The position numbers and the translations under genes were made by a program. From Populus alba (Eukaryota; Streptophyta; Magnoliopsida; Malpighiales; Salicaceae), in contig NC_133295.1 in assembly GCF_005239225.2 (NCBI RefSeq), positions 8,122,001-8,186,000 of the forward strand: 64,000 bases of DNA, read 5' to 3'. Below are positions 1 to 64,000 of this stretch, piece by piece; within the stretch, counting starts at the first letter, position 1; every line of letters starts with the position of its first letter. The notes below the pieces were generated by a model. It did not search any database. It was not told the DNA's origin and saw only the letters and a list, made by a program, of their open reading frames with translations.

Positions 1-1536
1 AAATTCCTACCTTTCAAGGTAAAAACGATCCCCGAGGCTTATTTGGAGTGACAGAAAAAGGTAGATTGGATTTTTGATTGCCATAGTTATTCTGAACAGA
101 AAAAGGTGAAATTGATGATAATTGAGTTTACGGAGTATGTGTTGATTTGGTGGGATCAGATTGTGATCAGTAGGAGGAGGAATGGGGAGCGACCCGTTCA
201 GACTTGGGGGGAGATGAAAGTCTTAATGAGGAGACGATTTGTGCCAAACCACTATTACATAGACTTATATCTGAAGCTCCAAGGTCTGAATCAAGGTTAT
301 AAGACCGTTGATGAATATCACAAAGAGATGGAGATAACAATGATTCGGGCTAATGTTGTTGAGGATAGAGAAGCCACCATGACTAGATTTCTTAATGGGT
401 TGAATCGGGACATTGCTAATGTGGTTGAGCTACAACACTATGTGGGGCTAGAGGACATGATTCACATGGCGACGAAGGTGGAGAGACAACTTAGGAAGGG
501 GCATGCTCGGCCAGCGTTCAATTCGGGTTCGTCATCATCTTGGAAGCCGAATCTAAAGAGAGACGGTACTGTTTGGCCAAGATCCTTTGGTCCTTATAAA
601 TCTGAACCACAAAAGGCTAAAGTTGATGTCCCTACTGATGCCAAAGGTAAATCTGAAACTCAACCTAAATGTACTCGTGATGTTAAATGTTTCAGGTGTC
701 AGGGACATGGACATTATGCTTCAGAGTGTCCAAACAAGAGAATCATGATGATTAGAGATAATGGTGATGTGGAATCTGAAAGTGATAGTTCTGATTGTGA
801 AGGCATGCCACCATTGGAGGATAGCGATGGGGATGAGTTAGCGTTACCGGTTGAGGAGTCCTTAGTTATAAGGCGAACACTTCAGGTTCAGGTCAAGGAA
901 GATGATACTAATGAAAAAAGGGAGAACATCTTCCATACGCGTTGTTATGTACAAAGCAAGGTGTGTGGTTTAATTATAGATAATGGAAGCTGTGTTAATG
1001 TTTTTAGTGCCACCCTTGTTAGTAAACTAAATTTGTGTACTGCTAAGCATGCTAAACCATATAGATTGCAATGGCTGAATGATAGTTGTGAAGTGAAAGT
1101 GACTAAACAGGTTGTGGTTCCATTTTCAATTGGGAAATATGTTGATGAAGTTCTGTGCGACGTGGTACCAATGCAAGCAAGTCACATCTTGTTGGGGAGA
1201 CCATGGCAATATGATAGGAAGACAATTCATGATGGGGTTAAAAATAGGTATACCATTGTAAAAGATGGTAAAACCATCACTCTTGTACCTCTTACACCCA
1301 AACAGGTGTATGATGATCAAATAAAGCTAAAAAGTGAGCATGAGGCGATGGGGAGAGAAAATCAAGGTGAGGAACAAGGGGAGAGAAGACCATCAGATTC
1401 GGCTAGAACCCAAACCACCACAACCCATTCGGCCACCCATCCAAACACAAGCAAAATATTCAGCCAACACTCCAAACAAATCAAACCATTCGACCACAAC
1501 TCAAAAACACCCAAATCTGGCCGAGAGTGGAGGTAA
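1..1536 (+). pseudogene. gag: gypsy gag-protease, 5' truncated and decayed
   Basis: This encodes the Gag structural polyprotein, which packages element RNA, followed by an aspartic protease. A long open stretch runs from about 52 to 1536. A zinc knuckle (CX2CX4HX4C, beginning CFRCQGHGHY) lies near 700-745. The protease core follows near 975-1200, ending in HILLGRPWQYD. The active site reads IIDNGSC here but IIDSGSC in the second copy, so the catalytic D-S/T-G triad is altered. Near 36 the frame shifts, and codon 49-51 is TGA where the second copy has TGG. Between about 1360 and 1536 the frame slips again and the ORF ends early. It is dead by these marks. Confidence 0.9.
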
Positions 1537-2934
1537 GACAAGAAGAGTGAAGAAAGTCAGTAAGTGTGATAAGGATTGTGTGGAAAAACTAAAGAAACAA
1601 CCTAATTTTTATGCTAGAGAGAGTGAGGTCAGATCTGTATTTTTCACAAACAAGCCAATGATTTTACTTGTGTACAAAGAGGCTTACTTTAATACTAATG
1701 ATCTTGATCATATTGTGCCTAGTGTTGCTATTTCTTTGTTGCAGAAGTTTGATGATGTGTTCCCCGACGATACTCCTAGCGGATTACCACCATTGAGGGG
1801 GATAGAGCATCAGATTGATTTCGTACCTGGAGCTTCAATTCCTAACCGACCAGCTTATAGAAGCAATCCCGAGGAAACGAAGGAGCTTCAAAGGCAAGTT
1901 GATGAGCTGATGGAAAAGGGCTACATTCGTGAGAGTATGAGCCTGTGTGCTGTACCCGTGCTACTTGTGCCAAAGAAGGATGGAACATGGAGGATGTGTG
2001 TTGATTGCCGAGCCATCAACAACATAACGGTAAAGTATAGACATCCCATTCCTAGGCTTGATGACATGTTAGATGAGTTACATGGATCCTGTATTTTCTC
2101 TAAAATTGACTTGAAAAGTGGGTACCATCAAATTAGGATGAAAGAAGGTGATGAGTGGAAAACAACATTTAAGACTAAGCATGGTTTGTATGAATGATTA
2201 GTAATGCCGTTTGGACTTACAAATGCACCTAGTACGTTTATGCGTTTAATGAATCATGTGTTGCGTGCATTCATTGGTAAGTTCGTGGTTGTGTATTTTG
2301 ATGACATTTTGATATATAGCAAGAACTTAACTGAGCATCTTGATCATTTACGTAATGTACTTAGTGTGTTGCGTAGTGAGAAATTGTATGCTAATCTTAA
2401 AAAGTGTGCCTTTTGCATGGAGAAAATTGTGTTTCTTGGCTATATTGTAACTACACAAGGTATCGAGATGGATGAGGAGAAAGTTAAGGCCATCCAAAAT
2501 TGGCCTACACCCAAATCAGTAAGTGAGGTAAGGAGTTTTCATGGGTTAGCTAGTTTTTACAGGCATTTTGTGAAAGATTTCAGCGCAATAGCTGCACCCT
2601 TTAATGAAGTTGTTAAAAAGTCAGTTGGGTTAGATGGGGGGAGGAACAAGAGTTGGCTTTTGTTTTTTTGAAAGACAAATGATGTTCTGCACCTGTTTTG
2701 GCTTTACCTGACTTTACGAAAGCATTTGAAATAGAATGTGAAGCGTCTGGAATAGGAATAGGTGCTGTTTTGATGCAGGATCGGAGACCTATTGCATATT
2801 TCAGTGAGAAGTTAATTGGAGCGACCTTGAACTATCCCACTTACAACAAAGAACTATATGCTTTGGTAAGAGCACTTGAGACATGGCAGCATTACTTGTG
2901 GCCAAAAGAGTTTGTAATCCATTCGGATCATAAG
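1537..2934 (+). pseudogene. pol: gypsy pol (RT and partial RNase H), decayed
   Basis: Reverse transcriptase copies the element RNA into DNA. The RT is recognised by [20 protein letters not shown], the [12 protein letters not shown] box and the catalytic YFDDILIYS box (about 2295-2325). RNase H begins near 2700 with [12 protein letters not shown] at 2195-2197 replaces the Trp codon seen in the second copy, and another stop with frame change lies near 2671-2697. The coding sequence ends at the histidine of SDH, where the array LTR starts. G to A changes dominate the damage, as expected from methylated-cytosine decay on the opposite strand. Integrase is absent from this copy. Confidence 0.9.
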
Positions 2935-3776
2935 TGATGCGAACCTCGTGATCACGTGGTCACGCAACCCACAATCAAGATTGAGATCTGATTGCGGAAA
3001 GCCGAAATAGGTCTGATATGAGTGCGACACAATGGAAACCTGCCCCAAGGCACCAACACTATTGGAATGAGTAGAATGACGCCACGAAGCCAGTTAATCT
3101 TCGATAAGTCAGATTCAGTTCGTTCAAGAACTGAAGAATGCAAGAATCACTCTCACACGTTAAAACTGAAAATTTCAGAATAATAATCATCAAAGCTGCC
3201 GAAATTTTGGCCTACATGAGTTTAAATAGTTCTTGAAAAGTTAACCCTAATGGACCCTTTATGTGGACTTATATGAGGTCCACTCAAAACTGGCCCAAAA
3301 CCCTAAAATGAAAAGCCCATGACCTGATCCAAACAAGCCTTGGATCCTAGCTGAAAACAAACTATTAATTAAGCCCAAACATTAAAGAAAATAATAAAAA
3401 TAAGTAACTTGTCATTAAATACCACCAGCCCTTCTTTCCTTGTGTAGCTAGGATGAATAAGGAATCCTTATAAGAAAAGGATTCTGAAACATTAATGAAT
3501 CCTTGCCACACTAGGAGATTATATTGCACCTCATTAAAGATCCTTGTGGAACTAGGAAATTCCCAAAACCAGCTCCCACATCCTTGGAGGAAAAGAATCC
3601 TAATCAAATAGGAAGTCCACAAGTCAAATGGAAGTAAATAACAAAATCCGTACAGCCTCTGTTGACCAGTATTGGGGTGCCTTCTCGAACTCCGATTGAC
3701 CTGGACTGTTGCGCTTTTTACGCCAAAATCCGAATCTGACCTTACTCGGGTCGTATCACAGGGCTGAACCGTATCA
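2935..3776 (-). repeat. LTR 1 of the left array (842 bp)
   Basis: Its ends read TGATGCG...GTATCA on the + strand, so TG...CA on the element strand. It abuts gypsy copy A directly. The five bases before it (ATAAG, 2930-2934) would be the target duplication, but no matching copy is visible at the other end of the array. It carries the start of U3 and the C-terminal part of the overlapping ORF. Confidence 0.9.
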
Positions 3777-4162
3777 TTCCCTCCCTCTTCAAGAAGATTC
3801 GCCCTCGAATCTTGAACAGCATTAATGGTGACTTCAGTAGCCTCTTGTTTAAGCCTTCGGAATCCCCTTATTGCTAACACCTTTCTCCAACAACACTGTA
3901 TAGAAGTAGTGACTGACAAGAATTTCAAATAAGCACGCCGTACTAACCACTTGTGTACATACTTTTGAATGATAACCACAGCGACTCTCCTTCGTCTTTC
4001 ATCCTTTTGGCGTTGTACCTCTTTTTCCCATGAAGCTTCAAGATCATAGAATAATCTTCTACACTTATCAACTTCTCGTTCTAGAACCCCCAAACCATGG
4101 CTTAGTATTTCGCATCGTTGATCTACAATCCTCCTCTGTTCCCTCTCCCTTAGTGAATACAT
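3365..4162 (-). CDS. IQ-motif protein of the non-autonomous element, unit 1 (265 aa)
   Basis: I do not know this protein as a named family. Residues 1-60 are charged and likely coiled coil. Two IQ-like motifs follow, IQKYVRKWLVRR at 65-76 and IQCCWRKVLAIRGFRR at 88-103, of the type that binds calmodulin or myosin light chains. Their pattern resembles the neck of plant class XI myosin by recollection. After residue 110 comes a segment ending in EEGGN, encoded by the polypurine tract, and the frame continues through the LTR to a stop at 3365. I chose ATG 4162; the frame is open a little upstream without a better ATG. One residue (H/R in the first IQ motif) separates it from unit 2 in that region. 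Function is unproven. Confidence 0.7.
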   Translation of the reverse strand: MYSLREREQRRIVDQRCEILSHGLGVLEREVDKCRRLFYDLEASWEKEVQRQKDERRRRVAVVIIQKYVHKWLVRRAYLKFLSVTTSIQCCWRKVLAIRGFRRLKQEATEVTINAVQDSRANLLEEGGNDTVQPCDTTRVRSDSDFGVKSATVQVNRSSRRHPNTGQQRLYGFCYLLPFDLWTSYLIRILFLQGCGSWFWEFPSSTRIFNEVQYNLLVWQGFINVSESFSYKDSLFILATQGKKGWWYLMTSYLFLLFSLMFGLN

Positions 4163-5162
4163 GACACAGATAGGGGAAAAAAACAAGAAGACGACGGCAA
4201 GAATAGAGTTTATAGCATGAAGAACATTGATTTAGACTCGAGAATACAAATCTGACTTTTGTTTGGACCAGAACTTATTGAAAAACAAACTAATGCGAGG
4301 GTGATGAAAATGACTCAAACAACAGCCAAATATCAAAATATGATGATAGTATAATGGCAGGGACGAAATCAACAGAAACAAAACAAGTTTTGAAAGATAA
4401 CACCAAACAGACCCGTTACGACAAAACAAGACCTAATTCGGGAAACCTAAAGAAACCGATATCCAAATGACCTCGAATTTAATTTCTATTATTAAAATAC
4501 TGTGAAATCACCAAAAATCAATTTATAGGTCGTTCTCTTATTTCTAGGTACCCAAACTCCTTGTATGATCAGTTTGCGGCAGAATTGATCCTCCAATTAA
4601 AACCTCCAGAAGCCGGAATCAAAATATGCCCAAATTTAATATATGGTGCGATCTCATCCCCAATACACATAATATGAAGTTTCAACTGATTCGAAGGTGT
4701 TTTTCTTACGGCTCACTAATAGTAGTGTTTCTGCGGCAGAATTGAACCTCGAATTAAAACCTCAAGCAAATAATATCAGAATAGGCCCAACTTTGATATA
4801 TGATGCGATCCCACCCCCAATAGACTGAATATGAAGTTTAAATTGATTCCGAGGTGGTTTGCTTATGGTTCACCAAGATTTGTTTTTCTGCGGCAAAAAT
4901 TGAATGGTCCTTCAAATTTCAACTAATCACTCTTTTCTCTATTTCTTTTTTTTTTTTTTTCTTTTTAACAAACTGATATGATTAGAGACAGTAACAAGAT
5001 GGAATATAAACTTTTTTTTTTTTTTTTTTGCTTAGATGACACAGACACGAAGAACAAGAAGATGGACGCAAACACTGAAAAACTTAAGGGAACACTAAAA
5101 AAAAAAAAACAAAAATAACAGAATGATATGACCTTGTTTCGGAGCCTAGCTCTGATACCAAC
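4163..5162 (-). other. leader of family 1 unit 1 with primer binding site
   Basis: This is the untranslated leader between the LTR end and the ORF. It contains the primer site at 5149-5160, poly-T and poly-A tracts, and two imperfect copies of a segment with GCGGCAGAATTGA. The leader resembles that of gypsy copy B (28166-28898). Short frames in it, such as 4232-4429, lack an ATG and look like chance. Confidence 0.85.
5149..5160 (-). other. primer binding site, tRNA-iMet type
   Basis: The - strand reads TGGTATCAGAGC, complementary to the 3' end of plant initiator Met tRNA. It lies two bases inside the LTR boundary, as expected for a functional primer site. Confidence 0.93.
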
Positions 5163-6004
5163 TGATGCGAACCTCGTGATCACGTGGTCACGCAACCCAC
5201 AATCAAGATTGAGATCTGATCCCGGAAAGCCGAAATAGGTCTGATATGAGTGCGACACAATGGAAACCTGCCCCAAGGCACCAACACTATTGGAATGAGT
5301 AGAATGACGCCACGAAGCCAGTTAATCTTCGATAAGTCAGATTCAGTTCGTTCAAGAACTGAAGAATGCAAGAATCACTCTCACACGTTAAAACTGAAAA
5401 TTTCAGAATAATAATCATCAAAGCTGCCGAAATTTTGGCCTACATGAGTTTAAATAGTTCTTGAAAAGTTAACCCCAATGGACCCTTTATGTGGACTTAT
5501 ATGAGGTCCACTCAAAACTGGCCCAAAACCCTAAAATGAAAAGCCCATGACCTGATCCAAACAAGCCTTGGATCCTAGCTGAAAACAAACTATTAATTAA
5601 GCCCAAACATTAAAGAAAATAATAAAAATAAGTAACTTGTCATTAAATACCACCAGCCCTTCTTTCCTTGTGTAGCTAGGATGAATAAGGAATCCTTATA
5701 AGAAAAGGATTCTGAAACATTAATGAATCCTTGCCACACTAGGAGATTATATTGCACCTCATTAAAGATCCTTGTGGAACTAGGAAATTCCCAAAACCAG
5801 CTCCCACATCCTTGGAGGAAAAGAATCCTAATCAAATAGGAAGTCCACAAGTCAAATGGAAGTAAATAACAAAATCCGTACAGCCTCTGTTGACCAGTAT
5901 TGGGGTGCCTTCTCGAACTCCGATTGACCTGGACTGTTGCGCTTTTTACGCCAAAATCCGAATCTGACCTTACTTGGGTCGTATCACAGGGCTGAACCGT
6001 ATCA
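5163..6004 (-). repeat. LTR 2 of the left array (842 bp)
   Basis: This LTR is shared: it is the 5' LTR of unit 1 and the 3' LTR of unit 2. It is nearly identical to LTR 1, with a few single-base differences by eye. Confidence 0.92.
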
Positions 6005-6390
6005 TTCCCTCCCTCTTCAAGAAGATTCGCCCTCGAATCTTGAACAGCATTAATGGTGACTTCAGTAGCCTCTTGTTTAAGCCTTCGGAATCCCCTTATT
6101 GCTAACACCTTTCTCCAACAACACTGTATAGAAGTAGTGACTGACAAGAATTTCAAATAAGCACGCCGTACTAACCACTTGCGTACATACTTTTGAATGA
6201 TAACCACAGCGACTCTCCTTCGTCTTTCATCCTTTTGGCGTTGTACCTCTTTTTCCCATGAAGCTTCAAGATCATAGAATAATCTTCTACACTTATCAAC
6301 TTCTCGTTCTAGAACCCCCAAACCATGGCTTAGTATTTCGCATCGTTGATCTACAATCCTCCTCTGTTCCCTCTCCCTTAGTGAATACAT
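5593..6390 (-). CDS. IQ-motif protein of the non-autonomous element, unit 2 (265 aa)
   Basis: This is the second copy of the IQ-motif ORF, complete from ATG 6390 through the purine tract and into the shared LTR, with no stop or frameshift. It has the same layout as unit 1: N-terminal charged coil, two IQ-like motifs at about 65-76 and 88-103, a Pol-tail-like DSRANLLEEGGND segment, then about 135 residues encoded by the LTR. Keeping one frame across two units, and in the other arm across a 34-codon indel, hints that the frame mattered. Chance openness of a recent duplicate is the alternative. Confidence 0.7.
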   Translation of the reverse strand: MYSLREREQRRIVDQRCEILSHGLGVLEREVDKCRRLFYDLEASWEKEVQRQKDERRRRVAVVIIQKYVRKWLVRRAYLKFLSVTTSIQCCWRKVLAIRGFRRLKQEATEVTINAVQDSRANLLEEGGNDTVQPCDTTQVRSDSDFGVKSATVQVNRSSRRHPNTGQQRLYGFCYLLPFDLWTSYLIRILFLQGCGSWFWEFPSSTRIFNEVQYNLLVWQGFINVSESFSYKDSLFILATQGKKGWWYLMTSYLFLLFSLMFGLN

Positions 6391-7391
6391 GACACAGATA
6401 GGGGAAAAAAACAAGAAGACGACGGCAAGAATAGAGTTTATAGCATGAAGAACATTGATTTAGACTCGAGAATACAAATCTGACTTTTGTTTGGACCAGA
6501 ACTTATTGAAAAACAAACTAATGCGAGGGTGATGGAAATGACTCAAACAACAGCCAAATATCAAAATATGATGATAGTATAATGGCAGGGACGAAATCAA
6601 CAGAAACAAAACAAGTTTTGAAAGATAACACCAAACAGACCCGTTACGACAAAACAAGACCTAATTCGGGAAACCTAAAGAAACCGATATCCAAATGACC
6701 TCGAATTTAATTTCTATTATTAAAATACTGTGAAATCACCAAAAATCAATTTATAGGTGGTTCTCTTATTTCTAGGTACCCAAACTCCTTGTATGATCAG
6801 TTTGCGGCAGAATTGATCCTCCAATTAAAACCTCCAGAAGCCGGAATCAAAATATGCCCAAATTTAATATATGGTGCGATCTCATCCCCAATACACATAA
6901 TATGAAGTTTCAACTGATTCGAAGGTGTTTTTCTTACGGCTCACTAATAGTAGTGTTTCTGCGGCAGAATTGAACCTCGAAGTAAAACCTCAAGCAAATA
7001 ATATCAGAATAGGCCCAACTTTGATATATGATGCGATCCCACCCCCAATAGACTGAATATGAAGTTTAAATTGATTCCGAGGTGGTTTGCTTATGGTTCA
7101 CCAAGATTTGTTTTTCTGCGGCAAAAATTGAATGGTCCTTCAAATTTCAACTAATCACTCTTTTCTCTATTTCTTTCTTTCTTTTTTTTTCTTTTTAACA
7201 AACTGATATGATTAGAGACAGTAACAAGATGGAATATAAACTTTTTTTTTTTTTTTTTGCTTAGATGACACAGACACGAAGAACAAGAAGATGGACGCAA
7301 ACACTGAAAAACTTAAGGGAACACTAAAAAAAAAAAAACAAAAATAACAGAATGATATGACCTTGTTTCGGAGCCTAGCTCTGATACCAAC
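6391..7391 (-). other. leader of family 1 unit 2 with primer binding site at 7378-7389
   Basis: Same structure as the unit 1 leader. The primer site TGGTATCAGAGC is on the - strand at 7378-7389, three bases from the LTR at 7392. No other coding sequence is seen. Confidence 0.85.
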
Positions 7392-7496
7392 TGATGCGAA
7401 CCTCGTGATCACGTGGTCACGCAACCCACAATCAAGATTGAGATCTGATCCCGGAAAGCCGAAATAGGTCTGATATGAGTGCGACACAATGGAAAC
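7392..7496 (-). repeat. LTR 3 of the left array, first part
   Basis: This is the first 105 bp (+ strand view) of an LTR interrupted by a LINE. It ends GGAAAC; the rest of the LTR resumes at 13713-13716 with AAAC then CTGCCCC. AAAC is the apparent short target duplication. Confidence 0.92.
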
Positions 7497-7589
7497 TTTA
7501 GAGATCAGAATTATAGAGTATAGAGAGAGGTTAGAGAGAGGTTAGAGAGGAAAGATTCAAAGGGGCGGTGCTCCAACAGCCATATCTCC

Positions 7590-8120
7590 GGTGACCACCG
7601 TTGGATCAAGCCAAGATTTGGTTATGTTGTGAACTGAACTATTGTCTACATTCTGACCGGAGGGATCTTCTAAAGCTTCCGCCGTTTAAGAAATCTGGAC
7701 AATTGAAATTTTCTGGAAAACCCCCTAGTGCTGTCAGAGTCGCCGGCCCGTTTTGCCTTGTTATACCGTTGGATCCAAACTATTTTTTGGTATGTTGTGA
7801 ACATCTATATTGCCTACATTCTTTCCAGAGGGATCGTCCATATTGGATTCCTCCTGCGGAAGCCAGCCATTTGAATATTTCTGGAGAAATCCTTCTCGGA
7901 ATAGTCAGAGCCGCCGGCATATTTCTCCTTCTTCCACCGTTGGATCAAGCTTATGTTTGGATATGTGATGCATCGGGTTATGATACACATTCTGAACGGT
8001 GGAGATTAGAAATTAAGCCTCCAGCAACGTTGTCTACATGTTCAACAGAAGGTCGTCATTCTCAGGTCAGTTTCGGTATAGTTAAGATCTGCGGCGATCC
8101 AACCGTTAAACTGTGCTGAT
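7590..8120 (+). repeat. LINE 5' UTR monomer repeats, about 170 bp each
   Basis: The motif ACCGTTGGATC recurs at 7597, 7765 and 7936, with a decayed version at 8102, a spacing of 168, 171 and 166 bp. Each unit also contains related stretches such as TTCTGACCGGAGGGATC and a GCCGCCGGC-like segment. The reading frame open across 7601-8119 is probably a by-product of the repeat. Tandem monomers in a LINE 5' UTR recall the promoter monomers of mouse L1. Confidence 0.75.
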
Positions 8121-8294
8121 TTTTGAATATGTTATACATAACATGTGTATCTTCCTTTGAACCGTTGGGATGTTTGAACTGATCGGTGTTCCAATCATAG
8201 TGTTGGTCGCTTATTAGTGCTTCTTGGACTGAGTTTTTTCTAGTATTTGTATGCTGCCAAATTGTCTTTGTGTTCTGCTGTCAAATTTGTTCCA

Positions 8295-9900
8295 ATGGTT
8301 AGCTCTGACATTGAACAACACAATGGAGTTAAATCTGGACATACTTTACAATTAGAGCTCCAAGACATGCTAAATAGTCATGACATGAATCCTGTGTTGG
8401 GTTCTAAAGGTGATGAGTTGAAGGTTGGGTCTAAGCAACAAGAACAGCTACACCTTAGCCCCAAATTGAATTTTTTAAATGCTTTGAAGGGCTCTGATGT
8501 TGATGAAAATAAGGGTAGGATGTCCCTTGATATGAATCCAGTCCGTAACTTGCATTTTGCTCCCCCCGCAATAACTGATGGTCGTGTGACAGTAGCTCCT
8601 CCACTTGATGTGTTTTGAGGATGGCTGTGAACTTTGGAAATCCACTCTAGTTGGTCATTTCGTGGGTCAGAAATTACCCTATCCTGTTGTTAATTCTATT
8701 GCTAAAAGAATATGGGGCTCCCACGGTCTATCCGAAGTTTTATCTTCTGATAATGGATTCTTTCTCTTCACTTTTGATTCTGTCGATCGCGCCACTAATG
8801 TTCTGGAGAGAGCCCCATGGCACATGGCCAACAGACCTTTGGTGCTTAAACGTTGGCATCCGAACATGCAATTTTTGAAAGATGATCTGGATAGAGTTCC
8901 GGTATGGGTTAAGCTCTACAATGTTCCTCTCGAGTATTGGACTGTTAAGGGGCTGAGTTATGTAGCGAGTGCTATTGGGGTTCCCCTTCATGCTGACCTT
9001 ACTACATTGTTGCGTAAAAGGCTTAGCTACGCAAGAGTTTGCGTTGAGATAGAAGCTTCGAAAACGCTGGTGAAGGAATACGACCTTCGCTGTCCAAATG
9101 GGTTATTCATAACAATTTCAGCGGATTATGAATGGATTCCTTCAAGGTGCAATAATTGCAATGTCTTTGGACATACCACAGCGATATGTGCTACCAGTAA
9201 TGTTGATGATCGTACAATAGGGGCAGAGGTCAAAAGGAAAATAGGAGCTGTGAACTCTAAACATGCAGATAATAAGCAGAATCAGCTTCAATGGCAGGTA
9301 GTTGGTAAACGAAATAAGGGTGTTACGATTGGTGAGAATGATTGTTTGGCATCTAAAGAGCTTAATTGTAATGAGAATGGTTGTTTAGCATCTGCTTTAC
9401 AGAGTGCTGATTGTAATACGAATGAATCTGCGACATTAGATGTACCCAATGCTGGTTGTTATGAAGATGAAAATCCTACCTCTCCTCTTATTTTGAAGAG
9501 CTTACGAGCAGACATGGTGCCGGAGGAAGGGGATGCATGTACTTCTTTAGATCAAAGTTCAACCATCTGTAATGCAACCATGAACCCTGTTAGTCATGAG
9601 GTGAATGTTGATATTGGAGTTATGGGAGGTGGTACAGGTAAGGAAGATGATGATAAGGAGTCGACGTCACTGATCCCAACAAGTCCGCAAAGTCCGATTT
9701 CTTCTGACGGGGAAACTTTTATTAATCAGTTAGCTAGCAAGGCTAGAGACTCTCTAGAAAAAAAGAAAACGGGTTCTCCAGGCTTTTCAAAGAAGAGTAA
9801 GAAATCTGGCTCCTCGAGGGGGGCAAGTCAAGGTAATCCGTGTGTTGATGTTTGGTACTCCTCTCTATTTCCCTATGATTATTGGATGTTGGAATGTTAG
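8295..9900 (+). pseudogene. LINE ORF1 (nucleic-acid binding), one frameshift
   Basis: ORF1 protein binds LINE RNA. The first frame runs from ATG 8295 to a TGA in the T-run near 8612-8618. The protein continues in another frame (8605 onward) with no other defect, so one extra T in the homopolymer explains the break. The second part has a DUF4283-like fold region (WHMANRPLVLKRWHP, VPVWVKLYNVPLEYW) and a CX2CX4HX4C zinc knuckle (CNNCNVFGHTTAIC, near 9150-9190). A low-complexity acidic and Ser-rich tail follows. It overlaps the start of ORF2 by 26 nt. A sequencing error in the T-run is possible. Confidence 0.85.
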
Positions 9901-12900
9901 AGGTTTGAATGATCCCATAAAGCATTCAGAACTGCGTCAGCTCATCCATCAAGAGAGGATGGTTTTTTTTGGTTTGGTTGAAACTCGGGTTAGAGACAGG
10001 AATAAAGATAATGTTTCGCAACTTCTTCTGCGTAATTGGTCATTCTTGTATAATTATGATTTCTCTTGTCGTGGTCGTATTTGGGTTTGTTGGAATGCTG
10101 ATTTGGTGAAGGTGGATGTTCTGGGAATGTCAGACCAGGCTATCCATGTTTCTGTCATGATATTAGCTACCAATATCTGTTTTAATACTTCAATCATTTA
10201 CGGAGACAATAATGCATCTGTACGTGAGGCTTTATGGTCTGATATTGTGAGTCGTAGTGATGGATGGGAGTCAACCCCATGGATTATTATGGGCGACTTT
10301 AATGCTATCCGCAACCAGTCAGAGAGGTTAGGGGGGTCTTCTACGTGGGCTGGTCATATGGACAGATTGGAAACATGTATACGTGAAGCGAAAGTGGATG
10401 ATCTTCGGTATTCAGGTATGCATTATACTTGGACGAACCAATGTCCTGAGAATATGATTATGCGGAAACTAGATAGAGTGCTTGTGAATGAGAAGTGGAA
10501 TATGCGCTTCCCATTGTCGGAAGCGAGATTCTTGCCTGCTGGTATGTCAGATCATTCTCCCATGGTGGTAAAAGTCACTGGCAATGTTCAGAAACATAAA
10601 GAAACCATTCAGATTCTTCGATATGTGGATGGATCATGACGAGTTCATGCCCTTGGTGAAGAAAGTATGGGATCAGCATTCAGGAGGGTGTCCAATGTAT
10701 CAACTGTGTTGCAAACTAAGGAAGCTAAAGCAGGAACTTAAACATTTCAATAAGACTCACTTCTCCAATATTTCCGATAGAGTCAAAGATGCAAAAGATC
10801 ACATGGATAGGGCTCAACAAGCTCTGCATACAGCGCCTGAGGATCCAACATTGCGTATGCGAGAAAGAGATGCTGTTCGTAACTATGCTTCTACTGTCAG
10901 GGCGGAAGAGTGTTTTTTCAGACAAAAGGCAAGGATACAATGGCTTAGCTTGGGGGATCAGAATACTAGCTACTTTCACAAATCAGTAAATGGTAGACAG
11001 AATAGAAATAAGCTTCTCTCGGTTACAAGGGAGGATGGAGAAGTCGCTGAAGGACACGAGGCAGTCAAATCAGAAGTAATTGCATACTTCCAGCGTGTAT
11101 TGGGAGTGAAACAGATGCCTAGGGTCCTGAACGAGGAAGTGATGCAATCGGCAATTATTTACAAATTGTCGGCAACTCAACAACATGTACTAGCACAAGA
11201 TGTCACAAGAGAGGAGATTAAGCATGCTATGTTTAGTTTGAAAAACAACAAAGCTCCTGGTCCAGATGGCTTCAACGCAGGTTTCTTCAAAAGAATGTGG
11301 CACATAGTGGGGGAAGATGTAATCAACGCTGTTAGCTCCTTCTTCCAGACTCGTAGAATGCTTAAAGAAATGAATGCTACATCCATTTCCCTTATCCCTA
11401 AAGTTGCTAATCCTACGAGGTTGACAGATTTTCGTCCTATATCTTGCTGCAATACAGTATACAAATGCATCGCGAAGATTCTAGCTGGGAGAATGAAAGT
11501 TGTTTTTACCATCCTTAGTAGGTCCGTATCAAACAGCTTTTATCTCTGGACGGAGAATCAGCGACAATATTCTTTTGTCTCAGGAACTAATGAAAGGCTA
11601 TCACACAAACTACGGGTCCTGCTCGTTGTGCTATGAAAGTAGACCTGATGAAGGCTTATGACTCTGTTCGGTGGGATTTCGTTGATGCTACGTTGATAAA
11701 AATGGGATTCCCTAGAACAGTCATTGATTGGATCATGGTTTGTGTTACATCATGTCAATTCTCAATCAACGTCAACGGTGAACTTGCGGGTTACTTCCAA
11801 GGGGGGAGAGGGCTGAGACAAGGTGATCCATTATCTCCATATTTGTTTGTCCTATGCATGGAAATCCTGTCAGGGCTGTTCTGCAATATGAGTGCCAACC
11901 AAAACTTCAAGTTCCACTGGAGATGCAAGAAGGACAGAATTTCTCATCTTTGCTTTGCCGACGACTTGATGATATTCAGCAAAGGGGATGTACATTCAAT
12001 CCGTATGATCAAAAATGTACTCACAGAGTTTCAGGTTCTATCAGGTCTATATCCAAATCCAAACAAAAGTGACATCTTCTTGAGCGGTTCGTTAGGAGCT
12101 GAGAGGGAACAGATTATCAGTATTCTTGGGTTTAGAGAGGGGGAGCTTCCTATGAAATATTTGGGAGTGCCTCTTATCTCGTCCAGACTAAAGACTGTTA
12201 ATTGTAAGGGCCTCGTGGATCGAATTACCGCCAAAGTTCGACATTGGACCTGTAGAACACTCTCTTTCGCAGGGCGAGTACAACTGATTAACTCAGTCTT
12301 ATTCTCCATCCAGGTCTATTGGGCATCTCTATTCCTATTACCTGGGGAAGTAGTGAAAAATGTTGAGCAAATTATGAGATCCTTTCTTTGGTCAGGTTCA
12401 GATATGAGCACTACCAGGGCTAAAGTGGCTTGGGATCAGGTATGTCTTCCAAAAAAGGAGGGGGGCCTAGGCATAAAAAGGATAGCAGAATGGAACAAGA
12501 TTGCCTTGTTGAAACATATTTGGAACTTGTGCAATGACTCAGATGGCTCAATCTGGTCTACTTGGATCAGATCCAATCTCTTGCGAGGTAGGAATTTCTG
12601 GACAATCAAGGCGCCAGGAAGCTGCTCTTGGGCTTGGGGAAAGATTCTAAAACTCAGATCCTTAGCATGGCCGAAGATGAAGCACGTCATCGGAGATGGA
12701 ATGACAACCTCTCTATGGTTTGACAATTGGCATCCTCACAGCCCGCTCGCTGATACCTACGGTGAACGTTTCATCTATGATTCAGGTATGGAACACAACG
12801 CGAGAGTGAAAGTGCTGATTAATAACTTAGAATGGAGAATTCCTATCACTCATGCAATTGGCTGGCACCCCATTTTAGAAGCTATTCCTTCCACCTCTAC

Positions 12901-13525
12901 TCCTAAGGGGCAAAAGGATGAGATTGTTTGGTTGGATTCGCCAAATCAGAGTTTCTCAGTCAAAGTAGCTTGGGAACAACTAAGAATTCATCATCAAATG
13001 GTTGATTGGCATGACATCGTGTGGTTCAAGAATGCTGTCCCAAGACATGCATTTCTTCTTTGGGTGGCTATCCAACGGAAACTCTCAACGCAGGATAGAC
13101 TTCTTCGGTTTGGTATTCATGGTCCCAATAGGTGCTCACTCTGTCTCTGCAATAATGAAGATCACAACCACTTGTTCTTTGAATGCTCCTTTGCGAAAGC
13201 ATTATGGTGGAATGTTTGTGATAGATGCGACATTCCAAGAATGACAAAAAGCTTGGATGAATGGATTCGATTGGCCACTGTCTCTTGGCATGGAAAAAGT
13301 TTCGTCAACTTTTCTCGTAAACTGGGTTTCGCAGCTACAGTGTATTGTATCTGGCAAGAACGGAATGCAAGGATCTTTGCAGATGTGTCTAAAGCTTCGA
13401 ATTTGGTTTTTGATCAAATCGAATGTATCATTCGCGATAAGCTTGTTTTGATAAGGAATGTTCAACAAACAGATGAAAACATAAGGATCCAAAGACTTTG
13501 GAGGGTCAATAACATGGACTCTTAA
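9875..13525 (+). pseudogene. LINE ORF2 (endonuclease and reverse transcriptase), three frameshifts
   Basis: ORF2 nicks the target and reverse-transcribes LINE RNA. ATG 9875 is chosen because the endonuclease motif GCWNVRGLN follows at once. Endonuclease signatures: VETRV, MGDFNAIRN, and SDHSPMVV at the end. Reverse transcriptase: NNKAPGPDGFN, IPK, DFRPISCCN, LRQGDPLSPYLF and the catalytic FADDLMIFS near 11960. The C-terminal half has the plant zf-RVT pattern (WVAIQRKLSTQDRL, CSLCLCNNEDHNHLFFEC). Frames change near 10600, near 11510 and near 11620, so no full protein can be made. The intact frame from 11633 to 13525 is the RT palm and C-terminus. Confidence 0.93.
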
Positions 13526-13715
13526 TTTGATGTTTAGCTGGTTGTTTTTGTACCCCTAGCATATCTAGTTGGTCCAAGTTTTTGTTTTGTTGTGGCTAGC
13601 CTGTAGCCATTTGTTGGTTTTCGTTTCTGTCCTCATTGTAAATCTTGGGTATGCCCATTATATTCTTTGTATCATTTTCTTTTAATACATAAGTCAGCTT
13701 ACCAAAAAAAAAAAA
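13526..13715 (+). other. LINE 3' UTR and poly-A tail
   Basis: About 175 bp of non-coding sequence ends in CATAAGTCAGCTTACC and a run of 12 A. The last 50 or so bases are the source type for the scrap at 14276-14338. Confidence 0.85.
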
Positions 13716-14496
13716 CCTGCCCCAAGGCACCAACACTATTGGAATGAGTAGAATGACGCCACGAAGCCAGTTAATCTTCGATAAGTCAGATTCAGTTCGT
13801 TCAAGAACTGAAGAATGCAAGAATCACTCTCACACGTTAAAACTGAAAATTTCAGAATAATAATCATCAAAGCTGCCGAAATTTTGGCCTACATGAGTTT
13901 AAATAGTTCTTGAAAAGTTAACCCTAATGGACCCTTTATGTGGACTTATATGAGGTCCACTCAAAACTGGCCCAAAACCCTAAAATGAAAAGCCCATGAC
14001 CTGATCCAAACAAGCCTTGGATCCTAGCTGAAAACAAACTATTAATTAAGCCCAAACATTAAAGAAAATAATAAAAATAAGTAACTTGTCATTAAATACC
14101 ACCAGCCCTTCTTTCCTTGTGTAGCTAGGATGAATAAGGAATCCTTATAAGAAAAGGATTCTGAAACATTAATGAATCCTTGCCACACTAGGAGATTATA
14201 TTGCACCTCATTAAAGATCCTTGTGGAACTAGGAAATTCCCAAAACCAGCTCCCACATCCTTGGAGGAAAAGAATTTTTTTTTTGGTAAGCTGACTTATG
14301 TATTAAAAGAAAATGATACAAAGAATATAATGGGCATAACAAGTCAAATGGAAGTAAATAACAAAATCCGTACAGCCTCTGTTGACCAGTATTGGGGTGC
14401 CTTCTCGAACTCCGATTGACCTGGACTGTTGCGCTTTTTACGCCAAAATCCGAATCTGACCTTACTTGGGTCGTATCACAGGGCTGAACCGTATCA
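13713..14496 (-). repeat. LTR 3 of the left array, second part
   Basis: The LTR resumes after the LINE and ends GTATCA at 14496. Inside it, at 14276-14338, lies a second LINE-derived scrap that replaces about 20 bp of LTR sequence. Confidence 0.9.
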
Positions 14497-14882
14497 TTCC
14501 CTCCCTCTTCAAGAAGATTCGCCCTCGAATCTTGAACAGCATTAATGGTGACTTCAGTAGCCTCTTGTTTAAGCCTTCGGAATCCCCTTATTGCTAACAC
14601 CTTTCTCCAACAACACTGTATAGAAGTAGTGACTGACAAGAATTTCAAATAAGCACGCCGTACTAACCACTTGCGTACATACTTTTGAATGATAACCACA
14701 GCGACTCTCCTTCGTCTTTCATCCTTTTGGCGTTGTACCTCTTTTTCCCATGAAGCTTCAAGATCATAGAATAATCTTCTACACTTATCAACTTCTCGTT
14801 CTAGAACCCCCAAACCATGGCTTAGTATTTCGCATCGTTGATCTACAATCCTCCTCTGTTCCCTCTCCCTTAGTGAATACAT
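14229..14882 (-). pseudogene. IQ-motif ORF, unit 3, tail altered by LINE scrap
   Basis: ATG 14882 starts the same IQ-motif protein as in units 1 and 2, and the two IQ motifs are intact. The LTR-encoded tail is changed because a 63-bp LINE scrap has replaced LTR sequence at 14276-14338, so the last residues differ and the frame closes at 14229, giving 217 aa. The N-terminal and IQ parts would still be made as before. Confidence 0.65.
14276..14338 (-). mobile_element. 63-bp LINE 3'-end scrap with target deletion
   Basis: A run of T followed by GGTAAGCTGACTTATG and on to GGGCAT is the reverse complement of the extreme 3' end plus poly-A of the LINE at 7497-13712. Compared with the other LTRs, about 20 bp (CCTAATCAAATAGGAAGTCC) is missing at the insertion point. 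It is a severely 5'-truncated retrotransposition on the opposite strand, about 560 bp from the parent's tail. Confidence 0.88.
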
Positions 14883-15896
14883 GACACAGATAGGGGAAAA
14901 AAACAAGAAGACGACGGCAAGAATAGAGTTTATAGCATGAAGAACATTTGATTTAGACTCGAGAATACAATCTGACTTTTGTTTGGACCAGAACTTATTG
15001 AAAAACAAACTAATGCGAGGGTGATGAAAATGACTCAAACAACAGCCAAATATCAAAATATGATGATAGTATAATGGCAGGGATGAAATCAACAAGAAAC
15101 AAAACAAGTTTTGAAAGATAACACCAAACAGACCCGTTACGACAAAACAAGACCTAATTCGGGAAACCTAAAGAAACCGATATCCAAAATGACCTCGAAT
15201 TTAATTTCTATTATTAAAAATACTGTGAAATCACCAAAAATCAATTTATAGGTCGTTCTCTTATTTCTAGGTACCCAAACTCCTTGTATGATCAGTTTGC
15301 GGCAGAATTGATCCTCCAATTAAAACCTCCAGAAGCCGGAATCAAAATATGCCCAAATTTAATATATGGTGCGACCTCATCCCCAATACACATAATATGA
15401 AGTTTTCAACTGATTCGAAGGTGTTTTTCTTACGGCTCACTAATAGTAGTGTTTCTGCGGCAGAATTGAACCTCGAATTAAAACCTCAAGCAAATAAATA
15501 TCAGAATAGGCCCAACTTTGATATATGATGCGATCCCACCCCCAATAGACTGAATATGAAGTTTAAATTGATTCCGAGGTGGTTTGCTTATGGTTCACCA
15601 AGATTTGTTTTTCTGCGGCAAAAATTGAATGGTCCTTCAAATTTCAACTAATCACTCTTTTCTCTATTTCTTTCTTCTTTTTTTTTTTTCTTTTTAACAA
15701 ACTGATATGATATAGAGACAGTAACAAGATGGAATATAAACTTTTTTTTTTTTTTTTTTGCTTAGATGACACAGACACGAAGAACAAGAAGATGGACGCA
15801 AACACTGAAAAACTTAAGGGAACACTAAAAAAAAAAAAAACAAAAATAACAGAATGATATGACCTTGTTTTTCGGAGCCTAGCTCTGATAACCAAC
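14883..15896 (-). other. leader of family 1 unit 3
   Basis: Same leader as units 1 and 2 but with many extra single bases in short homopolymers. The primer site at 15882-15894 reads with one extra base, and CTTGTTTC becomes CTTGTTTTTC nearby. This looks like low consensus quality next to the gap. Confidence 0.8.
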
Positions 15897-16438
15897 TGAT
15901 GCGAACCTCGTGATCACGTGGTCACGCAACCCACAATCAAGATTGAGATCTGATCCGGGAAAGCCGAAAATAGGTCTGATATGAGTGCGACACAATGGAA
16001 ACCTGCCCAAGGCACCAACACTATTGGAATGAGTAGAATGACGCCACGAAGCCAGTTTAATCTTCGATAAGTCAAGATTCAGTTCGTTCAAGAACTGAAG
16101 AATGCAAGAATCACTCTCACACGTTAAAACTGAAAATTTCAGAATAATAATCATCAAAGCTGCCGAAATTTTTGGCCTACATGAGTTTAAATAGTTCTTG
16201 AAAAGTTAACCCTAATGGACCCTTTATGTGGGACTTATATGAGGTCCACTCAAAACTGGCCCAAAACCCTTAAAATGAAAAAAGCCATGACCTGATCCAA
16301 ACAAAGCCTTGGATCCTAGCTTGAAAACAAACTATTAATTAAGCCCAAACATTAAAGAAAATAATAAAAATAAGTAACTTGTCATTAAATACCACCAGCC
16401 CTTCTTTCCTTGTGTAGCTAGGATGAATAAGGAATCCT
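15897..16438 (-). repeat. LTR 4 of the left array, cut by the assembly gap
   Basis: The first 542 bp of an LTR, rich in one-base insertions relative to LTRs 1-3, stops at the N run. Confidence 0.88.
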
Positions 16439-16938
16439 NNNNNNNNNNNNNNNNNNNNNNNNNNNNNNNNNNNNNNNNNNNNNNNNNNNNNNNNNNNNNN
16501 NNNNNNNNNNNNNNNNNNNNNNNNNNNNNNNNNNNNNNNNNNNNNNNNNNNNNNNNNNNNNNNNNNNNNNNNNNNNNNNNNNNNNNNNNNNNNNNNNNNN
16601 NNNNNNNNNNNNNNNNNNNNNNNNNNNNNNNNNNNNNNNNNNNNNNNNNNNNNNNNNNNNNNNNNNNNNNNNNNNNNNNNNNNNNNNNNNNNNNNNNNNN
16701 NNNNNNNNNNNNNNNNNNNNNNNNNNNNNNNNNNNNNNNNNNNNNNNNNNNNNNNNNNNNNNNNNNNNNNNNNNNNNNNNNNNNNNNNNNNNNNNNNNNN
16801 NNNNNNNNNNNNNNNNNNNNNNNNNNNNNNNNNNNNNNNNNNNNNNNNNNNNNNNNNNNNNNNNNNNNNNNNNNNNNNNNNNNNNNNNNNNNNNNNNNNN
16901 NNNNNNNNNNNNNNNNNNNNNNNNNNNNNNNNNNNNNN
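16439..16938. other. assembly gap of exactly 500 N
   Basis: The run is exactly 500 N, a placeholder length. The same repeat family is on the - strand before it and on the + strand after it. Reading frames spanning it are artefacts. Confidence 0.98.
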
Positions 16939-17062
16939 ACAGTGTTGTTGGAGAAAGGTGTTAGCAATAAGGGGATTCCGAAGGCTTAAAACAAGAGGCT
17001 ACTGAAGTCACCATTAATGCTATTCAAGATTCGAGGGCGAATCTTCTTGAAGAGGGAGGGAA
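16939..17062 (+). pseudogene. 3' end of an IQ-motif ORF next to the gap
   Basis: This is the last part of the ORF, from the second IQ motif to the polypurine tract. One extra A near 16988 (CTTAAAACAAG versus CTTAAACAAG) breaks the frame. The extra base may be a consensus error beside the gap. Confidence 0.75.
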
Positions 17063-18007
17063 TGATACGGTTCAGCCCTGTGATACGACCCAAGTAAGGT
17101 CAGATTCGGATTTTGGCGTAAAAAGCGCAACAGTCCAGGTTTACGGAAACAGTCATAATTCTCAATCCGACCGTTGGATCGGCTAATATTTTATGCGGAC
17201 TCTCCAGACATATCTTGCTACCCTGGGTTAAAATTTCAGGTCGATCGGAGTTCGGTAAGGCACCCCAATACTGGTCAACAGAGGCTGTACGGATTTTGTT
17301 ATTTACTTCCATTTGACTTGTGGACTTCCTATTTGATTAGGATTCCTTTCCTCCAAGGATGTGGGAGCTGGTTTGGGAATTTCCTAGTTCCACAAGGATC
17401 TTTAATGAGTTGCAATATAATCTCCTAGTGTGGCAAGGATTCATTAATGTTTCAGAATCCTTTTTCTTATAAGGATTCCTTATTCATGCCTGGCTACACA
17501 AGGAAAGAAGGGCTGGTGGTATTTAATGACAAGTTACTTATTTTTATTATTTTCTTTAATGTTTGGGCTTAATTAAAACTTTGTTTTGAGCTAGGGTCCA
17601 AGGCTTGTTTGGATCAGGTTATGGGCTTTTCAGTTTAGGGTTTTGGGCCAGTTTTGAGTGGACCTCATATAAGTCCACATAAGGGGTCCATTAGGGTTAA
17701 CTTTTCAAGAACTATTTAAACTCATGTAAGCCACAATTTCGGGAGCTTTGATGATTATGATTCTGAATTTTTCAGTTTTAACGTGTGAGAGTGATTCTTG
17801 CATTCTTCAGTTCTTGAACGAACTGAATCTGACTTATCGAAGATTAACTGGCTTCGTGGCGTCATTCTACTCATTCCAATAGTGTTGGTGCCTAGGTACA
17901 AGTTATCTTTGTGTCACACTCCTATCAAACCTGATTTACTCGGCTTTCCAGGAATTGGTGTCTTTGCGTGTGGGTTGCATGACCACGTGATCACGAGGTT
18001 CGCATCA
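17063..18007 (+). repeat. LTR 1 of the right array (945 bp)
   Basis: It runs from TGATACGG after the purine tract GAAGAGGGAGGGAA to GGTTCGCATCA. Several one-base differences from the next two LTRs cluster in its first half, nearest the gap. A TATTTAAA box near 17713 is a candidate TATA element. Confidence 0.92.
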
Positions 18008-18009
18008 GT

Positions 18010-18021
18010 TGGTATCAGAGC
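18010..18021 (+). other. primer binding site, tRNA-iMet type
   Basis: TGGTATCAGAGC begins two bases after the LTR end at 18007. Confidence 0.93.
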
Positions 18022-18991
18022 TAGGCTCCGAAACAAGGTCATATCATTCTGTTATTTTCGTTTTTTTTAGTGTCCCTTAAGTTTTTCAGTGTTTGCATCC
18101 ATCTTCTTGTTCTTCGTGTCTGTGTCATCTAAGCAAAAAAAAGTTTATATTTCATCTTGTTACTGTCTCTAATCATACCAGTTTGTTAAAAAGAAAAAAA
18201 AATCAGAAAGAAATAGAGAAAAGGGTGATTAGTTGAAATTTGAAGGATCATTTAATTTTTGCCGCAAAAACACAAATCTTGGTGAACCATAAGCAAACCA
18301 CCTCGGAATCTATTTAAACTTCATATTCAGTCTATTGGGGGTGGGATCGCATGACATATCAAAGTTGGGCTTATTCTGATATTATTTGCTTGAGGTTTTA
18401 ATTCGAGTTTCAATTCTGCCGCAAAACACTACTCTTAGTGAACCCTAGGTAAAACACCTTGGAATCTATTGAAATTTCATATTCTGAGTATTGGGTATGC
18501 GATTGCACCATATATTAAATTTGGGCATATTTTGATTCCGGCTTTTGGAGGTTTTAATTGGAGGATCAATTCTGCCGCAAACTGATCATACAAGGAGTTT
18601 GGGTACCTAGAAATAAGAGAACGACCTATAAATTGATTTTTGGTGATTTCATAGTATTTTAATAATACAAATTAAATTCGAGGTCATTTGGATATCGGTT
18701 TCTTTAGGTTTCCCGAATTAGGTCTTGTTTTGTCGTAACGGGTCTGTTTGGTGTTATCTTTCAAAACTTGTTTTGTTTCTGTTGATTTCGTTCCTGCCAT
18801 TATACTATCATCATATTTTGATATTTGGCTGTTGTTTGAGTCATTTTCATCACCCTCGCATTAGTTTGTTTTTCGATAAGTTCTGGTCCAAACAAAAGTC
18901 AGATTTGTATTCTCGAGTCTAAATCAATGTTCTTCATGCTATAAACTCTATTCTTGTCGTCGTCTTCTTGTTTTTTTCCCCTATCTGTGTC

Positions 18992-19891
18992 ATGTATTCA
19001 CTAAGGGAGAGGGAACAGAGGAGGATTGTAGATCAACGATGCGAAATACTAAGCCATGGTTTGGGGGTTCTAGAACGAGAAGTTGATAAGTGTAGAAGAT
19101 TATTCTATGATCTTGAAGCTTCATTGGAAAAAGAGGTACAACGCCAAAAGGATGAAAGATGAAGGAGAGTCGCTGTGGTTATCATTCAAAAGTATGTACG
19201 CAAGTGGTTAGTACGGCGTGCTTATTTGAAATTCTTGTCAGTCACTACTTCTATACAGTGTTGTTGGAGAAAGGTGTTAGCAATAAGGGGATTCCGAAGG
19301 CTTAAACAAGAGGCTACTGAAGTCACCATTAATGCTATTCAAGATTCGAGGGCGAATCTTCTTGAAGAGGGAGGGAATGATACGGTTCAGCCCTGTGATA
19401 CGACCCAAGTAAGGTCAGATTCGGATTTTGGCGTAAAAAGCGCAACAGTCCAGGTTTACGGAAACAGTCATAATTCTCAATCCGACCGTTGGATCGGGCT
19501 AATATTTTATGCGGACTCTCCAGACATATCTTGCTACCCTGGGTTAAAATTTCAGATCGATCGGAGTTCGGTAAGGCACCCCAATACTGGTCAACAGAGG
19601 CTGTACGGATTTTGTTATTTACTTCCATTTGACTTGTGGACTTCCTATTTGATTAGGATTCCTTTCCTCCAAGGATGTGGGAGCTGGTTTTGGGAATTTC
19701 CTAGTTCCACAAGGATCTTTAATGAGTTGCAATATAATCTCCTAGTGTGGCAAGGATTCATTAATGTTTCAGAATCCTTTTCTTATAAGGATTCCTTATT
19801 CATCCTGGCTACACAAGGAAAGAAGGGCTGGTGGTATTTAATGACAAGTTACTTATTTTTATTATTTTCTTTAATGTTTGGGCTTAATTAA
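18992..19891 (+). pseudogene. IQ-motif ORF, right array, with one stop codon
   Basis: The same protein as on the left arm, starting at ATG 18992. A TGA at 19160-19162 replaces the CGA seen in the other copies, a C to T change, just before the first IQ motif. Downstream the frame is open through both IQ motifs, the purine tract and the LTR to 19891. Its LTR-encoded part has 34 more codons than the left-arm copies. Confidence 0.75.
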
Positions 19892-20322
19892 AACTTTGTT
19901 TTGAGCTAGGGTCCAAGGCTTGTTTGGATCAGGTTATGGGCTTTTCAGTTTAGGGTTTTGGGCCAGTTTTGAGTGGACCTCATATAAGTCCACATAAGGG
20001 GTCCATTAGGGTTAACTTTTCAAGAACTATTTAAACTCATGTAAGCCACAATTTCGGGAGCTTTGATGATTATGATTCTGAATTTTTCAGTTTTAACGTG
20101 TGAGAGTGATTCTTGCATTCTTCAGTTCTTGAACGAACTGAATCTGACTTATCGAAGATTAACTGGCTTCGTGGCGTCATTCTACTCATTCCAATAGTGT
20201 TGGTGCCTAGGTACAAGTTATCTTTGTGTCACACTCCTATCAAACCTGATTTACTCGGCTTTCCAGGAATTGGTGTCTTTGCGTGTGGGTTGCATGACCA
20301 CGTGATCACGAGGTTCGCATCA
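19378..20322 (+). repeat. LTR 2 of the right array (945 bp)
   Basis: A shared LTR between two internal regions, TGATACGG to CGCATCA. The primer site of the next unit is at 20325-20336. Confidence 0.93.
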
Positions 20323-20324
20323 GT

Positions 20325-20336
20325 TGGTATCAGAGC
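20325..20336 (+). other. primer binding site, tRNA-iMet type
   Basis: TGGTATCAGAGC, two bases after the LTR end, identical to the site at 18010. Confidence 0.92.
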
Positions 20337-21308
20337 TAGGCTCCGAAACAAGGTCATATCATTCTGTTATTTTCGTTTTTTTTAGTGTCCCTTAAGTTTT
20401 TCAGTGTTTGCATCCATCTTCTTGTTCTTCGTGTCTGTGTCATCTAAGCAAAAAAAAGTTTATATTTCATCTTGTTACTGTCTCTAATCATACCAGTTTG
20501 TTAAAAAGAAAAAAAAAAATCAGAAAGAAACAGAGAAAAGGGTGATTAGTTGAAATTTGAAGGATCATTTAATTTTTGCCGCAAAAACACAAATCTTGGT
20601 GAACCATAAGCAAACCACCTCGGAATCTATTTAAACTTCATATTCAGTCTATTGGGGGTGGGATCGCATGACATATCAAAGTTGGGCTTATTCTGATATT
20701 ATTTGCTTGAGGTTTTAATTCGAGTTTCAATTCTGCCGCAAAACACTACTCTTAGTGAACCCTAGGTAAAACACCTTGGAATCTATTGAAATTTCATATT
20801 CTGAGTATTGGGTATGCGATTGCACCATATATTAAATTTGGGCATATTTTGATTCCGGCTTTTGGAGGTTTTAATTGGAGGATCAATTCTGCCGCAAACT
20901 GATCATACAAGGAGTTTGGGTACCTAGAAATAAGAGAACGACCTATAAATTGATTTTTGGTGATTTCATAGTATTTTAATAATACAAATTAAATTCGAGG
21001 TCATTTGGATATCGGTTTCTTTAGGTTTCCCGAATTAGGTCTTGTTTTGTCGTAACGGGTCTGTTTGGTGTTATCTTTCAAAACTTGTTTTGTTTCTGTT
21101 GATTTCGTTCCTGCCATTATACTATCATCATATTTTGATATTTGGCTGTTGTTTGAGTCATTTTCATCACCCTCGCATTAGTTTGTTTTTCGATAAGTTC
21201 TGGTCCAAACAAAAGTCAGATTTGTATTCTCGAGTCTAAATCAATGTTCTTCATGCTATAAACTCTATTCTTGTCGTCGTCTTCTTGTTTTTTTCCCCTA
21301 TCTGTGTC

Positions 21309-22208
21309 ATGTATTCACTAAGGGAGAGGGAACAGAGGAGGATTGTAGATCAACGATGCGAAATACTAAGCCATGGTTTGGGGGTTCTAGAACGAGAAGT
21401 TGATAAGTGTAGAAGATTATTCTATGATCTTGAAGCTTCATTGGAAAAAGAGGTACAACGCCAAAAGGATGAAAGACGAAGGAGAGTCCCTGTGGTTATC
21501 ATTCAAAAGTATGTACGCAAGTGGTTAGTACGGCGTGCTTATTTGAAATTCTTGTCAGTCACTACTTCTATACAGTGTTGTTGGAGAAAGGTGTTAGCAA
21601 TAAGGGGATTCCGAAGGCTTAAACAAGAGGTTACTGAAGTCACCATTAATGCTATTCAAGATTCGAGGGCGAATCTTCTTGAAGAGGGAGGGAATGATAC
21701 GGTTCAGCCCTGTGATACGACCCAAGTAAGGTCAGATTCGGATTTTGGCGTAAAAAGCGCAACAGTCCAGGTTTACGGAAACAGTCATAATTCTCAATCC
21801 GACCGTTGGATCGGGCTAATATTTTATGCGGACTCTCCAGACATATCTTGCTACCCTGGGTTAAAATTTCAGGTCGATCGGAGTTCGGTAAGGCACCCCA
21901 ATACTGGTCAACAGAGGCTGTACGGATTTTGTTATTTACTTCCATTTGACTTGTGGACTTCCTATTTGATTAGGATTCCTTTCCTCCAAGGATGTGGGAG
22001 CTGGTTTTGGGAATTTCCTAGTTCCACAAGGATCTTTAATGAGTTGCAATATAATCTCCTAGTGTGGCAAGGATTCATTAATGTTTCAGAATCCTTTTCT
22101 TATAAGGATTCCTTATTCATCCTGGCTACACAAGGAAAGAAGGGCTGGTGGTATTTAATGACAAGTTACTTATTTTTATTATTTTCTTTAATGTTTGGGC
22201 TTAATTAA
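21309..22208 (+). CDS. IQ-motif protein of the non-autonomous element, right array (299 aa)
   Basis: The longest intact copy. ATG 21309 is followed by a charged coil (about 1-60), IQ-like motifs at 65-76 and 88-103, a segment like the end of gypsy Pol (DSRANLLEEGGND, about 118-130), and about 170 residues read from the LTR. Relative to the left-arm protein it has a 34-residue insertion (beginning YGNSHNSQSDRW) that keeps the frame. It would be translated from element RNA driven by the LTR. A calmodulin-binding role is inferred only from the IQ pattern. Confidence 0.72.
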   Translation: MYSLREREQRRIVDQRCEILSHGLGVLEREVDKCRRLFYDLEASLEKEVQRQKDERRRRVPVVIIQKYVRKWLVRRAYLKFLSVTTSIQCCWRKVLAIRGFRRLKQEVTEVTINAIQDSRANLLEEGGNDTVQPCDTTQVRSDSDFGVKSATVQVYGNSHNSQSDRWIGLIFYADSPDISCYPGLKFQVDRSSVRHPNTGQQRLYGFCYLLPFDLWTSYLIRIPFLQGCGSWFWEFPSSTRIFNELQYNLLVWQGFINVSESFSYKDSLFILATQGKKGWWYLMTSYLFLLFSLMFGLN

Positions 22209-22639
22209 AACTTTGTTTTGAGCTAGGGTCCAAGGCTTGTTTGGATCAGGTTATGGGCTTTTCAGTTTAGGGTTTTGGGCCAGTTTTGAGTGGACCTCAT
22301 ATAAGTCCACATAAGGGGTCCATTAGGGTTAACTTTTCAAGAACTATTTAAACTCATGTAAGCCACAATTTCGGGAGCTTTGATGATTATGATTCTGAAT
22401 TTTTCAGTTTTAACGTGTGAGAGTGATTCTTGCATTCTTCAGTTCTTGAACGAACTGAATCTGACTTATCGAAGATTAACTGGCTTCGTGGCGTCATTCT
22501 ACTCATTCCAATAGTGTTGGTGCCTAGGTACAAGTTATCTTTGTGTCACACTCCTATCAAACCTGATTTACTCGGCTTTCCAGGAATTGGTGTCTTTGCG
22601 TGTGGGTTGCATGACCACGTGATCACGAGGTTCGCATCA
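21695..22639 (+). repeat. LTR 3 of the right array (945 bp)
   Basis: The last LTR of the array. It ends CGCATCA at 22639 and is followed at once by TGAGGTCCACTC, which is interior LTR sequence of the opposite orientation. Confidence 0.92.
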
Positions 22640-23012
22640 TGAGGTCCACTCAAAAACTGGCCCAAAACCCTAAAATGAAAAGCCCATAACTTAATCCAAA
22701 CAAGCCTTGGATCCTAGCTTAAAACAAAGTATGAATTAAGCCCAAACAAGCCTTGGGCTGTAGGTAACAAAATAAAATAAAGCCCTTATCTCATGGCCCA
22801 AATAAGGTTGTATTGGACCCCTCTTGAACATGGATAAGATGTACTAGGATCTCCTCTTAATACTCCAATGGACCTTCCAATTTTGACTTGGTGGAAACCT
22901 TCAAACCAATGCATTCAATGCGTCTTTCAATGTCTTTGTCTTGGACCGAGTCATTGGTCCATTTGGAACATGTAATGGGTCCTTGCTGGTGTTTTTGGGC
23001 TGGTCTGCATCA
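22640..23012 (-). repeat. partial 3' LTR of gypsy copy B
   Basis: The LTR starts (element strand) TGATGCAGACC after the purine tract GAGGAGAGAAGGGA and is broken at 22640, where the + strand array ends. The last part of the Pol reading frame lies inside it. Confidence 0.85.
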
Positions 23013-24400
23013 TCCCTTCTCTCCTCGAAAGGATTCGACCTCGAATCAAAATCTGTGTCAAACAAAGTAAGATCAGCAACATTAAAGGTAGCACTAACAC
23101 TATACTCACCTGGAAGGTCAATTTTGTATGCGTTGTCATTGATTCTCTCTAAACCCTGAAAAGGACCATCACCATGAGGCTATAATTTTGATTTTCTTTG
23201 GTTAGGAAATCGTTCCTTACGCATATGCACCCATACCCAATCACCGGGTTGGAAAACAACCAGTTTACGTCCCTTATTTGCTTTAGAAGCGTAAAGTCTG
23301 TTCTTTTTCTCTATTTGTAGTCGAACTCCCTCATGGAGTTCTCTCACCATCTTTGCCTTCTTTTCACCATCTAAACTTACCCTTTCTTCAAAAGGTAAAG
23401 GAATTAAGTCCATAGGAGTTAGTGGATTAAAACCATAAACAATTTCAAAAGGAGAAAAAGTAGTAGTTGAATGCACAATTCTATTATAAGCAAACTCAAT
23501 AAAAGGCAAACATTCTTCCCAACTTTTCAAATTCTTTTGAATTACAGCACGTAAAAGTTGGGATAATGTTCTATTCACTACCTCAGTTTGTCCATCTGTT
23601 TGAGGATGGCATGTTGTTGAAAATAAGAGTTTAGTTCCCAACTTTCCCCATAAGGTCTTCCAAAAGTAACTAAGGAACTTAACATCACGATATGACACTA
23701 TACTCTTAGGAATGCCATGCAAACATACAATCTCTCTAAAGAACAAGTCTGCGATATGAGATGCATCATCTGTTTTATGGCATGCAATGAAATGCGTCAT
23801 TTTAGAAAACCTATCAACCACAACAAAGATAGAGTCTCTACCTTTCTTTGACCTAGGTAAACCTAAAACAAAGTCCATAGAGATATCTACCCAAGGTTCA
23901 GTAGGCACAGGTAGTGGTGTATATAGTCCATGCAGTTGTACTCTAGATTTTGCCTTTTTACAAGCAATGCACTGTTCACAAATTTGTTGCACATCTATTT
24001 TCATCTTTGGCCAATAGAAATGCTCATGCAATACATCCAAGGTTTTCGCAACCCCAAAGTGACCCATTAAACCACCCCCATGTGCTTCACGAACAAGCAA
24101 TTCACGCAAAAAACTAGCAGGAACACACAATCTATTCTCTTTGAACAAATAACCATCCATCAAATAAAACTTACCAAAAGCCGAATGTCCATATGCATTA
24201 TAAATCTCAGCAAAGTCAGAGTCATTATCGTACAATTCCTTCACATATTCAAAACCTAACAATCTAGTATTCATGGTGTGTAAAAGAACATACCTGCGCG
24301 AGAGTGCATCAGCTACGATGTTCTCTTTCCCTTGCTTATACTTGATTATGTAAGGGAAAGTTTCAATGAATTCAACCCATTTTGCATGCCTCCTATTCAA
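22901..24400 (-). pseudogene. pol: gypsy integrase and Pol C-terminus, copy B
   Basis: Integrase joins element DNA to the genome. The open frame from 24400 begins with the RNase H/IN linker ([26 protein letters not shown]). It continues with the zinc-binding HHCC region ([11 protein letters not shown]), the core, and a C-terminal domain ([17 protein letters not shown]). At 23690-23692 the core SDRD motif reads SYRD, so a catalytic Asp is lost. A stop near 23180 precedes a further in-frame stretch through the purine tract into the LTR, ending at 22901 with GPMTRSKTKTLKDALNALV. A Pol tail that overlaps the 3' LTR is what I recall for CRM-type elements. Confidence 0.9.
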
Positions 24401-24463
24401 CTTACCTTGTCCTTTCAGATGTTTTAAGGACTCATGATCCGAATGGATTATGAACTCTTTTGG

Positions 24464-26029
24464 CTACAAGTAATGCTGGCATGTCTCAAGTGCTCCTACC
24501 AATGCATAGAGTTCTTTATCGTAAGTTGGATAGTTCAAGGTCGCTCCACTTAACTTCTCACTGAAATACGCAATAGGTCTCCGATCCTGCATCAAAACAA
24601 CACCTATTCCTATTCCAGACGCTTCACATTCTATTTCAAATGCTTTCGTAAAGTCAGATAAACCCAAAACAGGTGCAGAACATAATTTCTCTTTCAAAAG
24701 AACAAATGCCAATTCTTGTTCCTCCCCTCATTTAAACCCAACTGATTTTTTAACAACTTCATTTAAAGGGGTAGCTATTGTACTGAAATCTTTCACAAAA
24801 CGCCTGTAAAAACTAGCTAACCCATGAAAACTCCTTACCTCAATTACTGATTTGGGTGTAGGTCAATCCCGGATGGCCTTAACTTTCTCCTCATCCATCT
24901 CGATACCCTGTGCAGTTACAACATAGCCAAGAAACACAATTTTTTCCATGCAAAAGGCACACTTTGTAAAATTAGCATACAATTTCTCACTACGCAACAC
25001 ACTAAGTACATTACGCAAATGATCAAGATGCTCACTTAAGTTCTTGCTATATATCAAAATGTCATCAAAATACACAACCACAAACTTACCTATAAATGCA
25101 CGCAAAACATGATTCATTAAGTGCATAAATGTACTAGGTGCATTTGTAAGTCCAAACGGCATTACTAACCATTCATACAAACCATGTTTAGTCTTAAATG
25201 CTGTTTTCCACTCATCACCTTTTTTCATCCTAATTTGATGGTACCCACTTTTCAAGTCAATTTTAGAGAAAATACAGGATCCATGTAACTCATCTAACAT
25301 GTCATCAAGCCTAGGAATGGGATGTCTATATTTTACCGTTATGTTGTTGATGGCCCGACAATCAACACACATACTCCATGTTCCATCCTTCTTTGGCACA
25401 AGTAGCACGGGTACAGCACACGGGCTCATACTCTCACGAATGTAGCCCTTTTCCATCAGCTCATCCACTTGCCTTCGAAGCTCCTTCGTCTCCTCGGGAT
25501 TGCTTCTATAAGCTGGTCGGTTAGGAATTGAAGCTCCGGGTATGACATCAATCTGATGCTCTATCCCCCTCAATGGTGGTAATCCGCTAGGAGTATCGTC
25601 GGGGCACACATCATCAAATCCCTGCAACAAAAAAATAGCAACACTAGGCATAATATGATCAAGATCATTAGTATTAAAGTAAGCCTCTTTGTACACAAGT
25701 AAGATCATTGGCTTGTTAGTGAAAAATGCAGATCTGACCTCACCCTCTCTAGCATAAAAATTGGGTTGTTTCTTTAGTTTTTCCACACAATTCTCATCAC
25801 GCTTGCTGACTTTCTTCACTCCTCTTGTCTTACCTCCAGTCTCGGCCAGATTTGGGTGTTTTTGAGTTGTGGTCGAATGGTTTGATTTGTTTGAAGTGTT
25901 GGCCGAATATTTGCTTGTGTTTGGATGGGTGGCCGAATGGGTTGTAGTGGTTTGGGTTCTAGCTGAATCCGATCGTCTTCTCTCCCCTTGTTCCTCACCT
26001 TGATTCTCTCCCCATCGCCTCATGCTCAC
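24464..26029 (-). pseudogene. pol: gypsy RT and RNase H, copy B
   Basis: RT motifs are intact: [29 protein letters not shown] and the catalytic [11 protein letters not shown]. RNase H follows with [13 protein letters not shown] and [11 protein letters not shown] frame break lies between 24863 and 24712, and a TAG replaces the Trp codon after QHYL at about 24464, so RNase H is cut from the rest. The open frame from 26029 to 24863 starts in a low-complexity linker between protease and RT. Confidence 0.9.
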
Positions 26030-26057
26030 TTTTTAGCTTTATTTGATCATCATACAC

Positions 26058-27728
26058 CTATTTGGGTGTAAGAGGTACAAGAGTGATGGTTTTACCATCT
26101 TTTACAATGGTATACCTATTTTTAACCCCATCATGAATTGCCTTCCTATCATATTGCCATGGTCTCCCCAACAAGATGTGACTTGCTTGCATTGGTACCA
26201 CGTCGCACAGAACTTCATCAACATATTTCCCAATCGAAAATGGAACCACAACCTGTTTAGTCACTTTCACTTTACCACTATCATTCAGCCATTGCAATCT
26301 ATATGGTTTAGCATGCTTAGCAGTACACAAATTCAGTTTACTAACAAGGGTGGCACTGCAAACATTAACACAGCTTCCACTATCTATAATTAAACCACAC
26401 ATCTTTCTTTGTACGTAACAACGCGTATGGAAGATGTTCTCCCTTTGTTCATTAGTATCATCTTCTTTGACCTGAACCTGAAGTGTTCGCCTTATAACCA
26501 AGGACTCCTCAACCAGTAATGCTAACTCATCCCCATCACTATCCTCCAATGGTGGCATGCCTTCATAATCAGAACTGTCACTTTCAGATTCCACATCACC
26601 ATTATCTCTAATCATCATGATTCTCTTGTTTGGACACTCTGAAGCATAATGTCCATGTCCTTGACACTTGAAACATTTAACATCACGAGTACGTTTAGGT
26701 TGAGTTTTAGATTTACCTTTGGCATCAATAGGGACATCAACTTTAGCCTTTGGTGGTTCAGTTCTAGAAGGACCAAAGGATCTTGGGCGGACATTGCCCT
26801 CTCTCTTTAGATTCGGCTTCCAAGATGATGACGAACCCGAATTAAATGCTGGTCGAGCATGCCCCCTCCTAAGTTGTCTCTCCACCTTCGTCGCCATGTG
26901 AACCATGTCCTCTAGCTCCACATAGTGTTGTAGCTCAACCACATTAGCAATGTCCCGATTCAACCCATTAAGAAATCTAGCCATGGTGGCTTCTCTATCC
27001 TCAACAACATTAGCCCGAATCATTGCTATCTCCATGTCTTTGTGATATTCATCTACTGTCTTATAACCTTGATTCAGACCTTGGAGCTTCAGATATAAGT
27101 CTCTATAATAGTGGTTTGGCACAAATCGTCTCCTCATTAAGACTTTCATCTCCCCCCAAGTCTGAACGGGTTGCTCACCATTCCTCCTCCTACTGATCAC
27201 AACCTGATCCCACCAAATCAATGCATACTCCGTAAACTCAATTATCACCAATTTCACCTTTTTTTGTTCAGAATAGCTATGGCAATCAAAAATCCAATCC
27301 ACCTTTTTCTCCCACTCCAAATAAGCCTTCGGATAGTTTTTACCTTGAAAGCTAGGAATTTTCAGTTTAATGGTGTCCAAGTCCCCATCCATATCTTCAT
27401 AAGTGCTCATGCCACGGAAATTCACATTCCTCCTAGCCCTGTTCTGTCGAGAACTGATTCCTTGGCCAACTGATGCAAAATCATAGTCATCTTCACCCCC
27501 ATCTACGTTTTCATCAACAAACTCTTCAAAATCAGATCTGACATTCCGTGCCGCCATACGGACCGTATTTCCTCGGCGATCAGCCCCACTATTCTGTTGC
27601 TTTATCGAATTCACCTCATCTTTCAAATCCTTGTATGTCCTAGACAACAACTCAAGTTGCTGGCCTATGGATCGCAATTGGAAAGCTACGCCAACGTTTT
27701 GTGTCGCTGATTCGTTGTTTCCAGACAT
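26058..27728 (-). CDS. gag: gypsy Gag-protease polyprotein, copy B (556 aa)
   Basis: Gag packages the element RNA and the protease matures it. ATG 27728 begins MSGNNESATQ. The capsid-like region spans about residues 120-290 (LEWEKKVDWIFD, MRRRFVPNHYYRDLY). The zinc knuckle is at 352-365 (CFKCQGHGHYASEC). The protease active site is IIDSGSC at about 447-453, and HILLGRPWQYD follows near 517-527. The frame closes at a TAG right after VPLTPK where copy A has CAG, so Pol is no longer joined. A splice-acceptor-like TTTTACAG lies just upstream of the ATG. Confidence 0.88.
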   Translation of the reverse strand: MSGNNESATQNVGVAFQLRSIGQQLELLSRTYKDLKDEVNSIKQQNSGADRRGNTVRMAARNVRSDFEEFVDENVDGGEDDYDFASVGQGISSRQNRARRNVNFRGMSTYEDMDGDLDTIKLKIPSFQGKNYPKAYLEWEKKVDWIFDCHSYSEQKKVKLVIIEFTEYALIWWDQVVISRRRNGEQPVQTWGEMKVLMRRRFVPNHYYRDLYLKLQGLNQGYKTVDEYHKDMEIAMIRANVVEDREATMARFLNGLNRDIANVVELQHYVELEDMVHMATKVERQLRRGHARPAFNSGSSSSWKPNLKREGNVRPRSFGPSRTEPPKAKVDVPIDAKGKSKTQPKRTRDVKCFKCQGHGHYASECPNKRIMMIRDNGDVESESDSSDYEGMPPLEDSDGDELALLVEESLVIRRTLQVQVKEDDTNEQRENIFHTRCYVQRKMCGLIIDSGSCVNVCSATLVSKLNLCTAKHAKPYRLQWLNDSGKVKVTKQVVVPFSIGKYVDEVLCDVVPMQASHILLGRPWQYDRKAIHDGVKNRYTIVKDGKTITLVPLTPK

Positions 27729-28898
27729 TCTTTGAATCTGTAAAATTTGGTCAATAGCACAAATATATCCTCACACCTCTCGTGTATCACACAAAATAAA
27801 ATCAAGGCTTTTCACTCTATTAAGCTCTCTACGCCTTTTACCTCACACTTGCTTTCTTTTGGTTCTTTAGGAATTGAAATTAACAAATCAAAGTCAGTAG
27901 CTTTCACGGCGCACTTTAATTATAATTTTCAGACTCAAGAAGAAAAAAAATATACTGAAAACAAACCAAAACGAAACTACGATTACGATTTTGCGAGTAG
28001 CAATGCAAATTCGTGCGAATTGTGGACGAAACGAAGACACGAAATAAAACAAAAGCGAATATTTGCGAAAACAATTACTTGACTCCTAGATAACCCAAAA
28101 ATAATACAAATAAAAAGATTAAGACAAACCTAAACAGTATAGATCATGTTCTCAAACTTGACGCAAATCTATCCTATTACGCAATTTTTACGTAACAGAA
28201 TTGAAACCCAGACCAAACAATCTCGAAATGACCTCAAATTCAATATTTGGTAATACAAGACTATGAAAACACTAATACTCAATTTATAGGTCGTTCTCTT
28301 ATGTCTAGGTACCCAAACCCCTTGTATGATCAGTTTGCGGCAGAATAGAACCTCCAATTAAAACCACCAGAAACCGATATCAAAATAATCCCAAATTTAA
28401 TATGTGGTGCAATCGCATACCCAATACTCAAAATATGATGTTTCAATAGATTCCAAGGTGTTTTACCTAGGGTTCACTAAGAGTAGTGTTTTGCGGCAGA
28501 ATTGAAACTCGAATTAAAACCTCCAGCAAATAATATCAGAATAAGCCCACATTTGATATATCATGCGATCCCACCCCCAATAGACTGAATATGAATTTTA
28601 AATTGATTCCGAGGTGGTTTGCTTATGGTTCACCAAGATTTGTGTTTCTGCGGCAAAAATTGAATGATCCTTCAAATTTCAACTAATCACTCTTTTCTCT
28701 ATTTCTTTCTGATATTTTTTTTTCTTTTTAACAAACTGATATGATTAGAGACATTAACAAGATGAAATATAAACTTTTTTTTTTTGCTTAGATGACACAG
28801 ACACGAAGAACAAGAAGATGAATGCAAAGACTGAAAAACTTAAGGGACACTAAAAAAAAAGAAAATAACAGAATGATATGACCTTGTTTCGGAGCCTA
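27729..28898 (-). other. leader of gypsy copy B
   Basis: The first part next to gag (27729-28165) has a TTTTACAG splice-acceptor-like site 10 bases before the ATG and a CTCACACCTCTCGT motif also found in the 1538-bp units. The rest (28166-28898) is closely similar to the leader of the family 1 arrays. No coding sequence is supported. Confidence 0.8.
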
Positions 28899-28910
28899 GC
28901 TCAGATACCA
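28899..28910 (-). other. primer binding site, tRNA-iMet type, one mismatch
   Basis: The - strand reads TGGTATCTGAGC, one base different from TGGTATCAGAGC in the arrays. Confidence 0.88.
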
Positions 28911-28912
28911 AC

Positions 28913-28957
28913 TAATGCAAACCTCCTGATCACGTGGTCACGCAACCCACAATCAAG
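28913..28957 (-). repeat. remnant of the 5' LTR end of gypsy copy B
   Basis: Forty-five bases match the end of the family 1 LTR (GGTTGCGTGACCACGTGATC and so on), with G to A type decay at the terminal CA. The match stops at AATCAAG and the 1538-bp array starts. Confidence 0.88.
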
Positions 28958-29335
28958 AAAAAGAAAATAAAAATGAAAACAACAGAAAGAAATTAAATTT
29001 CAAAACATGACGCAAAACGGGCTTGTTTACGACGACGAGTTAAGTCCGAATCTGGAAACCTAAAGCCAGTCATCTGTAATTGAGCTAAACTTTAAGATAT
29101 GGTGCGATATCAACCCAAATATACAGGATATGAAGTTTGAGCGATTTAGGATAAGGTTTGATGTACCGAACGCGAAAACAATTTGAACCAGAAGTGATCA
29201 GACCCGAAATTGAAAAACCAAAGCGAACGACGTCCAACTGACCCCAAACTTAATATTTTCATGCGATTAGGGCCCTAGTAATGAGTGTGTCAAATTTGAG
29301 CTAATTCCGAGTTGATTTGGTCCAGTTTTCCCATG

Positions 29336-29896
29336 TTAGGTTTTCAGCCGGGTCCAATGGTAGGACTGAGAATTACGGCTACTGCCGTAAAAGTGGACGG
29401 TTACACATTCTACGTCAAAATCCGAATCTGACCTTGCCTGGATCGTATCATTCCCTCTGTCTTCAAGATGATTCGTCCGCGAATCACCACCAAGTTGAAT
29501 GGACAATTCCTTAGCCTCGGTTTGAATCCTTTGGAATTCTTTTCTTGCCAACAATTGTCGCCAACAACTTCGGATGAAAGTAGCAGCCGTTCCATTTCGT
29601 ATTTCATCATTGCAACGTTTTTTCTCCTCTCCTTCTGAAGCTCGCGGCGCATTGACTGCTGCCGTTAACACATCAAGTTCTTGCCTCATCTCCCCGAGAA
29701 TACGAGATAGACTCTTTGGAGCACTAATCTCTTTATTTCTGTCCCTTTGATACCACCTCTCCTGTTGAATCCTCCCTTTTCTTTTGCCATAACACCTCGT
29801 CACAATACATGAAATCCCTTCGGTTTGTGGGCTGCCGAAAGCCTTCCCGGTAGCCTGCGGTCTCATCCTTAAAACCACCATCACCACCACCATCAA
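29336..29896 (-). CDS. IQ-like protein of family 2, unit 1 (186 aa)
   Basis: The N-terminal half is Met/Val-rich and then basic, and may not be the true start. Residues about 62-105 are charged and could form a coil (LSRILGEMRQELDVLTAAVN). An IQ-like motif at 108-123 reads IRSCWRQLLARKEFQR (Gln replaced by Arg) and aligns with the second IQ motif of family 1. It ends with DSRTNHLEDRGND (138-150), the Pol-tail-like peptide encoded across the purine tract, then about 35 residues from the LTR. The role is unknown. Confidence 0.6.
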   Translation of the reverse strand: MMVVVMVVLRMRPQATGKAFGSPQTEGISCIVTRCYGKRKGRIQQERWYQRDRNKEISAPKSLSRILGEMRQELDVLTAAVNAPRASEGEEKKRCNDEIRNGTAATFIRSCWRQLLARKEFQRIQTEAKELSIQLGGDSRTNHLEDRGNDTIQARSDSDFDVECVTVHFYGSSRNSQSYHWTRLKT

Positions 29897-30026
29897 TCCT
29901 CATAATCACCCCCACTTTGGCCTTTCAGCCCCCACTGCCGTGGTTTGATTTCAATTCAGCCCCAACCTTTGTCGCATCTTGGGTACGTGTTTCGGCCATG
30001 CTACCACATTTTGCCACCTTGTCAAG

Positions 30027-30143
30027 TCAGCCACACACGTTCCCCGTCGTGGAATTCATTCTTTCCGTCGTCTTCGTCATGGCTTGCATTTGGAATTTAA
30101 GTTCTACATCGGGAGGGTGCGGCGTGTTGTTTCGATCTGACAT
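30027..30143 (-). CDS. short Gag-start-like ORF of family 2 (38 aa)
   Basis: ATG 30143 follows TTTTTACAGGTACTATC. The peptide MSDRNNTPHPPDVELKF and 21 further residues end at TGA 30027. Position and the start (MS, Asn-rich) are like the Gag start of gypsy copy B, so this may be a Gag remnant. Copies lie at the same place in units 2 and 3, 1538 bp apart. Coding status is uncertain. Confidence 0.4.
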   Translation of the reverse strand: MSDRNNTPHPPDVELKFQMQAMTKTTERMNSTTGNVCG

Positions 30144-30873
30144 GATAGTACCTGTAAAAATTGGTTAGTGGTAGGGGGCAAAAAGAAAATCCTCAGGTCG
30201 CCCGTGCTTCGCTCAGACACTCTTGGCATCCTCACACCTCTCGTCTCACCTCCTTGAGGTTCTTGCAGGACTAAAACCAGCGCCAGACAGAACCAATCTT
30301 AGCAGCGCAATCCAAATATGCATATATGGCTCAAGAAGTAATAAAAACCAGGGAACAAGCAAAAACGAAACCGGGATGATAGTCTCGCGAGCAGCAAGCG
30401 AATCTATCCGAAATACAAACAAAACTGAAGACTCGAATAACAATAGAAACGAAATGTGCGAAATATGATGAAACAACACCCAAATGTGCAGCAGGAAAAA
30501 GAAAATAAAAATGTAAACAACAGAAAGAAATTGAATTTCAACACGTGACGCAAAACGGGCTTGTTGACGACGACGAGTTAAGTCCGAATCATGAAACCTA
30601 AAGCCAGTCATCTGTAATTGAGCTAAACTTTAAGATATGGTGCGATATCAACCCAAATATACAGGATATGAAGTTTGAGCGATTTAGGATAAGGTTTGAT
30701 GTACCGAACGCGAAAACAATTTGAACCAGAAGTGATCAGACCCGAAATTGAAAAACCAAAGCGAACGACGTCCAACTGACCCCAAACTTAATATTTTCAT
30801 GCGATTAGGGCCCTAGTAATGAGTGTGTCAAATTTGAGCTAATTCCGAGTTGATTTGGTCCAGTTTTCCCATG

Positions 30874-31434
30874 TTAGGTTTTCAGCCGGGTCCAATGGTA
30901 GGACTGAGAATTACGGCTACTGCCGTAAAAGTGGACGGTTACACATTCTACGTCAAAATCCGAATCTGACCTTGCCTGGATCGTATCATTCCCTCTGTCT
31001 TCAAGATGATTCGTCCGCGAATCACCACCAAGTTGAATGGACAATTCCTTAGCCTCGGTTTGAATCCTTTGGAATTCTTTTCTTGCCAACAATTGTCGCC
31101 AACAACTTCGGATGAAAGTAGCAGCCGTTCCATTTCGTATTTCATCATTGCAACGTTTTTTCTCCTCTCCTTCTGAAGCTCGCGGCGCATTGACTTCTGC
31201 CGTTAACACATCAAGTTCTTGCCTCATCTCCCCGAGAATACGAGATAGACTCTTTGGAGCACTAATCTCTTTATTTCTGTCCCTTTGATACCACCTCTCC
31301 TGTTGAATCCTCCCTTTTCTTTTGCCATAACACCTCGTCACAATACATGAAATCCCTTCGGTTTGTGGGCTGCCGAAAGCCTTCCCGGTAGCCTGCGGTC
31401 TCATCCTTAAAACCACCATCACCACCACCATCAA
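30874..31434 (-). CDS. IQ-like protein of family 2, unit 2 (186 aa)
   Basis: Identical to unit 1 apart from one residue (Ala to Glu near residue 80). The frame is intact through the purine tract and into the LTR start. Near-identity shows the unit was duplicated recently. Confidence 0.6.
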   Translation of the reverse strand: MMVVVMVVLRMRPQATGKAFGSPQTEGISCIVTRCYGKRKGRIQQERWYQRDRNKEISAPKSLSRILGEMRQELDVLTAEVNAPRASEGEEKKRCNDEIRNGTAATFIRSCWRQLLARKEFQRIQTEAKELSIQLGGDSRTNHLEDRGNDTIQARSDSDFDVECVTVHFYGSSRNSQSYHWTRLKT

Positions 31435-32411
31435 TCCTCATAATCACCCCCACTTTGGCCTTTCAGCCCCCACTGCCGTGGTTTGATTTCAATTCAGCCC
31501 CAACCTTTGTCGCATCTTGGGTACGTGTTTCGGCCATGCTACCACATTTTGCCACCTTGTCAAGTCAGCCACACACGTTCCCTGTCGTGGAATTCATTCT
31601 TTCCGTCGTCTTCGTCATGGCTTGCATTTGGAATTTAAGTTCTACATCGGGAGGGTGCGGCGTGTTGTTTCGATCTGACATGATAGTACCTGTAAAAATT
31701 GGTTAGTGGTAGGGGGCAAAAAGAAAATCCTCAGGTCGCCCGTGCTTCGCTCAGACACTCTTGGCATCCTCACACCTCTCGTCTCACCTCCTTGAGGTTC
31801 TTGCAGGACTAAAACCAGCGCCAGACAGAACCAATCTTAGCAGCGCAATCCAAATATGCATATATGGCTCAAGAAGTAATAAAAACCAGGGAACAAGCAA
31901 AAATGAAACCGGGATGATAGTCTCGCGAGCAGCAAGCGAATCTATCCGAAATACAAACAAAACTGAAGACTCGAATAACAATAGAAACGAAATGTGCGAA
32001 ATATGATGAAACAACACCCAAATGTGCAACAGGAAAAAGAAAATAAAAATGTAAACAACAGAAAGAAATTGAATTTCAACACGTGACGCAAAACGGGCTT
32101 GTTGACGACGACGAGTTAAGTCCGAATCATGAAACCTAAAGCCAGTCATCTGTAATTGAGCTAAACTTTAAGATATGGTGCGATATCAACCCAAATATAC
32201 AGGATATGAAGTTTGAGCGATTTAGGATAAGGTTTGATGTACCGAACGCGAAAACAATTTGAACCAGAAGTGATCAGACCCGAAATTGAAAAACCAAAGC
32301 GAACGACGTCCAACTGACCCCAAACTTAATATTTTCATGCGATTAGGGCCCTAGTAATGAGTGTGTCAAATTTGAGCTAATTCCGAGTTGATTTGGTCCA
32401 GTTTTCCCTTG

Positions 32412-32972
32412 TTAGGTTTTCAGCCGGGTCCAATGGTAGGACTGAGAATTACGGCTACTGCCGTAAAAGTGGACGGTTACACATTTTACGTCAAAATCCG
32501 AATCTGACCTTGCCTGGATCGTATCATTCCCTCTGTCTTCAAGATGATTCGTCCGCGAATCACCACCAAGTTGAATGGACAATTCCTTAGCCTCGGTTTG
32601 AATCCTTTGGAATTCTTTTCTTGCCAACAATTGTCGCCAACAACTTCGGATGAAAGTAGCAGCCGTTCCATTTCGTATTTCATCATTGCAATGTTTTTTC
32701 TCCTCTCCTTCTGAAGCTCACGGCGCATTGACTGCTGCCGTTAACACATCAAGTTCCTGCCTCATCTCCCCGAGAATACGAGATAGACTCTTTGGAGCAC
32801 TAATCTCTTTATTTCTGTCCCTTTGATACCACCTCTCCTGTTGAATCCTCCCTTTTCTTTTGCCATAACACCTCGTCACAATACATGAAATCCCTTTGGT
32901 TTGTGGGCTGCCGAAAGCCTTCCTGGTAGCCTGCGGTCTCATCCTTAAATCCACCATCACCACCACCATCAA
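32412..32972 (-). pseudogene. IQ-like ORF of family 2, unit 3, with a stop
   Basis: This copy has a TGA in place of CGA after VNAP (near 32718), a C to T change, and a few other differences. The IQ-like segment remains open from 32630. Confidence 0.65.
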
Positions 32973-33239
32973 TCCTCATAATCACCCCCACTTTGGCCTT
33001 TCAGCCCCCACTGCCGTGGTTTGATTTCAATTCAGCCCCAACCTTTGTCGCATCTTGGGTACGTGTTCCGGCCATGCTACCACGTTTTGCCACCTTGTCA
33101 AGTCAGCCACACACGTTCCCCATCGTGGAATTCATTCTTTCCGTCGTCTTCGTCATGGCTTGCATTTGGAATTTAAGTTCTACATCGGGAGGGTGCGGCG
33201 TGTTGTTTCGATCTGACATGATAGTACCTGTAAAAATTG

Positions 33240-33430
33240 TGATGCGGACTAGCCCAGAAACACCAGCAAGGACCCATTACATGTTCCAAATAGACCAATG
33301 ACTCGGTCCAAGACAAAGACATTGAAAGACGCATTGAATGCATTGGTTTTGAAGGTTTCCACCAAGTCAGAATTGGAAGGTCCATTGGAGTATCAAGAGG
33401 AGATCCTAGTACATCTTATCCTTGTGGAAG
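33240..33430 (+). repeat. gypsy-type LTR fragment, 5' part
   Basis: It starts TGATGCGGAC and matches the start of the copy B LTR (reverse of 22822-23012), including the Pol-tail frame. It is interrupted after GGAAG by the Athila element and continues at 54797. No purine tract lies before it: it joins the truncated 1538-bp unit directly. Confidence 0.85.
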
Positions 33431-35164
33431 TGATTAGTACTTAAAAGTGCATGTTTATCAAGGTTTTATATCATCATTTTGCACTTGAAGTATCAATAAC
33501 TCCTTAACTAAAGCATGTTTTATAATAACAAGTTTAATATTATAAGATACCTTAATTTATGGTAAATGCTCATTTTAAATGCAGGACTATCACATAAATA
33601 AAAGGATTGATTGATGAGTTTAAGCATTGAAAGTTAAAGGACAAAGAGATGGCCAAACTTAGAAAAGAGATGTCGGTGCAGTCCAAACCGGAACATTGCT
33701 CGGTAATTGGATCATATCTGGAGCTCTAGATTTCGGATTTAGGTCCACTTTATATGGATGGAAAGGTAAGACAAAAGCCTACAACTTTCATGAGGAGCCC
33801 AAGATTTGAAAAGGTCGTTTTGAAGTCCAAATTGAAGGAACAACGAAGAAGTCCGAAGCTGTCCTGCAGCCCAAATACTATTTAGTGTTCAGCCCATATC
33901 TTGAGTTCTAGAAGTCCAAATGACCTCATCTTTTTTTTTGTTGGAAAGCTGAGACAATTTCCTAGAACATTCTTGAGGATTCTGGGCAAATTATGATGTT
34001 AGCAATGACGTCTTGATCAGACAAGAAGATAAGGATTGTTATCTAGTCAAGATGTGGCCACCCACTCATCAATTAGTCAACAAATCAATAGTTCCAAATT
34101 TTGGCCTATAAAAGGAGCACTTACCATGTATTGAGGCATCTTGGTTTCCAGATCAAGATCATGCTCTTGCTTTCTCTCTTTGTATTGCTTATGTTTTGCT
34201 TTCATTAATATCAAGTTTATGCACTTAATTTCCTTTCCTTTACTTAGTTAACTTCTTTCTCATTTATGTTCTTACCTTGTTCATTTATGTTTCTTTCTTT
34301 CATTATGTTTAGCTAAGTTAATTATGTCAAGGTGAAAAGGGTACACTAATGGTGTAAGAATAAGTATAATATAAACTTAACATGGACCTTAACGTTGGAT
34401 ACTAACATGTTTTATATTTGTTATCTTGTTCACTTTTAATACTTTGCTTGTTAAATGGTTAATCTAGATTTATGTTGTATAACACTTGGTACAACAAATA
34501 CTTGGTACTTTCATAGCCCATACTGTATGGTATAACCGACACCTGAGCTATGAAAGGGACTTGATTTGTTGTTAACATAAGTTATAATCATGAATGCCTG
34601 CCAACATTTACAAGTATTAGCTTTATTCGAATAAGATAACTAATGTAATCATGTTAACAATTTATAATCTGATGGGAACCTCCTTTATGTGTGATTTCCA
34701 ATTGAGTAATAAGAGTTTATATTATACTTGTTTGAAGTACCGTTAGTGGATCCTCTAACCTTGACATTCGTTTTTATCATTGGTTAATCCTTACATTAAT
34801 CTTCCAACTCAAAGTTCTCATTAATTTCTTCATCTTCTTCTATTACTACTACTACTACTATTGTTATTATTATTATTGTTATTGTTGTTATTTACATTCT
34901 GTAATATATCCCTTTGATCTTTTCATAAACTCAGTATATAGGCTGGAAACCTGTGACCCGGTCTTTTGGATCATTCTCAGGAGTAACAACGCCACGTACT
35001 GAGTATTGTAATTATTATTGTTATTATTATTGTTGTTGTTGTTGTTTTGTTATTTATAATTTATACAATTAACCTCTCTGTGGTTCGACCCCGGTCTTGC
35101 TGGGTTATTTATTACTTCGACACTCCTGCACTTGGGAAAAGACATCAAGCTTTTGATCATGTCA
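33431..35164 (+). repeat. 5' LTR of Athila (+) (1734 bp)
   Basis: It runs from TGATTAGTACTT to GATCATGTCA. A TATA box is at 34107, and the late part has ACT/ATT/GTT trinucleotide runs and the GGTTCGACCCCGGTCTTGC stretch before the end. Confidence 0.95.
34107..34114 (+). promoter_or_regulatory. TATA box of the Athila 5' LTR
   Basis: TATAAAAG in the context GGCCTATAAAAGGAG. The same box is in the 3' LTR at 53738-53745 and on the - strand in the inverted copy at 55932-55939. Confidence 0.8.
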
Positions 35165-35170
35165 AGTTTT

Positions 35171-35188
35171 TGGCGCCGTTGCCGGGGA
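35171..35188 (+). other. primer binding site, tRNA-Asp type
   Basis: TGGCGCCGTTGCCGGGGA lies six bases after the LTR end. This Asp-type primer site is what is known for Athila elements. Confidence 0.93.
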
Positions 35189-35395
35189 GGTAAATTCTTG
35201 TATAAATTATAATATTTAATTTATTTTCTCTTTTCTCTTTTCATTTTATCTATTTTTGTTTCCTTTGTTTTGTTTTGTTTCTTTTTCTTCTATTTTCTTT
35301 TCTTGCTTTTATTCTCTTCTTACACGTGCATGAGAGTTTGGTCACGTACATTAAGTGGTAGACTTTGTAGGGTATCCTCATCATTTTCAGAAAAT

Positions 35396-38300
35396 ATGGC
35401 CGAAGAAGATAATCAATCACTTCATAATGAGAATAATGAGAATAACCGTATGAGAACACTTAGAGACCACATGAATCCCACAAGAACAAGTGCACCCTCA
35501 TGCATAGTTTTCCCTCCTGATGCATCTCATTTTAATTTTAAGCCAGACATTATTCAACTTTTACCATCTTTTCATGGCTTAGACTTAGAAAATCCATACT
35601 TGCATTTAAGGGAATTTGAGGAGGTCTGTAATACCTATAATGACTCAAATTGTAGCATGAACACCATTCGATTAAAGCTTTTTCCTTTTTCATTAAAAGA
35701 TAAAGCTAAAACATGGCTACAAAATTTGAGACCAGGATCCATTCGTGCTTGGGATGATATGCAACAACAATTTTTAAAGAAGTTTTTTCCATCTCACAGA
35801 ACAAACTCTTTCAAAAGACAAATCATCACTTTCACTCAAAAACCAGGAGAAACATTTTACCAATGTTGGGATAGGTATCGAGATTTGCTTAATACTTGCC
35901 CACATCATGGTTTTGAAACATGGAGATTGGTTTCACATTTTTATGAAGGTTTAACACCTAGAGATAGGCAAATGGTTAAATTGATGTGCAATGGAACTTT
36001 CGAAGATAAAGACCCTAATGAAGCAATGGAGTACCTAGACTTGCTAGCCGAAAATGCTCAAAATTGGGACACCACAGGTACTTATGAGGCACCAGGTAAA
36101 ACTCAACCTCATACATCTAGTGGAGGTATGCACAACCTTAGGGAAGATCATGACCTCCAAGCCAAGTTTGCATCTTTAGCTAGAAAAGTCGAAGCACTTG
36201 AATTGAAAAAGAGTGGTCAATTAAAATATGTTCAAGACATTGTGTGTCAAATCTGTGAAACCAAGGAACACTCAACAAATGATTGTCCAACTTTGCCTTC
36301 TTTTAAGGAATGCCTCCATGAACAAGCCCATGCTTTAAACAGTTTCCAAAGACCCAACCATAACCCATACTCCCAAACGTATAATCCTAGTTGGAGAAAT
36401 CACCCAAATTTTAGTTGGAAGAGTGATAGCAACAATGCACAAACTTCACATCCACCGTTTCAAGCACACCATAATTTCCAAAATTCTCATGGATATGCAC
36501 CTCCTTATGCTCCACCTCCTAGAAGAAATTTTGAGGAAACATTGCATGCATTCATTGAAAAGCAGGAGACAATCAACACTCAACTTGCTCAAAGCATGAC
36601 CGATTTTAAAGATGCTCTTGCAAAATTAACATCTGCTCTCAGTTTCCAAGAGAAAGGTAAGTTTCCTTCTCAACCACAGCAAAATCCAAAGAGGCAATAC
36701 AATGCAAATGCAAGTAGTTCTGGAAGCCAACACATGGATCAAGTCAAATCAGTCATCACTCTTCGTAGTGGTAAGGTTATTGAAAAACCTATTCTAGAAC
36801 CTTGTGAGAAAGATGATGAGTCTATCTCTGAGGGTAAGGAAGGGGTTGAACCTGAACATTGCAAAGAAAAAGCTGATTCCCCGCCAGCACTTCCATTTCC
36901 TCATGCCATGATCAAACAAAGGAAAGTTAGTCACAACTCTGAAATCTTTGAAATTTTCAAACAGGTAAGGATCAATATACCTTTGTTGGATGCTATTAAA
37001 CAGGTTCCTTCCTATGCTAAATTTTTGAAAGATCTGTGCACTGTGAAGAGAAAATTGAATGTGAAAAAGAAAGCATTTTTAGCCGAACAAGTAAGTGCCA
37101 TTCTTCAGAACAATAATGCTTTGAAATATAAAGACCCTGGTTGTCCTACAATTTCTTGCTTTATTGGAGAACATAAAATTGAAAGAGCCTTACTTGATCT
37201 TGGAGCTAGTGTGAATTTACTTCCATATTCAGTTTTTCAGAGTCTCAATCTAGGTGAGTTAAAACCAACCTCTGTAACTCTTTTACTCGCCGATAGATCT
37301 GTAAAAGTGCCTAGAGGAATAATTGAAGATGTGTTGGTACAAGTTGATAAATTCATTTATCCTGTGGATTTTGTTGTCTTGGACACGCAACCTGTTGAAG
37401 CATGTAATTCAATTCCTGTCATTTTAGGACGTCCATTTCTTGCCACTTCTAATGCATTGATTAATTGTAGGAATGGACTGATGAAGCTATCATTTGGAAA
37501 CATGACATTGGAGATGAATATTTTCAACATTTACAAGCAACCTGGAGATGATAATGATTTACAGGAAGTGGACTTTATTGAAAAATTAGTTCATGATCAA
37601 TTTCAAACCACTTCTAGTGAAACTGAGATTGATGAATCTGATGATTTGCAAATGGTCTACTTTCAGGAATCAAAGGCATGCAATTGGAGACCACAAATTG
37701 AAGAATTGCCACCACGATCAATTGAGCCCATACCTTCAAGTGTTCAACCACCAAAACCTGAATTGAAGCCGTTACCATTTAATCTCAAATACTCATTTTT
37801 GGGAGAAAATGAAACTTTTCCGGTAATAATCTCTTCCAAACTTAATGCGCATCAAGAAGGTAAGTTATTACAGACTCTGAAAATGCACAAAAATGCATTA
37901 GGATGGACCATAGCTGACATAAAAGGAATTAGCCCTTTGATTTGCACACACAGGATTTATTTGGAGGAAAATTCTAAACCCTCTAGAGAAATGCAACGAA
38001 GGCTTAATCCTAATATGAAAGAAGTAGTGAAAAATGAAGTCATTAAGCTTCTAGATAATGGAATCATTTATCCTATTTCTGATAGCAAATGGGTAAGTCC
38101 TACCCAAGTTGTACCCAAAAAGTCTGGAGTCACTGTGATAACAAATGAGAAAAATGAGTTAATTCCAACTAGGACTGTTACGGGTTGGCGCATGTGCATT
38201 GACTATAGGAAACTTAATTCAATGACTAGAAAAGATCATTTCCCTTTACCTTTCATGGACCAAATCCTAGAAAGAGTTGCAGGTCATGAATTTTATTGTT

Positions 38301-39079
38301 TCCTAGATGGTTATTCAGGTTACAATCAAATTGAAATTGCATTGGAAGATCAAGAGAAGACTACTTTCACATGTCCATTTGGTACTTTTGCATATCGAAG
38401 GATGCCTTTTGGATTATGTAATGCACCAGCCACGTTTCAAAGATGCATGCTTAGCATATTCAGTGATATGGTTGAACGTTTTCTTGAAATTTTTATGGAT
38501 GATTTTTCTGTTTTTGGTGATTCATTTGATGATTGTTTGACTAACTTAGAAAAGGTTTTGAGCAGGTGTGAAGAGAAGAATCTTGTACTGAATTGGGAAA
38601 AATGTCACTTTATGGTAACAAACGACATCGTACTTGGTCACATTGTTTCATCGAAAGGAATTGAGGTTGACAAATCTAAAATCGAGTTAATTGCCAACTT
38701 ACCAACACCAAAATCTGTTAAAGATGTTAGATCATTCTTAGGACATGCTGGTTTTTACAGAAGGTTCATCAAAGATTTTAGTGTAATATCTAAGCCCTTG
38801 AGTAACCTTCTAACAAAGGATAATATTTTTGAATGGACTGAACATTGTGAGGAAGCCTTTGTTAAACTTAAAAACTTGCTTACTTCTGCTCCTGTCATTC
38901 AACCTCCTGATTGGTCATTACCTTTTGAAATAATGTGTGACGCTAGTGATTATGCCGTGGGTGCTGTCTTGGGACAAAGGAAAGATAAGAAACCTTATGT
39001 GATTTACTATGCAAGTAAAACTTTAAATAGTGCTCAAATGAATTACACTACCACTGAAAAAGAATTACTTGCAGTATAG
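35396..39079 (+). CDS. gag-pol: Athila Gag-Pol (Gag, protease, RT, RNase H start), 1227 aa
   Basis: ATG 35396 ([10 protein letters not shown]) is chosen; the frame is open upstream but lies in a T-rich leader. The Gag capsid region is at about 70-210 ([31 protein letters not shown]). A zinc knuckle, [14 protein letters not shown], is near 284. Protease with [13 protein letters not shown] is near 600 and VILGRPFL near 680. RT has [26 protein letters not shown] near 930 and catalytic [10 protein letters not shown] near 1033. RNase H starts at [18 protein letters not shown] near 1180. The frame ends at a TAG caused by a 2-bp insertion (GTATAGTA) at about 39074-39079. The inverted copy has the same change. 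Pol continues in another frame. Confidence 0.93.
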
Positions 39080-40659
39080 TATTTGCATGTGACAAGTTCA
39101 GATCTTATCTTGTTGGCTCACCTGTTATTGTTTTTAGTGATCATGCAGCATTGAAATATCTTCTCTCTAAGAAAGATTCTAAGGCTAGATTGGTGCGGTG
39201 GATTTTGTTACTTCAAGAATTTGATATCACAATCAAAGACAAGAAAGACACCGAAAATGTTGTCGCGGATCATTTGTCAAGATTGACAACCGATTCGAGA
39301 TCTGACATTACACCAATCGATGACTACTTTCCTGATGAATCTTTATTTTCTGTCTCTACGATGCCTTGGTTTGCTAATATTGTTAATTTTCTTGTTTCAG
39401 GACAATTGCCAGCTCATTGGAGTACCCAAGACAAAAGAAAGTTCTTGAACGAAGTGAAGAACTTTTATTGGGATGACCCTTATTTATTCAAATATTGTCC
39501 TGATCAAATATTTCGAAGATGCATTCCTGACAATGAGGTAAGTAGTGTCATTAAATTTTGTCATTCTGAGGCATGTGGGGGTCATTTCTCATCAAGAAAG
39601 ACAACTGCAAAAATCTTACAAAGTGGATTCTATTGGCCCACCATGTTCAAAGACTCACATGCATTCTGTAAGATTTGTGAAAATTGTCAAAAGTTGGGAT
39701 CTATTTCGAAACGTCACATGATGCCTTTAAATCCTATTCTTGTCATTGAGATCTTTGATTGTTGGGGTATAGATTTCATGGGTCCATTTCCTCCATCATT
39801 TGGTTTCTTGTACATATTGGTCGCAGTAAATTATGTTTCAAAATGGATAGAGGCAATTCCAAGTCGAACCAATGATCACAAAATAGTGATAAAGTTTTTG
39901 AAAGAAAACATTTTAAGTCGATTTGGAATCCCTCGAGCCATGATAAGTGACGGTGGAACACACTTTTGCAACAAGCCATTTGAGTCTTTAATGAAGAAAT
40001 ATGGAATCACACATAAAGTTGCCACCCCTTATCACCCTCAGACAAGTGGACAAGTAGAGCTTGCTAATAGGGAGATCAAACAGATCTTGGAGAAAACAGT
40101 GAACCCTAATAGGAAAGACTGGTCTTTAAGACTTAATGATGCACTTTGGGCTTATCGAACTGCTTATAAAACATCATTAGGTATGTCACCTTATAGACTA
40201 GTCTATGGAAAACCTTGTCACTTGCCTGTGGAAATTGAACATAAAGCTTATTGGGCTATTAAAGCTTTCAATTCAAGCCTTGATGATGCTAGTCAGCTGC
40301 GAAAATTGCAAATAAATGAGCTTGAGGAAATAAGAAATGATGCATATGACAATTCAAAAATTCATAAAGCAAGAATTAAAGAGTTTCATGACAAGAAAAT
40401 ACTGAGAAAAACATTCAATGTTGGTCAAAAAGTCTTGCTTTATAATTCTCGACTCCATTTATTTCCTGGAAAACTAAGAACAAGATGGAGCGGTCCTTTT
40501 ATTGTGAAACATGTGTATCCATATGGGGCCTGTGATATTGAGAATCCAAAGAATGGCAATGTTTTCAAGGTAAATGGGCATCGTTTGAAAGTTTATTTTG
40601 ACAATTTTTCGGTTGAAAATGACTCTATTGAATTGAGTGATCCTGTATATAAAGATTGA
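39079..40659 (+). CDS. pol: Athila RNase H end and integrase (continuation of Pol)
   Basis: This is the rest of Pol after the 2-bp shift; it has no start of its own. It opens with the end of RNase H ([25 protein letters not shown]). Integrase has an HHCC zinc region ([20 protein letters not shown]), then the DD35E core: [16 protein letters not shown] and [11 protein letters not shown], with 35 residues between the second Asp and the Glu. The C-terminus ([36 protein letters not shown]) is typical of Athila. All catalytic residues are kept. No residue differs from the inverted copy by eye. Confidence 0.92.
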
Positions 40660-40853
40660 TTCTTTTTCTCACATTGTTTTGTGTTTTGTTGTTTTGCTAG
40701 TCTCTCTTTCACCCCGGTCAAATGGCGGATAACGGTACTCCGTGACTTAAGTCGGTTCTTTCAGTTTCCCAAATAACTGATATCTGTATATGTTTGTATA
40801 ATTCTTAGCTCTTTCTTCCTTCTTTGAATCGCTTCTCTAATTCTCTTTTGAAA
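40660..40853 (+). other. spacer between integrase and the unknown ORF
   Basis: A T-rich 194-bp spacer containing GGCGGATAACGGTACTCC. It could hold a splice acceptor for a subgenomic RNA (pyrimidine-rich CTTTCTTCCTTC at 40809), but none is certain. Confidence 0.5.
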
Positions 40854-41402
40854 ATGGACACCACTCTTGAAAAGTTGAAAAGGTATTTTCCCGCTTTGCC
40901 TCCAAATGCGATTAATAACATTTACCGTGCTAGGTGTGCAAGATTGAGGTTGTTAATGAATCATGGAATTCCTGAAGATATCCGTTGGTTAATTGAAGCA
41001 AAGGTTCGATTATCAGGTGAGTCATCCAATTCTTTCATTTCACACATGCCTGGAACAGGTAAAAGCACTTTTGCAAAGAAACGTCGTGCAAAACGACTGA
41101 AAGTCTGTCATCGATGTGCCAGATGGACTTGTAATATGACATGTCATTCTTTAGGAATGGTATCTGTAAACCGTGAAGATAAGATACAATTCATTAAGGA
41201 TGGCCTGAGTAAGGGGTCTTTAGATAATCTTTTGTTGACCCTTGAGACGCATCCTAGTGGAGATGTGCATCGTGTAATTCATGATTTATGGCCACAATTC
41301 CATAAAGAACATGATCGACTTAGTCTTGGGAATCTGACTAAAAAAGACCCTGTTTGCCAGTTTTTAAGAAAACTGGATGGGAAGCCTATCCCCGACCCAT
41401 AG
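40854..41402 (+). CDS. unknown Cys-motif ORF of Athila, env position (182 aa)
   Basis: I do not recognise a named family. ATG 40854 (MDTTLEKLKRYFPALPP) is used; ten more codons upstream are open but lack an ATG. A basic stretch (KKRRAKRLK) precedes a Cys cluster CHRCARWTCNMTC (CX2CX4CX3C), perhaps metal-binding. The C-terminal half is acidic-basic (LETHPSGDVHRVIHDLWPQF). No signal peptide or membrane segment is seen, so it is not a classic env protein. The inverted copy has the same ORF with a few substitutions and a one-base loss near the end. It sits where Athila elements carry env-like or extra ORFs. Confidence 0.7.
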   Translation: MDTTLEKLKRYFPALPPNAINNIYRARCARLRLLMNHGIPEDIRWLIEAKVRLSGESSNSFISHMPGTGKSTFAKKRRAKRLKVCHRCARWTCNMTCHSLGMVSVNREDKIQFIKDGLSKGSLDNLLLTLETHPSGDVHRVIHDLWPQFHKEHDRLSLGNLTKKDPVCQFLRKLDGKPIPDP

Positions 41403-41657
41403 AGGGCGTTTAAGCCGTTCTTGGACGTAAAACCAAGGGAAGATGTGAGCCACAATCACAACTACCTGTACATACATGCTTTTTCAAAATAAATAATTAA
41501 TAAAGAGAGAGAGAGAGAGAGAGAGTTTGTGAGACTACAGCTGGCCTACATATAGGTGGTATGATTGCATTTTCACTTTTTCATCTATAAATTCTTCTCT
41601 TCCTTCCCTTCATTTCTACTCATCCCATATATTCATCAAATATAGAAGTGTGTAGAA
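41403..41657 (+). promoter_or_regulatory. promoter-like region before the LOG gene
   Basis: AATAAATAATTAATAAA (possible polyadenylation signals) lies at about 41488-41504. Then come a run of GA dinucleotides (about 41504-41525) and a TATA box (CTATAAATTC, TATAAA at 41586-41591) about 67 bp before the LOG ATG, followed by a CT-rich leader. This is the layout of a plant core promoter. No activity can be shown from sequence. Confidence 0.55.
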
Positions 41658-42311
41658 ATGGCAGGTTCCTCAAGTCATCATATAAGAAATATTTGTGTTT
41701 TCGGTGGATCCAGTTCTGGGAAAGAAAAAGAGTTTTTAGAATCAGCAAATCATCTTGGTCGGGTACTAGCTGAGAGAAAGATTCATTTAGTGTATGGGGG
41801 AGGCAGCCTTGGGTTAATGGGAGGTGTGTCAATGGCTGCATTTTTAGGAGGCAGTCAAGTTTTGGGGGTTGTCCCCAAAGCTTTAGCAACTGGGGACATC
41901 ATTGGAAAAACAATTGGAGAGGAACTACAGGTCCCAACAATGTCTGACCGACTGAATACCATGTTTAACCATGTTGATGCCTTCATTGCCTTACCAGGTG
42001 GTCTGGGCACATTGGAAGAGATCTTTCATATTTCATCTTGGGCCCAACTGCACATTCACCATAAACCTATAGGTTTGTTAAATGTTAATGGTTTTTATGA
42101 TAAGTTGTTGTCTTTCCTTGATCAAGCTGTGGAACAGGAATTTCTAACATCTTCGGCACGACGAATCATAATCTCTGCTGCTACTGCTGAACAATTGATT
42201 GACCAACTACAATCTTTCATCCCTGTCATTGATCCCTGCATGAGTCGTCTAGATTGGTCAACTAAGGAAAGCCGTAAAAAGCTTAGATTAGATTTGAGCC
42301 TTCATCTGTGA
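41658..42311 (+). CDS. LOG: LOG-type cytokinin riboside 5'-monophosphate phosphoribohydrolase
   Basis: LOG enzymes release active free-base cytokinin from its riboside 5'-monophosphate in the cytosol. The 217-aa protein is full length and starts MAGSSSHHIRNICVFGGSSS. It has the nucleotide-binding fold motif VYGGGSLGLMG (45-55), the GDIIGKTIGEEL segment (79-90), MSDR with Arg98, and the family signature PGGLGTLEE (113-121) with Glu121. It then has WAQLHIHHKPIGLLNVNG and ends in a basic RLDLSLHL tail. The pattern is closest to plant LOGL10-type members by recollection. There is no intron, whereas host LOG genes have several, pointing to RNA-based capture. It lies between the unknown ORF and the 3' LTR of Athila, same strand. 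Activity is untested. Confidence 0.9.
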   Translation: MAGSSSHHIRNICVFGGSSSGKEKEFLESANHLGRVLAERKIHLVYGGGSLGLMGGVSMAAFLGGSQVLGVVPKALATGDIIGKTIGEELQVPTMSDRLNTMFNHVDAFIALPGGLGTLEEIFHISSWAQLHIHHKPIGLLNVNGFYDKLLSFLDQAVEQEFLTSSARRIIISAATAEQLIDQLQSFIPVIDPCMSRLDWSTKESRKKLRLDLSLHL

Positions 42312-42937
42312 AACCTTGTGTCTTTTGGTTTTATTAATAGCATATTATTTTGTTTTGTTACTTCTTATGTTTGTTTAAGTGTGTTTCAGGTTTGTCATTG
42401 TTCGCTGTTTCAGGTGATGTCTTCTATACTCTATCTTTCTACCTTCGAACATTGAGGACAATGTCTCGTTTTGGTTGGGGGGAGAGGGTAGTAGTTTAAA
42501 AAAAAAAATACTAACTTGCTAACTGTTTTTGCTATTATTAAAACCATTTGACAAAATTGTTATTAGGATGGCAGAGTATGGAATCAATTTTATTGACTCT
42601 AGAGACGCATCTTATTAAGTTTCATTACCAAGGTCTATCATAATACTTCTTGAAATATTCAGGTTTACAAACTCTCACATTGTTATCACTTGATTCTGCT
42701 CATATACTCATTTAACAAGTATTATTAAACCTTCATTTTCACACACACACTTTAACATATGATTGTGGGTTGCACATTGGATTATTACATTAATTATGTT
42801 CTTTTGTTGAAGGTAACAACTAAGGGAAAAGGATAGTATATAATTTGCAAAAAAAAAAAAAAAAAAAAAAAAAAGATAGTATTGATGATAATAAAACGTG
42901 GATAAGTTTAGTTTCGTAGCCTCCCTAACCTAAGCAA
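42312..42937 (+). other. non-coding 3' region of Athila, first part
   Basis: Contains ATTGAGGACAATGTCTCG and a purine tract GGTTGGGGGGAGAGGG (about 42473-42488), common in Athila 3' regions and possibly an extra polypurine tract. An A-run lies at about 42850-42874. No coding sequence is seen. Confidence 0.7.
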
Positions 42938-43025
42938 TTAAGCCCGAAGGGGTGTTTTAACACCTAATACCCTAAAGTCAACTGACTTGGGAGCTATTGG
43001 CCCAAAGCTTGTTACATGGGTTAAG
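42938..43025 (+). repeat. structured module, copy 1
   Basis: Three possible hairpins: GGTGT-TTTA-ACACC (42951-42964), AAGTC-AACT-GACTT (42975-42988) and GAGCT...AGCTT (42991-43010). It ends GTTACATGGGTTAA. Copy 2 is 151 bp downstream with matching pairs changed together. Confidence 0.75.
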
Positions 43026-43087
43026 GAGAAAAGCTTAAGGGAATCAAACATTGCACTATCTACGTATCAGTATCTGCAACCCGAGTT

Positions 43088-43175
43088 GTTAAGCTCGTAG
43101 GGGTGTCTCAACACCTAATGCCCTAAGACCAACTGGTCTGGGAGTCATTAGCCTAAAACTCGTTACATGGGTTAA
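43088..43175 (+). repeat. structured module, copy 2
   Basis: Hairpins at the same places: GGTGT-CTCA-ACACC (43102-43115), AGACC-AACT-GGTCT (43126-43139) and GAGT...ACTC (43142-43161). It ends GTTACATGGGTTAA. A-rich sequence and a spacer to the purine tract follow (43176-43530), with no gene. Confidence 0.75.
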
Positions 43176-43530
43176 AGATACATTGTGTTTCAAGTTGTAT
43201 GTGTATATAAATAAAAAGAAAATAAAAAGAAAAAAAAAGAGAAAAAAAAAAAAAGAAGAAAAAAATCCCAACCCAAGGAAGTTCACCTTAAACATTTGAA
43301 CATAATATTGTTTTCTTCCAACAAAAGCCCCATCATCTATGTTTTCATTGAGCACACAAAAAGAAGGTTTATTAATATCTTGTTTACGAAGTATGAAGCA
43401 GGAATATAAATTTCATGAGAGTTTGTTTATCTCGATAGATTAATGGAAGTTGAATGATGAATGCCTTGCTTTGTGGAACTTGCAAATTGTTTCTCTATTT
43501 TAAAGCTTTAGATTACTAGGGACTAGTAAT

Positions 43531-43547
43531 AAGCTGGTTGGGGGGTG
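43531..43547 (+). other. polypurine tract of Athila (+)
   Basis: AAGCTGGTTGGGGGGTG directly precedes the 3' LTR start TGATTAG at 43548. Confidence 0.85.
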
Positions 43548-43905
43548 TGATTAGTACTTAAAAGTGCATGTTTATCAAGGTTTTATATCATCATTTTGCA
43601 CTTGAAGTATCAATAACTCCTTAACTAAAGCATGTTTTATAATAACAAGTTTAATATTATAAGATACCTTAATTTATGGTAAATGCTCATTTTAAATGCA
43701 GGACTATCACATAAATAAAAGGATTGATTGATGAGTTTAAGCATTGAAAGTTAAAGGACAAAGAGATGGCCAAACTTATAAAAGAGATGTCGGTGCAGTC
43801 CAAACCGGAACATTGCTCGGTAATTGGATCATATCTGGAGCTCTAGATTTCGGATTTAGGTCCACTTTATATGGATGGAAAAGTAAGACAAAAGCCTACA
43901 ACTTT
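43548..43905 (+). repeat. 3' LTR of Athila (+), first part
   Basis: The first 358 bp of the LTR, interrupted after ACTTT (43901-43905) by the nested Ogre/Tat-type element. Confidence 0.95.
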
Positions 43906-45931
43906 TGTCGCACCCGACATCGCGGCGGCCCTAAAAAATAATTCTCTTGAATTAATTATGGAAAAAAGAACAGATTCTGGCATCCGGTTCTTTTAGAAAA
44001 AATGTCTTGTTTGAGGAGTCGCCACCTAGTATTATGGTCACTAGGAACCCTAACTGGTCAACAGAGATTCTATGGCTCGGGATTGGTTACGTAAAAGGGA
44101 AGATATTATCACCCCTTAAACGTTCTGCCTAAGGCAGACTGCATTGTTGGTTTTGTCTTAAATTGATAAATATTTATTAATTTATGCTATGATAATTTGT
44201 TTATAATATTCCTGACTCTGGCGTCAGTGAATATTCGAGCTCGAATAATTCCAACTCTGGCGTTGATAAAAATTCGTAGCTAAAAAACAATTAGATCAAT
44301 ATTCTTTATTTCCTACTCTAGCACCAGTGAACAAATAAAAATAAATTTATTTTTATGCATGCATATTTTTTATTTTTCTAGCTAAATAAAATAAAATACA
44401 ACGAATAAAAATAATATAAATTTAAACCGGTATTTTTATTCCTGACTCTGGCGTCAGTGAATAAACCAATAAATTTACATTATTTTTATTCATGATACAC
44501 ATTTTTTTTATTTTTCTACTTTTACTTTTTTTTTTTACTTTTTCTGTTTTTTTTATTTTTTTTCCGGGCTGGGCTCGACCCAGCCCAGCCCAGCCTGGTC
44601 ACTGGCCCAAGCCAGTGACCCGGCTGGGCCACAGCATGAAGCACGCGTGAACTAAATCACGCGTGCACTATCAGATAAAGGAATTAAATGAGAATGTACA
44701 GTAGGAAGTGAATTAAAATGAAAGGCGGTGAAAGAGAAGTTTACTTACCTGGCCTGCTGGAGGCGAAGCGTTCTTGTTCTCTGGCTCTTCTCCGTTTTTG
44801 TTCGCCTGGCTTGCTCTCTGATTTAGGAGACGGAGGCGTGATGGATGACCGGCCAAAACTTTTCTTCGGTTCCTTTGTATGCTCCTGCGTTGTCCTCTTA
44901 TTCTTCCTCTGTTTCGGGTTTTTTCTTGCTGGTTCTCGGTTCCCCTTCTCTGGTTCCGGGTCTGTTTCCTTTCCGTTCTCTGCCCTGTTGTGCTCCCTAG
45001 TTTTTGTGTCTGGGTTTAGCTTCCCCTTCTCTTTCGGTTCTGCTCCCTCCTTTGGGTATTTTTTCGCGGCTTGCCCTCTTCCCCGGTTTTGTGATTCAAC
45101 CCCCCAGTTTTTTTTCTTTGTTCTGTGATTTCTCCCCTTTTGCCGGTTCTCCTTCTCTGGCTTTTATAACCAGAGAATGCCATGCAGTTGCATGCATTTT
45201 AATGCAATAAAGGCATGCGTTTTCTTCTTGTTTTCGGGTGAAGAAGATGAACAGTGCTGATGTTAATGGCAATTTGCGTTTTGATCCTTGAAATTTTGAA
45301 TTTTTTCAGTACAGTCCTTGGGTAACTTTTAATTGAACCCCTGCATCTCAGCGCCATTTACATATTGATCCTTGGATTTTAATTTATTGCAATCGTGCCC
45401 TCAAACGTTAATATTTCTTCAATTAAGTCCCTGATTTCATTAATTTAATTAAATCCAAGTCCAATTAAGTCTCAAAACTTATCAATTCTCCAATTAAACC
45501 CTTAATTGGATTAATTAAATCAATTCCAAGCTTAATTAAGTCTCAAAACTTATCAATTCTCCAATTAAATCCTTGATTGGATGAATTAAATTAATTCCAA
45601 GCTTAATTAAGTCTTAAAACTTATTAATTTTCCAATTAAACCCTTGATTGGATGAACTAAATTAATTCCAAGCTTAATTAAGTCTAAAAATTTATCAATT
45701 CTTCAATTAAACCCTTAATTAAACAAATTAATTCCAAACTTAATTAGATTAATTCTAAAGCTTAATAAAACCCCAAAACCTCCATTAATATTCCCCCTAA
45801 CCCAAAATTTAATTCATTCTTTATTTATTTCATCATCATCATTATTTTTTTTTTCATCATTTTTTTTCATCCTTTTCCATAAATAAAATAATAATAATAA
45901 AAATAAAATGGTCAAAAATTGGGTTATAACA
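43906..45931 (-). repeat. 3' LTR of the nested Ogre/Tat-type element (2026 bp)
   Basis: On the - strand it runs TGTTATAACCC to GGGTGCGACA. It has a TATA box on the - strand at 45161-45168 (TATAAAAG). Two perfect hairpins lie close together: stem GGTCACTGG at 44597-44620 and stem GCACGCGTGA at 44641-44666. Frames such as 44718-45128 lie in the LTR and do not look like genes. Confidence 0.92.
45420..45770 (-). repeat. 71-bp tandem repeats in the LTR
   Basis: AAGCTTAATTAAGTCT-like blocks start at 45457, 45528, 45599 and 45670, exactly 71 bp apart. The same set is in the other LTR at about 52900-53250. Confidence 0.8.
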
Positions 45932-45945
45932 GTTGCCCCCTCTTT
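45932..45945 (-). other. polypurine tract of the nested element
   Basis: The - strand reads AAAGAGGGGGCAAC directly before the LTR start TGTTATAAC, fixing the - strand orientation. Confidence 0.88.
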
Positions 45946-46334
45946 ATAATATTTACTATGCAAAGATATTGGAAAATTTCATTTTCTTTTATCTTTGTGT
46001 AGTAAATTTATAAAGAAAAGTAGATAGAGAGAGAACCCTTTTTCTTTTAGTCTTGAAAACTTTGAAAACAGTAGATGGACACACGACCTTTACAGAGAGA
46101 TGTAGAAATCAAGAAACAAGTCATTTGGGAAGACGACCTATTTTTTTGTTTTTCTTTTGTTTTGTTTTTTTTTTTAAATGGCAGATGGACACATGACCTT
46201 TACAGAGAGATGTAGAAATCAAGAAACAAGTTATTTGGAAGACGACCCACTTTTTTTTTGTATTTTGTATTTTTTTTTTTAGAAGTGTTCTCATTATGAT
46301 GGGTGACCTACCTAAGTAAAAGTAAAAAAAAGAA

Positions 46335-47493
46335 AATGAGGGCTCGAAGGCGCACTCAAAAGAATGTGAGGGCTCAAAGGCACTCAAAGAGGAAAACGAG
46401 TGCTCAAAGGCAACTCAAAGAGGAAAACGAATGCTCAAAGGCACTCAAAGAGGAAAGCGAGTGCTCAAAGGCGCTCCAAAAGGAAAGCGAGTGGTTAGAG
46501 GCACTAGTGCTCAAAGGCACTTGAAGGGAAAAGCGAGTGCTCAGAGGCACTGGTGCTCAAAGGCACTTGAAGGGAAAAGCGAGTGCTCAGAGGCACTGGT
46601 GCTCAAAGGCACTTGAAAGGGAAAACGAGTGCTCAGAGGCACTGTGCTCAAAGGCACTTGAAGGGAAAGGGAGTGCTCAGAGGCACTGGTGCTCAAAGGC
46701 ACTTGAAGGGAAAAGTGAGTGCTCAGAGGCACTGGTGCTCAAAGGCACTTAAAGAGGAAGCGAGTGCTTAGAGGCACTGGTGCTCAAAGGCACTTGAAGG
46801 GAAAGGGAGTGCTCAGAGGCACTGGTGCTCAAAGGCACTTGAAGGGAAAAGTGAGTGCTCAGAGGCACTGGTGCTTAAAGGCACTTAAAGAGGAAGCGAG
46901 TGCTCAGAGGCACTGGTGCTCAAAGGCACTTGAAGGGAAAAGCGAGTGCTCAGAGGCACTGGTGCTCAGAGGCACTAGTGCTCAGAGGCACTGGTGCTCA
47001 AAGGCACTTGAAGGGAAAAATGAGTGCTCAAAGGCACTGGTGCTCAAAGGCACTGGTGCTCAAAGGCACTTGAAGGGAAAGGGAGTGCTTAGAGGCACTG
47101 GTGCTCAAAGGCACTTGAAGGGAAAAGTGAGTGCTCAGAGGCACTGGTGCTCAAAGGCACTTAAAGAGGAAGCGAGTGCTCAGAGGCACTGGTGCTCAGA
47201 GGCACTGGTGCTCAGAGGCACTGGTGCTCAAAGGCACTTGAAGGGGAAGTGAGTGCTCAAAGGCGCTCGAAGAGGCAAACGAGTGCTCAAAGGCGCTCGA
47301 AGAGGAAAGGGAGTGCTCAAAGGCACTCGAAGAGGAAAACGAGGGCTCAGAGGCACTCAAAAAGGAAGGCGAGTGCTTAAAGGCACTCGAAGGAGAAGGC
47401 GAGTGCTCAAAGGCACTTGAAGAAGAAAGTGAGGGCTCAAAGGCGCTCCAAGAAGAAAACGAGTGCTCAAAGGCACTCTAAGAGGAAAGCGCG
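46335..47493. repeat. minisatellite of about 46 bp units
   Basis: About 1.15 kb of GTGCTCAAAGGCACTTGAAG-type units alternating with GTGCTCAGAGGCACTG. In the regular centre, starts at 46507, 46553 and 46599 give a 46-bp period; the edges use a shorter half-unit of about 30 bp. GTGC...GCAC makes each half-unit able to form a hairpin. It explains all long repetitive frames here. Confidence 0.9.
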
Positions 47494-48989
47494 AAGATTT
47501 TTCTAGATGGCCTAATTCTCATGGGCGGCCTGCCCGGGATGAAAAATTCTCAAAAGTGAAAAAATTTCAACAACAATTTCAATCTTTGGCCATTTCAAGT
47601 TGGCCTTCCACTCGATGGATTCTGTTGGAATTTTCTCTAATGAGATTTGCAAAACTCATTGTCCAATGTCTCAAAGTTTAGATGATATGCATGCATCTTT
47701 ACCTGATTTGAAATATAGGCCCCCATTTCTTCTTAGTCTTCTTGTTGCTTGACTGATGAGAACTTGCTACCTTCGATTTTGGGTCATTTTTGTCGCTTAG
47801 CTTCTAGCCCACTCGAGTTGGCCCATATAAGTCTATTTCCAGATTTATTTGCACAACTTAGCATTTATGGTGCCCATCGTGACCCACTTGCTTGCTAAAG
47901 ATTTTCTAACTCGTCAAATATTTTGAGACGATCATTCATTACTCCTCGTCTCACTGATAAAAATATTCGGTGTCACTTGCTGAAAGGATCAAATTGTCTT
48001 TCGTAAACCAAAATGCCCCCTTGTCTTGTTGTAGGAAATATTCCTCTCTTTTTGTAGAAGAGAAAATACAATGTTGCCCCCTTGTACTGGTCATTGCCCC
48101 CAAGTGTGCTTTGTCAGCGACTTAGAAAAATAATGGTTTTAAAAGACCATTCTCTCATTTCTCTTTTTGTTCATTTTGGTGAAGGAATGTGGGTCTAGAA
48201 TGAATCTTGAAATCTTGATCTTGCATTTTGAAAACAAAAATTATTTCGATGTGAATCCAAAACAATTTGCTTTTGAAATCTTACAACTCCTTGGCTATTT
48301 TCTTTCTTGGAAAATAGGTTATTTGCTCTTGTGTTTGGCAATGAGATCTTCAGTGAAAATACATCATGAGATGATCTTTTGTTTCAAAGTGAAGGGCTCG
48401 AGAAAAAGCTCGAGGTTTTGTATGAGAAAAATTTGTCTCTTTTTGAATCATTCATTTTTATCAGCATGAATAATAATGAGTAGTTTATTCTTGATGTCAT
48501 GAATCTTATGAAAAAGCATTCTTTGCATTTGGAGAGCATTGTTTATTATTCTCGGTTGCTTGCTTGCTTGATTAGAAAGGACTTTTACAGGGACGTAACG
48601 TAGGCTGTGGTTGTTGGCTATGAAAGAAAAGGATTCATAAGGCTCAAAGAGTGTTTCAGGGTTTCAAAGACTAAGGATCACTATCAACAGTTTGACTCTT
48701 GACGTCATTTATATTTTCTTTTGTCGCACTTCTTTGATTTGTTGCTTCTTCTTTTTTATTGCTTTGCTAGGGCATACTCACTTTATCTTGGATGTCACGT
48801 TTTCTAGTGATTTAGGCATGCCCCCTAGCATTTGAGTTTCTTGAGCTCTTATGCTTTTTTTTGGCTTTCTTGTAGCTTTTTCACTTTTGTCATTGAAATT
48901 TTCTCTTGCCCCCCAGTGTGGGGTGTGATCCTAGTCGGGATTTTTTCATGAAAGAAAAATTATTCAGGCTCAAAAAGGGATAGCAAGGG
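47494..48989. other. non-coding stretch of the nested element
   Basis: No coding sequence is supported. It contains several C-runs on the + strand (ATGCCCCCTTG, TTGCCCCCTTG, ATTGCCCCCAAG, TTGCCCCCCAG), which are purine-tract-like on the element strand. Confidence 0.6.
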
Positions 48990-49483
48990 ATGTACTTATT
49001 TCAGAATGTGAAAGGAATAACAAAGATGGCCTTTCCTCAATTCAAGCGCAAGCAGTTAAGATCAATAAACTTTGACCTCATCCAGTGTGATGGTTTGGTC
49101 TTTACAAAGATGCATTTCATGGATCATGAGCAACAAGTGTACTACATACCATTATTCATACATTTAAAAACAAATGATTCAAAAGTCATGGGTAAGGGTG
49201 TTTATTCATTTGTTTTTTTTTCTTCTTTTTTTTTGGTTTATAATTTAGTCACCTCAATGATGGAGTTGCTTGATTCAATTGTCATTCTACAAGTAGAATG
49301 TTAAAAATATCATTTTTGAAAGAACATCAAATTATTTTTGAAATCAAAATACCAGACCAATTTTTCAAAATTCCAATAGGGAAATGGATTTTGGTACAAG
49401 AGATGAATTGCGTCTATGAGATCACGCGAGGCTTCAAAGGTGTATTCGTGAGTTCTTATAAGAAAACTCTCTTAAGAAGATGA
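48990..49483 (+). other. possible captured two-exon fragment, antisense to the element
   Basis: Two open frames (48990-49304 and 49298-49483) lie opposite to the element's strand. The first has a compact, protein-like part (FPQFKRKQLRSINFDLIQCD); the second (KISFLKEHQIIFEIK...) ends KKTLLRR. GTAAGG at about 49192 and TTATAATTTAG or TTCTACAAG further on could be splice sites. I do not recognise the family, and chance is possible. Confidence 0.3.
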
Positions 49484-49783
49484 ATAATGCTTGGTCGTAA
49501 ACACGATTGAATGAGAAACTCATTATTTCATTGAAACTTTGGAAAAGAAGTTCAACAACAAAGATCTTATGCCAACATGAATACTGGCATGATAACATAT
49601 AAAGGGGCTAAGCATTTAGCGATCATTCATTGGAATTTTCAGGAATCTTTCAATCATTCATTCTCCTTGACAAAGGGCATCTCTTCAACACTTAGTTTCA
49701 GTCACATGTAGACCATTCTCGACCTATTATCACCATAGCTTTATCTTCAAAATAGTTGATTTCTGGGAGTCGGTGTGAAGGAA

Positions 49784-50815
49784 TTAGCTATAGGAACGAT
49801 AAGTGTCTTGGCAACCACCTTCAGTGAAACCGTTCTTCTTAGTCGGGTTAGCAATCTTACCTAACCCAATGGCTTGTTCAATCCTCTCAGCTATAATAAC
49901 CAGGTCAGTGAAATGTTGTGCAGAGCTTCTAACCAAGTATTCAAAGTACGGAGCTTTAAATGTATTGGAAAATAAATTGATCATCTCTTTTTCCAACATG
50001 GGAGGATTAACTTGTGCAGCTACCTCGCTCCATCTCCGGGCGTATTCTCTTATGGACTCCTTGTTGTTCTTCTCCATAGTTTGCAAGCTTAATCGATCAG
50101 GGCCCACGTCTATATTGAACTTATATTGCCTCATAAAGGCATCAACTAAGTCCTTCCATTTTTTAACCTTAATATTGTCCAACCGCATATACCAAGTGAG
50201 GGCAACGTCACTCAAGCTATCTTGAAAAAAATGAATCAGCAGTTTCTCATCATCAACCACCTCAGCCATTTTGTTGCAGTATGCTTTGAGATGAGTCATA
50301 GGGCATTGAGTTCCCGTATATTTGACGAATTCTGGCTCTCTAAACTTTTTGGGAATGACAATGTTGGGCACCAAACACATATTGACAACTTTCACCAGGT
50401 CACACAAATGGTTTCCCTCAACTGCCCTTATCCTCTTCTCTAGGGTAGTCCATTTTTCCCAATCCTCTTCTTTCAACATCTTGCCCTTTTGAGATTCTTT
50501 CTCGGTGGAATCAGTGGTAGATGAAATTCTTGAAAGGTATGCTGGCTGGAAATGCATAGCTTGTTGAAATTCAGATGACATCCTACTTGCCCCCAGATTA
50601 TGTGGATCGAAATGAGTTACATGCATATCTTCAGGCTGAGCTATAAGTGTTCCTTTTCTGGATTTATCTCTCAAGGCTTGCTCGAGTAGACTAGTAAGCC
50701 TTGCGACTTTTTCTTTAAGATTATCCACCTCTTTTTGATGTTGGGCTTCCAACTGGGCTCTTTCTTCGTTTTCCATTTGTCTTTTTCTCGAACGAGTGTT
50801 ATAAATGAGTTTCAA
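49784..50815 (-). CDS. gag: Gag-like protein of the Ogre/Tat-type element (343 aa)
   Basis: Gag forms the particle that packages the element RNA. ATG 50815 (MKLIYNTRSRKRQ) is followed by a coiled coil (about 15-55, EERAQLEAQHQKEVDNLKEK). The capsid region (about 155-330) has FVKYTGTQCPMTHLKAYCNK, LIHFFQDSLSDVALTWYMRL, WKDLVDAFMRQYKFN and SIREYARRWSEVAAQV, as known for Ogre/Tat Gag. It stops before any zinc knuckle or protease, so it is a C-terminally truncated Gag. It is the only element protein left. Confidence 0.88.
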   Translation of the reverse strand: MKLIYNTRSRKRQMENEERAQLEAQHQKEVDNLKEKVARLTSLLEQALRDKSRKGTLIAQPEDMHVTHFDPHNLGASRMSSEFQQAMHFQPAYLSRISSTTDSTEKESQKGKMLKEEDWEKWTTLEKRIRAVEGNHLCDLVKVVNMCLVPNIVIPKKFREPEFVKYTGTQCPMTHLKAYCNKMAEVVDDEKLLIHFFQDSLSDVALTWYMRLDNIKVKKWKDLVDAFMRQYKFNIDVGPDRLSLQTMEKNNKESIREYARRWSEVAAQVNPPMLEKEMINLFSNTFKAPYFEYLVRSSAQHFTDLVIIAERIEQAIGLGKIANPTKKNGFTEGGCQDTYRSYS

Positions 50816-51345
50816 TGGGGGACCTATATTTCAACCTACTAAATGTAAATCATGCAGTTATGCAAAAATGCTAAAGCAATAATAAAAAAAAAATGCGTAT
50901 GAAATGTGAACTTGCCCTTCACGGGGTGACAACCTAATTGGAAGATCCTAATTATTGAGTGCATCAAGGGATTGGTCATTATCTAGTTTCAAAGGGTCTC
51001 TCGCATGCTCAGTGATCGTCCATGAAAGGTCGATATGAGGCTTACAAGTAGTGTGAAGATAGAGGCCCTGAGTAATATCAGTTTGGCATATCAACCACTT
51101 CCAAGTAAACAATCAAGCGAGAGTTGGATGGTTTCACGAGTCTTACCCAGGCTAAAGCCATTGGGGTACCGTTACTTTCCCACTTATCCTAGGTTGTAAA
51201 CTGTGTGCTCTCAAAGTGATGCATGACAACAAAAATAAGGATGCATGCTAAAGCAGTAAATACAGGAAAATTAAACAAATAAACACAACAAAAAACAAAT
51301 AAAAAAAAGCAATAATAAGACAAAAGACAAAGCTTAATCCCTAGG
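50816..51345 (-). other. leader between primer site and gag
   Basis: About 530 bp of non-coding leader. No other feature is seen. Confidence 0.7.
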
Positions 51346-51363
51346 TCCCCAGTGGAGTCGCCA
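51346..51363 (-). other. primer binding site of the nested element
   Basis: The - strand reads TGGCGACTCCACTGGGGA, three bases from the LTR. It is the form I recall for Ogre/Tat elements (tRNA-Arg type); the tRNA was not checked. Confidence 0.82.
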
Positions 51364-51366
51364 TTC

Positions 51367-53414
51367 TGTCGCACCCGACATCGCGGCGGCCCTAAAAAAT
51401 AATTCTCTTGAATTAATTATGGAAAAAAGAACAGATTCTGGCATCCGGTTCTTTTAGAAAAAATGTCTTGTTTGAGGAGTCGCCACCTAGTATTATGGTC
51501 ACTAGGAACCCTAACTGGTCAACAGAGATTCTATGGCTCGGGATTGGTTACGTAAAAGGGAAGATATTATCACCCCTTAAACGTTCTGCCTAAGGCAGAC
51601 TGCATTGTTGGTTTTGTCTTAAATTGATAAATATTTATTAATTTATGCTATGATAATTTGTTTATAATATTCCTGACTCTGGCGTCAGTGAATATTCGAG
51701 CTCGAATAATTCCAACTCTGGCGTTGATAAAAATTCGTAGCTAAAAAACAATTAGATCAATATTCTTTATTTCCTACTCTAGCACCAGTGAACAAATAAA
51801 AATAAATTTATTTTTATGCATGCATATTTTTTATTTTTCTAGCTAAATAAAATAAAATACAACGAATAAAAATAATATAAATTTAAACCGGTATTTTTAT
51901 TCCTGACTCTGGCGTCAGTGAATAAACCAATAAATTTACATTATTTTTATTCATGATACACATTTTTTTTATTTTTCTACTTTTACTTTTTTTTTTACTT
52001 TTTCTGTTTTTTTTTATTTTTTTTCCGGGCTGGGCCCAGCTCAGCCCACATGGGCTGGGCTCGACCCAGCCCAGCCTGGTCACTGGCCCAAGCCAGTGAC
52101 CCGGCTGGGCCACAACATGAAGCACGCGTGAACTAAATCACGCGTGCACTATCAGATAAAGGAATTAAATGAGAATGTACAGTAGGAAGTGAATTAAAAT
52201 GAAAGGCGGTGAAAGAGAAGTTTACTTACCTGGCCTGCTGGAGGCGAAGCGTTCTTGTTCTCTGGCTCTTCTCCGTTTTTGTTCGCCTGGCTTGCTCTCT
52301 GATTTAGGAGACGGAGGCGTGATGGATGACCGGCCAAAACTTTTCTTCGGTTCCTTTGTATGCTCCTGCGTTGTCCTCTTATTCTTCCTCTGTTTCGGGT
52401 TTTTTCTTGCTGGTTCTCGGTTCCCCTTCTCTGGTTCCGGGTCTGTTTCCTTTCCGTTCTCTGCCCTGTTGTGCTCCCTAGTTTTTGTGTTTGGGTTTAG
52501 CTTCCCCTTCTCTTTCGGTTCTGCTCCCTCCTTTGGGTATTTTTTCGCGGCTTGCCCTCTTCCCCGGTTTTGTGATTCAACCCCCCAGTTTTTTTTCTTT
52601 GTTCTGTGATTTCTCCCCTTTTGCCGGTTCTCCTTCTCTGGCTTTTATAACCAGAGAATGCCATGCAGTTGCATGCATTTTAATGCAATAAAGGCATGCG
52701 TTTTCTTCTTGTTTTCGGGTGAAGAAGATGAACAGTGCTGATGTTAATGGCAATTTGCGTTTTGATCCTTGAAATTTTGAATTTTTTCAGTACAGTCCTT
52801 GGGTAACTTTTAATTGAACCCCTGCATCTCAGCGCCATTTACATATTGATCCTTGGATTTTAATTTATTGCAATCGTGCCCTCAAACGTTAATATTTCTT
52901 CAATTAAGTCCCTGATTTCATTAATTTAATTAAATCCAAGTCCAATTAAGTCTCAAAACTTATCAATTCTCCAATTAAACCCTTAATTGGATTAATTAAA
53001 TCAATTCCAAGCTTAATTAAGTCTCAAAACTTATCAATTCTCCAATTAAATCCTTGATTGGATGAATTAAATTAATTCCAAGCTTAATTAAGTCTTAAAA
53101 CTTATTAATTTTCCAATTAAACCCTTGATTGGATGAACTAAATTAATTCCAAGCTTAATTAAGTCTAAAAATTTATCAATTCTTCAATTAAACCCTTAAT
53201 TAAACAAATTAATTCCAAACTTAATTAGATTAATTCTAAAGCTTAATAAAACCCCAAAACCTCCATTAATATTCCCCCTAACCCAAAATTTAATTCATTC
53301 TTTATTTATTTCATCATCATCATTATTTTTTTTTTTTCATCATTTTTTTTCATCCTTTTCCATAAATAAAATAATAATAAAAAAAATAAAATGGTCAAAA
53401 ATTGGGTTATAACA
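51367..53414 (-). repeat. 5' LTR of the nested Ogre/Tat-type element (2048 bp)
   Basis: Nearly identical to the LTR at 43906. The clearest difference is about 20 extra bases of GGGCTGGGC-type sequence near 52030-52060. The TATA box is on the - strand at 52642-52649. Confidence 0.92.
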
Positions 53415-54796
53415 AGTTTCATGAGGAGCCCAAGATTTGAAAAGGTCGTTTTGAAGTCCAAATTGAAGGAACAACGAAGAAGTCCGAAGCTGTCCTGCAG
53501 CCCAAACACTATTTAATGTTCAGCCCATATCTTGAGTTCTAGAAGTCCAAATGACCTCATCTTTTTTTTTGTTGGAAAGCTGAGACAATTTCCTAGAACA
53601 TTCTTGAGGATTCTGGGCAAATTATGATGTTAGCAATGACGTCTTGATCAGACAAGAAGATAAGGATTGTTATCTAGTCAAGATGTGGCCACCCACTCAT
53701 CAATTAGTCAACAAATCAATAGTTCCAAATTTTGGCCTATAAAAGGAGGCACTTACCATGTATTGAGGCATCTTGGTTTCCAGATCAAGATCATGCTCTT
53801 GCTTTCTCTCTTTGTATTGCTTATGTTTTGCTTTCATTAATATCAAGTTTATGCACTTAATTTCCTTTCCTTTACTTAGTTAACTTCTTTCTCATTTATG
53901 TTCTTACCTTGTTCATTTATGTTTCTTTCTTTCATTATGTTTAGCTAAGTTAATTATGTCAAGGTGAAAAGGGTACACTAATGGTGTAAGAATAAGTATA
54001 ATATAAACTTAACATGGACCTTAACGTTGGATACTAACATGTTTTATATTTGTTATCTTGTTCACTTTTAATACTTTGCTTGTTAAATGGTTAATCTAGA
54101 TTTATGTTGTATAACACTTGGTACAACAAATACTTGGTACTTTCATAGCCCATACTGTATGGTATAACCGACACCTGAGCTATGAAAGGGACTTGATTTG
54201 TTGTTAACATAAGTTATAATCATGAATGTCTGCCAACATTTACAAGTATTAGCTTTATTCGAATAAGATAACTAATGTAATCATGTTAACAATTTATAAT
54301 CTGATGGGAACCTCCTTTATGTGTGATTTTCAATTGAGTAATAAGAGTTTATATTATACTTGTTTGAAGTACCGTTAGTGGATCCTCTAACCTTGACATT
54401 CGTTTTTATCATTGGTTAATCCTTACATTAATCTTCCAACTCAAAGTTCTCATTAATTTCTTCATCTTCTTCTATTACTACTACTACTACTATTGTTATT
54501 ATTATTATTGTTATTGTTGTTATTTACATTCTGTAATATATCCCTTTGATCTTTTCATAAACTCAGTATATAGGCTGGAAACCTGTGACCCGGTCTTTTG
54601 GATCATTCTCAGGTGTAACAACGCCACGTACTGAGTATTGTAATTATTATTGTTATTATTATTGTTGTTGTTGTTGTTTTGTTATTTATAATTTATACAA
54701 TTAACCTCTCTATGGTTCGACCCCGGTCTTGCCGGGTTATTTATTACTTCGACACTCCTGCACTTGGGAAAAGACATCAAGCTTTTGATCGTGTCA
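53415..54796 (+). repeat. 3' LTR of Athila (+), second part
   Basis: The LTR resumes after the nested element's target duplication (AGTTT, 53415-53419) and ends GATCGTGTCA. The Athila target duplication GGAAG follows at 54797. Confidence 0.95.
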
Positions 54797-54883
54797 GGAA
54801 GAGGAGTCCAATACAACCTTATTTGGGCCATGAGATAAGGGCTTTATTTTATTTTGTTAGCTACAGCCCAAGGCTTGTTTGGG
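54797..54883 (+). repeat. gypsy-type LTR fragment, 3' part
   Basis: It begins with the Athila target duplication GGAAG and continues the LTR of 33240-33430 (match to the reverse of about 22745-22830). It is cut at 54883 by the inverted Athila copy. Confidence 0.85.
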
Positions 54884-55002
54884 TGACACGACCAAAAGTT
54901 TGATGTCTCTTCCCAAGTGCAGGAGTGTCGAAGTAATAAATAACCCGGCAAGACCGGGGTCGAACCACAGAGAAGTTAATTATATAAATTATAAATAACA
55001 AG

Positions 55003-55040
<38 letters not shown>

Positions 55041-56614
55041 AATAATACTCAGTACGTGGCGTTGTTATACCTGAGAATGATCTAAAGATCGAGTCACAGG
55101 TTTCCAGCCTATATACTGACTTTATGAAAAGATCAAAGATATATATTATATAATATAAACATAATGTAAATAATAATAATAATAACAATGATAATAATAA
55201 TAATAACAGAAGATGAAGAAATTAATGAGAACTTTGAGATAAAAGATTAACGTAAGGATTAAACAATGATAAAAACAAATGTCAAGGTTAGAGGATCCAC
55301 TAATGGTACTTCAAACAAGTATAATATAAACTCTTATTACTCAATTGGAAACCACACATAAAGGAGGTTCCAATCAGATTATAAATTGTTAACATGATTA
55401 CATTAATTATCTTATTCGAATAAAGCTAATACTTGTAAATGTTGGCAGGCATTCATGATTATAACTTATGTTAACAACAAATCAAGTTCCTTTCATAGCT
55501 CAGGTGTCGGTAAAACCATACAGTATGGGCTATGAAAGTGCCAAGTATTTGTTGTACCAAGTGTTACACAACATAAATCTAGATTAACCATTTAACAAGC
55601 AAAGTATTAAAGTGAACAAGATAACAAATATAAAACATGTTAGTATCCAACATTAAGGTCCATGTTAAGTTTATATTATACTTGTTCTTACACCATTAGT
55701 GTACCCTTTTTACCTTGACATAATTAACTTAGCTAGACATAATAAAAGAAAGAAACATAAATGAGCAAGACAAGAACATAAATGAGAAAGAAGTTAACTA
55801 GACAAAGGAAAGGAAATGAAGTGCATAAACTTGATATTAATGAAAGCAAGACATAAGCAATACAAAGAGAGAAAGCAAGAGCATGATCTTGATCTGAAAA
55901 CCAAGATGCCTCAATACATGGTAAGTGCCTCCTTTTATAGGCCAAAATTTGGAACTATTGATTTGTTGACTAATTGATGAGTGGGTGGCCACATCTTGAC
56001 TAGATAACAATCCTTATCTTCTTGTCTGATCAAGACGTCATTGCTAACATCATAATTTGCCCAGAATCCTCAAGAATGTTCTAGGAAATTATCTCAGCTT
56101 TCCAACAAAAAAAAGATGAGGTCATTTGGACTTCTAGAACTCAAGATATGGGCTGAACACTAAATAGTGTTTGGGCTGCAGGACAGCTTCGGACTTCTTC
56201 GTTGTTCCTTCAATTTAGACTTCAAAAAGACCTTTCCAAATCTTGGGCTCCTCATGAAAGTTGTAGGCTTTTGTCTTACCTTTCCATCCATATAAAGTGG
56301 ACCTAAATCCGAAATCTAGAGCTCCAGATATGATCCAATTACCGAGCAATGTTCCGGTTTGGACTGCACCGACATCTCTTTTATAAGTTTGGCCATCTCT
56401 TTGTCCTTTAACTTTCAATGCTTAAACTCATCAATCAATCCTTTTATTTATGTGATAGTCCTGTATTTAAAATGAGCATTTACCATAAATTAAGGTATCT
56501 TATAATATCAAACTTGTTATTATAAAACATGCTTTTGTTAAGGAGTTATTGATACTTCAAGTGCAAAATGATGATATAAAACCTTGATAAACATGCACTT
56601 TTAAGTACTAATCA
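54884..56614 (-). repeat. 3' LTR of the inverted Athila copy (1731 bp)
   Basis: On the + strand it runs TGACACGACC to AGTACTAATCA. It includes CAA/TAA trinucleotide runs (about 55003-55040) and a TATA box on the - strand at 55932-55939. It differs from the other LTRs at more positions than those differ from each other. Confidence 0.93.
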
Positions 56615-56631
56615 CACCCCCCAACCAGCTT
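56615..56631 (-). other. polypurine tract of the inverted Athila
   Basis: The - strand reads AAGCTGGTTGGGGGGTG, identical to 43531-43547. Confidence 0.85.
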
Positions 56632-56898
56632 ATTACTAGTCCCTAGTAATCTAAAGCGTTAAAATAGAGAAACAATTTGCAAGTTCCACAAAGCAAGGCA
56701 TTCATCATTCAACTTCCATTAATCTATCCAGATAAACAAACTCTCATTAAATTTATATTCCTGCTTCATACTTCGTAAACAAGATATTAATAAACCTTCT
56801 TTTTGTGTGCTCAATGAAAACATAGATGATGGGGCTTTTGTTGGAAGAAAACAATATTATGTTCAAATGTTTAAGGTGAACTTCCTTGGGTTGGGATT

Positions 56899-56931
<33 letters not shown>

Positions 56932-57843
56932 TTTTTATTTATATACACATACAACTTAAAACACAATGTATCTTTAACCCATGTAACGAGTTTTAGGCTA
57001 ATGACTCCCAGACCAGTTGGTCTTAGGGCATTAGGTGTTGAGACACCCCTACGAGCTTAACAACTCGGGTTGCAGATACTGATACGTAGATAGTGCAATG
57101 TTTGATTCCCTTAAGCTTTTCTCCTTAACCCATGTAACAAGCTTTGGGCCAATAGCTCCCAAGTCAGTTGACTTTAGGGTATTAGGTGTTAAAACACCCC
57201 TTCGGGCTTAATTGCTTAGGTTAGGGAGGCTACGAAACCAAACTTATCCACGTTTTATTATCATCAATACTATCTTTTTTTTTTTTTTTTCTTTTTTTTT
57301 CTTTGCAAATTATATACTATCCTTTTCTCTTAGTTGTTACCTTCAACAAAAGAACATAATTAATGTAATAATCCAATGTGCAACCCATAATCATATGTTA
57401 AAGTATGTGTGTGAAAATGAAGGTTTAATAATACTTGTTAAATGAGTATAGGAGCAGAATCAAGTGATAACAATGTGAGAGTTTGTAAACCTGAATATTT
57501 CAAGAAGTATTATGGTAGACCTTGGTAATGAAACTTACTAAGATGCGTCTCTAGAGTCAATAAAATTGATTCCATACTCTGCCATCCTAATAACAATTTT
57601 GTCAAATGGTTTTAATAATAGCAAAAATAGTTAGCAAGTTAGTATTTTTTTTTTTTTAAACTACTACCCTCTCCCCCCAACCAAAACGAGACATTGTCCT
57701 CAATGTTCGAAGGTAGAAAGATAGAGTATAAAAGACATCACCTGAAACAAAGAACAATGACAAACCTGAAACACACTTAAACAAACATAATAAGTAACAA
57801 AACAAAATAATATGCTATTAATAAAACCAAAAGACACAAGGTT
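56632..57843 (-). other. 3' region of the inverted Athila with both structured modules
   Basis: Non-coding. It carries the same two hairpin modules as 42938-43175, here at about 56985-57075 and 57130-57220 (- strand), plus T-runs. Their hairpin sequences (AGACC/GGTCT and AAGTC/GACTT with AACT loops) are unchanged. Confidence 0.75.
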
Positions 57844-58497
57844 TCACAGATGAAGGCTCAAATCTAATCTAAGATTTTTACGGCTTTCCTTAGTTGACCA
57901 ATCTAGACGACTCATGCAGGGATCAATGACAGGGATGAAAGATTGTAGTTGGTCAATCAATTGTTCAGCAGTAGCAGCAGAGATTATGATTCGTTGTGCC
58001 GAAGATGTTAGAAATTCCTGTTCCACAACTTGATCAAGGAAAGACAGCAACTTATCATAAAAACCATTAACATTTAACAAACCTATAGGTTTATGGTGAA
58101 TGTGCAGTTGGGCCCAAGATGAAATATGAAAGATCTCTTCCAATGTGCCCAGACCACCTGGTAAGGCAATGAAGGCATCAGCATGGTTAAACATGGTATT
58201 CAGTCGGTCAGACATTGTTGGGACCTGTAGTTCCTCTCTAATTGTTTTTCCAATGATGTCCCCAGTTGCTAAAGCTTTGGGGACAACCCCCAAAACTTGA
58301 CTGCCTCCTAAAAATGCAGCCATTGACACACCTCCCATTAACCCAAGGCTGCCTCCCCCATACACTAAATGAATCTTTCTCTCAGCTAGTACCCGACCAA
58401 GATGATTTGCTGATTCTAAAAACTCTTTTTCTTTCCCAGAACTGGATCCACCGAAAACACAAATATTTCTTATATGATGACTTGAGGAACCTGCCAT
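57844..58497 (-). CDS. LOG: LOG-type gene, second copy (217 aa)
   Basis: A full-length open LOG ORF as in the + strand Athila, with the same start, length and signature (PGGLGTLEE). Five residues differ by eye: G87R, V106A, A157V, R168Q and K208N; at least one silent change is also present. Arg98 and Glu121 are kept. The GA/CT run and TATA-like region upstream are kept too (58498-58650). G87R and R168Q may affect folding or substrate binding, but this is inference. Confidence 0.88.
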   Translation of the reverse strand: MAGSSSHHIRNICVFGGSSSGKEKEFLESANHLGRVLAERKIHLVYGGGSLGLMGGVSMAAFLGGSQVLGVVPKALATGDIIGKTIREELQVPTMSDRLNTMFNHADAFIALPGGLGTLEEIFHISSWAQLHIHHKPIGLLNVNGFYDKLLSFLDQVVEQEFLTSSAQRIIISAATAEQLIDQLQSFIPVIDPCMSRLDWSTKESRKNLRLDLSLHL

Positions 58498-58783
58498 TTC
58501 TACACACTTCTATATTTGATGAATATATGGGATGAGTAGAAATGAAGGGAAGGAAGAGAAGAATTTATAGATGAAAAAGTGAAAATGCAATCATACCACC
58601 TATATGTAGGCCAGCTGTAGTCTCACAAACTCTCTCTCTCTCTCTCTTTATTAATTATTTATTTTGAAAAAGCATGTATGTACAGGTAGTTGTGATTGTG
58701 GCTCACATCTTCCCTTGGTTTTACGTCCAAGAACGGCTTAAACGCCCTCTATGGGTCGGGGATAGGCTTCCCATCCAGTTTTC

Positions 58784-59296
58784 TTAAAAACTGGCAAACA
58801 GGGTCTTTTTAGTCAGATTCCCAAGACTAAGTCGATCATGTTCTTTATGGAATTGTGGCCATAAATCATGAATTACACGATGCACATCTCCACTAGGATG
58901 CGTCTCAAGGGTCAACAAAAGATTATCTAAAGACCCCTTACTCAGGCCATCCTTAATGAATTGTATCTTATCTTCACGGTTTACAGATACCATTCCTAAA
59001 GAACGACATGTCGTATTACAAGTCCATCTGGCACATCGATGACAGACTTTCAGTCGTTTTGCACGACGTTTCTTTGTAAAAGTGCTTTTACCTGTTCCAG
59101 GCATGTGTGAAATGAAAGAATTGGATGACTCACCTGATAATCGAACCTTTGCTTCAATTAACCAACGGATATCTTCAGGAATTCCATGATTCATTAACAA
59201 CCTCAATCTTGCACACCTAGCACGATAAATTTTATTAATCGCATGTGGAGGCAAAGCGGGAAAATACCTTTTCAACTTTTCAAGAGTGGTGTCCAT
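58784..59296 (-). pseudogene. unknown Cys-motif ORF, inverted copy, frameshift near the end
   Basis: The same unknown ORF as at 40854-41402, from ATG 59296. The Cys cluster is CHRCARWTCNTTC. One A is lost in the A-run after LTKK (about 58805), so the last residues differ and the frame ends at 58784. Most of the protein is kept. Confidence 0.7.
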
Positions 59297-59490
59297 TTTC
59301 AAAAGAGAATTAGAGAAGCGATTCAAAGAAGGAAGAAAGAGCTAAGAATTATACAAACATATACAGATATCAGTTATTTGGGAAACTGAAAGAACCGACT
59401 TAAGTCACGGAGTACCGTTATCCGCCATTTGACCGGGGTGAAAGAGAGACTAGCAAAACAACAAAACACAAAACAATGTGAGAAAAAGAA

Positions 59491-61071
59491 TCAATCTTTA
59501 TATACAGGATCACTCAATTCAATAGAGTCATTTTCAACCGAAAAATTGTCAAAATAAACTTTCAAACGATGCCCATTTACCTTGAAAACATTGCCATTCT
59601 TTGGATTCTCAATATCACAGGCCCCATATGGATACACATGTTTCACAATAAAAGGACCGCTCCATCTTGTTCTTAGTTTTCCAGGAAATAAATGGAGTCG
59701 AGAATTATAAAGCAAGACTTTTTGACCAACATTGAATGTTTTTCTCAGTATTTTCTTGTCATGAAACTCTTTAATTCTTGCTTTATGAATTTTTGAATTG
59801 TCATATGCATCATTTCTTATTTCCTCAAGCTCATTTATTTGCAATTTTCGCAGCTGACTAGCATCATCAAGGCTTGAATTGAAAGCTTTAATAGCCCAAT
59901 AAGCTTTATGTTCAATTTCCACAGGCAAGTGACAAGGTTTTCCATAGACTAGTCTATAAGGTGACATACCTAATGATGTTTTATAAGCAGTTCGATAAGC
60001 CCAAAGTGCATCATTAAGTCTTAAAGACCAGTCTTTCCTATTAGGGTTCACTGTTTTCTCCAAGATCTGTTTGATCTCCCTATTAGCAAGCTCTACTTGT
60101 CCACTTGTCTGAGGGTGATAAGGGGTGGCAACTTTATGTGTGATTCCATATTTCTTCATTAAAGACTCAAATGGCTTGTTGCAAAAGTGTGTTCCACCGT
60201 CACTTATCATGGCTCGAGGGATTCCAAATCGACTTAAAATGTTTTCTTTCAAAAACTTTATCACTATTTTGTGATCATTGGTTCGACTTGGAATTGCCTC
60301 TATCCATTTTGAAACATAATTTACTGCGACCAATATGTACAAGAAACCAAATGATGGAGGAAATGGACCCATGAAATCTATACCCCAACAATCAAAGATC
60401 TCAATGACAAGAATAGGATTTAAAGGCATCATGTGACGTTTCGAAATAGATCCCAACTTTTGACAATTTTCACAAATCTTACAGAATGCATGTGAGTCTT
60501 TGAACATGGTGGGCCAATAGAATCCACTTTGTAAGATTTTTGCAGTTGTCTTTCTTGATGAGAAATGACCCCCACATGCCTCAGAATGACAAAATTTAAT
60601 GACACTACTTACCTCATTGTCAGGAATGCATCTTCGAAATATTTGATCAGGACAATATTTGAATAAATAAGGGTCATCCCAATAAAAGTTCTTCACTTCG
60701 TTCAAGAACTTTCTTTTGTCTTGGGTACTCCAATGAGCTGGCAATTGTCCTGAAACAAGAAAATTAACAATATTAGCAAACCAAGGCATCGTAGAGACAG
60801 AAAATAAAGATTCATCAGGAAAGTAGTCATCGATTGGTGTAATGTCAGATCTCGAATCGGTTGTCAATCTTGACAAATGATCCGCGACAACATTTTCGGT
60901 GTCTTTCTTGTCTTTGATTGTGATATCAAATTCTTGAAGTAACAAAATCCACCGCACCAATCTAGCCTTAGAATCTTTCTTAGAGAGAAGATATTTCAAT
61001 GCTGCATGATCACTAAAAACAATAACAGGTGAGCCAACAAGATAAGATCTGAACTTGTCACATGCAAATAC
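59491..61071 (-). CDS. pol: Athila RNase H end and integrase, inverted copy
   Basis: Identical in amino-acid sequence by eye to the + strand copy (39079-40659), including the HHCC region, ISDGGTHF and [11 protein letters not shown]. As there, it is the part of Pol after the shared 2-bp insertion and has no start of its own. Confidence 0.92.
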
Positions 61072-63944
61072 TATACTGCAAGTAATTCTTTTTCAGTGGT
61101 AGTGTAATTCATTTGAGCACTATTTAAAGTTTTACTTGCATAGTAAATCACATAAGGTTTCTTATCTTTCCTTTGTCCCAAGACAGCACCCACGGCATAA
61201 TCACTAGCGTCACATATTATTTCAAAAGGTAATGACCAATCAGGAGGTTGAATGACAGGAGCAGAAGTAAGCAAGTTTTTAAGTTTAACAAAGGCTTCCT
61301 CACAATGTTCAGTCCATTCAAAAATATTATCCTTTGTTAGAAGGTTACTCAAGGGCTTAGATATTACACTAAAATCTTTGATGAACCTTCTGTAAAAACC
61401 AGCATGTCCTAAGAATGATCTAACATCTTTAACAGATTTTGGTGTTGGTAAGTTGGCAATTAACTCGATTTTAGATTTGTCAACCTCAATTCCTTTCGAT
61501 GAAACAATGTGACCAAGTACGATGCCGTTTGTTACCATAAAGTGACATTTTTCCCAATTCAGTACAAGATTCTTCTCTTCACACCTGCTCAAAACCTTTT
61601 CTAAGTTAGTCAAACAATCATCAAATGAATCACCAAAAACAGAAAAATCATCCATAAAAATTTCAAGAAAACGTTCAACCATATCACTGAATATGCTAAG
61701 CATGCATCTTTGAAACGTGGCTGGTGCATTACATAATCCAAAAGGCATCCTTCGATATGCAAAAGTACCAAATGGACATGTGAAAGTAGTCTTCTCTTGA
61801 TCTTCCAATGCAATTTCAATTTGATGTAACCTGAATAACCATCTAGGAAACAATAAAATTCATGACCTGCAACTCTTTCTAGGATTTGGTCCATGAAAGG
61901 TAAAGGGAAATGATCTTTTCTAGTCATTGAATTAAGTTTCCTATAGTCAATGCACATGCGCCAACCCGTAACAGTCCTAGTTGGAATTAACTCATTTTTC
62001 TCATTTGTTATCACAGTGACTCCAGACTTTTTGGGTACAACTTGGGTAGGACTTACCCATTTGCTATCAGAAATAGGATAAATGATTCCATTATCTAGAA
62101 GCTTAATGACTTCATTTTTCACTACTTCTTTCATATTAGGATTAAGCCTTCGTTGCATTTCTCTAGAGGGTTTAGAATTTTCCTCCAAATAAATCCTGTG
62201 TGTGCAAATCAAAGGGCTAATTCCTTTTATGTCAGCTATGGTCCATCCTAATGCATTTTTGTGCATTTTCAGAGTCTGTAATAACTTACCTTCTTGATGT
62301 GCATTAAGTTTGGAAGAGATTATTACCGGAAAAGTTTCATTTTCTCCCAAAAATGAGTATTTGAGATTAAATGGTAACGGCTTCAATTCAGGTTTTGGTG
62401 GTTGAACACTTGAAGGTATGGGCTCAATTGATCGTGGTGGCAATTCTTCAATTTGTGGTCTCCAATTGCATGCCTTTGATTCCTGAAAGTAGACCATTTG
62501 CAAATCATCAGATTCATCAATCTCAGTTTCACTAGAAGTGGTTTGAAATTGATCATGAACTAATTTTTCAATAAAGTCCACTTCCTGTAAATCATTATCA
62601 TCTCCAGGTTGCTTGTAAATGTTGAAAATATTCATCTCCAATGTCATGTTTCCAAATGATAGCTTCATCAGTCCATTCCTACAATTAATCAATGCATTAG
62701 AAGTGGTAAGAAATGGACGTCCTAAAATGACAGGAATTGAATTACATGCTTCAACAGGTTGCGTGTCCAAGACAACAAAATCCACAGGATAAATGAATTT
62801 ATCAACTTGTACCAACACATCTTCAATTATTCCTCTAGGCACTTTTACAGATCTATCGGCGAGTAAAAGAGTTACAGAGGTTGGTTTTAACTCACCTAGA
62901 TTGAGACTCTGAAAAACTGAATATGGAAGTAAATTCACACTAGCTCCAAGATCAAGTAAGGCTCTTTCAATTTTATGTTCTCCAATAAAGCAAGAAATTG
63001 TAGGACAACCAGGGTCTTTATATTTCAAAGCATTATTGTTCTGAAGAATGGCACTTACTTGTTCGGCTAAAAATGCTTTCTTTTTCACATTCAATTTTCT
63101 CTTCACAGTGCACAGATCTTTCAAAAATTTAGCATAGGAAGGAACATGTTTAATAGCATCCAACAAAGGTATATTGATCCTTACCTGTTTGAAAATTTCA
63201 AAGATTTCAGAGTTGTGACTAACTTTCCTTTGTTTGATCATGGCATGAGGAAATGGAAGTGCTGGCGGGGAATCAGCCTTTTCTTTGCAATGTTCAGGTT
63301 CAACCCCTTCCTTACCCTCAGAGATAGACTCATCATCTTTCTCACAAGGTTCAAGAATAGGTTTTTCAATAACCTTACCACTACGAAGAGTGATGACTGA
63401 TTTGACTTGATCCATGTGTTGGCTTCCAGAACTACTTGCATTTGCATTGTATTGCCCCTTTGGATTTTGCTGTGGTTGAGAAGGAAACTTACCTTTCTCT
63501 TGGAAACTGAGAGCAGATGTTAATTTTGCAAGAGCATCTTTAAAATCGGTCATGCTTTGAGCAAGTTGAGTGTTGATTGTCTCCTGCTTTTCAATGAATG
63601 CATGTAATGTTTCCTCAAAATTTCTTCTAGGAGGTGGAGCATAAGGAGGTACATATCCATGAGAATTTTGGAAATTATGGTGTGCTTGAAACGGTGGATG
63701 TGAAGTTTGTGCATTGTTGCTATCACTCTTCCAACTAAAATTTGGGTGATTTCTCCAACCAGGGTTATATGTTTGTGAGTATGGGTTATGGTTGGGTCTT
63801 TGGAAACTGTTTAAAGCATGGGCTTGTTCATGGAGGCATTCCTTGAAAGAAGGCAAAGTTGGACAATCATTGGTTGCATGCTCATTTGTTTCACAGATTT
63901 GACACACAATGTCTTGAACAGATTTTAATTGACCACTCTTTTTC
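61071..63944 (-). pseudogene. gag-pol: Athila Gag-Pol, inverted copy, truncated and frameshifted
   Basis: It begins in mid-Gag just before the zinc knuckle (CQICETNEHATNDC) because of the break at 63944. Protease ([13 protein letters not shown]) and RT (catalytic [10 protein letters not shown]) are present. One A is missing near 61826 (TACATCAAA versus TACAATCAAA), shifting the frame in RT. The TAG made by the 2-bp insertion is at 61071-61073, as in the + copy. Around ten residue differences from the + copy are scattered through Gag, protease and RT. Confidence 0.9.
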
Positions 63945-64000
63945 TCCTTTTATCATTGTTTAATCCTTACATTAATCTTCCAACTCAAAGTTCTCATTAA
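63945..64000 (+). repeat. Athila LTR scrap in opposite orientation
   Basis: TATCATTGTTTAATCC and onward matches the + orientation of the Athila LTR (about 34778-34830) and, at the GTTTAATCC bases, is closer to the inverted copy's LTR version. It joins directly to Gag sequence of the - strand element. Confidence 0.8.

What the first reader, a model, noticed from the sequence alone, without database searches (positions are those of the whole stretch)
41658..42311. Full-length LOG cytokinin-activation gene inside an Athila retrotransposon
An intact, intronless 217-aa LOG ORF lies between integrase and the 3' LTR, on the element strand, with Arg98 and PGGLGTLEE in place. A retrotransposon that carries a hormone-activating enzyme could change cytokinin levels where it is expressed, or favour its own spread in dividing cells. 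Known gene captures such as maize Bs1 hold gene fragments; a complete ORF is unusual.
Basis: partly seen in the sequence, partly recalled or inferred. Interest (0 to 1): 0.92.

Follow-up and report, generated by a model that had tools for sequence, protein, structure and literature searches.

The report
Poplar retrotransposon carrying a LOG enzyme
A very abundant jumping gene in the white poplar genome carries a complete, conserved copy of a plant hormone-releasing enzyme (LOG) next to a gene that resembles a plant-virus protein, so jumping genes may steer plant hormones, although the enzyme's substrate pocket has changed and its true product is untested.

Summary
In detail: an intact 217-codon LOG-family ORF lies at 41658-42311 in a young, TSD-flanked Athila-type element. 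In copies chosen blind to LOG, 32 of 38 had a full-length LOG, 18 of these open. Variants shared between copies show purifying selection (omega 0.30; other frames 1.26, 1.70). Element-type LOGs from several genera form one clade apart from host LOGs. LOG adjoins ORF3, a relative of carlavirus cysteine-rich proteins; 11 of 20 copies lack RT and the IN core yet keep LOG. Two corrections: a LOG-type (YgdH) domain in Citrus and P. trichocarpa gypsy elements is already in print (PMC9289625); and the catalytic Arg/Glu are kept, but pocket residues Lys and Glu are replaced in the poplar clade, so cytokinin as substrate is unproven. No expression or activity data.

The parts
33431..35164 (+). 5' LTR of element A (TG...CA); TSD GGAAG at 33426-33430
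   Evidence: self-comparison; sequence; LTR pair differs at 2/359 + 8/1376 sites
35171..35188 (+). primer binding site, TGGCGCCGTTGCCGGGGA (tRNA-Asp type; tRNA assignment recalled)
   Evidence: sequence
35396..40659 (+). gag-PR-RT-RH-IN; in this copy two ORFs, 35270-39079 and 39151-40659
40854..41402 (+). ORF3, 182 aa, relative of carlavirus cysteine-rich nucleic-acid-binding proteins
   Evidence: Pfam PF05515 30.5 bits and PF01623 28 bits, both above cut-off; each matched by 22 of 25 family members; 606 homologues
41586..41592 (+). TATA-like TATAAAT, ending 66 bp before the LOG ATG (candidate internal promoter)
   Evidence: in 51 of 52 stretches readable there (two copies were read twice); function inferred
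41640..41645 (+). ATATAG after a pyrimidine-rich tract (candidate splice acceptor for a spliced LOG mRNA)
   Evidence: ATATAGRA in 51 of 52 stretches readable there (two copies were read twice); function inferred
41658..42311 (+). LOG-family phosphoribohydrolase ORF, 217 aa, no intron
42473..42488 (+). internal PPT-like purine run ggttggggggagaggg
   Evidence: reading as PPT inferred
43536..43547 (+). polypurine tract before the 3' LTR
43548..43905 (+). 3' LTR of element A, first part
43903..53414 (.). nested LTR element inserted into A's 3' LTR (own LTRs 43903-45931 and 51364-53414, 98.4% alike)
53412..54796 (+). 3' LTR of element A, second part; TSD GGAAG at 54797-54801
57844..58497 (-). LOG ORF of the inverted copy B, 217 aa, open
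   Evidence: C12:8179847-8180497; L028
54884..56614 (-). 3' LTR of copy B, tail to tail with A; 87 bp lie between the two LTR ends

Best explanation
The LOG ORF is a long-standing accessory gene of an Athila-type Ty3/gypsy lineage of rosid plants (rosid is recalled taxonomy), kept by selection during the element's own replication. It sits in a two-gene 3' module, ORF3 then LOG. Most likely mechanism: the element's RNA (a spliced form, or one started at the TATA-like box) is translated into a LOG-type enzyme that cleaves an N6-substituted purine riboside 5'-monophosphate to the free base. In the cell where the element is active this raises a cytokinin or cytokinin-like base and favours a dividing, meristem-like state that lets new insertions reach the germ line, while ORF3 may blunt RNA silencing or alter host transcription as carlavirus cysteine-rich proteins do. 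Shown: intact gene, element association, copy number, purifying selection, separate clade, ORF3 pairing, retention in elements that lost RT and the IN core, catalytic residues kept, pocket residues changed. Inferred: age, expression route, enzyme activity, substrate, benefit to the element, any ORF3 function.
For: Complete LOG family match with catalytic Arg and Glu. 150 scored matches at 95-100% identity, 140 without an internal stop. LOG-blind sample: 32 of 38 copies carry full-length LOG; shared variants N=14, S=21 against a neutral 23.3 and 10.6, P 0.001, other frames not reduced, like gag-PR (0.24) and ORF3 (0.25) in the LOG-chosen copies. Element-type LOGs form one clade, support 100/100 and 99/96. 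ORF3 and LOG are neighbours in other genera: Acer gene model P0141 joins them; Xanthoceras P0288 and P0135 have consecutive locus tags on one contig length. Copies without RT keep LOG (11 of 20); 8 of these 11 could be dated, LTR differences 0.13-1.02%. Carlavirus CRPs suppress silencing, and CVB p12 causes hyperplasia (passages).
Against: Pocket Lys and Glu, kept in all 17 host or Arabidopsis and 2 bacterial LOGs examined, are replaced in Populus and related element LOGs, so cytokinin may not be the substrate. No RNA, protein or activity data. 14 of 32 LOGs in ORF3-chosen copies are not open over the full length. The selection estimate rests on 35 shared variants from related copies; in the smaller LOG-chosen sample shared variants alone are not significant (N=7, S=9, omega 0.43, P 0.08). 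6 of 38 ORF3-chosen copies showed no LOG in the stretch read. The two named Acer proteins have damaged motifs (P0141 lacks the catalytic Arg, P0143 the PGG). Support for the host side of the rooted tree is weak (82/77).
Confidence: 0.55

Rival explanations
1. The enzyme is kept and active, but not for cytokinin: after the pocket change it became a nucleosidase for another purine monophosphate (AMP, modified RNA breakdown products, or in poplar aromatic N6-benzyl ribotides), serving the element's nucleotide metabolism or another signal.
For: Catalytic Arg and Glu are invariant in the 40 rows, while residues 99 and 124 are both changed in one clade of 16 rows; position 99 is never Lys and 124 never Glu in 118 Populus-type proteins. 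CgLOG was assayed on AMP (PMC4979012 passages). Poplars make aromatic cytokinins by a route that is unclear (PMC7913349 passages).
Against: Element-type rows P0124 and P0127 (Xanthoceras), P0131, P0134 and P0139 keep the full canonical pocket, so the lineage probably began with a cytokinin-type enzyme; substitutions in a pocket do not prove a new substrate. The change is not confined to Populus, which weakens the link to poplar's aromatic cytokinins.
Confidence: 0.27
2. The element-type LOGs are a host gene family (LOGL10-like) that elements captured several times; the poplar element simply picked up a copy.
For: Public annotation calls several of them LOGL10 genes; for most metagenome rows the context was not seen.
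Against: P. trichocarpa LOGL10 P0096 has no match above 85% identity among the 150 scored of 1750 candidates in P. alba; Xanthoceras models contain the gag-PR linker and P0135 has an ORF3 neighbour by locus tag; the Acer model is an ORF3-LOG fusion.
Confidence: 0.09
3. Neutral passenger: a recent capture amplified by chance, intact only because the copies are young.
For: LTRs of the 8 datable copies differ by only 0.13-1.02%; 14 of 32 LOGs in ORF3-chosen copies are not open over the full length; private variants show weaker constraint, omega 0.57.
Against: omega 0.30 for shared variants, with 1.26 and 1.70 in the other two frames; 44 invariant columns across 35 LOGs, elements and hosts together; separate, long-branched clade.
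Confidence: 0.05
4. Selection acts on the host: some copies are domesticated and the poplar uses them.
For: Many open copies; some annotated as genes.
Against: The purifying signal is in variants shared by dispersed insertions. A search for a conserved single-copy locus was not made beyond.
Confidence: 0.04

Closest known systems
Ty3/gypsy elements with a YgdH (LOG-type) domain in Citrus and Populus trichocarpa (PMC9289625, section 12 read; Steinbauerova 2011, seen only as cited there)
   Same: LOG-family domain inside plant gypsy elements, including poplar; probably the same lineage (not tested)
   Different: That section reports a domain hit only. Here: full ORF, anatomy, ORF3 partner, copy numbers, selection, tree, pocket change, carriers without RT
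[quoted passage not shown] PMC7264820 part 1 of 3 read, PMC6317226 passages)
   Same: Position and strand of the extra ORFs, domain order, large non-coding 3' region
   Different: The extra ORFs are a carlavirus-CRP-like protein and a LOG enzyme; PMC6317226 counted only eORFs of at least 250 codons, so 182 and 217 codons would be missed
Plant LOG1-LOG8 enzymes
   Same: Family, PGGxGTxxE, catalytic Arg and Glu
   Different: 47-53% identity to the 11 host rows; separate clade; Lys/Glu pocket pair replaced in the poplar branch; no intron (introns of host LOGs recalled)
Orchid Ty3/gypsy elements with an m6A demethylase domain (PMC9289625, title, abstract start and section 12)
   Same: A whole catalytic domain acquired and amplified by a gypsy element
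   Different: Different enzyme; that acquisition is described as recent, this one looks old
Carlavirus cysteine-rich proteins (CVB p12, PVM and PVH CRP; PMC12172455 and PMC3689765 passages)
   Same: ORF3 matches their Pfam families; basic stretch before a C-x2-C-x4-C-x3-C cluster
   Different: 182 aa, in a retrotransposon; no activity known

Membership tests
LOG phosphoribohydrolases | PF03641/TIGR00730 match and PGGxGTxxE motif | tested here: met
   129 bits, cut-off 27; 168.7 bits, cut-off 96.35; PGGLGTLEE
LOG phosphoribohydrolases | catalytic Arg99 and Glu122 (CgLOG numbering) | tested here: met
   Arg98 and Glu121 in all 40 rows; in 111 and 114 of 118 proteins
LOG phosphoribohydrolases (cytokinin-type) | prenyl/adenine pocket Met96, His97, Lys100, Glu125, Trp129 | tested here: not met
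   Met and Trp kept; Ser, Leu and His stand for His97, Lys100 and Glu125 in the window copy. The full pocket is kept in 5 element-type rows and all 17 host or Arabidopsis rows
LOG phosphoribohydrolases (cytokinin-type) | NCBIfam equivalog NF058542 above cut-off 300 | tested here: inconclusive
   112.8 bits, but a named host LOG7 (P0163) also fails with 131.5
LOG phosphoribohydrolases | activity on cytokinin ribotides | not testable with these tools
   none
Athila clade, Ty3/gypsy | gag, PR, RT, RH, IN order | tested here: met
Athila clade, Ty3/gypsy | no additional RNase H (aRH), which marks Tat (PMC6317226 passages) | tested here: met
   RH at residues 46-174, IN zinc finger from 275, no second RNase H hit in the piece scanned; none elsewhere in the two window ORFs
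Athila clade, Ty3/gypsy | RT/IN phylogeny with reference Athila | not tested
   no reference RTs fetched
Athila clade, Ty3/gypsy | PF03078 Athila ORF-1 | tested here: not met
   no match for ORF3 or LOG; found in only 16% of Athila elements per PMC6317226, so not decisive
Carlavirus CRP / viral NABP (ORF3) | PF05515 or PF01623 above gathering cut-off | tested here: met
   30.5 (cut-off 23) and 28 (20.9) bits; each family matched by 22 of 25 members at E 0.001
Carlavirus CRP / viral NABP (ORF3) | silencing suppression or transcription-factor activity | not testable with these tools
   none
Non-autonomous gag-bearing LTR elements | LTRs and gag kept, RT and IN core lost, recent insertions | tested here: met
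   11 of 20 copies lack RT, RH and the IN core; 8 of them have LTR differences of 0.13-1.02%; 3 keep one ORF of 994-1016 aa

The most novel reading that the evidence does not exclude
This Athila lineage carries a virus-like host-manipulation module: a carlavirus-CRP-type zinc-finger protein that suppresses silencing and pushes cells to divide, plus a LOG-derived enzyme whose pocket was rebuilt for another N6-substituted purine ribotide (in poplar perhaps the aromatic cytokinins whose biosynthesis is unexplained). The element would thereby make the tissue that it needs for transmission, and helper-dependent copies keep the module because it also serves them.
Probability: 0.2. Interest if true: 0.95.

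Novelty: new variant of a known kind. Interest (0 to 1): 0.72.

Why it matters
Extra ORFs of plant LTR retrotransposons are widespread and mostly of unknown use. Here one is an enzyme of a family with a known reaction and assayable substrates, with a change in its pocket that can be placed on a tree, present in over a hundred near-identical copies without a stop. That makes the question 'do retrotransposons manipulate plant hormones or cell fate?' directly testable. The ORF3 link also ties a retrotransposon gene to a family of plant-virus silencing suppressors, in either direction of descent. Practically, some annotated poplar, Xanthoceras and Acer 'LOG' genes look like element genes and would inflate hormone-gene counts.

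Tried and rejected
Recent passenger capture: rejected on tree and selection. Host gene mistaken for element: unlikely. The first selection test used 20 copies that I had picked from a list ranked by LOG protein score, which biases LOG towards conservation (pN/pS LOG 0.236, gag 0.204, ORF3 0.192); I replaced it with 38 copies taken as every fourth row of an ORF3-ranked list. In one search the RH-IN row was read in the wrong frame (omega 1.43 shared); corrected (0.31). The apparent low LOG diversity is partly module exchange: the gag C-terminus/PR differs by 4.6% between the two groups of copies, while LOG, spacer and LTR show no such excess. No relatives in viral contigs or, for ORF3, plasmids. 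A 92-aa host LOG7 query could not show host exons because element copies filled all 150 places; host intron structure is therefore recalled, not tested. ORF3 has no relative of known structure by sequence (best E 0.5). Structure prediction was never available. Loci L001-L008 were not used in any count. From the list, P0092 and P0097 were left out of the 118-protein table because they are fusions; only copies without indels (43 of the 61 loci L009-L069) were tabulated. Two copies lie both in the 20 LOG-chosen and the 38 ORF3-chosen loci (L021/L034, L027/L055), so pooled counts (52, 43) hold them twice. Of the 14 LOGs that I count as not open, L054 has no stop and changes frame only near the end (one search shows the same place matched to residue 213). 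Contig-length coincidences between LOG and ORF3 lists (8723: P0162/P0273; 3394: P0147/P0318) suggest, but do not prove, the same contigs.

Full report
1. Observation. The ORF at 41658-42311 is real, 217 aa, ATG to stop, with no intron. Pfam PF03641 gives 129 bits against a cut-off of 27, and the nearest solved relative is Arabidopsis At2g37210. The element around it, A, has a 5' LTR at 33431-35164, a PBS at 35171, gag-PR-RT-RH-IN, ORF3 (40854-41402), LOG, a PPT at 43536-43547, and a 3' LTR that a nested element splits (43548-43905 and 53412-54796). A 5-bp TSD, GGAAG, flanks A. Its LTRs differ at 10 of 1735 sites. Its own pol frame is interrupted (two ORFs), so copy A need not itself be autonomous.

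2. Which genome. The window is G000:C12, in an assembly of 416 Mb. Contigs C15, C8 and C1 have exactly the lengths of the Populus alba records behind P0003, P0038 and P0082, so it is a white poplar assembly.

3. Copy number and integrity. The LOG protein had 1780 first-look candidates; the 150 scored are all at least 95% identical, and 140 of 150 have no internal stop. This list is ranked by LOG score and so is biased. ORF3 had 1715 candidates, 150 scored. Of the 150 ORF3 places, 66 have one of the 150 LOG places 186-280 bp downstream. To avoid bias I took every fourth row of the ORF3 list, 38 copies, and read the next stretch. 32 of 38 contain a full-length LOG, 6 none in that stretch. Of the 32, 17 are open at exactly 654 bp and one more (L061) is open with an in-frame insertion; 14 are not open over the full length, one of these (L054) changed only near its end.

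4. Selection. In that LOG-blind sample (32 copies plus A), variants whose rarer state is seen in more than one copy are 14 nonsynonymous and 21 synonymous; random placement of the same base changes gives 23.3 and 10.6 (omega 0.30, P 0.001). The same test in the other two frames gives 1.26 and 1.70. Private variants are weaker, 0.57 (all). In the LOG-chosen copies LOG gives 0.43 for shared (7 and 9 variants, P 0.08) and 0.36 for private variants; gag-PR and ORF3 there give 0.24 and 0.25 for shared, 0.43 and 1.30 for private; RH-IN 0.31 and RT 0.08 for shared, 0.51 and 1.00 for private, on few sites. So LOG behaves like the element's own genes. Copies share ancestry, so P values are guides only.

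5. Carriers without RT. Of 20 LOG-chosen copies, 9 keep RT and IN (L022 with a deletion in RT, L028, which is copy B, without the start of the gag segment). The other 11 lack RT, RH and the IN core, but keep gag-PR (L020 only its end; L016 was read from inside it), ORF3 (L009 only its end) and LOG. Three of the 11 keep one ORF of 994-1016 aa that joins gag-PR to the end of IN. Eight of the 11 could be dated by both LTRs and differ by 0.13-1.02%: they moved recently, presumably with enzymes from elsewhere. Between the two groups only the gag C-terminus/PR (4.6%) and slightly ORF3 (2.9%) stand out; spacer, LOG, 3' region and LTR are shared, which I read as continuing module exchange.

6. Descent. 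In trees of 59 and 40 rows, element-type LOGs form one clade (100/100 and 99/96) opposite host LOG1, LOG3, LOG7 and LOG8 rows; in the rooted tree the host side itself has only 82/77. The clade holds Populus, Parasponia, Xanthoceras and Acer rows and unnamed sequences. Context was seen for some: Xanthoceras model P0122 carries the gag-PR linker of this kind of element (24 of 42 identical), and Xanthoceras LOG P0135 and ORF3 P0288 have consecutive locus tags; an Acer model, P0141, is ORF3 fused to LOG, though its LOG lacks the catalytic Arg, and Acer P0143 lacks the PGG. For most unnamed rows context was not seen. Vertical and horizontal spread were not separated.

7. Enzyme. By PMC4979012 (passages) CgLOG uses Arg99 and Glu122 for catalysis, Met96, Lys100 and Glu121 for adenine, and Met96, His97, Lys100, Glu125 and Trp129 for the prenyl group. 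The window protein keeps the Arg, both motif Glu, Met and Trp, but has Ser, Leu and His for His97, Lys100 and Glu125. All 17 host or Arabidopsis rows, 2 bacterial rows and 5 element-type rows keep Lys and Glu; the other 16 element-type rows, one clade (98/95), have neither. Among 118 Populus-type proteins none has Lys at 99 or Glu at 124, while Arg98 stands in 111 and Glu121 in 114. I read this as an active phosphoribohydrolase with a changed pocket rather than decay, but I know of no assay.

8. ORF3. It matches Viral_NABP and Carla_C4 above cut-off; each family is matched by 22 of 25 members scanned; 606 homologues were found among 683 candidates, 120 listed. Carlavirus CRPs are silencing suppressors, and CVB p12 acts as a transcription factor causing hyperplasia (PMC12172455, PMC3689765, passages). 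Searches for print on this link gave nothing: Carla_C4 with retrotransposon, 0 papers; a search requiring three of four terms listed 8 papers, none about it by title and listed start of abstract.

9. Expression signals. A TATA-like box ending 66 bp and an acceptor-like ATATAG ending 13 bp before the ATG are present in 51 of 52 stretches (two copies counted twice). They are young relatives, so this is weak evidence.

10. Novelty. The existence of a LOG-type domain in gypsy elements of Citrus and P. trichocarpa is in print (PMC9289625, section 12). What my searches did not find in print is the intact gene, its pairing with a carlavirus-like gene, its selection, its retention in copies without RT and its pocket change. 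The library lacks most subscription papers; Steinbauerova 2011 was seen only as a citation.

Noticed in passing
window 2932-7498, 13713-16438, 16939-22639, 28203-33239: Several arrays of 1.5-2.3 kb units in direct tandem (about 99% alike) and inverted between arrays, with a duplicated stretch of about 157 bp; they look like LTR-internal-LTR arrays of other elements.
   Followed up: no
window 43903-53414: Nested LTR element inside A's 3' LTR; contains a minisatellite (46332-47491) part of which reads open as a repetitive ORF, and a gag-like ORF on the minus strand (49784-50815, PF03732 39.9 bits).
   Followed up: partly
window 54797-54883: Two insertions of the same family sit tail to tail with only 87 bp between their 3' LTRs.
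   Followed up: partly
G000, e.g. C9:154790, C16:9270384, C3:5517848: Some P. alba LOG matches, 82-83% to the P. trichocarpa form, lie in a longer open frame (248 aa), perhaps a second subfamily.
   Followed up: no
window 40854-41150: Nucleotide diversity is about 4-6% in most of the first part of ORF3 and mostly near 1-2% downstream, suggesting a recombination boundary inside ORF3.
   Followed up: partly
L011 1059-1709: A second LOG copy (91%) lies inverted beside a young one and is broken by stops and a frameshift.
   Followed up: yes
public annotations P0096, P0141, P0146, P0151: Element-type LOGs are annotated in databases as host LOG genes, which may distort LOG gene counts.
   Followed up: partly
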